Positions 1 through 64,000 of a stretch of DNA of 64,000 nt are shown here, one piece after another. Within the stretch, counting starts at the first letter, position 1, and every line of letters starts with the position of its first letter. The notes below the pieces were generated by a model. That model saw nothing but the letters and a program-made list of their open reading frames with translations. It searched no databases and was not told the DNA's origin. Origin of the DNA: Rhodocollybia butyracea. Lineage: Eukaryota > Basidiomycota > Agaricomycetes > Agaricales > Omphalotaceae. The stretch spans positions 1 through 64,000 of the forward strand of contig JADNRY010000183.1 of the NCBI GenBank assembly GCA_015501585.1, given 5' to 3'. The translations under genes were made by a program, and so were the position numbers.

Positions 1-3000
1 CCTTCTTCGCAATGGTATAATATCATTCCGCGTTTAGGTGCTCCTACTACTGCCCTACCGACCGTCACACTTACTCAGCACAACTCGATGACTACTCGAG
101 CTTCCAAGCTCCACGCTGAAGATGTAGAGACGTTCAAGTCTTCGTCTTCTGGCGGCTCATCAGCCTCAGAGGCTTCGTTCTTGTCGAAAATCATACAGTC
201 GGGTACGCTTTCGGACAGACTGAGTGCTCTTACTCTGTTAGTCCAGAGTAGTCCCGTTCATAACGTCAAGGCGTTGGAGACACTCAAGGGAATGTCTGAG
301 CGGGGAAAAGGTCAAGGAGGTCGAGAGGAAAGTCTCAAGGCTCTTCGATGTGTTGTAGATTGGTGGGTCGGCGGAGGTGCACCTGAACGTAAATTGAAGT
401 GAGTACACTCGGTAAATCGAAAAAGATCCTTCCTCTCAGTTTTTCACATCAGGTATTTTCGTGACCAGCCTTTGCTCCATCCCGACGTCACCGACCAGCA
501 CCTTGTAGTGTGGTATTTCGAAGATTGGCTCAAGAAATACTTCTTCTCTATACTTCAAATACTTGAGAATCTCTCCCTCGATCCGTTACCCTACGTGCGA
601 ACCCAAACACTGAATCTCATTTCCACCTTGCTGCGGGAAAAGCCCGAGCAGGAGCAAAACTTGCTTCGGTTGCTCGTTAATAAACTCGTGTGTCCTGCCA
701 ATCATAACTACACCGTTTTTTCTGAGCTTACCTTCTATTGCAGGGTGACACAGATAAAGCGATATGCTCTCGGGCCTCGTATCAGATACTTCAACTTCTA
801 CAGCCTCACGCGCCTATGAAAGGCGTAGTGGTTCGCGAGATAACCTCTCTCGTCCTTCGGCCCGCTGCTCCCACCGCAGCTGCCACCGTAGCAGCAGCAG
901 CCGCATTCGCATCTCAGGTTCCCTCGCACATCTCTAGCCGCAAGATCCGTTTCGCCGATGACGACACACCCACCCCCGCTTCCGCGTCTTCCTCTTCAGC
1001 TGCAAAGGGAAAGGGCAAAGGCAAAGCTTCTGCTGAGGAGAAAAAGCCAGTCAACACACATGCGCGGTATTATGCCACGATAACGTTCAACCAGATCGTT
1101 CTGACGCCACCTGACCGCGAAGTGGCGTTGAAACTGATTGAAGTATACTTTGAGATGTTTAAGGAGCTGTTGGGGGAAGGGAAGATTACCGGCGAAGAGG
1201 ATGATGCTGCCGGTGGCGAAGAACCAACGGCTGAAGTTAAAATGGACAAGAGCGGGCGCGTTTTTGAAGGGAAAGCCGGTAAAGGAAAAGGCAAGGGTAA
1301 AAATAAAGAAGTCAAGGGTGCAGCTGGGTTTGGGGAGGTGGAAGATGAAAACTCGAAATTGATTTCTGCAATCCTGACTGGCGTCAATCGAGCACTGCCG
1401 TTCGCGAAAATCGATGCAAACGATGTCGTGTAAGTCACAAACTTGCAAGTTTTCTTGATTAAATGTAAAAAAAAACTGACTACCGCCTCAACGCCTTTTA
1501 GGCTCCTCAAACACATCGATACTCTCTTCTTCATCACCCACAAATCCACATTCAACATATCCCTCCAGGCGCTGTTATTGATCCAGCATATCTCTGCGTC
1601 TCTCTCTGCTTCTCCCTCGGGCTCATCGACATCCAAATCGATCGTGGACCGCTACTTCCGCACGCTTTACGCGTCGTTACACGACGGCCGACTGGCGACA
1701 TCCTCCAAGCAGGCGATGTATTTGAACCTTTTGTTCAAGTCTATCAAAGCTGACGCAGGGATGCTTGATAACGAGAGGATCAAGGCGCTTGTTAAAAGAT
1801 TCGTACAGGTTCTTGTTAGTGGCGGGAACGGTGCGACTGAGTTTATTGCTGGGGGGCTGTATTTACTCGGAGAGGTATGTAGGGTTACATCCTTACGTTG
1901 GGCAACTGGTGTTGTGTTAAGCTTACGATTTTTTTTTTTTTTTACGTTTTGGAACAGCTGTTCAGCTCTATACCTGGCTTGAGGAGCATGGTCAGTCAAC
2001 CTGCGAAGGAGGATGGGGAGCCGTATGACGCTCGTAAGCGGGACCCACAGCATGCTCATGCGTCGTCGTCACCATTATGGGAGCTTGTACGTCTATTTTT
2101 CATTTTTTCATTCTCCCTTATCCTCTTGTTCTTTCTAACCTATCTCTCTTTAAACCCATCTCCTAACCCATCTCTCTTCATCTTTCATCAGACACCGCTC
2201 CTGCACCACTACCACCCAGCCATCTCTCTGCACGCGCGCCAGCTCCTCACCTCCCAGCCCTAACCGCCAACGCCGATCTCTCCCTCAACACCCTCTCCCA
2301 CTTCCTCGATCGCTTCGTGTACAAAAACGCGAAAGAAGGTATCGGGTGATGCTGGTGCTGGTGCTGCTGGTGTGAAAGGAAAAGGCAAGGGCGCGAGCGC
2401 GATGCAGCCGGCTGCGAGTGGCGTCGAGGGCGTGAAGTTGGTGAAGGGGGATGCGACGGGGGTGGGGAGTTGATGATGAATGAGGAAAAGTTTTTGAAGA
2501 GGAGGGTGGAGGACGTTCCGGTTGATCAGGTTTGTTTATTTATTTATTTTGTTTGTTTGTCTATTTTATTTTCTTTTTGGTTTTTGGATTCCTCGATTCG
2601 AAAATATTTGGTAACTAACATTGGGTGTTTTTTTTTTTGTGTGTGCCAGTTATTTTTCCACAAATTCTTCACGAGGAAGAATGAACGTATGAAAATGAAG
2701 AGCGCGGATGAACAACTATCGGACGAGGAAGTGTCTGAAGAAGAAGATGGTGAAGGAGAGGGAGAGGATGGAGGCTCGAGTGATGGAGGGGAAGAGATGG
2801 ATTTAACGGGAGATGAAGCCGAGGCTGAGAAAGACGTGGGTGGAGCGGTAGATGAAGCGGATGAAGATGAAGATGGGAGTGACTTGGACGAGGAGGAGGT
2901 GTGGAAGGTATGTCTCAATGCTCTAATGGACCACATCCTTCATACAGATGTCTAACTTTTTACGTGTTCTTTTTGCGTGTTCTCCTTCATAGGCCATGCA

Positions 3001-3441
3001 AGCGAGTATGCCCAAAGCACGCGGAGACGACGACGATCTTATGGAAGCCTCCGACGTTGACATCGACGATGATTCGGACGACCTCGGTGACGATATACTC
3101 AATGATGAAGACGACGACGCGGACTTTCAGATGATGGGCTTTCGCTGGCCGAAGGGTCTGATAACGAAGACCTCATCTCCTTTAATGGTGACGTTCCTGA
3201 TGGTCTCATCGAGTATGACGGTTCGGATTATGATACAGATGCAGATGCGGAGGGAGGGGGAGGGGGAGAGGAGGAGGAGGAGTGGGGCGGAATTGATAAC
3301 GGTGGTGATGCGAAGAGCAAGAAAAGGAAGAGGATTGATGAGGATAAGAAGAGGAGGAAAAAGCTCAAGTCGCTGCCGACGTTTGCGAGCTATGAGGACT
3401 ATGCGAAGTTGATTGAGGAGGGTCCGGAGGATGATATATGA
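1..3441 (+). CDS. MAK21: Ribosome biogenesis protein MAK21/NOC1 (CBF/Mak21 family), 5' end outside window
   Basis: Nucleolar protein of the NOC1-NOC2 complex that moves 60S pre-ribosomes through early maturation. The reading frame is already open at base 1 (WYNIIPRL...), so the N-terminus lies upstream. Exons by splice signals: 1-398, 453-687, 744-1429, 1502-1874, 1958-2086, 2192-2529, 2650-2907, 2993-3441. Family hallmarks are KYFRDQPLLHPD, the CBF core SRASYQILQLLQ, MYLNLLFKSIK, FLDRFVYKNAK and DVPVDQ/LFFHKFFTRK, then an acidic tail and a basic C-terminus (KKRKR, RRKKLK). The frame changes near 2260, 2336, 2470 and 3138. Each could be a single-base slip (for example a short C or G run), and protein sense resumes immediately after each. 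Because MAK21 is essential in yeast, I infer assembly indels rather than a pseudogene. Confidence 0.93.
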
Positions 3442-3557
3442 GACCGTACGAACAATTACTAGTCAATGTCCTAATACACATACCGTCTACGTCGCATGCC
3501 TCACTTTTTGCATGATTTCGAGTATTCTGAGTACTTTCATCGACAATCGTTTATCGT

Positions 3558-4957
3558 TTATGGTTCTGGTATGTTTATTGCAGACATAGGACAAGAAGTA
3601 ACTAACACGACACCCCTTTCCAAAAACCCACCCAGGATCTTCCCAACGCTCTCTATCACCGTCGCACGCGGAAAATAACCCATTACTTCGAAATTCAATT
3701 CTTGGACATTTGCTAGTGGGAGTTGCTGCAACCCGATATCGAGGTCAGATTCGGTTAAGCCGTCGTTGGGAAGGTTTTGGGTTTTTAGCGAGAATATGAT
3801 GTTTTCGAGGTATGGGATGGAGAGGGAGCGGATACTGAGGATTTGGGTGGGGTGAAGCGCGTGTTGGAGGAAGAGAACGAGGTAGGGGTCAGGGCGGATA
3901 TCGAGAGTGAGGGATTTGAGGGAAGGGTTTTTGGAGAGGTCGATGGAGTTGTGGAAGCGTTTGAATTGCGCGACTACATACACGTAAAACATAGGTTTTC
4001 TTTAGAAAAGGGGGGATGAAAACATGTAATGTGATAACGTACTTGCGATTTCGAAACTAGGTTTCCGGATCCTGATGTCGTTACTGGATGTATCCACGGA
4101 GAAGGCGAGGGTAAGATCGACGAGTGAAGATCCAGCGGACGCTAGGAGTTTTCCGACGATGTTGCACTCCTCTTCGAGCTGATAAAACGCATACGACGTC
4201 CAGTGGAATCGGCGGAGCGACGGCATGGGGTGAGGAAAGACAAAGCGGTGAGCGTTGCGGCATCTACGGTTGCGATCTCGATTGAATGCAGGTTTACTGG
4301 CAGTTGCAGGTTGGGATTCTTTTCGTGGTCCGGTATGAATGAGGATTGGAGGAGACTAACGTGGAGTGTTTCGAGCGTTGGGAAGGAGCATACCAGTTCG
4401 TGAAAGTGGTGGTAGTTGAGAAAGCTGACGTTGTGCAGAGCGAGGGAGGTGACAAGCTGAAATCCGTTGTGTAAGCTTGAGCGGGCGGCGTCGCTCAATG
4501 TCCACCAACCGACTTTCTCAAGCGTAAGCGTCTTCAGGTGGGTGAACACACTCTCGAGGATGAAATCTCGGGATTTGGAGTTGGATTTGGATTTGGTGAG
4601 GAAGCGTCGGGAAAACAAGGCATTGGCTGCGGTGTGGTCTAATGAGCTGCGTTTTAGTCCTATACGGATGTTCCCGACGTTGGAGATGGATAAAGCGCGG
4701 ATGAGGGTGAGTGTGGATAGTGGGTGCTCGCACAGGTTGGTGAATGTGCGGAGTTTCTGGTACTTGACTCGGGACTCGTCGAGAGAGAGGTGGAGGTGGT
4801 AGCGCGAACGGGGCGTCCAGAGTTTCGAGACGAGGGCGAAGTTGAGGGCGTCGGACATTGTGGTTGCGTTGGCATTGGATGTGAGAGCGATATCGAGAAT
4901 TTTCTCGTGTAGCTCGACTGGCAGATGGGAGAGTGAAGTGGTGGAAGACATGGTCAT
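3558..4957 (-). CDS. F-box protein with leucine-rich-repeat-like region
   Basis: Substrate-recognition type protein of SCF ubiquitin ligases; the target is unknown. The ATG at 4957 gives MTMSSTTSLSHLPVELHEKIL, in which LPVELHEKILDIAL is the F-box core, followed by LVSKLWTPRSR. The rest is rich in leucine-spaced segments (LKTLTLEKVGWWTL, VTSLALHNVSFL, LETLHVSLL) like the degenerate LRRs of agaric F-box proteins. Exon 1 is 4043-4957, the intron 3974-4042 (GTACGT...GTAG), exon 2 3558-3973. Near 4232 the frame shifts by one base inside a C4 run on the coding strand; one extra C restores ALSFLTPMPSLRRFHW. An ATG further upstream at 5017 is in frame, but the F-box normally sits near the N-terminus. 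Confidence 0.75.
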
Positions 4958-5268
4958 TGAAAATTTAGAAATTTGAGTCAAAGTTCTGAAATTTCGGTCC
5001 GGTCCCATAGCCATCATTTAGCGCGCGCTCATCGGTCATTTCTGGCTCCTAAGTTACAAGTAAGTATGCAAATTTAAGGTCGTTTACCTTTGGAGAGCAT
5101 AGTGCATAGTAATTCGTGGAGAAAAATAGGTTAATCTTTATTAGAAGAGAACGCGTTCGACTTGTCAACAAAATCTTGATTACATAGTTATGTCTCGCCG
5201 TAGCCTCTTCAGAAAGATATACAATGCTCTGACAAAACATCAAAAAATATTGGGTGCTCGAGGATGAT

Positions 5269-5364
5269 AGGTCCAACCAGGACTCGAACCTGGGTCACGG
5301 GAAGCACATAGTTAGGACCAACGCTTATCAGAATCCCGTGTGATAACCTCTACACTATTGGACC
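5269..5364 (-). tRNA. tRNA-Gln (anticodon CTG), intron-containing
   Basis: Read on the minus strand, a 7-bp acceptor stem (GGTCCAA/TTGGACC), a D arm, the loop TTCTGA and the T arm GGTTCGAGTCC fold correctly. An intron of about 24 nt interrupts the anticodon loop after position 37; removing it gives the stem CACGGGA/TCCCGTG. The T-arm box B is intact. It is the downstream member of a tandem pair with the copy at 5481-5574. Confidence 0.93.
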
Positions 5365-5480
5365 ATGACCATACTGGCGGTAACCTCCTTTACATCGAGC
5401 CCTGAACCCCAGTCAAAACCTATTGCTTGATCAAAATATACAATGCTCGAGCAAAAGATTGTACTCGTATCGTCGACACA

Positions 5481-5574
5481 AGGTCCAACCAGGACTCGAA
5501 CCTGGGTCACGGGAAAAGGCAATCCTTTTCAGTCTTATCAGAATCCCGTGTGATAACCTCTACACTATTGGACC
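5481..5574 (-). tRNA. tRNA-Gln (anticodon CTG), second copy
   Basis: The mature part is identical to the copy at 5269-5364, but the intron is different (about 22 nt, A/G-rich instead of TGGTCC-containing). The 5' flank (GGTAACCTCCTTTAC...) is shared with the other copy, so the unit was duplicated with flank and only intron and spacer have diverged. Confidence 0.93.
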
Positions 5575-6435
5575 ATGGCTATATGAACGGTAACCTCCTT
5601 TACGTCGAACGTTGAACAGGCGTCCGATAATAAGCTGGCGCAAGGAACCTGTGAGTGCTCCTGTCTCTGGAGTCGTAGGGAGGGGGGCTTTAAATTCCAA
5701 TTTCATTAAGGGTACCGGTGAAGAGGTACATTTACGGTATAAGGGTCGGTTCGGGGTTGTAACTTGAGCTGTGGGGGGGTTGAACAACTTGAGGGCAAAG
5801 TTAGCAGTAACGAGCTTGAATGGGACACTTGATGTAACATGTTTGTAACAGTACTGGCCATAAAGTCTGCGTGAGGATTGTTGAGACGTGAAACGTTTGG
5901 TCCTCACTCTTGTAACCATTTTTCCATCTCATTCTCGTGTCGGGCGTTGAATGATGTTACGAGTCCTGAATGTAATGAAGGCTTGTCCTTATGGCCGGTT
6001 TCGCGTGGGAATTTTGTCCCGATTAGGGTTGATCTTGTCCAAATTTGGCAGAATCGTTTCCCCATATTTAGAAATGTCAAAGCGCTTGACATGTGACCTT
6101 CTGATGGCTCACTACTTCACTCAAACCTGGTACCCGAAACATCCCGCATCTGATACCTTTTACTCTTGAACAGTGAACTTCTTGCATCAAACGCCGCTGT
6201 GGTCACACCTCTAATGCGCAGATTATCGGTGCAGCACATTCTTTTCGCCACACGGCGTTTATCCTTCTTAATAATGCTTCCAAATTTGTAGCCCCCGCTT
6301 TTTATTTCCTCGGTTTTTTACTTTTTGTCGGCGGTCGCTGCAGTGCACGCGGCGGCTCCTTCTATGTATTTAATACTTTCGCCCACAGCTCTGATTTGTA
6401 GCGCCCTTTCTGCCTTCTGTTACCTTGCAGCAAAA
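5575..6435. other. Intergenic stretch, no gene seen
   Basis: No open frame here has splice logic or recognisable protein sense on either strand. It holds the tRNA-Gln 5' flank and, at its right end, the leader of the F-box gene at 6436, which is pyrimidine-rich. Confidence 0.5.
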
Positions 6436-7466
6436 ATGCCAACTATCACTTCTTGTGAGTGTATTCCATTATCTTTCTCATTCATCACTCATTTCTTGTT
6501 GTGCAGTGCCTATCGAGATCACCACCAAAATTTTGCGAATATACGTCTCCTTCTACATAAATCCCTTGTTTGATATCACTCGCGTTCCCATATATGACAG
6601 TAGTCTTCTTGAACTTCAACGCCTTACCCGCCGAAAAGACCTCCTCGCAATCCTCACCACGTGCCGCTTGTTTGCTGCTGTGCTACCTGCCTTGATATTC
6701 CGCCGCGTCAATATCTTTTCAACAAGAGCAGTTGCTTCGTTTCATCGCACCGTTCATTCGCGCTCGCTTATCACGGGTCATTTCGCGGAAGCCTTAACTT
6801 ACGTCGAGTTTTCTTTCTCGTTTAGCCGAGCCTTCCCTCTTGGATCAGTTACCACTGGCAATTACATGGGTGAAATTCTTCAGCGGGCCCCTAACGTTCG
6901 ATGCGTGGCATTCTCCTTTGATCCTGTTTGTCCACTCTTCATATCCCGACTCCTCACCTTCGTCCGAAACCAACTTCCTTCACATGTTTCGGCAATTCTC
7001 TTGCGCATGGAAATCACAAACCATCCTCTTCCCCCTGCCACTGTATTCAATCGGGTTATTTGGTCTGATCGCACCTGGCCAGCATTTTTTGCTTCGATTC
7101 CTCATGTATCTGAGGTTACTGTGATTACTATGCAATTTCTCGTCTGGCCACCCTTTCCATGCGTTGAAACTGCAATGAAAGAATGCTTGGCTTGCGAATG
7201 CGAGTCCTGCTCTCCAGCGCTTGCAACTTCATTATGGTCACCATGCCCTCCGACATCTCGCCTTCTTTACTTATGTTATGAATGTCCAGGCTGGTTTGAT
7301 CGAACCTCCTGATGTCCTCGCACACATTTCCTGTGGTTATAATTGTTCGGAATGGATGCGCTGCACTACTGGCTTTATTAGGGATCGCGCTGTTTTTCCT
7401 GCTGCTGTTTCTTCTCCGCAGTATGCTCGTCTGTTCATTTTTGGGAAATCTTTGCCGTTCTGTTAG
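6436..7466 (+). CDS. F-box-like protein
   Basis: The short first exon 6436-6454 (MPTITS) joins exon 2 at 6507 across a 52-nt intron (GTGAGT...GTGCAG) and yields LPIEITTKILRIYV, an F-box start, then a leucine-rich body (RKDLLAILTTCRLFAAVLPALIFRRVNIF). Near 7180 the frame must move by one base: after ETAMK the natural continuation is NAWLANASPALQRLQLHYG, which runs to a stop at 7466, whereas the unshifted frame turns Cys/Ser-rich and stops at 7312. No known substrate. The upstream in-frame extension before 6436 is intron and leader. Confidence 0.6.
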
Positions 7467-7682
7467 TTTTATCGAACTACTATACTGCGATTTATTTGCT
7501 ATCATTTTTCTCGTTTCTCAATTTTTTTGGTCGCTGTAATTCCATCTTGATGTAACCAGTCATTCATGTGATTAGTATCTCGTTGCTGCTTTCATCTCCA
7601 TGCAGATAAATTGCAATATAAATTTGCTGGTGCGCAAGCCGCACTGCATTTTCTTGTCTACTCGAGGGCCAAATACTGGCTT

Positions 7683-8902
7683 CTACGCGCTGCCACTGCT
7701 GCCTTCTTCATTCACATCCAAAGACATCTGCTTGAGTCTTTTCCTGGTCACTTCCACCTCCTCTTCATCAAAAGCTGCTCGTTTCCTCAGTTGGTTTACT
7801 TTTCTTCCACCACTCGAACCAAGCAATGCTTTCGTTTTGATCCAAGCCTGCAGTTACGCAGTGTGTTAGTTCTTCTTTATCTTCTTTTAGTGTTTTAGCA
7901 CTCACCTGTGTGTGCTTACCCTCTAGAAGTGTTACTGACCTCAATAACAGTTTCGCTACCCCATTCGTTGGATTACTGGCACCTCGTCCTTCGATTGCAA
8001 TGACAGCGAATGCAATATCTACGACGTCACCTATGTGCAATTGATGCGGCGCAATACTTTCTGTTCTGTGCATATTGGTGAGTGTGCAGCTCTTTCGTGC
8101 GGCGGCCTACATCACTTACTTTTTCTTTTCTTTACCGTTCACCTCAACGCCGAAGTTTACAACATTCTCGTCTCCGTGTACATAGCCCACCCCACTTGCC
8201 TTCACATCTCGCATGAAGTTGTTCGAATCTATCGTCTCGTCAATTACTGCCCATTCCATGTTAGGTGCTTCGTTTTTGGGTGTGAACACGCGGCTGCTGA
8301 ATTCCAGGCCACTATATCTTCCTAGATCTTTGATTTCAATTGGTTTAAGTCCTTGAACATGTCTTGCGAGTATCGCGTAGACATCCATCACAGCATCTAC
8401 GTCCTTATCAAATCCCTCACTGCCTAGGCCACTCACTACAATGGATTGCTTCAAGTGCCTAAGCTTTTTAGCGCTTCTGTGGGTTCTCTTTCAGTGCGAA
8501 GCACTTGGTCTGCACGATTTGGCAGTCACTTACTTGTCTCCTCTAACTGGTGCCAGTTTTTTGTCCTCGATCACACCTTGAATGTGAAACATTACTTCTT
8601 CACTGAGTTCCCCTGTTTGCCGCCAGGTTACCCTCCAGCAATCTGGTTCACTGTATTTTTTCACATCAACCATATTTTGCAATGCACCACTCTGCTGAAT
8701 ATTCAGTGCTCGCTCTATGTGTGTCTGATTTTTTTGCTCTACCTCGGTCAATTGTCTTGTTTGTGTGTGAAATGGTCTGTCTTTTTCTCTGCTTGTTCGG
8801 ATAGTGCTAAGTGTTTCTTCTGCGTGCTTGTGAGTTGCTTTACTTTGGACTAGTCACTGATTTTAACTCACTAGCTTCGTTTGCACCGTAGTGTTCGTCC
8901 AT
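7683..8902 (-). CDS. Unknown agaric protein family, four or more exons
   Basis: Not assigned to a function. Exons with good splice sites: 8534-about 8848 (or to an ATG at 8902), 8120-8458, 7906-8065, 7683-7847, in phase throughout. Visible blocks are DCWRVTWRQTGELSEEVMF, HLKQSIVVSGLGSEGFDKD, GLKPIEIKDLGRYSGLEF, YVHGDENVVNFG, HIGDVVDIAFAVIAIEGRG, and a basic/acidic C-terminus ending RKRLKQMSLDVNEEGSSGSA. From memory this resembles a widespread hypothetical family in Agaricomycetes whose members often sit near transposons; that is recall, not a search. The first exon needs one extra base shift between the ATG at 8902 and the frame used from about 8845, so the start is uncertain. It converges with the F-box gene. 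Confidence 0.6.
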
Positions 8903-9004
8903 GTTGCGCTACTCTGATCTCGACTAAGTGCACTGCCTTATATTCTTGTAATTTGCTTGCCTTCTTGGGCAATTTAGTGGACCACATTTCTTTGTGACTT
9001 TTTG

Positions 9005-9345
9005 GTCCCTTTTAATCGCCTCCGAGGCGCTTTCCTCGATCGAGGGCTACTGGTGCTCTTGCTCTCTGGTAATCATTTGTGGAGCTGGTCTTCTAATTTG
9101 ACAGCTTCGCGCTCTCCAATCCCTCACAGTTATTTCTGCCTTTCCGAGGGGCTTTTCATGCTCTGTACTCAGAAACTCATTTGTGGATCCCTTCTTCTAT
9201 TTTGACAGCTTCGTACCTGTAATTCTTCGCAGTTTTTTTTTTCTGCCCCATTTACTTGCCTCCGAGGTATTTTCCACTTGAGAGTTACTGGTGCTCTGCC
9301 ACGCTCTCATGGATCTCACATTATAATTTGACAACTGTGTGTGGC
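9005..9345. repeat. Imperfect ~120-bp tandem repeat, three copies
   Basis: The landmarks CCTCCGAGG / CCTTTCCGAGG / CCTCCGAGG recur about every 121 bases, each followed by ATTTGTGGA or a variant and TTTGACAGCTTCG or TTTGACAACTG. The copies are diverged by substitutions and small indels. It lies just upstream of the minus-strand gene at 7683-8902 and next to the solo LTR. Confidence 0.55.
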
Positions 9346-9780
9346 CCACACGGGTTTTTTTTTTGCTTTTTTTTTTTGCACAACGCGGGTTTGTTGCTGG
9401 CAGTCGGTCGTCACCGCAGGCTATCTTGACAGCTATACGCCATCTGCTGGTGTCTTGGCTTCTTGGTTGCCCGCGCTCACATTTACATACCAACCATTAC
9501 TCTAACTATTACTGCTTCTTCGAGCTCTCCTCGGATTTTCTCTAATTCATATCTCTCGGTTTTTAGGTGGCCTACTCCGACTCCGACTGTTATGACCCGG
9601 ATCTAAATCCTATACACCCAATCTTTTTTCTTCTGTAACCAACTATGAACACTATCATTAATACTTCTACTTAACATTTTACATTCATTAGTTATTCAAC
9701 ACCATTTGGGTTAATGCTGCACACATTCTTCCAGAACACCAGAATGATCTTTAACAGTCACTGCACAGTCTGCACAGTCA

Positions 9781-9894
9781 TGACATCATTCTAGCTCCAC
9801 AACTATGATGTCATCTTGCTACTCCACAATCATGATGTCATTCCATTGCTCCGCAGTTATGATATCACATCACTGCTCCACAGCTATGACATCA
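9781..9894 (+). promoter_or_regulatory. Five TGA(N2)TCA palindromes at 25-27-bp spacing
   Basis: TGACATCA, TGATGTCA, TGATGTCA, TGATATCA and TGACATCA begin at 9781, 9806, 9833, 9860 and 9887. Between them lie variants of CTCCACAG. The shape is that of bZIP (ATF/CREB-like) sites in an LTR enhancer; binding is inferred. Confidence 0.55.
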
Positions 9895-9916
9895 TTGCAT
9901 AGCCTCTTTACATCAA

Positions 9917-10051
9917 TGACTCAATATCAGTCATTGCACAGCCAGATATCTGAGTCAACTACGGTTCCGCATACATGACTCAATATTAGTCATTGCACAG
10001 CAGTACATAGTCAGACTGACTCATCCGCAGTATTTCCGCAGTTATGACTCA
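9917..10051 (+). promoter_or_regulatory. Five perfect TGACTCA/TGAGTCA (Gcn4/AP-1-type) sites
   Basis: Exact heptamers start at 9917, 9951 (reverse form), 9976, 10017 and 10045. They lie 50-190 bases upstream of the TATA box, as expected of a stress- or starvation-responsive LTR promoter. TGACTCA is the known consensus of Gcn4-class bZIP factors. Confidence 0.6.
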
Positions 10052-10098
10052 AATCTAGTCATTCCGCAGCATTTCCTAACTAGTACACATTGCACAGT

Positions 10099-10106
10099 AT
10101 ATAAGT
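10099..10106 (+). promoter_or_regulatory. TATA box of the solo LTR
   Basis: TATATAAG sits between the enhancer-like sites and the hairpin array. A start about 25-35 bases downstream would place all eight hairpins in the transcribed leader. Confidence 0.55.
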
Positions 10107-10201
10107 AGTCTAGATTTACCAATGTACGTTAGACGTATTATTTTTCTTAAATCCAAACCCCCACTTGTTTGCTGTTATCACTTGTGTGAATCACCAGACC
10201 A

Positions 10202-10522
10202 ACTCATTGTATCTTGTTGAGCTATCTCCAAGCTACAATACACATTTATACATCTTGTTGAGCTAACTCCAAGTTGTATCCACTAATATTCACCTGTTGA
10301 GCTATCTCCTAGTGAATACTTCTTCAATTGCCACTTGTTGAGCTATCTCTGAGTTGCAACTTCCTATTACTTGTTGAGCTATCTCCGAGTATTAGACATC
10401 ACACTCACTACTACTTGTTGAGCTATCTCCGAGTATTAGTTCTGATTCATATTACTGCTTGTCGAGCCATCTCCGAGGGTAATCTTATTATTATTTGTTG
10501 AGCTATCTCCAAATAATAACTT
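10202..10522 (+). repeat. Array of eight hairpins with conserved loop and covarying stems
   Basis: Eight near-copies of the 12-base core TTGAGCTATCTC occur at roughly 30-70-base intervals. Each is flanked by 9-11 bases that differ between units yet pair within the unit: TTGTATCTTG/CAAGCTACAA, ATACATCTTG/CAAGTTGTAT, TATTCACCTG/CTAGTGAATA, TTATTATTTG/CAAATAATAA and so on; unit 7 has a bulge. The core can fold further as GAG-CTAT-CTC with a two-base TT bulge below it. The last unit pairs perfectly over ten bases. Stem changes are compensated on both sides, which is what selection on RNA structure looks like. The function is unknown. Confidence 0.85.
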
Positions 10523-11025
10523 CTGTGAGTTTCATATTACAAACTAGTTACTAATTTTACTTGAGCCTAGTTGTTTGAGTATATATTTTTTGCCTAGCGT
10601 TTCATCAAACGGAAAGGCTTGCTCTATAATCTCCATTAATTTCTCTTATCATTGTTACCACCGAGTTACGTACTGTGAAGGTTTGGACGAGACTATTGAT
10701 CGAGTCATAACACCGACTCTACTTATATATCAGGTTGCGTTCTTTGACTTCCCTATCTACTCGCAACACTTGCCTTACCAGCTAACTACGTTCTGCTCAG
10801 TAACCATAAATGTCTTCGTGAGTTATTGCCATTTTTTCTTTCTTTCTTTTTTTTTTTCGGCACTACATCCTTTTTCTTTCCCACTTTCAGTGATATCTGA
10901 AGATCCTCTAGGCGCTCTTTACCCAGCACCAGATATCCTCCTTCTTCCTTTCTGTATGTTTCTTCACCACCTTATTGCTTCTTTTAACTCGTTCTGACTC
11001 TCCTGATTCTTTGTTTTGAAAGTAA

Positions 11026-14013
11026 TTCGGACTCTATTACCGCCCAGTCTGATTCAGCTGCGCTGTCTCCTACCACTGAACCTACTGAAATTGGTGGTGG
11101 TGGTGGTGGCTTTATTCACCCTGCTTACTCTGGGAATGTAACCGAGTCTTCAAAATCAGGTACTTTGGCTCTTTCGCGAGCTGCATCTCCAACCGATGTA
11201 TTTTCTGCTCCTGGCGTTCAGCTGTCGTGAGTTTTCTATTTTTTTTTTTTTGGTTTGGCAATTTATGTCCTTGCATTTTAGTTCGCGCCTATTGCCTACT
11301 TTTTCTTTGAAATCTCCTGTGTTTGGGTCGATAGATGAAGCACCAATTTTTCGATCTTCATCTACACTGCCAGCTCTTGTTGACTACGGCGACGACACTG
11401 ATGATCTTGGCGATGCAGGTACTTTTTTTACGCTCTACTCTGCACTCGTTGCACATACTAATTTTTTTTCTTCAGTGGTTACTCCACCGGGTCGGGTTAA
11501 CTCTCCTACTGCATTTGGAACGGTTCCCAATGCTTTCCTACCTGCAGCTACTCCTTCAAAATCACCAGATGCGATCCGCAGATCAACAAGTTTGTCCACG
11601 CTTTCAGGTGGTGATGCAGATTCGCCTCAGCTTGTATATCCTGCACTTGAGGATTCTCCTAGCTTTTCTGAGGCTCGATCTGCTCCTTTGACCGCTGCCA
11701 CTGAATCTTCCAGCACGTCTTTGCCTAAGCGAAAATTGTCTGTATTTATCCTGCACTTATGATTTTTCTTTGCTCATGCTTATCCACTAGATCGACTTTG
11801 TCTTCCTTGCCATCACCTTCGAAGCGGTCGCGCTTGGCTGATTATTTGCATGCCACTCCTGGTCTTTCCTCGGTGGTCATCAATGGTGTGACTTATATTC
11901 CCACTGAGGATATTACTCGTTTGACTGCTTCTTCGATGGTCATTAATGGTGTGCCTTATGTTCCCACTGGGAATATTACTCGCTCAACTCGTTCACCTAC
12001 TGGCGATACTTCCATTCCATTCGCAGTTCGCGGTCCTTCTCCTCCACCTACTTTGGCCAGTACATCAGGCAAATTGCGCTACACTGCCAATCCTGATGAA
12101 ATCGAGTTTATCACTCCTCCACAAAGTAGTCGCAGTCTACCTGTGCCTTCCGATATTGACATGTACGATGCTCTTGATTTAGAACTTCCAGACGACTTGG
12201 ATTCCATACCTGCTCTGTCGCCTTTGCTATCTCATGCAAGGTCCCCTTCAAAGATGTCACCCTTTCCTTTGCAGTTTGGTGCTCCCGCACTGCTTTCCTC
12301 TCCTCGTTCTGGGCGATGTTTGTCTCCTACAAAACCAGTGGCACCACCTACCACACCTGTAAAGGACCTTCGTAAATCTGCTAAATTGCCTATTCCATCT
12401 TTTGCATCTCGAAATGCACCTACTCGAGGCTCTCCTGCTTGAATGGAAGCTATTCAGAAAGCCCTGGCTGCTGTCCAGAATATATCCCCTGCACGCTCAC
12501 CTTTGCCTACGCGTCCAGTACCTGGGCCCTCTCCAGCTCCGCAGCGGCGATCTCTCCTGTCACAAATTGACTCCATCGTATCGGCACCTGCCACTTCATC
12601 AGCTTTGGTGCAATCTCCCCCTCCTGCTCTTTTCGATGATGGAGGCCTGAGTGATGATGGGTGCCTGCGCCTTGAATTATTTGACGCTTTTCTTGCTCCC
12701 ACTTACGTTAATGTTCTCAACTTGAGGTAAGTGTGTTGTGCTTTTTCTTCCCAATTTAATCATCTACTTGCCAGAATGCCTGTCTTGTACCCCATCGTCG
12801 CTAATACGCCTCTTGCCGAAGACGCTGATTGGTTACCTTTTCGTGAAGTGTACAGTCCTCTTGATTTGGCCCAGAAAAGGTACTATTATTTTGCGAGTTA
12901 ATATTTGCCTGCTTACCCCGCAGCATCCTTAATTTTTTTAGAAGTGTCTTTCGCTGCACAATATTCACCAATCTGGGTTGCTTTGTCAATCCTTCTCGTG
13001 CAAATCCAGCTGTGGTCCAGCGCATGTCTTCAGCTAAGGGAACGACAAGTCTTTGTCCTTCAGGTAATGGTCGGCTTGCCCGCCATACTTCACTATTTTT
13101 GACCACAGGTGTGGTCAAACGCTCTTCACTGTACAGTGTCATTCCTGTACCTCAGGCTAATAGCAATATTCGTGTCGTACGCGAAATATTGCTTAGACCA
13201 TTCCAGCAGGAGTTTCAATGCCTCGCTGGTTTCTTTGCTTCTGCCTTCTCTTTTGATTCTGTGGCATTTCCAGCATCTGCAGGTTGTATGTCTTTGACAT
13301 CAACCCAATACTTCGAAGACCAGCGAAGCAAAGTTAACGACGATTATTCCCCAATTGGTACCAGTCAGTGCAACCACCTTTATTATTTTCTGTGCCCACT
13401 GCTGATTGTGTTCTATCTATCTTTCGCAGTCCAGCAGCCAAATAGGCCTCCACGTTACGTTGAAACTGATCACCGCTTGACCGTTATGGGTCAGTTCAAG
13501 GCAAACACTTTCGTTCACAGATCCGAGTGAGTTCGCTGCACTTCTACCCTGAATTTAACTCTCATGCCTTGCTCCTGGGATTCTGCAGTTCCTGTCTATG
13601 ATGGTCGCTGCACAGGTACTAACACGGCATTCGAGTGTGAACATAACCAGCTTCACGAACTAGCTATTGCTTCATACCCTCTGTACGGCACCGGTATGGT
13701 CAATCTTCCACCTGGCTCAACAGTCACTGTTGGTTATACTGCGCACACCTACAGCACCCAGCGGCACTATCGCAACATCCCCACATGCGTGTCACTCAAT
13801 GTCGCGTTTGTTATATTACTCGCGCTTCCAGGTGCTGCTGCAAGGCTGGCTTGCTCTCCTTTGGCAGTGGCTCCACTCCCTTTGACTTTGAATACTCTTG
13901 CACCTGCCTACCCTGTTGAATCTCCTTTTGCTTCATCTTCTCGCTCTACTGCAGGTGTTACTAGTCACATTAATTCAATTGATGAGGTAGTGTACTACGA
14001 AGATTTATTTTAA
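11026..14013 (+). pseudogene. Disordered N-terminal / beta-rich C-terminal protein gene, broken
   Basis: Unknown family of Agaricomycetes. Exons: about 11026-11226, 11282-11418, 11476-11737, 11791-12726, 12775-12879, 12942-13363, 13430-13526, 13589-14013. The N-terminal half is Ser/Pro-rich, with a poly-Gly run and an internal duplication (VINGVTYIPTEDITR / VINGVPYVPTGNITR). The C-terminal half has ordered blocks (TSLCPSGNGRLARHTSLFLT, RYVETDHRLTVMGQFKANTF, VPVYDGR, LPPGSTVTVGYTAHTY, SLNVAFVILL). An in-frame TGA at 12440-12442 splits exon 4, with an ATG directly after it in the same frame, and the 13526/13589 junction is out of phase by one. Upstream exons may have been separated by the solo LTR. 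Confidence 0.6.
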
Positions 14014-14039
14014 CTTGTGGGCTCTCTACTTCTACAATA

Positions 14040-15010
14040 AATATGTGTTTCTGTGCTGCACTTTTGTTGATATCGGTGAATCCAAATTGATAATCCGATG
14101 CGTGCATCAGTAAATCGGCGAAATAGTGGCAAGCCCTTCGGAACCGTAAATCTGCACCGAGTCTATCCAGAAGCGACTTGGGGATAAAGCAGCGAGGACA
14201 TGGACAAAGCCCCTTATCTCGAATCGTTGCCAGCAATACTCTGCGAACCCATATTAAGGACCTTTACCGTCAAACAGGAAGAAATATACTCACTTTTCCG
14301 GATAGTCCGCCGAATATGTAAAAATGCGTGGATAAACTCTTCGTTCAATGCTGTCTGCACATTTAATGACGATTCCATATTTGTAGGCATGTAAGAACTC
14401 TTCCATGAGTAGGAATTTCCAGACCGCCTGCATTAACTCCCGCCGACAGTGTGCCAGAATGTCTGCCTTCTGAGATTTTGTGGACCATTTTGCGCAGTAA
14501 ACTTTTGCCCAATCTTGAAACGAATCCGGCAACTGTTGAAGAACATTAGGATATCACTAGATGTTCTACAGTGAAGCCTCTCACCGCGGTATATTACGCT
14601 AGATGATGGCAGGCTTGGGAGTTGGGCTGTGAACGCTACGTATGTTGACAAATTCCCTAGCATCATGTAGATAGGCCACAGTTTGGCGTTTCCAAATTGT
14701 GCAAGATGCGCCGAGTCCGACCAGAACATCAGTGCGGCAACCACACGTTCACGCGTACACCCAACATTCTCAGGATGCAAAGTAGCACGTTGTACTTTGT
14801 CATGTTCTTGAATGAAAGCATCTGATGTGTAGATTTCACCATGGACGTGATATTCTTTGTCTGAATATGGAGGCTGGTGGAATAATCGGAAGGGTGAAAG
14901 GTGATATTTGGCTGCAAAAGGGAGCGTGAATGCTTCCTTGATAACCGTTAAAAGATCGCGGTAGTATAAACCAGGGACTGTGAATGTTTCAGGTGGGATA
15001 TCTTTACGGC
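14040..15010 (-). mobile_element. Plavaka-type transposase, internal fragment
   Basis: Three minus-strand exons match the Plavaka (CACTA-related) transposases of basidiomycetes as I know them: ETFTVPGLYYRDLLTVIKEAF and RERVVAALMFWSDSAHL...AKLWPIYMMLGNLS; then DSFQDWAKVYCAKW, HCRRELMQAVWKFLL, RRVYPRIFTYSADYPEK; then, after an intron (GTGAGT at 14294; acceptor near 14243), LLATIRDKGLCPCPRCFIPKS. The RNase-H-like catalytic part and the C-terminus are absent; homology fades near 14040, where the neighbouring gene ends. This is a dead remnant. A frame reaching 15251 extends the N-terminus but has no clear similarity. Confidence 0.8.
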
Positions 15011-15259
15011 CAGACGGAACCGAAGGAGAAGCTTGCGGGCAGCCAGTCGATGAAGGAAATGAGCTACCTATTATCCCAGGGACCGAGATTCGGCAAGTCC
15101 GGTTTGACTGGAAGAACACATCGAAACATGTTACAAAAGGCGAGAAAGCTGGAAGCCGGCTTGCCGTACGTTTCGATAGGACCATCCAGGCGCAGAACAT
15201 TGTATTTTCCGCCGCGGCGGCACCAAATCTAACGAAGGTGCGCGTGAACATCCAATGAA

Positions 15260-16356
15260 GACGCGCTGAAAAATGGCACTCACCTCAAAAAAACCCCGCT
15301 GAGGCGCAGGCAGCGCAGCTGAATAATTAGCCGGGCCGCAAGAGGTAGAGCCAGCGGGTCCTCCACCGCAGTATCTTCACCGCGCTGGCTCCTGCGGCAC
15401 CTTTATTGTCCCACCACTTCTCCTGATTCTCGCCGAGTCCCTCCTCCTGATTATCGTCGCGTCCCTCCTCCTGATTGCCGTTCTTGTCGCCCTCGGTGCG
15501 CTACAATTTGCCGCCACCCCCGGAAACTGAGGCTGCACTGGCCATCCTCAAGGCAGAAGAGGTGCTCGAAGTATGGTGAAGGTTGGCGCGCCCAGTCCGC
15601 TGCCAAGGCGCTCCACCCGCGTAAAATTTTCTACTTCGGTGAATTCAATAGACGAGAGATCCTAGTGCGGGGTACAGAAGAGTGCGGCGCCAATTAATGA
15701 AGTGTAGAAGGGCAGCGCCGGCGCGGCCTCAGTGCTAAAAATTAAGCGCCCGTTAAGTGGGCAGGTAAATCGATCAAGGCGCAGTGCACCGGTTCGAAGA
15801 TCGGGCGTTTAGCGATTGCCTGGCGGTAGGAGCGCGCGGAGATGTGGAAGAGTGCGGATGCGGAAACCGCTGGGGCGGGAAGGGAGCTGGTTTGGAAGGC
15901 GGGTTAGCTGCAGGGAGCAGGTGGTATCAGTGCGAGCCGGAAATGCAACAAGAGTTATTTGTATGCACGACTAAACCTGGCAACGCACATCCCCCTTCTT
16001 CAGGAGCGCTCACTGCCGAGCGCCGGTGCCACTGCGCACACCTAATACCTCCAAATTTCGAGTTGGCCTCCTGTGAGCTGCGGTGCAGCTCCCAGCATTT
16101 TTGCACGCCCTGTTAGGAAGCATCCGCAAATGTACAAAGCTAATCTCAGTGAAATAGCAGGTAAAAGCTGCTGCTCTGGGCTCGCGGCTATTGGTGGGTG
16201 CTGAAGAAGGTGAAAGAGATAAATTTCACCGGGGCGGCTGCAACCGGTCTGCCACGTGACTCGACTTTCTGCCCGGTATATCCGGTCTGTTCGCCTTCCC
16301 AACTCTTGCCTTCCCGACTCTTGCCTTCCCGACTCTCACCTTCTGACTTTCGTAAC
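15260..16356. other. GC-richer intergenic stretch with short repeats
   Basis: I see no gene here. Around 15420-15480 CTCCTGATT...CG...TCCCTC recurs three times, and at 16295-16339 a 15-bp unit CTTCCCGACTCTTGC is repeated three times directly upstream of the ATG at 16357, so it is probably in that gene's leader. Confidence 0.5.
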
Positions 16357-17876
16357 ATGAAGTACGGCGCAACTTTCCGCTCGCTCTGCAAGCATGTCGA
16401 AGCTGATAAACTGTGGGCCGACGAGCTTCGAAATCCTTATCTCTTCGACCTGAAAACTTCTGATTCCAAAATCTTGACATTTCTTAAAACTCACATTCCC
16501 CATAAAACCCCCGAATCCAGTCTTTCCAATTTTAAGTCCTGGGTTGGCTCAACTAAAGGCCAAATCACAGATGCTGCTCGCGATGCTATACACACAGCTA
16601 CTTCAGTCCAACGAGATCGAGCTAAGCGCAAGCGAGCACTAGCACAACTCCTTCTTCTTAACACACACAATGAATGTGTGCGACTTGCTCTTCAGGAACT
16701 GCGCGCGCTTATTCCTGTTCACGTTGTGAAGAAAAAAAAGCACCCTTACCCGCCACCAAGGCGCTGGATAGTTGAAAACCAGAGTATCTGGGATTTGTGG
16801 TCCTACCAGATCAATTGCGCTCCTCAGCCTGATGTTCGCATCAGTCGCAAATCAATGTTCATGGTTGATACTGCGAAACTCGACTACGATGTTGGTCCCG
16901 ATGAAAGTGCCATTTTTGAGGATGAGAACGGTAAACTTGTGGCAATGGTGATCAGCGATTTCTGCAAATGCAAGAAGGTCTTGCATTGGGTTAACGAGAT
17001 TGTGCTACTAAATGTTGCATTAGAAAAGAATGTGCGAGTAAGTGAACTTTTGCAGTGGGGTACAATTTGCCACTAACCATTTGTTAGAAGGAAGATGCTG
17101 GGTCTATTGTCATCTGTGGCTGGTCTGCTGGCTTGCGTTCTCGCACGCACCTCGATTTGGCGCGGAATCTGGAATCCAAGCACAAGTTATCCCCATCCCA
17201 GAAAGGTGAACTGCAGTACAAATCTGCTTCGGTCTTCGCCCTCTTCTGGAACCTGGTGAAGTCGCTTGGTCCAAGTGTAGTGGTCGCTGATCTAGAGGAT
17301 CTTGTTAAAGGCAACAATCTTTACAGGATGGACACAGCGATAGCAAATGGTGGAAAGCAGCAGACATATACTATCGATGTCGATGGTGGAGTACCAGTGA
17401 CTTTTCACAACGCAGAACTTGCCCCTCCTTCTGGTGTATTTGCCAGAAATTACGCAAGGTGGGTTACTTGCATGCAGGTGCACTGTGCACTACTGATTAT
17501 CTGTAGAGCTGTTCACTTTGAGAGACAACCTCACGACTGGTCGGCGTCGTGGACTACCTTTCGCGACAATTCCAAAGGTGACATGGGTGGTCATTTTTAT
17601 CTAGCTAGCTACGGAATCCGCATTCAAGGTGCTTCGAACAAAGTAGTGTTCTGGAAACCTGGTGATTGGCACGGAACTAGCTTACCCAACCTTAGTCCTG
17701 CTGAAAAGGGTGGACCACTGCTGCAGAGTGGCATGGCAATTGTCATGTCGCCCCGCTTGCCTAAGGCTTTCGATGATTTTCATAAAGGTAAAATTACGCG
17801 GGCACAGTTGATTGTCGAAGCTGGAACAAGCGAGGAAGTTGGTCTTGAAAATGCATTCGAGCGCGTGTCAATTTAG
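16357..17876 (+). CDS. Hypothetical protein, three exons, intact
   Basis: Exons 16357-17037, 17088-17458 and 17507-17876 join in phase (GTAAGT...TTAG; GTGGGT...GTAG) and give about 473 residues with no frame break. The N-terminal third is basic (RDRAKRKRALAQ, VKKKKHPYPPPRRW). The C-terminal part contains VHFERQPHDWSASW, GDMGGHFYLASYGIRIQ and VVFWKPGDWHGTSL. A GGH...(about 25 residues)...WHG spacing recalls double-stranded beta-helix oxygenase-like domains in fungal transposon-rich regions, but I cannot confirm iron or oxoglutarate ligands, so no function is assigned. The start at 16357 is chosen because the longer in-frame extension runs into the CTTCCC repeat. Confidence 0.75.
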
Positions 17877-18641
17877 GTTTTTGTTACCAGCTAGAGCTGG
17901 AGTTGAAAGTGATGAAATTGTACTACTTAGTGCTAGCGAGCACGCTTCGATTTAGTCTAGGCTTATTGTATTGCTGTTCACCCTTGTTGTAGTGTGTTGA
18001 ATATTATTTTGCTTTTGCTTGGCGCGAGACTTTGGTAGTAGCTGCTTTGATGCTTACCAAATGTTCATGTGACTCTCACATGACATGCTTCAAAGGTTGT
18101 CTTTTTACATTGATATCGTTTTATCTCTCTGCATCCAAATTTCGCTTTATCTCTCTGCCTGCAGGTCATTTCCTACCAAAACATATGTCACTAAAACTGG
18201 TAATTCCATCTTCTTTTCTGTCCTTGCGAGTACTGACCAGCCCACATAGTTTCTAACCCTTTGGGTGTTCTGCCTCAATTGCAAGACTTGTTGTGCGCTG
18301 CTGGACCTTTTCGTGCGTGCTGCGTGTATATCATCTTAAGCTTTTCTAACGACTTTCCTTGGTGCTCTCTTCGCCTTGCCTGCAGTCACTGGGTCGCTTT
18401 CGGGCTATTACCAATTGTGATCCTTCCATCTACTGCTGCTTGCTATTTGACTTCTTTGTGAGTACTATATGTGCTTCCTTGGACTCCAATAACTTAATCT
18501 GATGCTCTTGTGCGCGCTGCAGCTTCAGTCCTATTCTAGTGCTACCAAGTGCGATGCTAAGTTTGTGGTTGTGTTTTTTGCTGGTGCGCTTTTTTTTTAA
18601 CTTCACATTTATTGATATTGTGCTTATTCCTATTGTAATAG
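17877..18641. other. T-rich intergenic stretch / possible Helitron left end
   Basis: No convincing coding sequence. It contains the 3' flank of the gene ending at 17876 and should contain the 5' terminus of the Helitron, which I could not place. Confidence 0.4.
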
Positions 18642-21600
18642 ATGGTAACTGCACATCGTAGTTGCAGTGCAATATATATGTTATGTGTATTACTCTGCAG
18701 TACATCTTGTGTATTGTACAGTGGCATGTCCTGCATATTAGTGCGCTGCAGCGTGTCTTGTGTATTACGCTGCGGCGTGTCTTGTGTATTACGCTGTGGC
18801 ATGTCTTGTGTATTACGCTGCGGCGTGTCTTATGTATTGCGCTGCGGCGTGTCTTGTGTATTATGCTGCAGCGTGCCATGTGTATTGTGCTGCAGTGTGT
18901 CTTGTGTGCTGGTGCCTTGTGTGTTTCGCTTCGGCAAGTCTTGTGTGCTGCACTGCAGCGAGTGTTGTGTATTGGGCAGTGCTATGCTTTGGGTATTCTC
19001 CTGCGGTGTAACTTGTGAAATATGTTGGGGTGCACCTTATGTATTGTGCTACGCTGAGCTTTGTGTGCATTGTATAATATTGGTAATTGTAAGTGCACCG
19101 CTATTCATTGCAGTTTACCTTGTGCTGCAGGTTGCATCTGATTACTGTCTATTTTCTGCCTCTGAGTACTCTACTGTCTGTGCGCAATCCCAGATATATT
19201 TCCGCGGTGGAGGCAGACCTGCTAAGGTTCAACCATGGGATACTTCTTGTCATTCTTTTTTGGTATCTGATAGTGTGCCTAATGATAATGCAAATTTGGC
19301 TACCGCTTCCAAATCACCTACTGATACGCAGAAAATTCCAACTTCTTCATGTATCAATGCCTCTGCTGCTTATTCGGCTGAACAGCCTTTGGATCTCAAT
19401 TTGCATTCATCTTTGCTGACTTCATTTTCAGCTTCATCTTCAAGCACACCACTAGCTTTTGTAAACTCATACCAGTCTGAATTATGCAGCACCAATATTA
19501 CTATTCAGTCCACTGATGCAAATTTGCAGCACACTTTGACTGATTCTCCCAGTACTATTATTGAGCCTGTGGATTTTCCTCCAGAGCCTATTTCGCAGGC
19601 AGGCACAAATGAAATCATCCACAAGTGGTGCCAAGCTTCAGACCCTGCAAATTTTGAAGAAGGTGGCTGCGCTGTTTGTGGTCAACTTACAGTTTTGACT
19701 AATTTGTCTCCATTGAAACATGTAAAAAATATGCTGCATATTTTAGAAAAACCTGGTGTGACACGTGTTCCCAGATCCAATCTTTCTGAGCCTGTGCGAG
19801 AACTGCGGGGCCCTGTTTTAGATGCATCTTGTTCTGATCGAATTTGCGATTTTTGCCGCGCAAAGGTCAGGCAAGGTGTTGTTCCACCACTCGCTTTGGC
19901 CAATGGTTTGTGGCTGGGTAATGTTCCTCCAGAGTTGCAGTCACTTACTTTTATTGAGAAATTATTGGTGGCAAGGGTGCGACACTCTAAATGCTTTGTC
20001 CAGGTTCAAATTGGGGGCTCAATTGGTCACAGCAAGCTTGTTTCTAATGTTATTGCATTTGAGAATCCCACTCCTAAAATATATGATGTATTACCCCCCC
20101 CCAGGGATGATTTTGATGAAGTTCTTGCTATCATGTTTTCTGGAACATGCGCTCCTACTGATGAAGATTATAAGCGTGCACTTTTACTAGTGAGGCGCAA
20201 TGTTGTAGCGCATGCTATCAAATATTGCATATTGAATCATGGTGACTACACTGATGTTGTGTTTTCTCCCTCTAATTTAGATACTTATTCAAGCAATAAA
20301 CCTATTGTTGCTGTTGAGTACTTCAAGAAAGGAACAAACCGCAATGCTGAAGGAGTTAGTGTTCATGATACTCTGGAAGATGACGGAATAGAAGATGGAG
20401 AGTGTGTGTTTACTGTTCACGGCATTGTTGGGGAAGATATTGACTTAAAGTCAAAAGATCAACTCCGCGCAATAGCTATTCATCATTTGGATAACGAGGG
20501 TAAATTTCTCCGCACATCACATGCTGCCAAGCCAGAAAGTATATGGAACAATGTTCATCTCTATCCAAAGATGTTTCCATGGCTATTTCCATTTGGCTTA
20601 GGGGGAATAGGCTCAACTTCACTTTCTGAGTCAAATTTATCAGATACTACTCACAAGAGATTTCTGATGATGTATCATGATAAGCGGTTTCAGATGGATC
20701 TCTCATTTCCTTTTGTGGCATTCAATCATGAGCAAATAAAAGCTAGCACTACTCAAAGTTTTATTGTAGCTAATTCCAAACAAATTGATGATATAGCAGC
20801 CCGCATGCTTTCAGTTAACAAAGATACTTTACATGACCTAAGTAGCCGCATGGCCAGTGGTGAATTTGTAAAACCAGCTTCAGAAGAAGAAAGCAAATGT
20901 TTTTCTTTGCTGCGGGATATGGAACTTGGTTCAAAAAAGATTCAAGGTTCGATCAGTAGTAAAAAAATTATGCAACATGAAATATGGTCTCTTGCAACTT
21001 ATGTAGGCACACCTACCTGGTATTTCACTATTGCCCCATGTGATCTGAAGCATCCAATATGCATGTATTTTGCTGACACTAAAGAGTCTTTCAATGTGCC
21101 TTTGCGCAGCAGTGAAACCCGCCGGATGCTTTTAAGCCACAATCCAGCTGCAGGTGCCTGGTTTTTCCACTTTATGATTACTTTATTTTTAGATATTGTT
21201 ATTGGTACATCTGCATCACCTGGTTTGTTTGGTCCTATGGCTGCATATTATTGCACTGTGGAGCAGCAAGGGCGGCTTACTTTGCATCTTCATGGTGTCG
21301 CATATGCTCTTAATACATTAACACCATTAGAAATCAGAAACAAGCTTTTAGATCCGACTTCAGATTTTCAAGTCCAGTTGTTGGCCTATTTAGAAAGTGT
21401 CCGGGTAGGTGAGTTTGTATCATCTACTAAGGAAGAGGTTATACAATCAGTGCATATTGCTGAAACTGATAAAGGTTACATTAGCCCTGAATTAACCCTT
21501 CCTACTCCGCCCCTTCCTTTTGTGGGTGCAGTAATGCATCTTGTAGTAATTGCACTTCATATAAGCTATGGCACAGCAAATATTTATTTGAAGTAAATGA

Positions 21601-22174
21601 TTTATTACTGAAATCAAATTTGCATGATTGCTTGCGGGCATTTAGACCTGATGGCACTATCCGCAGTATGGACAAATTTGCTGTTTCATGTTTGAATAAC
21701 AAATATCGCAAGTGCAAGGCGCGCTTTCCTCGGGTAACTTATCCACTATCATCTGTTGAATCAGAGACGGGCCATATATCTCTTAAGAAATTGGAACCTT
21801 GGCTTAACGATGTTTCACCTGCTCTCACATATCTTATGCGCTGCAACACTGATGTAACTTCTTTAACTTCTGGTACAGCAATCAAAGCAGTTGTGTGCTA
21901 TGTCACAGATTATATAACTAAAACAGGTCTGAAGACACATGTAGTATTTGATAGTATGAAAACTATATTTGAAAATAATACTGCAATAATAGATGGTTCT
22001 CAATCTGCAAAAGATAAGGCGCGCACTCTATTAACAAAGATGGTCAATGTTTTAGCAACTAAATTAGAATTAGGAAGTCCAATGATATGTTTATACCTTT
22101 TGCAAAATCCAGATCACTACTCCAGCCATCGCTTTGTTCCATTTTACTGGAAAACATTTGTAATGGAGGCACGC
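18642..22174 (+). pseudogene. Helitron Rep protein, N-terminal half (DUF6570 + HUH nuclease)
   Basis: A long frame from 18642 to about 21520 continues, after a one-base shift in a T4 run near 21522, through 22174. The first ~140 codons are the minisatellite; the true start is probably near 19140-19240. A zinc-knuckle region (CAVCGQL ... CDFCRAKVRQG, 19665-19870) followed by LANGLWLGNVPPELQ matches DUF6570. The Rep domain has the two-histidine motif LHLHG at 21285-21293 and the tyrosine pair Y-VTD-Y at 21899-21913, the YX3Y pattern of Helitron nucleases that cut and join single strands. The frame is cut by the gypsy LTR at 22175. Confidence 0.9.
18740..19070 (+). repeat. 24-bp minisatellite, decaying rightwards
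   Basis: The unit GTGTCTTGTGTATTACGCTGCGGC is repeated almost exactly from about 18740 to 18900, then with increasing change to about 19070. The period is a multiple of three, so several frames stay open, giving a Cys/Val/Leu-rich repeat peptide. I doubt it is coding; it lies between the gene-poor stretch and the Helitron reading frame. Confidence 0.75.
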
Positions 22175-23701
22175 TGAGAGGTCTAAACTGGGGTGAACTT
22201 AGAAATGGCTTACACAACCACACCAAACACACACACAACTTATTACTCAGTTCGGGTTTTTAGTTCAGCCAAATAATATATATTTTAAACTTCAATCTAT
22301 TCAAGTGCTTCCTTGCTACACTGAGTGTTATTTCACTAAGTGCCTTCCCTTTCAAAGTACAGACTTATTTAAGCTAATCCCCAAGCTCTGAGCTGTCAAA
22401 CAAATACTATTCCTAAGTCCCTTGGTAAAATCACAAATTAACACAAGTCACAACTGACCAGAGGGTGTCCCTATAACTCAGACAGAGCTCTGACTGCAGC
22501 CTAACTGTGGTTTGAAAATAATATTCAAAGTCCTTTCTAAGTCTTTGTCTTAACTTCTCTGCACTCAGTTCACACTGAATCTCTTTCTGTCTCTTTACTC
22601 AAGTTCAATTGCTTGTCAATTTCTCTCTGTAAATCCCAGTCTTTATATCAATTCAATCTTTTAGTAGTAGCCTGATAAGGAGCTGCTACACCTGGTGGGG
22701 GTAAGAAAGAATGCTTTTCTCTTCATTTCCTTGCCTTTTTATACTCCTAAGTCCTTGAAATTTTCTTAATTAAGGTACCATGGGTTGGTAAGACTCTCTT
22801 GGCTTGCCAAGAGCCAAGAAGATAAATCTCATGTTGCCCTTGTTAGCCATAACTGAGCTTATAAGTGTTCTCCTGGTTCCTACACTGTCCCCAGGGCTCT
22901 ATATCATTGTCTCATGGGTCCTCTACCCATATTACACCTTTTCTAGATCTTTTATTTAATAAGTAACGGAGGGGAGGGAAGAACGATGCATTCCCGTTGA
23001 GTGGTTCGACTCTGATGCGCTTTAAGCGCCGGGCGGTCCGTCCGTCCCGCGGTTCAAGTTTGCGGCGTCGTTCCGTATCTCCCCTTTTCTCTTCTCCTCC
23101 CGGGTCCTACCGGGTACTTGTATACATGTGGACCGTCCCGTAGGTCGGTCCGAATAAATTTTATTATAGGCACGTCGCTAGGACGCGCCCCGCCTTTCTT
23201 TTACTGCCGGCGCCGGGCCACTTTGATCCCCGGCGCCTAATTCATCACTAATCGTCTAGTTTCTCTCTGTAGTTCGTTCCAGGGAACCAGTGCTTCGATT
23301 CTCTTACTTTAAACGGATATGGGTTCGCATTATGCTTGCACTCATTCGTCTCTCTTCATCTATTTTAATCCTGTCTTGTATATCCCTGTATAGGACTTTT
23401 TGTAGTAGGTAGTATTAATTGAATAGACTTTAGATCTGGCAAGCCTAAATCAATCTAGGTAAATCAATTTGATTGATTTTGAGTTTGTGGGTCAACGATG
23501 CATCCTTGCACAGTAATGTAGCCTCTTAAAACATAGTGTATCTCCCTTCAAATGGGTTTCTACATACTAGATACCTGAAGTGGACCTTCAAAGTGTCTAA
23601 TACATAACGTACCCTAGGTAGTGACGTGACGTGTTTCACGGGGTCTTTTAAATGATGACATTTCGCTTGAATTTCGGCGTACAGCGTAATTCGGCGTGTC
23701 A
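22175..23701 (-). repeat. 3' LTR of the gypsy element (element orientation)
   Basis: Same length as the other LTR, with four visible substitutions near 22376, 22750, 22946 and 23007. It is preceded in element orientation by the polypurine tract. On the plus strand it lies directly upstream of the antisense gene at 23979 and could carry that gene's promoter. Confidence 0.93.
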
Positions 23702-23715
23702 TCTCCCCCTTACTT
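23702..23715 (-). other. Polypurine tract
   Basis: On the element strand AAGTAAGGGGGAGA abuts the first base (TGACA) of the 3' LTR, the normal plus-strand priming site. Together with the primer-binding site it fixes the element's orientation. Confidence 0.85.
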
Positions 23716-23978
23716 AAATCTGAACTGTCCCCAGTTCTTCTTTATCTTTCACGCCCTTCCCCAAGATACGATGGGTTTTCTCCGGGGTCTGGTCACCACG
23801 TCGGCCTATTCTTTTTGCGTGCGGATTTGTTTTCAGCAGTATCTTTGAGCTGCAGTAAGTTTTACGCCCTCTAAGTCATTTTCTTTGAGTATTTAAGACT
23901 TTTCAGCGACTTTTCCATGGCCCGTTGAATCCTGCCTCCCAACTTCTCGCTGCTCGCTACTCAACTCGTCTATCCAAG

Positions 23979-25452
23979 ATGTCTACGCCTGCTGCTATGT
24001 CTAGTCCCGAGTATTTGGCTCTTAAAGCTGAGATTCTCTCGGCCTTTCAGGAATACAACAAGAAACTCGCTGAGTCTTCCGGATATGCCTCCAACTTTTA
24101 TTCTTTTGCTGGAATGGCTACGGATATGTGCGAGAAGACTGTGCGTGACCGTCTTTTTCCTCTTTTATAGTCTATTCACCAATCGTCTCTCTTTTAGGCT
24201 CGTTTCCTTCCTGCAGAGTACCGTGTTCACTTCCTCGCAGACAAGGAATTCCACCCGCCTTTCTTCAAGATTCGTAGTACCTTGGAAAACTTGGTGAAGT
24301 GGGCCTCCTCTAATCAGAAGACGTTCGCCATGCCTTCCTTCTATCCAGCACTCCGTACACTCGGCAATCAGATTTATGCTCAACAACGTGCAGAGCTTGC
24401 GGCTGCTGCCACGGCGGCAACAACTGACACTTCCACGGAGGCATCTAGTGGTGCGGTTGGAGTCGCTGCAGCGGTTACTACTGCGGTGACTGCCAATACA
24501 GCATCTAGTAAAGGTACGCACATTACTCCTTCACTCCCTATATCTCTTTTCAACGTTGTCCTAGGTAGCCGCCCTACTCGTGGCAGAAAGGCACCCAAGA
24601 CCCCCGAGATTGTCCCTGACACGGACTCTGACCCTGACGAAGTTTCTTTCGTCACTGAGGACGTCACGATGTCCGACGGCACAGGCCTTTCAACGGCAGA
24701 ACGTCTCTCTCTTAATAAAATGGTATGTCCTTCGCTTGTCTATAATGCTTTTTGGATGCGGCTGATTTTTGTTCTCAGCCGACAACCAGTGTTGTTGTCA
24801 AGGACCTTTACGGCGTTCCGATTGACACCACCGTCCCTAAGTCTCTCAAACGTCAAAAGTTCAAAGAACCTTCTGCCCTTGTACGTCACTTCTCATTTTC
24901 TCACTGTCTCACCTCCTAATCTTTGGCATTATAGAGTACCGGTACTTCGGCCAAGGTAAAGTACCTCTTTTATAAACAAGTCCCCGGTATGGACACTTCG
25001 TCTTATCTCTATTCGAAGGCTCTCGACACCACCAAATCCGGACAGGATGAAATCGCCGCAAAAAGGTTCAAAGCCAATCACCCTAGCGAGGACTATTCCA
25101 AGATCGGCAAGGATGCCACTCTGGCCTTTAATACGTCGGCTGACCGTATCGCCGGTATGTTCTTTCATCTCAACCGTCGTGCTTCTTTATATCTGACCTA
25201 CTCTTCTTAGCTTCTATTTCCGCTTTCGTCGGTCCTGCTGCCACTTCTACTCTCAAGCTTGCGCTTGACACTACCGGCAAGCCCGTCCTTACGGCAACCG
25301 AAGCCAGTCTCGTTGCCAAGGAAGCCTTCTTCCGTGGTGAGGTTGACCTCATGGTTAGCAAGATCCAGACCCTGTTGGGTTACTTGGAACTTATTACGGC
25401 TGCGCACATCTCTTCTCTTAACTTGCTTCATGTCGCCGGGCCTTCTAAATAG
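23979..25452 (+). CDS. Antisense six-exon gene inside the gypsy element, unknown protein
   Basis: It lies between pol and the 3' LTR and is read opposite to gag-pol. Exons 23979-24140, 24198-24513, 24565-24722, 24779-24880, 24935-25154 and 25211-25452 join in phase with consensus sites (GTGCGT, GTACGC, GTATGT, GTACGT, GTATGT; all YAG). The ~332-residue product starts MSTPAAMSSPEYLALKAEIL, has an Ala/Thr-rich middle, a TRGRKAPKTPE basic stretch, an acidic DTDSDPDE patch, and ends LNLLHVAGPSK. I recognise no domain; no signal peptide or membrane segment. Five spliceosomal introns survive because the genomic RNA is the other strand. It may be a captured host gene or an element-specific accessory gene; no frame breaks. 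Confidence 0.8.
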
Positions 25453-25703
25453 TCGGCTCGCCTATTCTCTACATAATTTAGTGTACTTTGTTTGTACACG
25501 GTTTTGACTTAATACAAAATTTTTGTACGCCGTCACTTGAACTTGCGCGCGTGAACTAAGTTCATATATGATTTTACTTTGAGTTCATTTGCTAAGTCCA
25601 TACTCGCCACTTCTCTTTACTTGTGAAATCCGGCAGAATTCTGACAGATCTTCCTTTACCTTCTCCTTTTGATCTCCTCGTGGTCTCCTCACGGTCTCCT
25701 CAC

Positions 25704-28700
25704 TTAATCATTTTCTCGTTCGCCTCTGATCCTCGGCTCGGTGATCGTGTTATCGTATTCATAATCACTGATCCGATCAAACTCAAAATTAACTTCTTCT
25801 GAAATTATTTTGGACTCTTCGGAACTAACATCTTTCTCGCTGGGCTCTGGCCCTTGAACAATTCTTTCGAGTTCCTCGGGAGTAAGTCCCGTAAGTGTAG
25901 ATAGATTCTCGGGAAGTGTAATTTTATGCCGGGCGTTGTAAGGCCTGACCCGAAATGGTGAGATCTTGTTTTGAAAAACTGATCCATCCATTTCGGCAAC
26001 TACATAAGCTCCTCCCTTAGTCTTTCTAATAATTATGCAGGGGCCCCACCATCTTGGCATCATTTTAGCATTAAGGGAGTTCTCCACTTGTGAATTTCTC
26101 ACTAGTACAAGGTTCCCTGGTTTGAAGTCAAAGCTTTTGATAGTGTGAGCATGCATCTTCTCATATCTTAGTGTTCTTTCTCTCTTCTCATGGTCTATGG
26201 AACTCATTATATCTTTAACATGGTCTGCATGCAGAGACAGAGCTCTGGCTCTAAGTCCAATTAACTCAGTAGTACTAAGTACATGTCCTGGCACTTGCAT
26301 GAGCCAAGTTGCTTGCATGATGTCAAAGGGGAGGACTGGGTGTGCTCCTGTCATGGCAAAGAAGGGGGAACAACCCAATCTCTTTCTAACAGTAATTCTA
26401 TCAGCCCACATCACTTCTGAGACATGGAAAGCCCACTTAGATTGGATACCATTGGCAGCCTTGTAAAGGGCCTGTCTGACATCCCAGTGTGGTCTCTCTA
26501 TCTTCCCATTAGCTTGTGAATTATAGGGAGCAATCCTAATCCCTTTGATTCCATATCTCTCTGACAAATATTTAAGTGCATTTACAAATGGTGGACCATT
26601 ATCTGTGTAGATTACAGCTAGACACCCCCATCTGCATATAATGTCCTCAAACATCCAATCACCAATTGCTTTTCCAGTTTCTTTCTGGAGTGCCCTCCCC
26701 TCCATCCAACTTGAAACATGGCACCTGCCATGCACAAAGTACTTTTTATTATTTGACTTTGGCATATGCATAGTGTCTGCATGAAGGACTTGTAAAATAG
26801 AAGGGGTGGATGTAAGCTTAGGCGGGGTCCTAATCAATTCTTTCAATCTTTCCTGACACAAGTGGCATGTCTTCACATACCAGTTGGCATCTCTATCTAG
26901 TTCAGGCCACCAGAATCTCTCAGATAACAAAGCTTTAGTGGCAAAGACACCCCTGTGCCCAAGACTATCATGAGCCGCTTTCATCATTGACATTCTGTGT
27001 TCCTTCCCCACAACTAGACAATGTTTACCCTCAATATCCCTTTTGTACAACTTGTCATCTTTCAAGAAGAATTGTCTGGCAAATTGTTTGAAGTTCAAAT
27101 AGTGGTTCTCATTGTCTTTCACAAAATCTGGCTTCCAAGCAGGGTCTTTTAACCAGGTCCTTACACTGAGGAGCCTGTTGTCCTGCTCTTTACCTCTCTC
27201 TGATCTGTGTCCTTCTTCATACTTTTCCTCACTAATATAAGGCTGTGGCTTGACAGCCTGTGGAAGGGCTGCAAGCAAAGGTGCAGTGGAGGTATCCTCC
27301 TGTGCAATCTTTCCTCTCAAAAACTGTTCTTTCATACTAGCATCCTCTGCAGTTTTCACAAAGTCTTGTACAGACTCCGCAATTTCATGAAGGAAACCAG
27401 TACGGGTATCAATCTCATCTTTAAACTCTTCCCAGGGGATGGTGGTATCTATTCCACCTTCAAAGGAGAAAGTGCAAGACTTCTCATCCGCCTGATACTC
27501 CAGCTCAGGGTTATAATACACTTCATCTCCAATTTCCCAGTCTCTTCTAGACAATCCATCAGATCCATGTAACCTTCCTGGAATATGTCTAAGATCAAAG
27601 TGGTACATCAGGATCTGTTCAATCCACCTGTTGATGGCCGCGTTTGGCACCTCATCAGGGTGTTGGATCATCCCCTTAATGAATTTTGCATCCACCTCAA
27701 CTTTTAAATTTCTAATTCCAAAGAGCCAATACTTACAAGCAAATAAGGCTCTGTATAGACCATACAACTCTCTCTTAGGTTGTGAAAACCTGGCTTCCCT
27801 GTCATTGTAGGTGATGGACCCAAATCTCGCGTAATGCCTTTTTCGGGTCTCATCATCCTGTTGTGCAATGTAGAATCCCACTCCCTTAAAGGAACTATCA
27901 ACCGACAGAATTACAGGTTCTGGACTAGTATAGTCAATTTTCCTAAGTGCAGGAGACTCCCTAATTGCCTGCTTCAAGTTATCCATAGCTTTCTGCTGTT
28001 CAGACGTCCATTCAAAGGGCACCCCCTCCTTTCTGAGTCTATTGATAGGTTCTGCAATTTTTGCATAGTTCTTGACAAACATTCTACAGACCCCAGTAGT
28101 TCCTAAGAAGCTCCTGACATCAGAGATATTTTTACAAGGTCCCCATCTCTCAATAACTCCCATCAAGTCTGGGTCTACAATTCTTCCCTCATAGCTACAT
28201 CTGTATCCAACAACTTTAAACTCTGAACAACAAATGCTTGCTTTAAATCCAGAGAAGGTACCTCCACAGTACTTTACTCTTTGAACTACTCTATTCACAT
28301 TCTGAAAGTGCTCCCAGACAAATCTGCGTATACCAGGATTTTCAGGGATAGTTTCATATCCTCCATTAGGTAATTCATACCTTGTCTTAGGACCCTTAAT
28401 TGGAACATCATCAATGTAAGGTCTTGTGACATGGGGGATCTCCTCTCTCAACATATAGGTAACATCATCATGGAATATAGGGACTGAATTGGTCCAACCC
28501 ATGGGTAAGGTGGTTAACCTAAGTGCTCCATAAGGCGTCTGGAAAGTTGTCAAGTCCCTAGATGACTCTGCTAGTGTCCTCTCATCATAACCCACATACA
28601 TATCTAAGATTGCTCCACAGGAGTAGCCAGCAAATTGTTCTGCTAACTCATCTGTTGCAGGAGGTAATCCAGAGTGTTGTATGGTAACTGCATTCAATGG

Positions 28701-29789
28701 CTCTAAACTCTGTACAATCCTTATTGACTTTCCATCTTTCTTGAGAACTCCAAACCATCTTGATCTATAAGATGAGTTTGAAGGTTCAAACACTCCTGCC
28801 TCCATCTTAGTCCTAACAACTTTACATACTTCATCATAAGTACCAGGGGGAATTGGAATATTCTTCTGGACCCAAGGAGTATGAGGGACTACAGGCATTT
28901 CTACAGGTGGGAAGAAGTCCTCTCTGAACTTTCCCCTCTCTTCATCATTCCATGCAAATCCTTTTTCTTGCACCATCATAAAATGATGCAACAACTTTCT
29001 CTCTTCTGGCCATAGAAAATCCTCGGAATGAGCATTGTCTATGACCTCCTTCCTCTCCTGAGTATACCTCCCAGTAGGTGTGAAATCTGGAGGATTCCTG
29101 CTAAGTTCAGGCATATCCTTCAATGGATCTCCATCTATCTTTCTCACTATCCTGAAGTGTTGAGGAAGTTCACCAACAATTGGTCTAACTTTCTTGGCAA
29201 CAGGCTTGTATTTATACACAGAATGAACAGGCTCTTTTGGGTTACAACCCAGAGTGGGTAGGGAATCAGAAACTGAGGAATAGAAACTCCTCTGGGTATC
29301 ATCAACTGTTTTTGTCTTTTTGATATTTTCTATTCTTTTTAGTGTCCCAAGGGACTTAGTCTTTTTAAATGTTTTTGGCACCTTAATGGACTTAAAGAAA
29401 TTATCAATTGTTTTTGGTTTTTCCACTTTTTCCCCATTTTCTCTAGGTTTTCTCAAGTGAGGAGGTCTATCATCGAGTTCAACTTCCACGGTTTGGTAGG
29501 CATATTGACTGTCAGACGGAACTCCCACACTTGGCTTTTCTTCTTCATAGGTATCATGCAAGAAATTATACAGGGTAAATTGAGCCTTTTTATCATTCTG
29601 AGTTGCATGCAAGGACTTAGCCAAGTAAGCGTTTCTCAGTTGTACAGGAGAAAATCTTTCTCTTTTGGGTAGACAATAGTCCTGAATTGTTATATTCATA
29701 GACTTGTCAATTTCAAAGATGACTGCTACCTCTCCTTGATCTTTCTCTATCAAATCCTCAAGGTTAACAGAAAACCCTCCACCTTTTCT
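25704..29789 (-). CDS. pol: Pol polyprotein: reverse transcriptase, RNase H, integrase
   Basis: The frame, open from 29789, is entered probably by -1 frameshifting from pro; the first non-AUG codon, TTG, is at 29753. RT has YIDDV (about residue 446), RNase H starts ILSVDSSFKGVGFYIAQQ, the integrase has the H2C2 finger (GHRGVF...TCHLCQ) and DDE residues in HADTM, YTDNGPP and GKIERPHWD, then a GPY/F-like end (WWGPCIIIRKTKGGAY). All domains are intact over about 1,350 residues with no stop, so the enzyme part looks functional. The order RT-RH-IN defines Ty3/gypsy. Confidence 0.95.
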   Translation of the reverse strand, partial: RKGGGFSVNLEDLIEKDQGEVAVIFEIDKSMNITIQDYCLPKRERFSPVQLRNAYLAKSLHATQNDKKAQFTLYNFLHDTYEEEKPSVGVPSDSQYAYQTVEVELDDRPPHLRKPRENGEKVEKPKTIDNFFKSIKVPKTFKKTKSLGTLKRIENIKKTKTVDDTQRSFYSSVSDSLPTLGCNPKEPVHSVYKYKPVAKKVRPIVGELPQHFRIVRKIDGDPLKDMPELSRNPPDFTPTGRYTQERKEVIDNAHSEDFLWPEERKLLHHFMMVQEKGFAWNDEERGKFREDFFPPVEMPVVPHTPWVQKNIPIPPGTYDEVCKVVRTKMEAGVFEPSNSSYRSRWFGVLKKDGKSIRIVQSLEPLNAVTIQHSGLPPATDELAEQFAGYSCGAILDMYVGYDERTLAESSRDLTTFQTPYGALRLTTLPMGWTNSVPIFHDDVTYMLREEIPHVTRPYIDDVPIKGPKTRYELPNGGYETIPENPGIRRFVWEHFQNVNRVVQRVKYCGGTFSGFKASICCSEFKVVGYRCSYEGRIVDPDLMGVIERWGPCKNISDVRSFLGTTGVCRMFVKNYAKIAEPINRLRKEGVPFEWTSEQQKAMDNLKQAIRESPALRKIDYTSPEPVILSVDSSFKGVGFYIAQQDDETRKRHYARFGSITYNDREARFSQPKRELYGLYRALFACKYWLFGIRNLKVEVDAKFIKGMIQHPDEVPNAAINRWIEQILMYHFDLRHIPGRLHGSDGLSRRDWEIGDEVYYNPELEYQADEKSCTFSFEGGIDTTIPWEEFKDEIDTRTGFLHEIAESVQDFVKTAEDASMKEQFLRGKIAQEDTSTAPLLAALPQAVKPQPYISEEKYEEGHRSERGKEQDNRLLSVRTWLKDPAWKPDFVKDNENHYLNFKQFARQFFLKDDKLYKRDIEGKHCLVVGKEHRMSMMKAAHDSLGHRGVFATKALLSERFWWPELDRDANWYVKTCHLCQERLKELIRTPPKLTSTPSILQVLHADTMHMPKSNNKKYFVHGRCHVSSWMEGRALQKETGKAIGDWMFEDIICRWGCLAVIYTDNGPPFVNALKYLSERYGIKGIRIAPYNSQANGKIERPHWDVRQALYKAANGIQSKWAFHVSEVMWADRITVRKRLGCSPFFAMTGAHPVLPFDIMQATWLMQVPGHVLSTTELIGLRARALSLHADHVKDIMSSIDHEKRERTLRYEKMHAHTIKSFDFKPGNLVLVRNSQVENSLNAKMMPRWWGPCIIIRKTKGGAYVVAEMDGSVFQNKISPFRVRPYNARHKITLPENLSTLTGLTPEELERIVQGPEPSEKDVSSEESKIISEEVNFEFDRISDYEYDNTITEPRIRGEREND

Positions 29790-30952
29790 TTAGTGTCTGA
29801 GTTCTCTCTTGCCATCTTTATCTCCTCTCTTACATTCTCCTTGATGTCAACACTTGGCGGCCTCTTTGTCATAATGGCAGCAGTTCCTCTTGCAAAGGTA
29901 GGTATGGTTAACCTTCTACTAGACATTGGATCATTCAAGGTCACTATCTGTCTTCCATCAGCATAATTCTGAATTTGAGTTTGCATCAGAGTGTCAAAGG
30001 GCCTTCCTAAAAGTACATCATAGGCTGGGGATCTGATGACATGTACTTGTAATAATACAGTCATATCTCCAAACAGGAATGGTACATTCCTTGCCAATCC
30101 TAAAGATTTGTCTAAGCTCTTATTTGCACTCTGCATGTAAATCACAATATCAGGGTCCCAAACTAAACTCGACTTCTCAGCTTGATTCTGAGATATGGAT
30201 ACAATCTGTGAACCAGAGTCCAACAGACACTCTACATGATTTCTTCCATTCAAGAGTGGGTAAATAGACCTTAGACTTTGTGAGTCAGAGGCTACCACTA
30301 TTTGTTTGGGTTTCTCTTCTGGACTTAGAGCTTCTAGGTATTGTAGAACAACATCACCAACCACATAGGCAGACACAGTCTCTCCATTGTTGGATTTAGC
30401 TTTCTCCACTTTTTCCCAAGTCACAGTAGGTAAGTTTTGGACATCTATGGCACTGTGATCTAGACTGATCCCTTCAAACTGGGACTTGACTAGGGCAGGC
30501 GTATTCCTTACTGGCACCTTCTGTTGACTAACTCTAGCTTTCAACTCTTCTCTAATAGGTTTGGCCGCAGCCAAGAGTTCACTAGTTTTGAGAGTGACTT
30601 CACTGTCAAGAATCTTTTCTACAATGGTGCGCACATTTCCAGATTTCTCTATCGGTGCAACAAAATTATAGGCAGGCTCCTTGTCCTCTACTTGGTGAAA
30701 TCTCTCGCTTGCTTTCTCATCACTTGACATCCCTAACACTGGGAGTTCAGACACATCTTTCACATTTAGAAACGGGTTTGCTGGTATTTCACTAATTTCA
30801 AAATCAAGATCACTATCTTTTGATTTTGACACATCTCTTCTTTTATTTATTACAGGTACAGGGGGAACAGAAACATAAGCTTTATTTGCTGGAGGAGAAT
30901 GGTTCTCAGAGGACTTGGTCACAGCTTTGGTCCTAATCATTGAACTCTTCAT
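29750..30952 (-). CDS. pro: Aspartic protease (Pro)
   Basis: A 400-codon frame with the retropepsin-type motif LLDSGSQIVSIS and the flap and C-terminal pattern SPAYDVLLGRPFD. Its ATG shares bases with the gag stop (ATGA), so it is probably made by coupled reinitiation. It ends in TGA overlapping the pol frame, with a candidate slippery heptamer 20 bases before the stop. Confidence 0.9.
   Translation of the reverse strand: MKSSMIRTKAVTKSSENHSPPANKAYVSVPPVPVINKRRDVSKSKDSDLDFEISEIPANPFLNVKDVSELPVLGMSSDEKASERFHQVEDKEPAYNFVAPIEKSGNVRTIVEKILDSEVTLKTSELLAAAKPIREELKARVSQQKVPVRNTPALVKSQFEGISLDHSAIDVQNLPTVTWEKVEKAKSNNGETVSAYVVGDVVLQYLEALSPEEKPKQIVVASDSQSLRSIYPLLNGRNHVECLLDSGSQIVSISQNQAEKSSLVWDPDIVIYMQSANKSLDKSLGLARNVPFLFGDMTVLLQVHVIRSPAYDVLLGRPFDTLMQTQIQNYADGRQIVTLNDPMSSRRLTIPTFARGTAAIMTKRPPSVDIKENVREEIKMARENSDTKEKVEGFLLTLRI
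29771..29777 (-). promoter_or_regulatory. Candidate -1 ribosomal frameshift heptamer (pro-pol)
   Basis: G GGT TTT in the pro frame fits X XXY YYZ. It lies inside the pro/pol overlap (29752-29789), and slipping back one base enters pol (GGGFSVNLEDLIEK). There is no other route to pol with an ATG. Confidence 0.65.
30949..30952 (-). promoter_or_regulatory. ATGA stop-start overlap between gag and pro
   Basis: The TGA of gag and the ATG of pro share two bases. No X XXY YYZ heptamer precedes it, so termination-reinitiation is more likely than frameshifting at this junction. Confidence 0.7.
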
Positions 30953-32863
30953 TTTTCCTGCTGCTCACGTTCTTGCTGCCTCCGAGTTTGAACAAAGGCT
31001 TCTAACTCCTTCAAAGTTGGCTGAACGGGACTCTGTTGTACAAGTTGTGTCATAGGATTGACACTACTCATATTATTTTGAGATCCCCAGTTCATGCCGT
31101 TATTAGGGGTGAACTGACTCTGGTTCAAAAACTGGTTCATGGGAATTCCCATGGGGTTCACATACTGAGTTCCAGGTGGAGTCCATCCAACTTGTGAAAA
31201 TTGACTCTGTTGAGTGGGCATAGCATAACTCTGCTCATATGCATTATACATCTGAGGCTGAGGGTTTTTCATACTCTGCAACTCTTTTTCTAACTGAGCA
31301 ATCTTCATTTCTCTGGAGTCTAACTGATTACTTAGATAAGTGGACATAGTAGCAGTGTTGATCATTCCCGGTACATGCATGGGAGTACTCTGTACTAAGT
31401 TCACAGATCTCTCCTTCTGTCCTTTATTTGCATAATAAAAGTCAATCCTGTCCTTTTCACAGACAGCACCAACCGGCTCTCTTGGAATAGGAAAATTTCC
31501 TGGTAAGCGGACTCTGCCATTCACCAGAATAATTCTACCCAATTCTAATAGATCTGCCCTATGCGAACACTCATCTCTCATATGACCTTCTTCATTACAA
31601 AAAAAACAAGCCCAGCGAGTCTGGGGATCACTTTGCGGAGGTCTGTTATCTCGATTACTATATCCCCCAGAGGTCCTTTGGTTGGAGTACTGACTTGTTT
31701 GTCCAGAACTCCTCTCCACATTACTCTGTTGAAATGTTCTCAAGAGATCATCCATCTGCTTGGAGTTCTCCTGTCTTAACTCATTCTGACTTATTTTGAT
31801 GGTGTCCAAAAGAACTGCCATCTTTTCTGACATCAAATCTTTCATTTCCTGTTGCAGGTTCTCTGACTTTACTCTATTTCTAGCTTCAGATGAAGAGTTG
31901 TCTTTGGGTTTGTCATAGGTTGGGGTATAAATCCCTGGCATCGTTCCCCTAACTATCTCTTCACCTTGTCTAATCACATCATCAATCTCATACAAATCAT
32001 CCTGTCTTGCTTTCTGACCCACAGGAACTTTCCTGCTTTTTCCTTTTAAGTGCAAAGCAGAAAAAATTGCGGTCCTGAAGCCTGCCTCCAAAGCTCCTGT
32101 GAATTTCTCCACAAGTTCTCTGTTTGTAACAAGAGGCGCAATTTGTACTGCTGCACCAGCCAAGGCCGGTGGGTTCAACTCTAGCGTGATTGCTCTAAAC
32201 TTTCTGATAAGTGACAAGTACTCATCCAAGTCTGTGCTATCAATATTTTTGTACTTCTTGAACAATCTATTCAACTCTCTTATAGTTCCTCTTTCTTCAT
32301 CTGAGGCACCTGGGTAGCTGGCAAGAACTGCTCTCTTTGAACTCCTCAAATGTCTTAGTAGTGTCAGAAGCTTCAGGCAAAGCCTTCCACTCCCAAGACA
32401 CACTTCCATCTGGGTATCTCAGACTCCACTTTCTCTTTTCATCCTGGTCAGTCACTGAACAGTCACTGAACAGATTTTCTAACTCTTCAAAATATCTTCT
32501 GACTTTTAAAGGGTCATCAGTCCCTTCAACAGTTAGAGCAGGAGCATCCCTGGTACCAGGTCTTGGCATAGAAGGACTCATTCTGACTATCTGATTTTGT
32601 AATGGCAAGTTTGTGTTTGTAGGTTGGTTTGAAACTGGAGACGTAGGTCTAGTTCTCTGAGTGTTCAAGTTAGAATTAATTCTTCCTTGTGTTGCACTTG
32701 TAGCTAAATTTCTAGCTCTTTGGGCAATTGAGGGCGAAGTTCCTTCAAGTCTCGAAGTGCTCTGAGAGGGCCTTGTGCTAGCAGACTGTTGGTTTTCAAG
32801 TTGTTGCTTTGCCTTAGCAGAAGCGCGGGTATGAACTCGGTCACCAATAGTGTTAGATAACAC
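30949..32863 (-). CDS. gag: Gag polyprotein, one frameshift
   Basis: Structural capsid protein. The N-terminal 188-codon frame (32863-32297; Gln/Ser/Thr-rich start, then ALTVEGTDDPLKVRRYFEELENLF) must move one frame near 32340 to continue into the 486-codon frame ending at 30949. Reading one A fewer in an AAA run gives FKRAVLASYPGASDEE, typical gag capsid. The C-terminal region has a CCHC zinc knuckle (CFFCNEEGHMRDEC) and a Gln/Met/Asn-rich tail. The stop overlaps the pro start as ATGA. Confidence 0.9.
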
Positions 32864-32964
32864 AGTTGTTCTCTGTCTCTTTTGGGTTGGCTGTGGTAGG
32901 CCTTTTTATATCAAGCAAGTGATAAATGTATAGGTCCAAAAAAATAAAATCTGGGCTGCTAATA
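32864..32964. other. Short gypsy leader between primer-binding site and gag
   Basis: About 100 bases, AT-rich on the plus strand, with nothing recognisable other than the leader of gag. Confidence 0.4.
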
Positions 32965-32982
32965 CCCTCGCGGTGGGCTCCA
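32965..32982 (-). other. Primer-binding site
   Basis: TGGAGCCCACCGCGAGGG starts two bases inside the 5' LTR, with the TGG expected to pair with a tRNA CCA end. I could not assign the tRNA species. Confidence 0.7.
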
Positions 32983-32984
32983 GA

Positions 32985-34511
32985 TGAGAGGTCTAAACTG
33001 GGGTGAACTTAGAAATGGCTTACACAACCACACCAAACACACACACAACTTATTACTCAGTTCGGGTTTTTAGTTCAGCCAAATAATATATATTTTAAAC
33101 TTCAATCTATTCAAGTGCTTCCTTGCTACACTGAGTGTTATTTCACTAAGTGCCTTCCCTTTCAAAGTACAGACTTATTTAAGCTGATCCCCAAGCTCTG
33201 AGCTGTCAAACAAATACTATTCCTAAGTCCCTTGGTAAAATCACAAATTAACACAAGTCACAACTGACCAGAGGGTGTCCCTATAACTCAGACAGAGCTC
33301 TGACTGCAGCCTAACTGTGGTTTGAAAATAATATTCAAAGTCCTTTCTAAGTCTTTGTCTTAACTTCTCTGCACTCAGTTCACACTGAATCTCTTTCTGT
33401 CTCTTTACTCAAGTTCAATTGCTTGTCAATTTCTCTCTGTAAATCCCAGTCTTTATATCAATTCAATCTTTTAGTAGTAGCCTGATAAGGAGCTGCTACA
33501 CCTGGTGGGGGTAAGAAAGAATGCTTTTCTCTTCATTTCCTTGCCTTTTTATACTCCTAGGTCCTTGAAATTTTCTTAATTAAGGTACCATGGGTTGGTA
33601 AGACTCTCTTGGCTTGCCAAGAGCCAAGAAGATAAATCTCATGTTGCCCTTGTTAGCCATAACTGAGCTTATAAGTGTTCTCCTGGTTCCTACACTGTCC
33701 CCAGGGCTCTATATCATTGTCTCATGGGTCCTCTACCCATATTACACCTTTTCTACATCTTTTATTTAATAAGTAACGGAGGGGAGGGAAGAACGATGCA
33801 TTCCCGATGAGTGGTTCGACTCTGATGCGCTTTAAGCGCCGGGCGGTCCGTCCGTCCCGCGGTTCAAGTTTGCGGCGTCGTTCCGTATCTCCCCTTTTCT
33901 CTTCTCCTCCCGGGTCCTACCGGGTACTTGTATACATGTGGACCGTCCCGTAGGTCGGTCCGAATAAATTTTATTATAGGCACGTCGCTAGGACGCGCCC
34001 CGCCTTTCTTTTACTGCCGGCGCCGGGCCACTTTGATCCCCGGCGCCTAATTCATCACTAATCGTCTAGTTTCTCTCTGTAGTTCGTTCCAGGGAACCAG
34101 TGCTTCGATTCTCTTACTTTAAACGGATATGGGTTCGCATTATGCTTGCACTCATTCGTCTCTCTTCATCTATTTTAATCCTGTCTTGTATATCCCTGTA
34201 TAGGACTTTTTGTAGTAGGTAGTATTAATTGAATAGACTTTAGATCTGGCAAGCCTAAATCAATCTAGGTAAATCAATTTGATTGATTTTGAGTTTGTGG
34301 GTCAACGATGCATCCTTGCACAGTAATGTAGCCTCTTAAAACATAGTGTATCTCCCTTCAAATGGGTTTCTACATACTAGATACCTGAAGTGGACCTTCA
34401 AAGTGTCTAATACATAACGTACCCTAGGTAGTGACGTGACGTGTTTCACGGGGTCTTTTAAATGATGACATTTCGCTTGAATTTCGGCGTACAGCGTAAT
34501 TCGGCGTGTCA
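32985..34511 (-). repeat. 5' LTR of the gypsy element (element orientation)
   Basis: It begins TGACACGCC and ends ...GACCTCTCA in the sense of the element. The primer-binding site follows it at 32965-32982. The middle holds a GC-rich block (about 33770-34050) with strong hairpins. Confidence 0.93.
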
Positions 34512-37500
34512 ACGCAAAGTATGGTATCCTCAAGATATTCAAGGTGACAATAAAGTTGTTCTCATAAAAAAGAAAGGTAAATTAATTGGTCTTTCTTCAA
34601 CTTATGATTATACCCACCGGCCTGAGCAGCATACATCAATCTACTTGTATGATTGGATTCGCCGCTTTACTAGAGCAGCTAAGCGCAGTGGCAAGCAGGA
34701 TATACCAGATCAATATGCAAATAATACTGAAAAGTTGGAGTCTGATCAGTCTGCACCTACTATAAATACAGTACTCAGGTACATGGAAGGTCATCCATTA
34801 GCTCAAACACATGCCCCTGTTGCTACCCACAATTGGCAATATGTGGTGCCTAACTTCATAGGTCCACCTTTACCGCGACCTGATAAGGAGGATCGTGAGT
34901 TTTATTGCTGCACAATCCTGGCTCTATTTAAACCTTGGCGCACAGGTAAAGATCTTAAAGCAGATGGCAAATCATGGCATGAAGCTTTTGAAAATTACAA
35001 GTTTGGTGATATGGAATCATTTTACATTAAAAATATGAACTTAAGATATGAATGTTTAGATGCTAGAGATGATTTTCGGTCACAAATGAAAGCTGGTAAT
35101 CAATCTACACTCCCCATCAGTATTCCTTTTAGTGAAGATATGAATTCTGGTTTGGCATCAAACTTCGTTTCTGCTGAAGGAAATCATGAATTATTCTCTG
35201 AGGAATTTGATGATGATGGACTGGTTGTACTTTATGATGCTAATACTGGAATGGTATCAGGTAAAAACTATCTTGCAAAAGAAAGAGTAATGCAAGTGAT
35301 GAGAAATGTGCTATTCAATTCTGGATGGACCAATGTTCTTCAGCGCAAACACAATGATGAGGATACTTTGCCATATAAAATACCAGTGCCTATTCAAATT
35401 TCAAGTATAAATGCTAATGATTGGGATACAGTTTTGAAGATAATGAGAGCTGATATATTGATTGAAAGAAAAACCAAGGGTGCACATTCTGGGGATACCG
35501 CCACTAAAATTAAGCTAAAAAAAGTTCAAACCCAATGTTGCTGAGATATGCGATAAATCCTTTTTTGAAAAGGCTGGTATAGAATATGGAAGCATAAAAA
35601 AACACGCCAAATCTGCCATGGATAAGTTCTGCTTGAATAATGAGCAAGAGAGGGCTTTTCGCATTGTAGCCCAGCACTCTTCTTCTGGATGCATTGAGCC
35701 TTTGCTTCTTTATATTGGTGGAATGGGTGGTACAGGTAAATCTCGCGTTGTTAAGGCTCTTTTATACTTTTTTTCTCTGCAAAAGCGAAGGCATGCAATT
35801 ATTACCACTGCTCCAACTGGTAATGCTGCTAATCTTCTAGGTGGCTCCACTTATCATTATCTTTTGGGTTTTAATGGGCAAACAGAGGAAGCTTCTATAG
35901 GCACCATGACTGAAGTATGCAGTCGCCTTGAAGGTATTGAATATGTTGTTCTTGATGAAGTATCAATGTTAGGATGCATTGAGATGTATAAAATTTCAGA
36001 GCGGATGGCGAAAGTTAAAAACAAGCCTCACGAAGCGTTTGGCTCAATTAGTATGATATTTGCAGGTGATTTTGCTCAGTTGCCACCTGTGGGTGGTGAA
36101 AGTGTATCACTGTACACTCATAAAGCTGGTGCAAATCCTACTACATTAAATGGTAATTATACTGCAATAGGTAAAGCACTTTGGCACCAGGTTACACAGG
36201 TTGTTATCTTGCGCACAAATATGCGCAATACTGGTGAAACTGAGGATGATATTAAATTTAGAACTGCTTTGGAAAATATGCGCTACAAAGCTTGTACCAA
36301 AACTGATATTCGTTTCTTAAATACTCTGGTCTCTGCAAATAAACCAGGCCGGCATTTTATTGGTGCTACACCCTGGCGGGATGCCCCAATTATTATTGGT
36401 GAAAACAGGCAGAAGGATGAAATAAATAGACTTGGATGTCTGTGCTTTGCTTCTGATACTTGTCAGGAGCTGACACACTTTTTCAGCGATGATACTATAT
36501 CAACTAAAACAGAAAGTCCTAAGCAGAAAACATCACTGAAAAAAGCAAAGAAGTCAAAAATTACTTTGATGACACAAGACCTGCAATCTATGTTGTGGGA
36601 CATTCCAACTTCTAGTCATCAACATCATGCACCAGGTAAACTTTCGCTTTGCTTAGGTTTGCCTGTTATTATCCGCTATAATGCCGCAACTGAGTTGAAT
36701 ATTACCAAAGGCCAGCGCGGTACTGTGTACGCATGGCATGCTTCAAAGGGTAAATATGGCCAGCAAGTGTTAGATGTGTTATTTGTGCTACTTGATGACC
36801 CTCCTGAACCTGTCCAAGTTGAATCTTTACCATTAAATGTAGTTCCACTTACTCGAAGAAACACATCTGGATTTGTATATTTACCAGATGATTCCCGCAT
36901 AAGTATTATGAGAAATCAGGTTGATGTCCTTCCAGGTTTTTCTATGACTGCACATGCATCACAAGGGCAAAGCTTGATAGTTAATGCTACAGATTTGAAT
37001 ACTTTCAGTGATCACCATGCTTATTACACTGCTCTATCGCGCAGCTGCAGTGCCCATAAAACAGTAATATTGCAAGGTTTTGATTCAAAACATATAACAG
37101 GAGGCGCCACTGGCTCTCTTCGCAAGGAATTTAGAGAACTTGAATTACTTGATGAAATTACCAGATTGCGGTATGAAGGTAAGCTTGATAAATCTGTTAA
37201 TGGTTCCACAAGGAATACTCTCATAGAGCAATATTGCAATTGGAAAGGCCTATCTTATGTGCCTTGTAATGTCCATTCTGCAATAAAATGGTCTGACAAA
37301 GATCCCTACATACATGAATCATCAGGGGATATTGAATGGTCAATTGTTGACAAAAAATTATTTAAAAGACAAAGGAGCAGTTGCTTGCGGCTGGTACAAA
37401 AGATACTACTTCATTATCTATTACTGCAGTTACTCAGAATACTGTATCTAGTTCATTATCTAAGAAGCGAAAAAGACTATCAGAATCTATGCAACCTAAC

Positions 37501-38542
37501 TTGCCAAAAAAATCAAAATTATCGCATATTTCCTTACCTCCTTCACCTCCTAAAACAAACAGTCATAATATTAAGCCTGCATTGCATAAAGTATCTTCAT
37601 CTCTACCTTCTAAATCTAATGCTGACACTATTTATACCTTCTGCGCAACTCCACCACAACCATTTACACCACCATCAACTAAGTTTATTTTCTCTTGCTC
37701 GCCCCCTTCTATATTTTCTTCAAAAACACCAGCTTCAGGTGCAGAAAATCTCCCGGTACTTGATAAACCCTTGTGCCTCAAATGGTCCAATAACAGCTGT
37801 GCTTATGACTCTATTTAGCATAATAAGGCATACATGGAAAGAGAATAACTTAGATGTTTCAATCTATGAATACTTACCAAAGATATATGTGGATTTTCAA
37901 GCTAACCTCAATCGCACTATCTCTTTTGAGACTATTAGAGATACTTTCCGCTTGCAGATTCAGCATTTATCTATGTTACACTGGGGTATGTACAGTTCCA
38001 CTTCAGATGTATTGGGGCAACTCTTTCGCCTAAAAGAACCGTGGTTGAAGGTCCAAGCAGTGTGCACATCTGGTCATATTTCACCCAGAAGGTTTCGAGA
38101 ACCAGCCGCAGCTCTCCTGACAGGTCCATTTTTGGAAGCTCCATCTTCTACTTCTGTGTGGTTAAACAATATGCCACTTTATCGATTGGGACCTAGATGC
38201 ACTATCTGCAATGCACATGTTCATAGAATATACTCCATACGGATAGCCTCTCCTATTATTGCATTTTCACTTGATGGTATGGTGTGCTCAATAGACACTG
38301 AGATAGTATTGACTATTGCAAGCACTCAGACCACTTACAGGCTAAGAGGTGTATCTTATTTTAGTCCATTGCACAGTCATTTTGTATCACGGATAGTTGA
38401 TTCCCAAGGCAGAGTATTCTACCATGACGGTATGAACAACGGTGGGGAAAGTGTACTAGATAACCTGAGTATTAGAAATGTCAACATGTCATTGGGTCCA
38501 GACACATACTTACCTTCTGCTGCTATATACTGCAGAATATAG
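34512..38542 (+). pseudogene. Helitron C-terminal half: PIF1-like helicase and protease-like tail
   Basis: It continues the Rep protein directly after the gypsy target-site copy (RKVWYPQDIQG...). After a one-base excess in an A7 run near 35515 the helicase starts: Walker A GGMGGTGKSR (about 35710), Walker B YVVLDEVSMLG (about 35945), and the later motifs FAGDFAQLPPVGG and ALSRSCSAHKTVIL. Near 37371 an A is missing from an A-run and the frame moves to a Ser/Pro-rich, KKRKR-containing linker. Near 37815 it moves back to a terminal domain with NNSCAYDS and, ~190 residues later, HSHFVSRIVDSQGRVFYHDG, a Cys-box/His-box arrangement like papain-fold deubiquitinases. The stop is at 38540-38542. Confidence 0.88.
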
Positions 38543-38729
38543 ACTCCAATTCATATCTAGTCTCTTGCAGGACTCGTACCTGCCACGCGCTTCGCGCGGT
38601 GGCCCACACTCGCAAGTAAGTACAAGTACCATCAAAGTACACTAAGTACCTTTAAAGTACCTTTTGTACAGTATTAAGCGCGGAGTGTGAAGGTTCATTG
38701 ATGGCCAGCAAACATCAGCGTGGGCAGCG

Positions 38730-39470
38730 CGAATCTCACTGATTTTCAGTGGACTTCAGCGATGTTGCGTCTACTGATATTTTGTGGTAACGAAAGTCAG
38801 TGAAAGCCAGTGGCTTTGTACATTGTACACTACATCAAACATATAAATGTGTCCTCTATGATGTACCAGAAACTCCTGCCAGTGAGCCAGCGAGAATCAC
38901 TGTGGCACAACTGTACAATATATGAATACTCACTGAAAGTCACTGATGTTACCAGCGAAGATCACCAAAAGTCAATGCTTTGAAGTGCGGAGAGTCACCG
39001 AGACTCACTGGTATTACCCAAAAATCTCAACAAAAACCAGTAAGATGAAGCACGGCAAACCAGCAAACATCGGTGGAAGTCAGCAGTATGGAATGTAAAA
39101 AGTTGAAAACTCATCAAAAGTCAGTGTTTTGAGGTACAGAAAGTCACTGGTAATATGCACAAAGTCAAATCAAGGGAAGTCAGCGAGATGAAGCACAGAA
39201 AACCAACAAACATCAGTGAAATTCAGCAGTATGAAGTGCAAAAACTCACCAAACGTCAGTATTATGAGGTGCGGAAAGTCACTGAAAGTCGCCACTATTA
39301 CCTGCAAAAGTCACCAGTGAGAGTCACCAGTTCTACCTGCAATCAAGGGAAGTCAGTGAGATAAAACACAGAAAGCCAGCAAACATCGGTGAAAGTCAGT
39401 GATACAGAATCACAGAATCCAATGCCAAACTTGACCCAGAATAGGCCCATGAAAAATCACTGAAAATCAG
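38730..39470. repeat. Degenerate ~150-175-bp satellite with AAGTCA(C/G)TGA words
   Basis: Copies begin near 39040 and 39185, with a partial one near 39350, marked by GATGAAGCAC..AAACCA(G/A)CAAACATC and AATCAAGGGAAGTCAG. The flanks carry looser AGTCACTGA/AGTCACCAG words. It is non-coding and adjoins the Helitron 3' end. Confidence 0.6.
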
Positions 39471-39479
39471 CGGGGTGCG

Positions 39480-40656
39480 ATGGCTGAACAACGATGGAGT
39501 TTGAACCGTCGGACTGCACTGATTGAGGGTGAATCACCGACAATCACCGATGGGCGCCAACGAACTTTCCTAGTCCGAGTATATAACTCCTTTTGTAAGG
39601 CCAAGTACGAGAATTTAAACTCCGACAAGTACCTTTGTCACCCACCCTCTCATGTATCGAAACGGTACCTCAGGATGGTCGCCAACGGAATGGCGCGAAA
39701 CGGATTCTCATTCAATGACACCAGTCTTGCCAGTTCCATTCTCTATCTTTAAGTTCTCGCATGTTGCAGTCCTTCTCTCTACGACTCCCTCTCTACGCGT
39801 GGACGCGTGGACACTCATCCAGCCTACACGGACATGGATATAGCCCCATTTAATCCTTCAATTCAATCTCAAAAATTGGGTGGATAGGATTTACGAAAGG
39901 CCTCGAAACTCTCGAACCGTTCGATTGGATGATCTATATCAGGCATGGAAGAACAAGTGCTAGTGAGGATCAAGTAAAATGCGATCTGAATGCAGAAACG
40001 CACCCACTCTACGCCGCGGACATACGTTATCCATTCCAGGCTACACCCGGTTTCTAGGCTGCTGTTGTCGACTCGGTACGAATTGCGAGTTTTGCTGTAT
40101 ACACCATCATTTCTTTAAGTAGTATTTTCAGCGGAAAGCCTCTCCTCGAGCCCACACTATCCTTTCTCCCTTTGGATTCCCTGTACGTCGCTTCACGAAC
40201 GTAAGGTCCCGTCTTCGTTACCTGGCCTTTTTGTTCAAAGGTTTCATTGCTTCAAGTTGAAAATTCGCAGATCGGGTTGCTGTGAGGAAGGCTTATTGAC
40301 ACCGATGATCGATGTTACTTGAAAAGGGTTATAAGGTGCTCATACCAATCCTGGTCGTCTGTCTTTGGCCAAGAGGCATTTTTGCTATGGGCTCATGTTG
40401 TCTTTCGACTACGCTTATTTGTTCAAGGTTTCATTTGATGTTGATACATTAGCGGGGCTGACTGATTGTGGGAAACTTGTAGAATTGATTGATGAACGTT
40501 GAAGCACAATTTTGCATGCTGGATGATTTTAGTTTCCTATCACCTGCACAACTTATGCTGTATCCTTAAAACCTTATTGCCATTAGACGCCGAGAGTCCG
40601 ATATATTAAGACAGCGGCTTACTCGACGTCCCACATCCTAACTCTTCACATAATCC
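39480..40656. other. No supported gene
   Basis: A 90-codon frame at 39480-39752 has no family likeness or splice support. The right part is probably promoter and leader of the gene at 40657. Confidence 0.4.
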
Positions 40657-42355
40657 ATGAATGCTCAGGACTTTTCCAATTTTACGATTACAGATTCCGA
40701 ATTCAATCATGTTAGGGGTAATCAGACCGTGCTTACCATCCACCAGTACGGCCAGATTACTCATAATGTACGTCTCCTCCGTTGCTTTCATCTGCTCAGC
40801 TTTGATTTTGGCTGTCTTCTCATGCTAGTATTCTGGGTCTGAAGAGGATGTAGGTTTATTCTTCAGGTATTATTTGCTGCTGATCTATTTCATAGGTACC
40901 AAGGATATCACAGTTCGAGGCGTCACCGATTGATGATCTTCCTTGTATTACCTTCCACGGAGATACCTTGTTTCATGCACGATTGCAGACTCCGAACGAT
41001 GAAGGACATCTAGTGGTTATCAGACGCCTTGCAAAAGTAACAACTGACGAGGTCAACAGTAACATTCAATTCCTCTGTAAGTATACATAACTAAGGCCAA
41101 CCTGATAGGACTTGCATGAAGAGATCAAGCATGCAGCAGCATTCTTGTGAGTTTTACCCATAAGAAAGTGTCTAATTGCTTTTTTCACATATCTAACCTC
41201 TTTAGCGGTCCGAAGTTCGTGCATTTGTGTGCAGCATCCAGGCGATCCTCTCCCAATAAATTTTTAGTTTACTCAAATCGTATGTGAATCATCATCCAAA
41301 AAATTGACATCACATTATCAACTCATCTACAGCCATCACTACATATGTCGATTTCAAGAACTCTAGGAAACTCCGGGGAGAAGCCTACAGAAATTTTGAC
41401 GAAAAGGTAGTTTTGCTCTGTCAATGTCTAGGACCAAGTTCACTTTCTTTCAGTACACGCTGACCCTCAAGGTAGCAATATTGCCTCTTGGCATTTCTTG
41501 AATATTCTGACCATTGTAACCTCAGGACGCTTTGGCATATCTACAAAGTAAATCAGTTGATGGTCTTACTCTTGATATCCTTTTCAACGAAGTAAGTGAA
41601 CCTTGCGAAAATTGTTGCAACAAGACGCTGATAACTATCAGACTCGTACTGTCAATCTCAATGAAGGGACTGCTCTTATCGTAGTTCCAACTCTCCCTTC
41701 CGCACCAGCAGAACGTGTCAAGATCATTGTTGGAGTTTTACAGAGCTATCAGAAAAAGGTCCAGAACCGCCTTGCTGTACCTACGCGATTCACCCGGTGC
41801 CCAGAGTGTTTTCCTAGTACCAAAAGGTTTTATCAATCACTGGTGGACTCGGTGTTGCAGTCACTAGAGAATGTTCAGCCGCACTTGGAATGGGCCCGAA
41901 ATCTTACTCACTGGCAAATCCAGGATGAAGATAAACCCGAGGCAGTATTTGACGATGCCAACAGGCTTGTTGAGGATATGAGACAGAATACTGCAGTATC
42001 TTTATACAAAGGCATGAATGATCTGGTGGAGCGCTCAACAAGCGCACAGAAGGGGGTTTGCATATGGTGCGGAAAGGACTGGGATCGCAATGTAAGTATC
42101 TTATCAACTTGAATATCCCGATCAGGCTTCAAGCATACTCATTTCGAATCTATAGCAAAATTCCCCAACAGCTTCCGAGCTTACAGGCAGAACTGGACGG
42201 TAAGAATCTCATTTTGTACACTATGTAGCAGTAATAATCGTGATAATCTCTTGTATGCTAGAATTATGATTGTATTAGTAGGAGTTCTTGCACTCCTGCT
42301 GAGTGCTTTGAGCTTCACAACGAATCAAAGGACGGGGGGTTACTATTACCGCTGA
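40657..42355 (+). CDS. Hypothetical protein with C-terminal transmembrane helix, ten exons
   Basis: Exons: 40657-40767, 40896-41076, 41109-41146, 41206-41279, 41333-41406, 41454-41471, 41526-41591, 41642-42091, 42156-42199, 42262-42355. The N-terminus FTITDSEFNHVRGNQTVLTI resembles the motif opening many agaric hypothetical proteins. The middle has CITFHGDTLFHARL and a repeated-looking charged region, then FTRCPECFP and CIWCGKDWD (two CX2C pairs), and the last exon gives MIVLVGVLALLLSALSF, a single helix near the C-terminus (tail anchor). Exon 6 is only 18 nt. The exon 2/3 junction as drawn would make a TGA, so either that boundary is different or one base is missing. No function known. Confidence 0.65.
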
Positions 42356-42966
42356 TTTCGCCTTGGTGGAATTTCCCGCTGGCGGGAAAGATGTCGGGTG
42401 GCTCCATTAGTAGTGATTCTGGCTAAAGTAATAGGAATAAATTCTGTGTTTGATTGTGGATTCTGTCATGCGAAGGTATTGATGTTTCTGGTTTATATTT
42501 ATGGTCGGATCGATAGTTATACTGAAGAGGAGTTTGTTGAGAACGGGTATGATAGAGGAGGACGAAACCTCACAGATAGCGACGAGCGCGATAGGCGTGA
42601 CTCCGAAGGAACGACGACAAAGATGAACGAAGTAGTATTGGATAAAGAAGGATGATGAGTAGTTACGAGAGACAACGAGGTACTACATGTACATACTACG
42701 TAACATACGGAGAAAGGACCGAACAGCCAAATTCCAACAGTTGGAAGGAAAGAAGTGATAACCGAAGCAACACAGATGGGAGTCATTTTTCCAAAAATTG
42801 GTCATAAAAGCAGGATAATCAAATCACTCGGTTATATACTGGTGACAATCCGGCCTGCCTTGTTCGAACAGACAATTCAGAGATTGGAACACTTGGTACT
42901 GGAGAAACCTGGGAGAAACTACCATCAAAAAAAAAAAAAAAAAATCCAATTACACTGGATCGCTTA

Positions 42967-43053
42967 TCCGACCTGCCTGGTTCGAACAGGCGACCCCGAG
43001 ATGAGTTTTTAGCCGGTTACAGTCTCGTGCTCTTCCTACTGAGCTAAGGTCGG
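42967..43053 (-). tRNA. tRNA-Tyr (anticodon GTA), intron-containing
   Basis: The acceptor stem CCGACCT/AGGTCGG, the D arm TTAGCTCAGTAGGAAGAGC, the anticodon loop CTGTAA and the T arm GCCTGTTCGAACCAGGC fold on the minus strand. An intron of about 14 nt follows position 37, as in other fungal tRNA-Tyr genes. A17 precedes it on the plus strand. Confidence 0.92.
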
Positions 43054-44160
43054 GTTCTTAACAGAGGAGAAGCATTGGATAAGTTGCGGCAAGACTTTTG
43101 AGCAAGAACAGCAAGAAATACACCTGCAACGGCCTGCTGATCGAGCTTCATTTCTCACCGTCGTAGTTGACACCATGCAATAGCACTGTCGTCGTCTATC
43201 TAAGTTGGTCTCGTACCAAGGGCAAGATCAAATCCCTATGGGAATTTGCGTCCGACGCCGTTCAGTCACGAAAAAAGTCGAAAGGGCTGAGCATTTGATA
43301 TCATGAAGAACATCAAATGCCCATAGGGATCTAGCACTTCCTATTAAAGCTACTTATTGACATTCATTCAGCTGAGGTAGTCTGCGTGTCCAGTAGCGGC
43401 ATTTCTTCAAAATCGGTCTCACGAACGATGCGCTTCTGTTTTTAAGTTCTTCTCCGTGCACAGATATCCCTCTTGACACCAACACTTTATGGCCTGTAGA
43501 TATTAATGAGGGTCGTACAAAAGAACAACTTGCGTCGAAGATCTGGGAGTAATAGTCGCGAGACAGCCGCTCACAACGATGACGGTCGCGCTGATAAAAA
43601 GATTGTCAGAAGAAGTAGAACCAGGGCTGAACACGCACTGTGCGAAAGTAATGAGGGTCGAGTAGCTCCAGCCAACTGTGTTTCTCATTTTTCTGCACGC
43701 GACGAACCAGAGGAATGCCTGCACTGAGTTCGTGCGGTCTCAAGTTTGAGCAATGTGCCGGGATTGAGATGTGTCACATCCATCGAGACAACGAACATAC
43801 TTTTACTGCGAAAAGGCATATCTAGTTTAGGCTGGGCCTCGCCGAGGCATAAGCTCAACGTTCAACTATGCTCGTAGAGGCACATCGCCGTTAAATCCGA
43901 TTTACTGTGAAACGTCATACCGAGTTTATGCTGGACCTCAGCTCATCGACCTGTTCGCCGGTGACCCATTGATCAATATTCAATCGCGTCGCCAACAGAC
44001 GTTGAATATAAATATATAAATGCCCATATTCTGGTACAATTTTAGTTCGAGCTAAGGACCTGGCACGCTCAGCACTGACACGAAGGCGGCCCAACACTGA
44101 CAGTGATGACACAATTACTTTGGGTGACGTCAGACGCTCGATTAGTCCTCACTGACAGCC
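43054..44160. other. Intergenic, one weak internal duplication
   Basis: No gene supported. Around 43800-43960 a segment TTTACTG(C/T)GAAA...CAT...AGTTTA(G/T)GCTGG(G/A)CCTC occurs twice about 110 bases apart. Confidence 0.4.
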
Positions 44161-44170
44161 TTCGCTGCTG

Positions 44171-44340
44171 GACGGCCATCGCTTCGCGAGAATTACTCTG
44201 GATGGACGGCCATCGCTTCGCGAGAAATACTGTCACTTCGCGAGAATTACTCTGGATGGACGGCCATCGCTTCGCGAGAATTACATTGGATGGACGGCCA
44301 TCGCTTCGCGAAAAATACTGTCGCTTCGCGAAAATTACAT
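44171..44340. repeat. Compound tandem repeat built on TTCGCGA palindromes
   Basis: Four copies of GGACGGCCATCGCTTCGCGA are followed alternately by a ~34-bp and a ~54-bp period; the longer carries an extra ACTGTC(A/G)CTTCGCGA segment, so a two-part higher-order unit has itself been duplicated. Confidence 0.75.
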
Positions 44341-44427
44341 TTGGGCGACGTCAGCCGCCAACGATGCTTCGCATCGGCCAACCGATCTCGCTGCGCTCGA
44401 TCAGTTGGCTTGGCGGCTGCCGCCGCC

Positions 44428-44461
44428 CAGTCTCGTGCTCTTCCAACTGAGCTAAGGTCGG
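44428..44461 (-). pseudogene. 5' half of tRNA-Tyr
   Basis: 34 bases match the first half of the tRNA-Tyr at 42967-43053 with one difference and stop in the anticodon loop (GAGACTG). A GC-rich palindrome follows instead of the intron. Box A is present, box B absent. Confidence 0.85.
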
Positions 44462-45449
44462 ATGATTGGAACTAGCCAGAATCCGAACAAGTGGGGAAAG
44501 AAAGAATTGGAGTTGGCGTAAGTAGCGAAATTAAATTCCCACGCGTTTCAGAGAAACCTTACTAGCCGTGCCAGAGGCGGAACGCGTAAAAAACAGTATA
44601 GAAGCTCAATTATACAGGAGCGGAAATATAATGTACCTCCTCCGAACTTGAGCAAATCGTAGTATTATATATAATACTCGGCTCCGCCATTCAGCGAGGT
44701 CCCACGAGGAAACTTCTTTCTTTACTGCGCAGACTCACAGGCTGGTTCAACTTTGATTGTCCTGTCCAGTACCTACGAGACAATCAGACTCGTTCGTACA
44801 TTAACGCTATCTAATACCTATACAAAGCAATATCTCAAACATGTGCCGAGTGTGTATGTATACCCAGGTTTTTGCATCTCCGTCTTTTTATCTGGTATCG
44901 GCTCTCTTCTACTGAGTTCGGCGTCTAAGTTGGAGATGGAGTTGACTTGGGCCTACGAAAAGCTGGAAACCACTATCTCCAACTACATCGAGTAAAGTCC
45001 TAGCTGTATGGCGATTCTTGAAGGGATGTTTGAATTCTTCTTTGCTTAATCTCGTTCATCCCGACGTTCGAAGCGACTCCTTACTACACTACATGTTACT
45101 TTCGTTTTGTTTCTTTATCATCATCCACTCTGCCCTTCTGTCAGAATTTTCGATGCGGGAGTGGACATGTCATAATGCGGTCTTGTCACTAAGCACTTTA
45201 ACTGTTACCCCACTCCCTTTCGCCTTTCTATGTGCTTGGACTCTATTACTTGTTATCAAATTTCATGTTTGAGAGGAAAGTCTTGGTCACTGTTTTCGTG
45301 AGATCCTATATGCAGCGTGACCTTCTTTTGCCATGATAAATAAATCCGTACACCACCGCGATGTGTTCACCAGTAAGGTAGGATCCTAGCGGAGAATCTC
45401 GTGACATTCCCTCTATATAACTCCCTGCTTGAACAATGAAACACCAATA
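44462..45449. other. Promoter-side region of hydrolase copy A
   Basis: No gene supported. From about 45150 the sequence is shared with 48380-48644, marking the left arm of the segmental duplication. TATATAA lies at 45414-45420. Confidence 0.5.
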
Positions 45450-46831
45450 ATGTCCCATCCAATCCAAACGTACTCTCTCTCCAGAGGGATCGAGCTGTCC
45501 TTCACCGATAGCGGCGCCCCACCCAATTCCGTGGATTACACCACACTTCTCGTTGTACATGGTACAGCATTCAATGCCTGTGAGTAGTCTGAATTTATCG
45601 ATTCTTGCTCACATGGCTTATTCCCAAGATGGCACCGCCGCGCATAGATCAATTCCATAAGTTGCACTCCTACGCTCACGCCCTAAACCTACGTACTATC
45701 CTTCTCCACCGGAGAGACTATGTTGGCTCGACACCTTACAGTCTCACCGAGCTGGAGGAGATCTCAGAGGCAAAAAAAGTATTCTGGGAGCGATTAAGTG
45801 CACAACTGGCGGAGTTTGTGGTTATGCTTATCCAGAAGGAGGGGATTCCAAGATTGACTCAGTCGACGGAGTCCCGCTCCGAAGGATTAGATCTCAAAGG
45901 TCGGGGTGGAGTAGCGATTATGGGATGGTCTTTTGGATGCGCGACAGTGTTGTCACTGTTTGGCGTGGTGAAGAACCCTATGATCTCTGACAAGCATTAC
46001 GATTTACTCCAGGAGTACATCGGTGATTTCATCCTTTACGGTTATTATTCCCTCATTAGCGAAAAATATCTAGATTCTACTGACCTTGATATTGATTCTA
46101 GACCCACCTCATGTCGCCTTCGGATATCCTGTCCCATCGGATAGTCCAAATTACGTCCCATGGGAAGATTTAACGATCCCCCTGGAAATATTCCCCAAGT
46201 CTTCTCGGATTGGGTTAGTTCATATTATGATCATCCATGTTATGACCCACAAAGTGGATGTCTGTCCTATACGGCCAGTATATATGATCTCGACGGACGT
46301 CCTAAGGCGGAGACGACTTCGGTATCTTCATGGTCGGAGGAGGAGATCGCGAAAGGCATCGAAGGGAACAATGCGAAGACGGAAGTTTCGATGTCAGTGC
46401 ACGTTAACAATTTTTCCTGTACAGTCATCAATTCGAGGACTAACAGGCCAAGTATAGGTTCATGTCCGGTATGCAGAAAACTATCGGTGTATTTGCCCAC
46501 CAAGCTCTGTTTGATGAGAAATCCGTACAACACTGGTTCCCGAATGCCAAGGTAACTTATCTCGGAGTTACAAGAACCAATTGGACGTGTGCATGGGCAG
46601 AAATGGAAACAAAGAGGAGATATTATAATGCGAAGGATTTTCTTAGGCAAGGCCGGGATATAAAATTTATCGACATCGACGGGGCGAATCATTTCGTGAG
46701 TGGTACTATCTTAGGCATCTGGATCATATAACCTACTCAAATACTACCAGCCGCATTGGGAACAAGCTCAGGAGTTTTTGAAAGTCCTCAGGAAGGGAAT
46801 ACGCTCCAATAACACTCCTTTGAGGGGCTGA
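45450..46831 (+). CDS. Alpha/beta-hydrolase, duplicate A
   Basis: Serine hydrolase of unknown substrate. Exon 1 45450-45579 (MSHPIQTYSLSRGIELSF... with the oxyanion motif LLVVHGTAFNA), exon 2 from 45648 (ATILLHRR-like strand; nucleophile elbow GWSFG), then exons starting near 46102 (DPPHVAFGYPVP), 46452 and 46770; the catalytic His is in DGANHFPHWEQ. A TATA box lies 36 bases before the ATG, and a four-codon upstream ORF ends at it (TAATG). In 46178-46182 a C5 run breaks the frame; the paralogue has C6 there and is in frame. Otherwise complete, about 330 residues. Confidence 0.82.
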
Positions 46832-48644
46832 GGCTGCATTGGGTAGGATTCAGGATGTTTCCTATGACTTACTGTTACCGACCGACGTACTGTATGTCAT
46901 TGGGCTGGTACTGATTACGCCCCTCAAACGCTCCTCGTTACGCTCTGTACTTTCTTACATCTGATTACAAGACTGAAGATGCTGAAATCATGCCGAACGC
47001 AATGCCCGAAATCCGAAGCCTACTTAAGTTCGCAATCTGACTCAAAATCCTTTTGAGACGACTGCACTGGTGAATCTGGCGATTCAAATTGAAATTGCAG
47101 GTTCGAGGCAAGCCATGACCGTTTCGGCGCCTAATTGCCTTTCCTATGCTCTCATGTGCTTAATCTTTTCATTTATATCTCTTCATGCAATAGAGATTTT
47201 AGTAGTGGCTACCTTCGGGGAAATCCCTCCTTCCGATAAGTGGAAAGACTAAGGCTGCGGTGCAAAAGGTTGTCAGTGCGAGTATATAAAGCTGTAGCCT
47301 TCCCTCCAAGTCTGTAGTTCATTGTACTATCACGGCCAAGATCACGGCTCAGAGTCAGACTCCTGTGCCTTTTGCACAAGCTCCCATAATTCTTTCTGCC
47401 CAGGGCAGGAGCATTCAAATAAGATGTATTCCAGTGTCTCAGGGACTTACAAATATTCCTTCCCCAATGTTCACAATTGAGGTCTCCCAGGATTCCAGGA
47501 ATCTTCTACTTGTATGCATTGTGGATTACCATCCAGGGAAAGTACTGCAAATTTTTACTGAAGTTCTTGTGTCTGATTGACTTCCACAGGGCCTGATTGG
47601 ATGGAATTGTCCTACATATATCAGCCCCACTGGAGTAGGGTACTCCGGTCAAACCTGCCCTTAGCTGATCACGTGGTATCATCTCGTAGTAGATCCGTTA
47701 TCATCAGTAGATCTCAGGATATACAGTCATGTTCTAGTCACTACGAGCCCAGTTCCCGCTCGCTGTATCCTCAGCAGACCACTCTGGCCCACTCCAATGC
47801 ATGCTTGCACTCTACCTAGATTTATTTTTGTCACTCAACTTTGATCCATACGGTCCTGGTATGTGTTACTAGTTTGCATCTTCCTTCTTCAGATGGCCTT
47901 ATATGCTAAGGACTGTGTCACTTTTGACAGTTTTACTTCAATCCCATTGGGTGTAACTTTCCTTGTCGTTGATTTGCTAGCCCACCAAGTAGCTCACAGA
48001 CTTTTTTGTTTCCCTCGATTCTGGTGTATCCTTTAACCTCACCTTAGGAATGGCCCAGCCCAATTAATTCATTCTCTAGTTCTAGTTTGAAGTGGATTGA
48101 GAAGTTGCTGAAGCTTTGAGGGTGTATCTTAATAATAAACAGAGCAGAAACAAGAAGAGAAGGAAAGAGTAAGTAGTGAAGTAAAAATTAAAATTAAAAA
48201 ATTCGAAACTTATAATGTCACATGTTGAACCGCACGGTGTCAGTCAGTATTAGCCTCAGTATGAATTCGAAGCCAAACACAAAGGAAGGAAGGAAGGAAA
48301 ACTTAGAAAGTCGCATGCTCGAACTTTGTATGGATTTCTCACCAATATATTCGGCAATACAGCAAGTTTAACAGTTAAATCAGAGTCATAATGCGATCTT
48401 GTCACTTGCCATTTCGCCCTTCTATCCCTGCCTTCACTGTACCTGGACTCTATTAAGTTTCGTGTTGAGATTCTTGAGAAGAAACTGTCCTTGTTTTCAT
48501 ATGCAGCGTGACCTTCTTTTATCATGATCTGTACACCATCGCGATGTGTTCCCTAGCCTCAAGGTACTAGTAGGATCCCAGCCGCGGAGAATTTCGTGAC
48601 ATTCCCTCTATATAACTCCCTTCTTGAAAAATGAATCATCAATC
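46832..48644. other. Inter-duplicate region with copied promoter, no firm gene
   Basis: 46832-47045 matches 50037-50245. 47095-47330 matches 51400-51640, the promoter of the VIT-vWA gene, including GGAAAGACTAAGG and a TATAAAGCTGTA. A 70-codon frame follows at 47365-47580 but is not VIT-like. 48090-48240 resembles 51000-51140. Confidence 0.55.
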
Positions 48645-50036
48645 ATGTCCCATCCGATCCAAACGTACTCCCTCTCCAGAGGGATCGAGCTGTCCTTCAC
48701 CGATAGCGGTGCCCCACCCAACTCCAGAGATTATACCACACTTCTTGTGGTACATGGTACAGCATTCAATGCCTGTGTGTAGCTTGAAATTATCAATTTT
48801 CGCTCTCGTGGCTTACTCCCAGGACGGCACCTCGTAGATCAATTCCATAAGTTACACTCTTACGCTCACGCCCTGAACCTACGTACTGTCCTTCTCCACC
48901 GGAGAGACTATGTTGGCTCGACACCTTACAGTCTCACCGAGTTAGAGGAGATCTCAGAAAGCAAAAAATGTATTCTGGGAGCGGTTAAGTGCACAACTGG
49001 CGGAGTTTGTGGTTATGCTTATCCAAAATGAGGGGATTCCGAGATTGACTCATTCGACGGAGTCTCATTCTGAAGGATTGGATCTCAAAGGCCGGGGTGG
49101 AGTGGCGATTATGGGATGGTCTTTCGGGTGCGCGACGGTGCTGTCGCTGTTTGGCGTGGTGAAGAACCCTATGATCTCTGACAAGCATTACGATTTACTC
49201 CAAGAGTACATCGGCGACTTCATCATTTACGGTTATTATTCCTCATTACCAAAAAATAGTTTTGAGATTCTACTTATCTTGATATTGATTTTTAGACCCA
49301 CCTCATGTCGCCTTCGGATATCCTGTCCGTTGGATAATCCAAACTACCTCCCATGGGCAGATTCAACAATCCCCCCTGAAAATATTCCTCAAATCTTCTC
49401 GGATTGGGCTAGTTCATATTATGATCATCCATGTTATGACCCACAGAGTAGATGTTTGCCCTATACGGCCAGTATGTATGATCTCGACGGACGTCCTAAG
49501 ACGGAGACGACTTCAGTATCTTCATGGACGGAGGAGGAAATAGCGAAAGGCATCGAAGGGAACAATGCGAGGTCGGATATTTCGATGTCAGTGCACATTA
49601 GCTATTTTCGCACTGGTAGTCATCAATTCGAGGACTAATAGGCCAGGCATAGGTTCATGTCCGATATGCAGCAACCTATCGGTGTATCTGCCCACCAAGC
49701 TCTGTTCGACGAGGAATCCGTACAACACTGGTTCCCGGATGCCAAGGTAACATATCTCGGAGTTACAAGAACCAATTGGTCGTGTGCATGGGCGGAAATG
49801 GAAACAAAGAGGAGATATTATGATAATGCGAAAGATTCTCTAAGGCAAGGCCGGAATATAAAGTTTATTGACATCGACGGCGGGAATCATTTCGTGAGTG
49901 GTACTATCTTAGGTATCTCAGGATCAAGGGTACTCACTGGCAGAATACTACCAGCCGCATTGGGATCAAGCTCAGGAGTTTTTTAGAAGTCATCAGGAAG
50001 GGAATACACTCCAATAGTACGGCTTTGAGGGGTTGA
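48645..50036 (+). CDS. Alpha/beta-hydrolase, duplicate B
   Basis: Paralogue of the gene at 45450 with the same exon layout, HGTAFNA oxyanion motif, GWSFG elbow and a terminal NHF|PHWDQ exon. It has one base too many near 48963 (around an A run) and T6 instead of T5 near 49977, both breaking the frame, while the C6 run at 49371 is in frame. An upstream out-of-frame ATG at 48631 replaces the short upstream ORF of copy A. Confidence 0.8.
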
Positions 50037-51668
50037 GGCTGCCTATGCCATAGGCTAGAATTGATGATGTTTTCTTGACTGCTACCGACGTACTGTATGC
50101 CATTGGGCAGCATTGGGCTGGTACTGATTACGCTAGTAGGCGGTACTTTCTTGCATGTAATTATAAGACTGGAGATGCTGAAATCATGTGAACGCAACGT
50201 CCGAGGACCGGAACCCGAGCTTAAGTTTACAATCTGACTCGAGACAGCCTAGCTAGCTGTCTTTTGCGAAGAGAATACTCGTTCGCAGTAGGCAATGATC
50301 CCCAGTGAAAACCCGCACTGGGAAGGGCCGAGATGATATGTTGGGAGCTGTGATCTAACGGTGATCAACCGAGATCAACTGTTTTCCAGAAATTTACAGA
50401 TATATGCCATACAGTATGTTCTTGTCTGGGTTTATCTGACAAGAACTGCACAGGGAATGAAAATCAGTTTTGTATATAACTGAGTTCCTCTGGGATAATC
50501 TGTGTTCAACCACGGTGAACTATAGTCATCTGGGTTCTTCTGTCCTTCACTTCAGAACTAGGTCCATTATTCAAAACTGTGATTGAATGGTACGGTCCGG
50601 GATGGTCTGAGAAAATTAGATTGCATTATAAACTACTCTAATACTACATACAAACTATATATACATTGAACTGACTACTGAGAAGCACTTGTATGTAACA
50701 GAGCGCAGTGTGGTAAAGTATTGATATGGATATTTAAAAACGAGGCCACCTTGCCCAAGCACGAGAAGTAGAAAGATTGGTCAATTAACGAGCTCAAAAA
50801 AAACTTGACATAGCTCACCTTGGAAAGGGATCAATGAAAGCACTAGGCGTGGCACACTACGGTATACTAGCGTAAAACGACGTCAACAGGCCAACAAGGC
50901 TAATTAAAAAGATAGGTCAATAAACTATTCGTTGAAGAAAAGGCTGAGATAGCTCACCTTAGGAATGACCGAGCTCAATGAATCCGTTCTTAAGTTGATA
51001 CAGTCCAAAGAGGGTTGAGGAGTTGTTGAATAATACATCTTGAGAACAGACAACCTGAAGATGATGGTAAACAGGAAGAGAAAGAGCGAACGAAAGAGCG
51101 ATGTAAAAAACTTTTCAACTTTATCATGTCACATGTAAAGCCGCTCAGCCGCGACAAAGAAAAAAAAATGTTTGAAGTCCGAGCGCCAAACTCAAAGTAT
51201 GGCTGCGTGCTGGCTGCGTGTTCAGTTGACTTGAGTTGCAAACTCGAACTTGGAGACTGTTTTGAATGGACTTTCCACCAATAGATTCCGGATTGAATTG
51301 AAAAAGAAATCGCCCTCCATTTGGCCAGCTGCGCACAGATAGACACGGATTGGCTCAGATATGCCAGATCAGCCAGTGCGGCTTTTCACTGGGAATGATC
51401 CTTCGAGAGCAAGCACGTGGTCGTTTCGGCGCTTAACTGCCTTTTCCTTTGCGCCTGTCAACCCACTGCCAATAATATCTCTGTGGCTTTCATCCATATA
51501 CAATGCAGATCTCGGCAGTAACCTGCAGTAACTACCTTCGGAGAAACTTCTCCTTTTTGAGTCTCGAGAAGCGGAAAGACTAAGGTTGTGGTGCCGAAGG
51601 TTGTCAGCGTGAGGGTATAAAGCTGTACGAGGTTCTTTTATGCGTTTTATTCTTAGAACTAACCTACC
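50037..51668. other. Duplication right arm and VIT-vWA promoter
   Basis: No gene supported. 50250-51390 is mostly unique AT-rich sequence; two short repeats of AGCTCACCTT(A/G)GGAA are near 50812 and 50952. A TATAAAG lies at about 51617, 52 bases before the VIT-vWA ATG. Confidence 0.45.
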
Positions 51669-54600
51669 ATGCCCCTTCTCCACCCCAGTAACAACACCGG
51701 CTGTCGTTTCTATGACTCCAATACTGGAAATCGACCTTGTCCTCGATGGATGCTCTGCCCAAGCCTCGATCACTGACGTTCATGCATTTGTGACATTGTC
51801 TCAGAATTTTATCAATGTTCATGCACCGTCTGGGGCTTTGGGAGTGTACACGTTTCCGCTGATCGCAGATGCTGTTGTGTGTGGATTTGAGATGGTCAGA
51901 GGAGATGGAAGTAAAGTTGAGGGTGTGGCGAAGGAAAAGGAGGAAGCAAAGCGGGAGTATGGCAGTGCTGTGTCAGAAGGATATACAGCTGGTTTGGGAC
52001 AACAAGAAACCGGTGATAGTAAGCGTACAACTTGTTGATTAAAGAGTCTACTAACCCTCCCTCTATAGTTTTTTCCGTCAGTGTTTGGGAATGTCCTCCT
52101 GGCGGAAACAGTGACCATCAACTTGCGATATTGTTACAACTCTTATGGACGATGAAAAGAATGATCAAATCAAGTTCATCTTTCCTCGAACGTATGCTCA
52201 GCGATATGGGTTTGCTCCTACAATCAATACTGCGGTTGGCAGAACTACGCAACAACCGTTTCAAATGCACTTTGTTATTCAACAAGCAGGTGTTTATCAG
52301 AAGTATATCGTGCCCATCTGTCATCCCATTTCCCTTGAAACTAGGGGCCCCCAGACGGCATTATACCTCAAGGAAACCCCAACACAATTTCGCCAGCGTG
52401 TCTCTGACAGATCACACAGGCTTCCTTACCGAGATATCGTGCTCGTCATAACTGCTGCTGGCCTCGACGCCCCTCGATGCTTCATCGAACCTCACTCTAG
52501 CCTTAATCATGAAACTACCGCTGTGGCCCTTACATTTGTCCAAAGTTCAATCTTCCAGACATTCAAGGCGGAATGGAATATGTATTCCTTGTAGACCGGA
52601 GTGGAAGTATGCATGGGACAAAAATGCAACTCGTTCGTGAGGCATTGATTGTGCTGCTTCGAGGCTTACCAACTTCTGGAACGACTTTTCAACATTTTCT
52701 CATTCGGAACGACTGCAAGTAAGCCTGTGGGATTCTAGTCGCCTCTATTCCCAGTCAACGTTGGACGAAGCGGACTAACCACATTGAGTGCGTAGTTCAT
52801 TCAATATTGTTCTTCTCGCTTGACGCTATTGTTTTAGCTCCATGCAAGCCAACTATCATGGAACTGAAATTGCATCTGGGCTACAATTTGTGTATGACTC
52901 TTTTCCAAAGCCTCTTCAACGTCCAGTCGCTGTCTTCCTTCTCACAGAAGGTAGCGCATGGGACGTATCTACTTGCGTCGAATACACTCTTTCCGCACGT
53001 CTGGCCTTGCCTGAACAGATAATGCCAGGTCCTTTCATTCGCGTGTTCACACTGGGAATTGGTTCAGGTGCTTCGAGTGATACGTGCGATAGTATCGCAC
53101 GCGCAGGAAATGGAATAGCAGCGTATGTTAAAGGAGGAGAACCGATTGCAGGCAAATGTGCGAGATTTGGTTAGGGCCGCGAGGACTCCGGAAGTGAATG
53201 TTGAGGTCGAGTGGGGTGTGGGGAGTGAAGAACGAGACGGGAATTTGGTAGATATAGATGACGATTTTGAATTGGTCGAAAACATCATCGTCTGCGGCTT
53301 CACCCAAACTCGCAGCAGGCCTTATCAATCTCTTTGATCCCGATTCTGATATGGATAATCAAACTTTCTACCGGCCCACCACCAAAACCTAATCCGACTC
53401 TTCCTCCCTCGCCTCTTATCCAACAATCACCTCAGCAGAGATACCCAGTATCCTCCCCGGAACCAGAACGCAGATATACGCTATCATCCGTACTCCCAAA
53501 AGCGAAGAGCCTTTCGATAGGGTGGTCAAAGAAATCAAGATCAATGGCATCGTGACTCTACTGGAGACCATGTACAGCTCGTCGTACCGGTATCCAGATC
53601 ACTGTCTTCGTCAGTATCAATATCCAACCCAACCACATCTTTTATCAACGAATACCCTTTCATCCACACTCCTCCGCCGCAAAAGCACTCATCCGGGATC
53701 GGGAACAAGGGAAACATTCATTCCCTCCTTCGGTTTCTGCTTTATTCACGCCCACTCCTGGTGAACAGGGCGATCACACAGATAAATTAGAGGCTCAAAG
53801 CGGCATATCTTGAAAAGGATATCATTCGTCTAGGAACGCAGTATAATCTCGCGAGTCGATATACAAGCTTTGTCGCGGTGGATTACTCCAGTCAATCTCA
53901 GAGAGTGCAGACACCGCGAGTTCCAGTCTTGGGAGCCTTGATTCCTCAATCTCGAGTGCCCGGAATCCCGTCACCTGCTATGCAGATGTCTACTCTGTGG
54001 ATGGCGCCATCGCCGTACTACCTGCAGCTGCAACAGTGTCAGCCGCAAAAGCAGCATCTCTACCCGACCCAACCCCTATGGCCATGCTTCCAGCTGCCTG
54101 CCCCGCTTCGATCCAGTACACGGACGATGCCGCGAGCAAGGAAACGCAATACCACCGCCGTCGCTGCTTCAACTGCCTAACGGCAGAGTCGCCCTCGTGG
54201 CGCTGCAGTACGCTGAATCCTGGGGAAATTGTCTGCAACAAATGCGGCCTTCTCGAACGCACGCATCCGCGTCCACGTCCTGACTTTAGCTCGATACGTT
54301 CTGCTCGCCATTCTCATTCGACGCTTTCTGCTCGTCCACTCGACCGCAAGGCAGGTCGCAGACTGAGTCGTGCTTTCGGTGATTCCCAGGCGGAGCTAGC
54401 ATCGCCATCTAGGCTCTATGATGCTCTCTCCCCTGTGTCATCGCAATTCCTCGCTACTGACAAATCGGTTTCGTCTCCATACGATCCTGAGACGGCTATA
54501 GCTGATTCTTGGTCGGGCTCGCTTCCAGAGGAGGCAGTAAAATTTTGGGCTGATTGCTGGTCAATGGTTCGGTAAGTAGCGTTGGTGGATCATCTGTTTT

Positions 54601-55031
54601 ATCTGCGATGCCTCAGAGTACTATCCCATACGCAACCACTATGCTGGCGATGTCTTCTGGCTCTCTCCTTGTTGCCGTCAGTAGACACCAACAATGGCAT
54701 GGAGGTTTCCAGCTCAGTAGCGAGCTTCTAAAACTCCTTGAGAACGGGCTCGAAGCAAGTCTTTCTCTTAATGTGGAAGATTTCGCTCGTTATGTTGAAA
54801 ATAATCTTTGGAGTAACGAATCGAGATGTTGGTGCTACGTTGCTCGCGGTTATTTGGATGGAAAAGTATGCTGAAGGTGACGAAGAACGGAAAGTGGAGA
54901 CGCTGAGTATGAGGGAAAAGGCTGAAGTGTGGATTCACAGTCAACTCAACCTTGGAGATGCGGACAGTAGTGTAGAAAGACTGCGCCTGTTGAAGGAAGG
55001 CGTCAGCGTTATATTGGGACAGAGTAAGTAA
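51669..55031 (+). pseudogene. VIT-vWA domain protein with internal GATA-type zinc finger, frame-broken
   Basis: Order: start LLHPSNNTGCRFYDSNTG; VIT domain (NFINVHAPSGALGVYTFPL ... AKREYGSAVSEGYTAGL, 51780-52010); vWA domain with MIDAS DRSGSM (52603) and LQFVYDSFPKPLQRPVAVF (52875); a second beta region (ILPGTRTQIYAIIRTPK, 53450); EKDIIRLGTQYNLASRYTSF (53810); a GATA-type finger (54153-54280); and a C-terminal helical part (DVGATLLAVIWMEKYAEGDE). At least eight one-base shifts are needed, several at short T or C runs. Similar fungal VIT-vWA proteins are cytosolic and of unclear role. A further exon may follow a donor at 55024. Confidence 0.75.
54153..54280 (+). other. GATA-type zinc finger coding segment
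   Basis: CFNCLTAESPSWRCSTLNP...CNKCGLLERTH: two CX2C pairs around the SPSWR and LNPGE core, followed by a basic, Pro-rich tail. The usual WRR is WRC here. It lies in the linker between the vWA part and the C-terminal part, in one continuous frame (53997-54575). Confidence 0.8.
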
Positions 55032-55039
55032 AAAGTAAA

Positions 55040-55800
55040 CTTTACCTCGACTATATGTAACAATTTTTTGTAAACCGTTTTCTTTCTTCTTTGTTAAAGG
55101 CATTCCGTTTCAAACAACCGTATCAGTGAGGGCAAAGCATTGCATCAGACTTCGATTCAGTACCGCCACCTCGTCACTCTGGCCAAACTGTTTTATATTG
55201 GAATACTGAATGGGACGCAGGAGCCTTTCTAGCTTCGGTGTTTTCCTGTCAGGCCCCGGAGCCACCTCGGTTTTGTTTGCGAACTAGAGTCAGGATCTGG
55301 TGAAAGCCTCGCATAGTACCGAGTCGAAGACGAAGGCCTTTTTCTTGGGAGGCAGCTGGCCGTGAGGGTGGCCGAGTCTATACATAGTATTTCTTATCTG
55401 AGTTGTTTGTGTCAATTCAATCTCCTCGTTTAGCTGCCTTCAGGAAATATCCATCCTTTATCCAACAGACGGATTCAGTTAATGCCAGGACCGCGCCAGT
55501 ATACACAACCCTACCCTGATAAGTATCGTCCGGATTTTATGCGTCCGATGCAGTGCTGACGATACTCTATATTCCAGTTGCTACAGCCATGAATCAGTTG
55601 ATTTCGGTTTAGTTCCTGCGTTTCGACAAGACGCTATCTGTGCTCACTACAACAGCTGACCTTCACTCACCTCCGTATATTAGTTCGATGGTGTAAAAGT
55701 ATGCTATTTCTTTCCTAGGCTGTCCGAAGATTAGCCGTGTGTTTCTCTTACAAGATCTCGGATATATGCCGTGTAGCTAAAAACGTCGAGAGCGATTGGG
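55040..55800. other. Intergenic, nothing recognised
   Basis: No supported coding or structural signal apart from the possible last exon of the VIT-vWA gene up to about 55197. Confidence 0.4.
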
Positions 55801-55810
55801 GTCTACGGAA

Positions 55811-55876
55811 TGGACAAACAGCGGTCGACCCAATCAACTCCTTCGGAACCGAGTTTCAGTGCTTTGATAATTGCGT
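55811..55876 (+). pseudogene. Relic of a GH45 endoglucanase exon
   Basis: GQTAVDPINSFGTEFQCFDNC resembles GQTVSEPINSFGTG...FDLC of the intact gene 1.3 kb downstream. No flanking exons are recognisable. Confidence 0.6.
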
Positions 55877-56584
55877 AGAAATTGGCAGGGCGGGTGGTTT
55901 CCTCCCTTCTGTGCAATCCACTCTCGCTAGAACATTCAATGGCAATGCAGTCGTAAGTGGGCGGGCTCGATGGGTACCGCCTGTACTATCAGGCCTAAAG
56001 CAGTTCCCTCTATGGGGCTGACGTTGGGAATTAAGAAACTTCGCTAGCAGGAGACTGCTTTAGGCTTACGCTTGTATTAGCGGCATTGATTTTAGAACTT
56101 GGCGTTGCTGGTCGCGTGGGGGCAGAATAAAGTATAATATAGTACAAAGTCTTGTGCACAGGAGCAACAACCACTGCCAGAGTCAATGCTCCATTCAATA
56201 AAAGTTGCTCGGACTTCCCTATTAGATGTTGCGCGTGAGATTGGGACTTAGATGTCCTTAGAGATGGCTATGAGTTCCGAGTCCGCACCGAAGTAGGTAC
56301 ATATATTCTCCAGGCTGAGACAAGAGCTTACTACGAAAACCTGAAGGATTGGACGAAAGATGTGAAAGAGTTCACCATGGTACTTTGAATCTAAGCTGCT
56401 CTTTAATTTACATAAAGCCCGCGAGAGCCCTAAGGATCGACAGCGTGGATGTTCGAGCTATTTCAAGGAAGAGCTTACGCGCGAGCGGTTGACAAAAAAT
56501 AACCGAAGAATAGGCGAAGATTGAATACTGTGGATAAAACCTAGGCAGAACTGCCATAGACTACCATCGATTATCCAACCCACT
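55877..56584. other. Promoter region of the endoglucanase gene
   Basis: No gene supported. The last 100 bases form the leader before the ATG at 56585. Confidence 0.4.
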
Positions 56585-57668
56585 ATGAAGTTCCTCATCT
56601 ACCTAAGTTTTATAGCCACCTTAAACGTCGTTAGTGCTCAGTACTTGCAACTCCCGAAGGGAAATACCTCATTCACGGAATATGGCGGATGTCAAGATCC
56701 TGGTTAGTTTCGTCTTCCTCTAGCCTAACCCCCTACTAACTATCATTGAGCTTAGGTTGCGGGGTGGTGGGCTCAGGCTTCACGGCAGCCATAAATCAAC
56801 TGGCTTTTGGTTCGGTCCCTGGCATTGGAGCAGGCGGTGCATGTGGTTAGTCTTTCACGCACGATTGTATATCTCCTGTCCTTCAATTTCTTATTTCGAA
56901 AGGTCGCTGTTTCTCCCTGACGGGAACATCGGATCCATATGATCCTGCCAATAAAGGGCCTTTCAATACTATTATTGTGCAGGTCAGTTGGCAATCGTCA
57001 CAATGAAGCATGTATGTAATGATTCGCTAAAATGCGCTCAGGTTACCGACATGTGTCCCGTACAAGGAAATGAAGTAAGTCAAATAGAAAGACTTCGAAG
57101 AAGAAAGCTGATCTTCCTATAGCAGTGGTGCGGACAAACAGTGTCTGAACCTATTAACTCATTTGGAACGGGAATTCCAGTGAGTAATACAGTCTTAACA
57201 AAATACCTCACGATCGGCACAATGGTTTTACTAGTTTCGATCTTTGTCTGGACAATGGAGCAGCACAAGCTTTCTTCTCGGGAGGACACAATGCGCTTCT
57301 TGGAACTTTCTCCGAAGTGGACTGTAGTTTGTGGGTGGGTTCAGATGGACCCCAGCTTTGGGAAGGAGCGTGCATCAACTCCACAGCAGGGCTTTGGCCC
57401 GATGGTGTTGGTTGTGCTAACCAGGGTGCAGCCCCAGGTGGCACTGCCCACCTACAACTCCAACCTCCCCTGCAGGTTCTGCACCAACCGGTTCTACCCA
57501 GTCCATTTACGGCCAATGGTTTGTCGTCTTATTGGGATTACATTGTCTTTGCTTGCTAATCTTCTATATCCTAGTGGTGGTATCAGCTGGACTGGACCCA
57601 CTGTCTGCACCTCCGGTTCAACTTGCATCGCTAGTAGTATATACTACTCTCAATGCCTCCCTTCTTGA
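56585..57668 (+). CDS. Secreted endoglucanase, GH45 with C-terminal CBM1
   Basis: Hydrolyses internal beta-1,4 bonds of cellulose outside the cell. The signal peptide MKFLIYLSFIATLNVVSA is followed by the GH45 domain (SFTEYGGCQDP|GCG, GGACGRCFSLTG, IIVQVTDMCPVQGNEQWCG, INSFGTGIP, FDLCLDN), closest in pattern to Trichoderma-type EG V. A Thr/Ser/Pro linker and a CBM1 (YGQCGGISWTGPTVC...YYSQCLPS) end the protein. Introns interrupt after CQDP, after GGACG, after IIVQ, after QGNE, after GTGIP and inside the CBM1 at YGQC. The linker reads sensibly only with one more C in a CCC run near 57440, and the acceptor near 57231 is out of phase, so indels are likely. Evidence of wood or litter decay. Confidence 0.85.
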
Positions 57669-58661
57669 GTTATGGTAGTGATGTTTGCTGGGATTTTAAG
57701 GCAAAGGAGGATACAGGGAAAAAGTTGCAAGTACATATTGAGCGTTCGATGATTTTATAAAGAGACAAAAAATAATTGCAGTTCGATGTTCCCAAACGTC
57801 GAGAACTTCAGGCTCTTTGTCCCTGAGGGGTTGGGTTACCTCCAAGCCCTCCAAGCCCTAACCATTTGAGCCGTCAGAGCAGGTTGACAAGATAGCATGG
57901 TCTTCTCAGCGACATGGAGGCGTTCGAACCAACGAGGTTGACATCGGCAAGTCTACTAGCGATAAACTTGGTAACCTTCATCATTCTCGGCCTCGCGCAT
58001 AAGCACAATTTGATGGATATTTTCAAAGTTTCTTCCCCTTTGAAAGCGTAACTGCAAAAAGGTTGAGCAGAGTCAGATACGGAAAAGGCTCCGCTGAAGC
58101 GTTGTAATCTGGCAACGATACGCTGGACATCGGAGAGGTATTGGATGTAATATAACCACTTTGTGAAGACGCTGACGGGCATGAGCCGAAATAAGTCAAA
58201 CAAGAGTAGTTCACGAATTCGGAGCTATTCACAGGTGCGCAAGGTTGCTGAGAGGTAGTTTCGAAACTAGACTTAGATCTGGAGTTGATTCTTTCCGTTC
58301 TCTGGCACCGACTTGGTCTTATGATAGAAACCATTGTGAGCCCGCATGGGCCGCCGCCGCCGCTTGAAGAGCTCAGAAGAACTAGACAAACAAATCAAGG
58401 GGCCCGACTAAAAATGAAGGTCCAAACTGGTCTTCATGATCCTTGTGCTTGGCCGGAAATTGGTCCCCTTTACTGATCAGCCCGTATGCCATTCCCAGCC
58501 GAGTCACATCTGCCTTAAGGATAGCCCATCAATTATTAATTTTGGGCAAACGAAAGAATCTCCGGGAGGAGAAAAGCTATACTTTCCATCTTCACCGTCG
58601 GAAATAAGAGTTTAGTTGCAAGGAGAGAAAGATAAGAGCCGTCCAAAAATCCTCCTCCCAA
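57669..58661. other. Unresolved; weak minus-strand frames
   Basis: Minus-strand frames at 57874-58203 and 58023-58334 overlap in different phases and read partly like protein (FDLFRLMPVSVFTKWLYYIQ), but I found no family or consistent splicing. Confidence 0.3.
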
Positions 58662-59018
58662 TCAAACAGGGGCATCGGGTTCAGAAAAGTCACCGGTTGT
58701 TCGTGATACCTTGACAGACTGTATCTTCACGATCTGTTTGCCAGAAGTTAGCATATAATATACTCTGGTACCAGCGTAAACATCGGAAGGAGGGAACCGT
58801 TGAGTTCGAGAGTGAAGTGAGGGGAATCAAAGCTCTGTGGAGGAGATTGACAGTTGCGTCGTCACCGTTGGTGTACAAGCGACTGTGCTCGAATGTTCGC
58901 CGGTTTCCTCTTCGAGCACGTCGACTGCCTCAGAAGCGTCCTCAATCAAATCAGCACCGCCCTTCGTGGCACATATGGAACTGATACTGATTCCTGGACA
59001 TTTGGCCATGGACTCCAT
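58662..59018 (-). pseudogene. Possible small gene or gene end, unknown
   Basis: An ATG at 59018 opens MESMAKCPGISISSICATKG...; with two one-base shifts (near 58840 and at a T run near 58800) it runs into SFDSPHFTLELNG, FPPSDVYAGTRVYYMLTSGK and VKVSRTTGDFSEPDAPV before a stop at 58662-58664. Protein-like composition only; no known domain. Confidence 0.35.
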
Positions 59019-59479
59019 GAGCGCGCATAAATAGACTTGGGTTACTCCAAAGCAGTTAACGTAGAATCAGCCGTGAAGGTAAGAAAGGACATCTAAAGGG
59101 CGAGTAAAAGGACTAGAGAGTGAAGAAAATGTAGTTTGAAGAACAGCGGTTATTGACGTACCACCATTAATTGGATTCTAGGGAGCAACAAATGAAATCA
59201 GTTGAATCCATCAGGATAATCTGGAATGAGCTTACTCTACATGTTCCATCGCATCGCATAAACGACTTGCATCCTATAACTTTGTGTCGATACTTTCGAA
59301 CGAGAGGGACTTAAAGTTCTGCTTCGATCGACGAGAAAGATCGGTAAGGGTGAACCTCGGGACAAAAAGTCAAGGCTATTGCGGTAACGCTGTAATTGGG
59401 AGATGTATTATAAAATTGAATAGCTCGGAGAAAGATCCATACCATCATTTGTTCTTGCTCGAGAGTTCGAGACCAGCTG

Positions 59480-59689
59480 TTAACTTTTGCCAACGAATTG
59501 CTCATACTTCTCCTTTACAGCACCGACACCCTGCACCGTATCATTTCGAAACCACAAAAAGTTAAGAGTATAAATAGCATTCGGAGCTGCAACAAGTTTT
59601 TGGTAAATCGCTGCGAGAGTGGACGTAGTAACACGATACGCTTCCAGAAGTTCCAGAAGAGATTCAGTTTTGGGAGAGACAACGTTCAT
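59480..59689 (-). CDS. Putative 69-residue protein with its own TATA box
   Basis: AAAATGAAC context at 59689, 69 codons (MNVVSPKTESLLELLEAYRV ... GAVKEKYEQFVGKS). A TATAAAA lies at 59718-59724, about 30-35 bases upstream on the same strand. It may be only the first exon of a longer gene: GTATGG...TTACAG further on would make a 55-nt intron. Family unknown. Confidence 0.35.
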   Translation of the reverse strand: MNVVSPKTESLLELLEAYRVTTSTLAAIYQKLVAAPNAIYTLNFLWFRNDTVQGVGAVKEKYEQFVGKS

Positions 59690-59724
59690 TTTAGCTTTCG
59701 ACAGAGGGCAGCGTCCATTTTATA

Positions 59725-60300
59725 GGTACCGAGCGAGAGAGAAGGCAGCTATGTATATGATTGCTCACTCCCACAAGTTGAAGTTGCAGAGTTACAGTGA
59801 GAGATCAAAGATGATTTTTATGGATGCTAAGCGCTTAGTAAGCGCTGATTTCCTCTTTTGTCGATGCGCCATGTGTCGCTCCCCCGCTCTTCAGTGTTTC
59901 TACCTGGGACCGAGCCGTTTGCCCACCCCACATGCTCCCGGAACCGGAATCCCCACCCGATATTCCGTGATATCTACTTTTACTAGTTTTTCTGGCTCTT
60001 CAAAGTTACAACATCCCGATGCAATCATGCAAGGCTGCCCCTAATCGGCTACTGATGACTCGATGACGTTGGACATGTACAGAGAGCTGGGTGAGGCTGG
60101 GTGTGGTAAACAGCTGTATATTAGTTCCTCTGCCTACTTTGACCGAAAAACTTCCGGACTGAACACCTGCGTTTTGCGCTTGAACCACCAAATGATACTT
60201 CAATTCAGTTAAAAAGTATATTTGTTTAAATTTTAAAATACAGTACTGGAATCATGTTCTACACTTATGCGACCAAAACTAGTCTTGTTATTACACTATT
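59725..60300. other. Intergenic, nothing recognised
   Basis: Separates the putative small ORF from the cysteine-rich gene; no signals identified. Confidence 0.4.
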
Positions 60301-61401
60301 TCAACAAACATCTTCGCATTTTCGACAAAGCATTACCAGAGATTCTCCTAAGCATAGTTGGCACATATCTTCGCCACAGCTTTGGCATGCCAATACACTC
60401 CTACACCCTCTACACAGCTGTGAATTGCAATTTCGACATTCATGGATAGAATTTGCAGAGGGAACACAACCCTTGCATACTGGCAGGCTACACAACCGGC
60501 ACCTCCAAGTAAGCTGGCGTCGAGTGGGTGTTTTTAACTCAAAAGGTGGACTGCACGAATGATAGTCCACAGGGGAATTCGAGTTCGAGGTACCTCTCCT
60601 ACATGCCCCACACAGATCTCTTCTTCCACACTCTACGCATCGCTCCAACTCCACAGAGTCCCCCAAATAAGCGTCTTCGCACTCATCGCAATAGTCGTTC
60701 AAACACCCAGGACATTCCCATACCAGAGGGTGTTTGTCCCAAAACGCGCATATGTCGCAAATCCATTTATGGGAGCAGCCCAGTCCGCCTTCGGGGGTGC
60801 ATTTTGGACAAACTAGACCGAGCCCCAGTGAGTCTACGCCATTGACCGAGTCCAAGTGTAGGTTCCTAGGATGGAGTGATATCGGGTTTTTAGATGTAGG
60901 CATTCCCAAAATGGAATCAAAGCAGCTGTGTTTATCCGAGTAGTCTCCATCGCGATCGATGTTCCTCGCGTCGTCTAAGGAAGCCCAGCCCGATTTCGAA
61001 GATGATTCGCCCCTTCTCGACCAACAATCCGCGTTATCACATCTCCCCCAGGTAGCTCCTTCATCTTCACCGAGATTATCTAAGCAGTCATGACAAGGAG
61101 CTAGAGCCACTTCGTGCGCTGCTCTTGACTCTGTGCGTTTTCGCTTTCTCGTATTCATCCCTCCTTGAGTCTCCAACAACGGAAATTCTGCCGTGGGTGC
61201 TCCAATGCAGCGACCGAATTTTTTGACAGAGGAAAAGCGAAGGCACAAGGGGCATTGAAGTACACCGCTGCTGGACATGGTGCTGCAAGGTTTCGTGGTG
61301 TTGTACGGCAATTTCTCGCCGAGTTCATTCTCAGTAGCTAGCCGCACGGTGAGAGAGCTCCAAGTTTCCCCACACATGACGTGATCTTCGCCGACGGGCA
61401 T
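60301..61401 (-). CDS. Cysteine-rich zinc-knuckle protein, 366 residues, intact
   Basis: A single uninterrupted frame from an ATG at 61401. It has 39 cysteines, 15 of them opening CX2C pairs, many in the alternating pattern CX2C-X4-CX2C (WRCRLCSLPVCKGC, HECRNCNSQLCRGC, LACQSCGEDMCQLC), plus WICDICAFW...WECPGCLNDYCDEC. This looks like a chain of zinc-ribbon or cross-brace fingers related in shape to RING/IBR or B-box folds, but the order of ligands does not let me name one. A basic patch (NTRKRKRTES) around residue 85 may be a nuclear signal. No signal peptide. The role is unknown; protein or nucleic-acid binding is inferred. Confidence 0.8.
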   Translation of the reverse strand: MPVGEDHVMCGETWSSLTVRLATENELGEKLPYNTTKPCSTMSSSGVLQCPLCLRFSSVKKFGRCIGAPTAEFPLLETQGGMNTRKRKRTESRAAHEVALAPCHDCLDNLGEDEGATWGRCDNADCWSRRGESSSKSGWASLDDARNIDRDGDYSDKHSCFDSILGMPTSKNPISLHPRNLHLDSVNGVDSLGLGLVCPKCTPEGGLGCSHKWICDICAFWDKHPLVWECPGCLNDYCDECEDAYLGDSVELERCVECGRRDLCGACRRGTSNSNSPVDYHSCSPPFELKTPTRRQLTWRCRLCSLPVCKGCVPSANSIHECRNCNSQLCRGCRSVLACQSCGEDMCQLCLGESLVMLCRKCEDVC

Positions 61402-62826
61402 GATTTACGAATGAATCTGTTGTATAGACGTCAACGAAGGCAGAAAATGTCTGCGAAGGGACGCACGGAAATCGTCTGAACAAGCAGGTTTTGGTGTGGA
61501 AGAAAAACATATAAATTGGGTTCAGAAGTATTTAAGTAGCTTGTCAACAGTCAGATAGAGGGGTATGTGGATTCAGTGACACTTGACAAGTGATCTACAA
61601 GATATGCCGACTAGGTCAGTTACACAAGTTACACCTGGCCGTGTCCCTGAGGAAAATCACAGTTCATCACTAATACGGATAAAGGATCTACCCGAATAGG
61701 AAGGAAGGGGTATACTCATTATTTAACGCGAATCATCATTTCTCGAATCATTCCCGAAGCTGGCGGGTATGAATTTGAAGATATTTTTACGATTTGTTAT
61801 TGAACACAAAGACGATATTCAGCGTTCAGCGTATAACGTATAATAAAATGCGGATTAGCGGCTCTCCGCGAGTTCCTCGTCATTTAATCTCAGTGTAGAG
61901 GTGTTGTGTCAAGTGTGCGATTTAAACCCCATAAGACGATAGTTGGAGTGGACCGCGAACGTTCAAACTGTCATCACAATGGACATCAACGATCTACAGA
62001 GAATATTGGTTCTCTCCTATTGGTTCCCCTCAGATGCCATAGAAGATCAACCGTGACGCCTTATTCGGAAGGCCTCAGACTGGAACTTGCGCTTAATCTG
62101 AAATCGGAAAATCGAAGATATACAGAGGTGAGGTGGAGTTACATACTCGCCTTACATGAGTTACATGAGTTTAAGAAAAACAATAGCTTGATGGAATATA
62201 TAATTCGAATAGCATGTGGATGTATACATAGATACATACTTCATTACTTAGCAGATACCCGCGTAGAGCACTGGTCTACGGCAATGACACGATACCGGTA
62301 TGGTTGGAGGGAGGTAAAAACGAGTCCCCATAGTTCAATTGCATTTTCGAAGCCCGAAGACGTTTAGATCTAGTCAGAGAATGATGGGTTTCAAGACGAG
62401 CGGATACTTGAAACAGAGCTTTTATGACGGTGGGAGGGGTCAGCGTCGTGAGTACAGAGGAGTCTGGTCATACTGACTCTAACCTAAAAGTGCATGAACC
62501 AATAGAGGTTGGTTGTGCTTCAATGGCCAGCTCAATCGAGGCTATACCTCGGCCTTTGATAGCCCACGGGATGCAAGTTGTTCACTAGAAGATCCAGATT
62601 AAGTTAATCTGGCACTCTCATACATAGAAACCCAGAACAAAGAATGTCAACATCATCGAAGATGGAGATAGACAATTGATCAAGGAATTATGATTCTTCG
62701 AGCTCAAGTCCGAACGACCTTCTAATAAGAAATGTATTGAAATCTACCCTTTCGCGACCGTCAACAAAGGCACATGTTTCGAATATCCGAATGCGTACAG
62801 TTGAAACAACTGGTCTGTACTCCAGC
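61402..62826. other. Intergenic, no firm gene
   Basis: A 153-codon plus-strand frame at 61906-62367 lacks splice logic or recognisable motifs. It is otherwise AT-rich and without repeats that I could see. Confidence 0.4.
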
Positions 62827-63913
62827 TTATAATACAAAAGGTACCACGACCTTTCTGTCCTTCGGATATGATTCACCAAATCTTTGTTTATACCACTGAT
62901 GTCCTTTGTATGCTCGGGGGAGCATCAAAACAAGTTCGTTTAGAAGAAAGATCCATGGAGGAGTTAGGCTCGGCGCAAATGATGAAGACGGAGCACGAAT
63001 GAATGCTGAAATAGCAGGTGGAGATGATAGAGTCCTTATGAACTCGGCATTGGTAACCGTTGCTGAACTCGGCAATACAGAGAATGGAATGGGGGACGCC
63101 GCAAGAGCGAATCCGGCCCATTCTATCCATTCGCAGAAATAATTCGGATAGGAGACATACTTGTACAGTAAGCCGTATGGAATGGCATAATGCTCAGATG
63201 TGCTCTTGGCCGGGTCCATTTTCCCGTCTGCAGTGTTGCGGTTTTTGGAAATTTTGCCATCAGCTTTTGATTTTGCTTTGCGCCGGATGTTTAAGAGAAT
63301 CTCGTCGTGAATAATGTTTCCAGCAAAGCCCAAGACCCAGAGAACTAGTCCGATATAGAAAGATGGGCGAGAGTGAGAAAGGTACGCCGAAGCAGGTGGA
63401 GAAGAGAGATATGTTCCCATAAGAGATCCATTCAAGATATTGAACAGTACTCCAGAGATAGGAACGATGACGTGGGACGTGGAGCGTGACGGTGTACGAA
63501 GTGGAGATATAACTGCACGATTGGCATAGTGTGCTAAATAGGCCCCAGCTAGAATATACTGTGCAAGAGAAGGTTTGTATCCACGGGCCGGGGAAAGCGG
63601 CGAAGTAACGAAACAAAAGGTGAACATCAGCGGAGACACTATTTCCATCACCATCCAGGACTTTTTACCTATAAGCCTAGTGTAAGTTTAGTAACTTGAA
63701 ACAAGATCTTTACTACACACCATCCAAGATGAAGATGCTCTTTCCAGTTTGAGCAAACCGCCCAAACGGCGCATTTATCACGAAAAGCACGGGGCAAGTG
63801 ATAAGACTAACAAGTGTGAACCATTTTCGACAAGCTACTGAAGGTTTACGCATCTCCAAGCGGAGAAAAAAAGTAGTCCACGTACAGTCATAGAGAATTT
63901 TGGCTTCCAGCAT
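62827..63913 (-). CDS. 3-oxo-5-alpha-steroid 4-dehydrogenase (steroid 5-alpha-reductase) family protein
   Basis: NADPH-dependent membrane reductase family (SRD5A). Exon 1 63721-63913 (ATG at 63913: MLEAKILYDCTWTTFFLRLE ... VINAPFGRFAQ), a 52-nt intron (GTGTGT...ATAG), exon 2 62827-63668; 344 residues. Family features: YANRAVISPLRTPS, NIIHDEILLNIRR, IPYGLLYKYVSYPNYFCEWIEW (the C-terminal cofactor-side motif) and the end PRAYKGHQWYKQRFGESYPKDRK. Several hydrophobic helices fit an ER membrane protein. An ~20-residue Lys-rich insert (RRKAKSKADGKISKNRN) breaks the middle. Fungal members of unknown substrate are common. Intact. Confidence 0.88.
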
Positions 63914-64000
63914 CGTTGTTCGAAAGAAAGCCGATGACGTCAAATTCAAGCCGAAGCGGCCGGCATTTTCTACGAAAATTCACACACTACTAAATACATA

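Follow-up and report, generated by a model that had tools for sequence, protein, structure and literature searches.

A tandem hairpin array in the leader of a putatively self-priming Ty3/gypsy element from Rhodocollybia butyracea

What might a retrotransposon do with a short RNA tip that is presented again and again on stems of different sequence? The question is raised by a solo LTR of the basidiomycete Rhodocollybia butyracea, which carries eight tandem hairpins. The LTR lies in contig JADNRY010000183.1 of assembly GCA_015501585.1, of which positions 1 to 64,000 were analyzed (the window, 64,000 nucleotides), and the source genome comprises 95.6 Mb in 1,381 contigs. In each leader read, the tip recurs 7 to 12 times on differing stems, which allows tip and stem to be separated by comparison, and the array could explain the mobility of elements that have neither capsid nor polymerase.

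Anatomy and pairing of the array

The units of the array are as follows:

10206–10239, + strand: hairpin 1, with a mismatch at stem position 5
10247–10280, + strand: hairpin 2, core TTGAGCTAACTC, with a mismatch at stem position 5
10286–10319, + strand: hairpin 3, with two inner mismatches
10327–10360, + strand: hairpin 4, which forms when folded alone and is paired otherwise in the best fold of 10190–10530
10363–10396, + strand: hairpin 5, with a mismatch at stem position 7
10407–10440, + strand: hairpin 6, with a mismatch at stem position 7
10451–10484, + strand: hairpin 7, core TCGAGCCATCTC, with a one-base bulge
10487–10520, + strand: hairpin 8, with a perfect 10-bp stem

The cores start at 10217, 10258, 10297, 10338, 10374, 10418, 10462, and 10498; six are exact, one has 1 mismatch, and one has 2 mismatches. 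The whole window holds 16 core matches with up to 2 mismatches on both strands, compared with a shuffle mean of 6.5, and none of 100 shuffles reaches 16. An initial annotation, made from the letters of the window, had described a core recurring eight times with few base changes, between flanks that differ across units and pair within each unit. Both parts of this description hold. Over the seven outer stem positions, the pairing is 5.1 between the two arms of one unit and 3.4 between arms taken from different units, and just 8 of 40,320 arm permutations reach the observed pairing sum. Folding of 10190–10530, which the annotation had proposed as a check, gives an RNA structure of −76.4 kcal/mol (z −3.49; equalled by none of 100 shuffles) whose best fold contains seven of the eight units.

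Two finer claims of the annotation stand in part. A stem mismatch common to several units is found as two separate pairs, units 1 and 2 at position 5 and units 5 and 6 at position 7. The suggested GAG/CTC helix within the core, with a bulge beneath, can form in 54 of the 58 distinct units, but the TAR-like inner bulge is unfavoured in most. When the window units are folded alone, the helix has a probability of ~0.15 in four of the eight and of 0.26, 0.43, 0.53, and 0.93 in the others; the best fold of single units is GA/UC with a 4-nt loop in six of eight, the bulged form being favoured in two. TAR and the retroviral Psi stem-loops are likewise short 5′-leader hairpins with a conserved tip that can be a dock for protein. 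The present hairpins differ from them in standing eight to nine in tandem, as well as in the disfavoured bulge.

The pairing also carries a signature of the strand. Among the 580 stem cells of the 58 distinct units, 423 are Watson-Crick, 56 G-U, 8 A-C, and 93 other. Such an excess of G-U over A-C is expected of a sense RNA, with the caveat that CpG decay feeds the bias and that the units are related. Pointing the other way, the antisense strand folds more stably than the sense strand in all seven folded leaders. Structure of the array at the RNA level is well supported.

Two readings would place the role of the repeats elsewhere. If they acted as DNA, they would be inverted-repeat sites for a host factor with no part played by RNA, and the upstream U3, with its clustered palindromic bZIP-type sites, lends this some plausibility. 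It is nevertheless very unlikely: variable arms around a fixed centre are the opposite of a palindromic site, G-U exceeds A-C, and the array lies 3′ of the probable transcription start. Tandem short hairpins in a multi-copy element might also be a small-RNA precursor, cut by host Dicer for silencing, or might serve as decoys. Between units, however, the conserved part is the core and not the stem, and stems of ~10 bp are short for Dicer, so that this reading has the slimmest chance of those considered.

Comparison with 4227 Rfam families gave no match at E up to 1 for 9500–10800. Core-based patterns matched 28 stretches of viral contigs, once each and without arrays, and at least 116 stretches of prokaryote genomes; among 80 of the latter matches, listed one per stretch, there were no arrays. 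The viral and prokaryote matches are read as chance.

A probably self-priming leader around the array

The LTR and its remaining parts are as follows:

9588–10712, + strand: solo LTR of 1125 bp, with ends TGTTATGAC...GTCATAACA, flanked by a TSD
9588–10130, + strand: U3, with 10 bZIP-type palindromes
10098–10105, + strand: TATA box TATATAAG
10131–10142, + strand: self-primer AGACGTATTATT, the probable RNA 5′ end, complementary to the PBS following the LTR in full-length copies
10152–10159, + strand: TCCAAACC, candidate 5′ strand of a second leader duplex (partner 10680–10687), alone not significant
10680–10687, + strand: GGTTTGGA, candidate 3′ strand of the second leader duplex
10691–10706, + strand: GACTATTGATCGAGTC, small inverted repeat directly 5′ of the LTR end, at the U5-IR stem position, a weak stem in the local fold

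The TGTT...AACA ends, together with a 5-bp TSD (CCGAC at 9583–9587 and 10713–10717), bear out the earlier assignment of the array to a solo LTR. Within U3, positions 9781–10051 hold 10 palindromes (TGACTCA, TGACATCA, TGATGTCA, and similar), where 0.31 are expected and none of 500 shuffles reaches 10. The palindromes are presumably bZIP-type motifs of the Gcn4/CREB kind, and U3 likely contains a Gcn4/CREB-like enhancer.

The site of the self-primer AGACGTATTATT at 10131, 33 nt below TATATAAG, gains its meaning from full-length copies. In these, the LTR is followed by T and then AATAATACGTCTC, which the primer complements, and the gag ATG comes within ~30 nt. The same arrangement recurs in the families treated here: family A, to which the window copy belongs, and families B, C1, and C2. 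Their primer and PBS are perfect complements of 12–16 nt at an equal relative place, with different sequences, and the PBS begins one base after the ACA of the LTR. The pairs, each with the primer below a TATA box, are AGACTTCTTATT with AATAAGAAGTCT in family B (five loci, also seen in L069 and L070), CTTTAGTCTCTATATT with AATATAGAGACTAAAG in C1, and TAGTCCTAATATT with AATATTAGGACTA in C2. L004 and L074 have the primer with one change; a primer was sought in L076 and not found. Small stems 5′ of the PBS fold locally. For the second leader duplex, the observed score is reached by 22 of 200 shuffles in family A and by 62, 147, 38, 20, 93, and 15 of 200 in the other six of seven leaders. Priming by tRNA was also considered and set aside, as no TGG-type PBS was seen by eye after the LTR.

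The element thus looks self-priming in the manner of Tf1, judged from these complements, which is new for this array-bearing element, and its RNA would start at the self-primer. The position of the self-primer below the TATA box, with its complement in the PBS, puts the array in R-U5. The annotation had also placed it there, and a second line of evidence agrees. The R-U5 of the window has no sense ATG, where 9.8 are expected, compared with 15 in U3 (10.7 expected) and 11 on the antisense strand of the leader. Leaders of the families have no ATG in six of seven cases and one in the seventh; among 50 family-A leaders, 40 have none, eight have one, and two have two. This near-absence of ATG makes the leader look selected as a 5′ UTR. 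All signs agree that the array is part of the leader transcribed from a self-priming Ty3/gypsy element.

A leader so nearly free of ATG, with gag beginning ~30 nt after the LTR, could point to translation control, in which a host or element factor, bound to the hairpins, would guide ribosomes along the leader to the gag ATG. The loss of ATG shows only scanning or translation past the leader, however, and the array-less leaders of family C are depleted too (0 ATG, with 4.5 and 4.2 expected). Translation control is accordingly regarded as an improbable role.

Compaction is another role that the position between primer and PBS suggests. Here the hairpins would merely shorten the chain that separates the two and so let them meet, with the sequence of the tip incidental. 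In L024, local pairs alone reduce a 615-nt spacer to 121 exterior nt, and primer and PBS are closed in the MFE folds of all seven leaders. Compaction on its own leaves unexplained why a fixed core should sit on variable stems and why family B should have a similar core, and families C1 and C2 manage without arrays. As the whole explanation it is unlikely, if somewhat less so than translation control. Since C1 and C2 look self-priming and have no arrays, priming would seem to be independent of the array and to need none.

Self-priming itself has a well-known model, and the Tf1 mechanism is matched here in outline (PMC10085805, PMC7175516, in the passages available). As in the Tf1/sushi chromoviruses Tf1, Tj1, and Tosmo1-3, so far as the available passages describe them, the RNA 5′ end complements a PBS behind the LTR, and the LTR ends in CA. 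The chromodomain integrase of these chromoviruses is likewise present in the autonomous family B, and the family-A copies read (C750, C1038, and C477) had no pol. Unlike the Tf1 leader, the leader loop contains a long tandem hairpin array. One account, in the passages available, depicts the self-priming leader as a three-duplex "pretzel" without reference to any hairpin array (PMC10085805); the array thus adds a large insert to a known leader. The 5′ leaders of Ty1 and Ty3 are comparable as structured 5′ regions with a cis-acting function in an LTR retrotransposon, and differ in having a tRNA primer in place of a self-primer (PMC4974528, in the part available). In the same part, packaging sequences of LTR retrotransposons are described as not precisely defined even in yeast, and the word hairpin is absent from the main text of that paper (PMC4974528). 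The annotation had offered no described element of such design. In agreement, titles and the beginnings of abstracts in the literature searched gave no earlier description of an LTR leader that carries hairpins in tandem, although some paper may describe one.

Variation among copies and families

The genome contains 1,949 exact cores, compared with 6 for a reversed control. If each array has five to seven exact cores, this number corresponds to ~300 copies, so family A probably has hundreds of copies. The set compared here began with 71 matching loci, of which 65 passed a length filter and 50 had distinct leaders, the window copy included; several of the 50 are the two LTRs of one element. In the DNA searches behind it, scoring covered 40 of the 380 whole-LTR candidates and 40 of the 359 array candidates, and so these searches are no census. 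Arrays have 8 units in 29 of the 50 copies, 9 in 19, 10 in one, and 7 in one. Outside this set, L066 (G000:C111:5200-5900) has 12 units, several of them near-identical 44-bp copies in tandem, and is probably a recent expansion.

Divergence from the window copy at non-CpG positions is 0.71% in stems, 1.30% in cores, 4.35% in spacers, 2.81% in U5, and 0.45% in the first 71 nt. The hairpins are therefore kept better than the spacers, and the cores are not kept better than the stems. Across the 50 copies, 33 types of variant stem pair were found: 11 remain paired after a one-sided change, 7 break the pair, 1 is a two-sided change from paired to paired, and the other 14 are at positions unpaired in the window copy. 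The initial annotation had described the stems as covarying, and had named one-sided changes in other copies, or loops varying as fast as stems, as what would speak against it. With 30 of the 33 types one-sided and only one two-sided paired-to-paired change, covariation is not supported among family-A copies. Many of the family-A stem changes are CpG transitions, and the copies are very alike. The pattern of a fixed core with variable stems is one between units, not between copies.

Related families were reached through a genome gag search, in which 113 of 277 candidates were scored and all 113 matched. Upstream regions were read for ten of the gag matches and then for eight more. Five of the first ten are close relatives in family A, and all five have the family-A array. 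Another three, L069 and L070 (B1) and L072 (B2), have a hairpin series with other stems and with cores like TG-AGCGTTTC-CA and TG-ACGACTTAC-CA, while no hairpin series was found in the leaders of L071 (C1) and L073 (C2). In the further eight, a hairpin series is present in L079, L080, L081, and L086, and none was found upstream of gag in L082–L085. At the threshold used, 3 to 6 hairpins of the form ..TG-A...C-CA.. are present in family-B leaders, in the position that the array occupies in family A. The Gag proteins of B and A are 41–45% identical in fuller matches and 54–59% in some partial ones. By eye, the cores of A and B appear alike (TGAGC...TCCA). A genome search for ACTGAGNNTTTCCAGT gave 59 places, compared with 1 for the control; of eight such places, seven have the family-B primer upstream, one of these with the PBS as well, and one is unrelated. 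The leaders of L071 and L073 have in common a segment with CACACCAA whose arms differ, forming a hairpin in the C2 fold and containing mismatches in C1.

Compensatory change within family B was assessed in six leaders, L070 being left out as about the same as L069. Two pairs of the six are near-identical, and the structure was picked by hand from the same alignment, which favours structure. Paired cells make up 98.1%, compared with 96.4% in shuffled data (0/500), cells changed on both sides number 6 compared with 1.9 (0/500), and the covariation score is 0.071 compared with 0.043 (0/500). Pairs changed on both sides number 3 compared with 1.3, a value reached in 25 of 500 shuffles, and further pair types 6 compared with 6.4 (456/500). 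The covariation term of RNAalifold, 0.04 kcal/mol, is of no help. The statistics for compensatory changes in family B are thus mixed.

Arrays that range from 7 to 10 units, and to 12 in L066, copies whose stem changes are mostly one-sided, and a separate 41-bp tandem of B1's own could all be left by a neutral repeat, in which a hairpin-forming unit without function is multiplied by slippage or template switching. A neutral origin nevertheless fits poorly with diverged units that remain self-paired, with hairpin parts that diverge less than the spacers, and with the hairpin series that family B has in the corresponding position. Its probability is judged to be low, below that of compaction or translation control.

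Some loci (L004, L024, L044, L074, L075, L077, L078) are mosaics that mix U3 types, gag types, and R-U5. The U3 types are ~85–87% alike and the types of the gag 5′ part ~83%, and R-U5 is 97.6–99.8% alike in the pairs compared. The mosaics look as if produced by template switching between elements. The higher conservation of R-U5 (~98%) than of gag (~83%) was considered as proof of selection and rejected, because the U3 and gag types are variously combined; exchange between elements may account for part of the R-U5 conservation.

Capsid-less copies and a proposed role in packaging

The families differ in coding capacity. In family B, the C58 copy encodes protease, RT, RNase H, integrase, SH3_Tf2-1, and a chromodomain, and its best PDB sequence matches include Ty3. 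In family A, the C750 copy has an LTR pair, the TSD ACAAT, and an open gag frame of 1138 aa with Retrotrans_gag at 388–479 and a CCHC zinc knuckle; in the 1.5 kb 5′ of its 3′ LTR, frames are at most 71 aa and no pol was found. With two LTRs, a gag frame, and no pol, C750 can be classed from its sequence as a gag-only LTR retrotransposon. Such elements are what is presumably meant by the name TR-GAG, and the C750 type resembles them in its LTRs around a gag frame with no pol found. It differs in its fungal host, in an additional shorter class without capsid, in the self-primer, and in the hairpin array. Of 918 candidate proteins, 12 matched Gag at E up to 1e-5, and the nearest named ones belong to Dendrothele bispora, Tetrapyrgos nigripes, and Gymnopus androsaceus.

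The shorter class has an open frame of 749 aa at 7 of the 113 gag matches. Alignment of the C1038 protein with the long Gag (L068 part) covers residues 1–229 and 555–691, other alignments being below 20 bits. Because these alignments skip the gag domain at 388–479, the protein lacks the capsid, and in Pfam it has only a weak zinc knuckle (E 0.16). Over the 2.5 kb of C1038 that were read, no frame but gag reaches 200 aa, and the 1.5 kb 5′ of the 3′ LTR in C477 contains frames of at most 84 aa. The absence of capsid is read from the single C1038 frame, and that of pol from the C750, C1038, and C477 copies. Short gag derivatives at G000:C1038, C705, C136, C1036, and C477 have LTRs ~4.6–4.7 kb apart, and their matches to the gag query are confined to its later part.

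Some of these elements are young. LTR pairs are 100% identical in C488, 99.74% in C1360, 99.83% in C750, and 100% in C1038 (over 1125 bp), with TSDs that match in C488, C750, and C1038 and mismatch in C1360. Near-identical LTR pairs and matching TSDs indicate that some copies were recently inserted. The recently inserted C1038 element, without capsid or pol in the part read, probably depended on proteins supplied in trans, although pol may be present in some family-A copy elsewhere in the genome. The case for a role in packaging, the role favoured here among those that the initial annotation had guessed, rests mainly, and indirectly, on such a recent copy without capsid and pol having kept its array-bearing leader.

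The reading preferred here, with chances about evenly balanced, is that the array is a multivalent cis-acting RNA signal in R-U5, probably bound by Gag, for packaging in trans. Transcription would begin at the self-primer at 10131, and the first 12 nt would pair with the PBS directly 3′ of the 5′ LTR, closing a loop of ~600 nt in which the hairpins, mostly eight or nine, are located. The stems, varying from unit to unit and yet staying paired, would repeatedly offer one tip to a protein, most likely the Gag of the element family through its zinc knuckle or nucleocapsid. Docking of Gag would select the RNA into particles, also for copies without capsid and pol that move in trans, and the hairpins would compact the leader as well. 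We infer binding partner, packaging, compaction, and transcription start from sequence, and confidence in the anatomy of the array is much higher than in the docking and packaging reading as a whole.

A further suggestion is more doubtful. The tips (TGAGC...TCCA) might possibly be a packaging code common to the autonomous self-priming chromovirus and its gag-only or capsid-less dependants. Such a code would be based on valency: hairpins would be gained and lost and stems would drift while the tip is kept, and defective RNA could thereby enter the particles of another element.

The surroundings of the array offer some further observations. Directly 3′ of it, at 10525–10570, the order GTGAGT...ACTAAT...TAG resembles a short fungal intron. 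Farther along the window, Helitron pieces extend over 18642–38542, comprising Helitron_like_N at 18642–21596 and a PIF1 helicase at 35618–38542. Between these pieces lies a Ty3/gypsy element on the minus strand (25704–32863), apparently nested.
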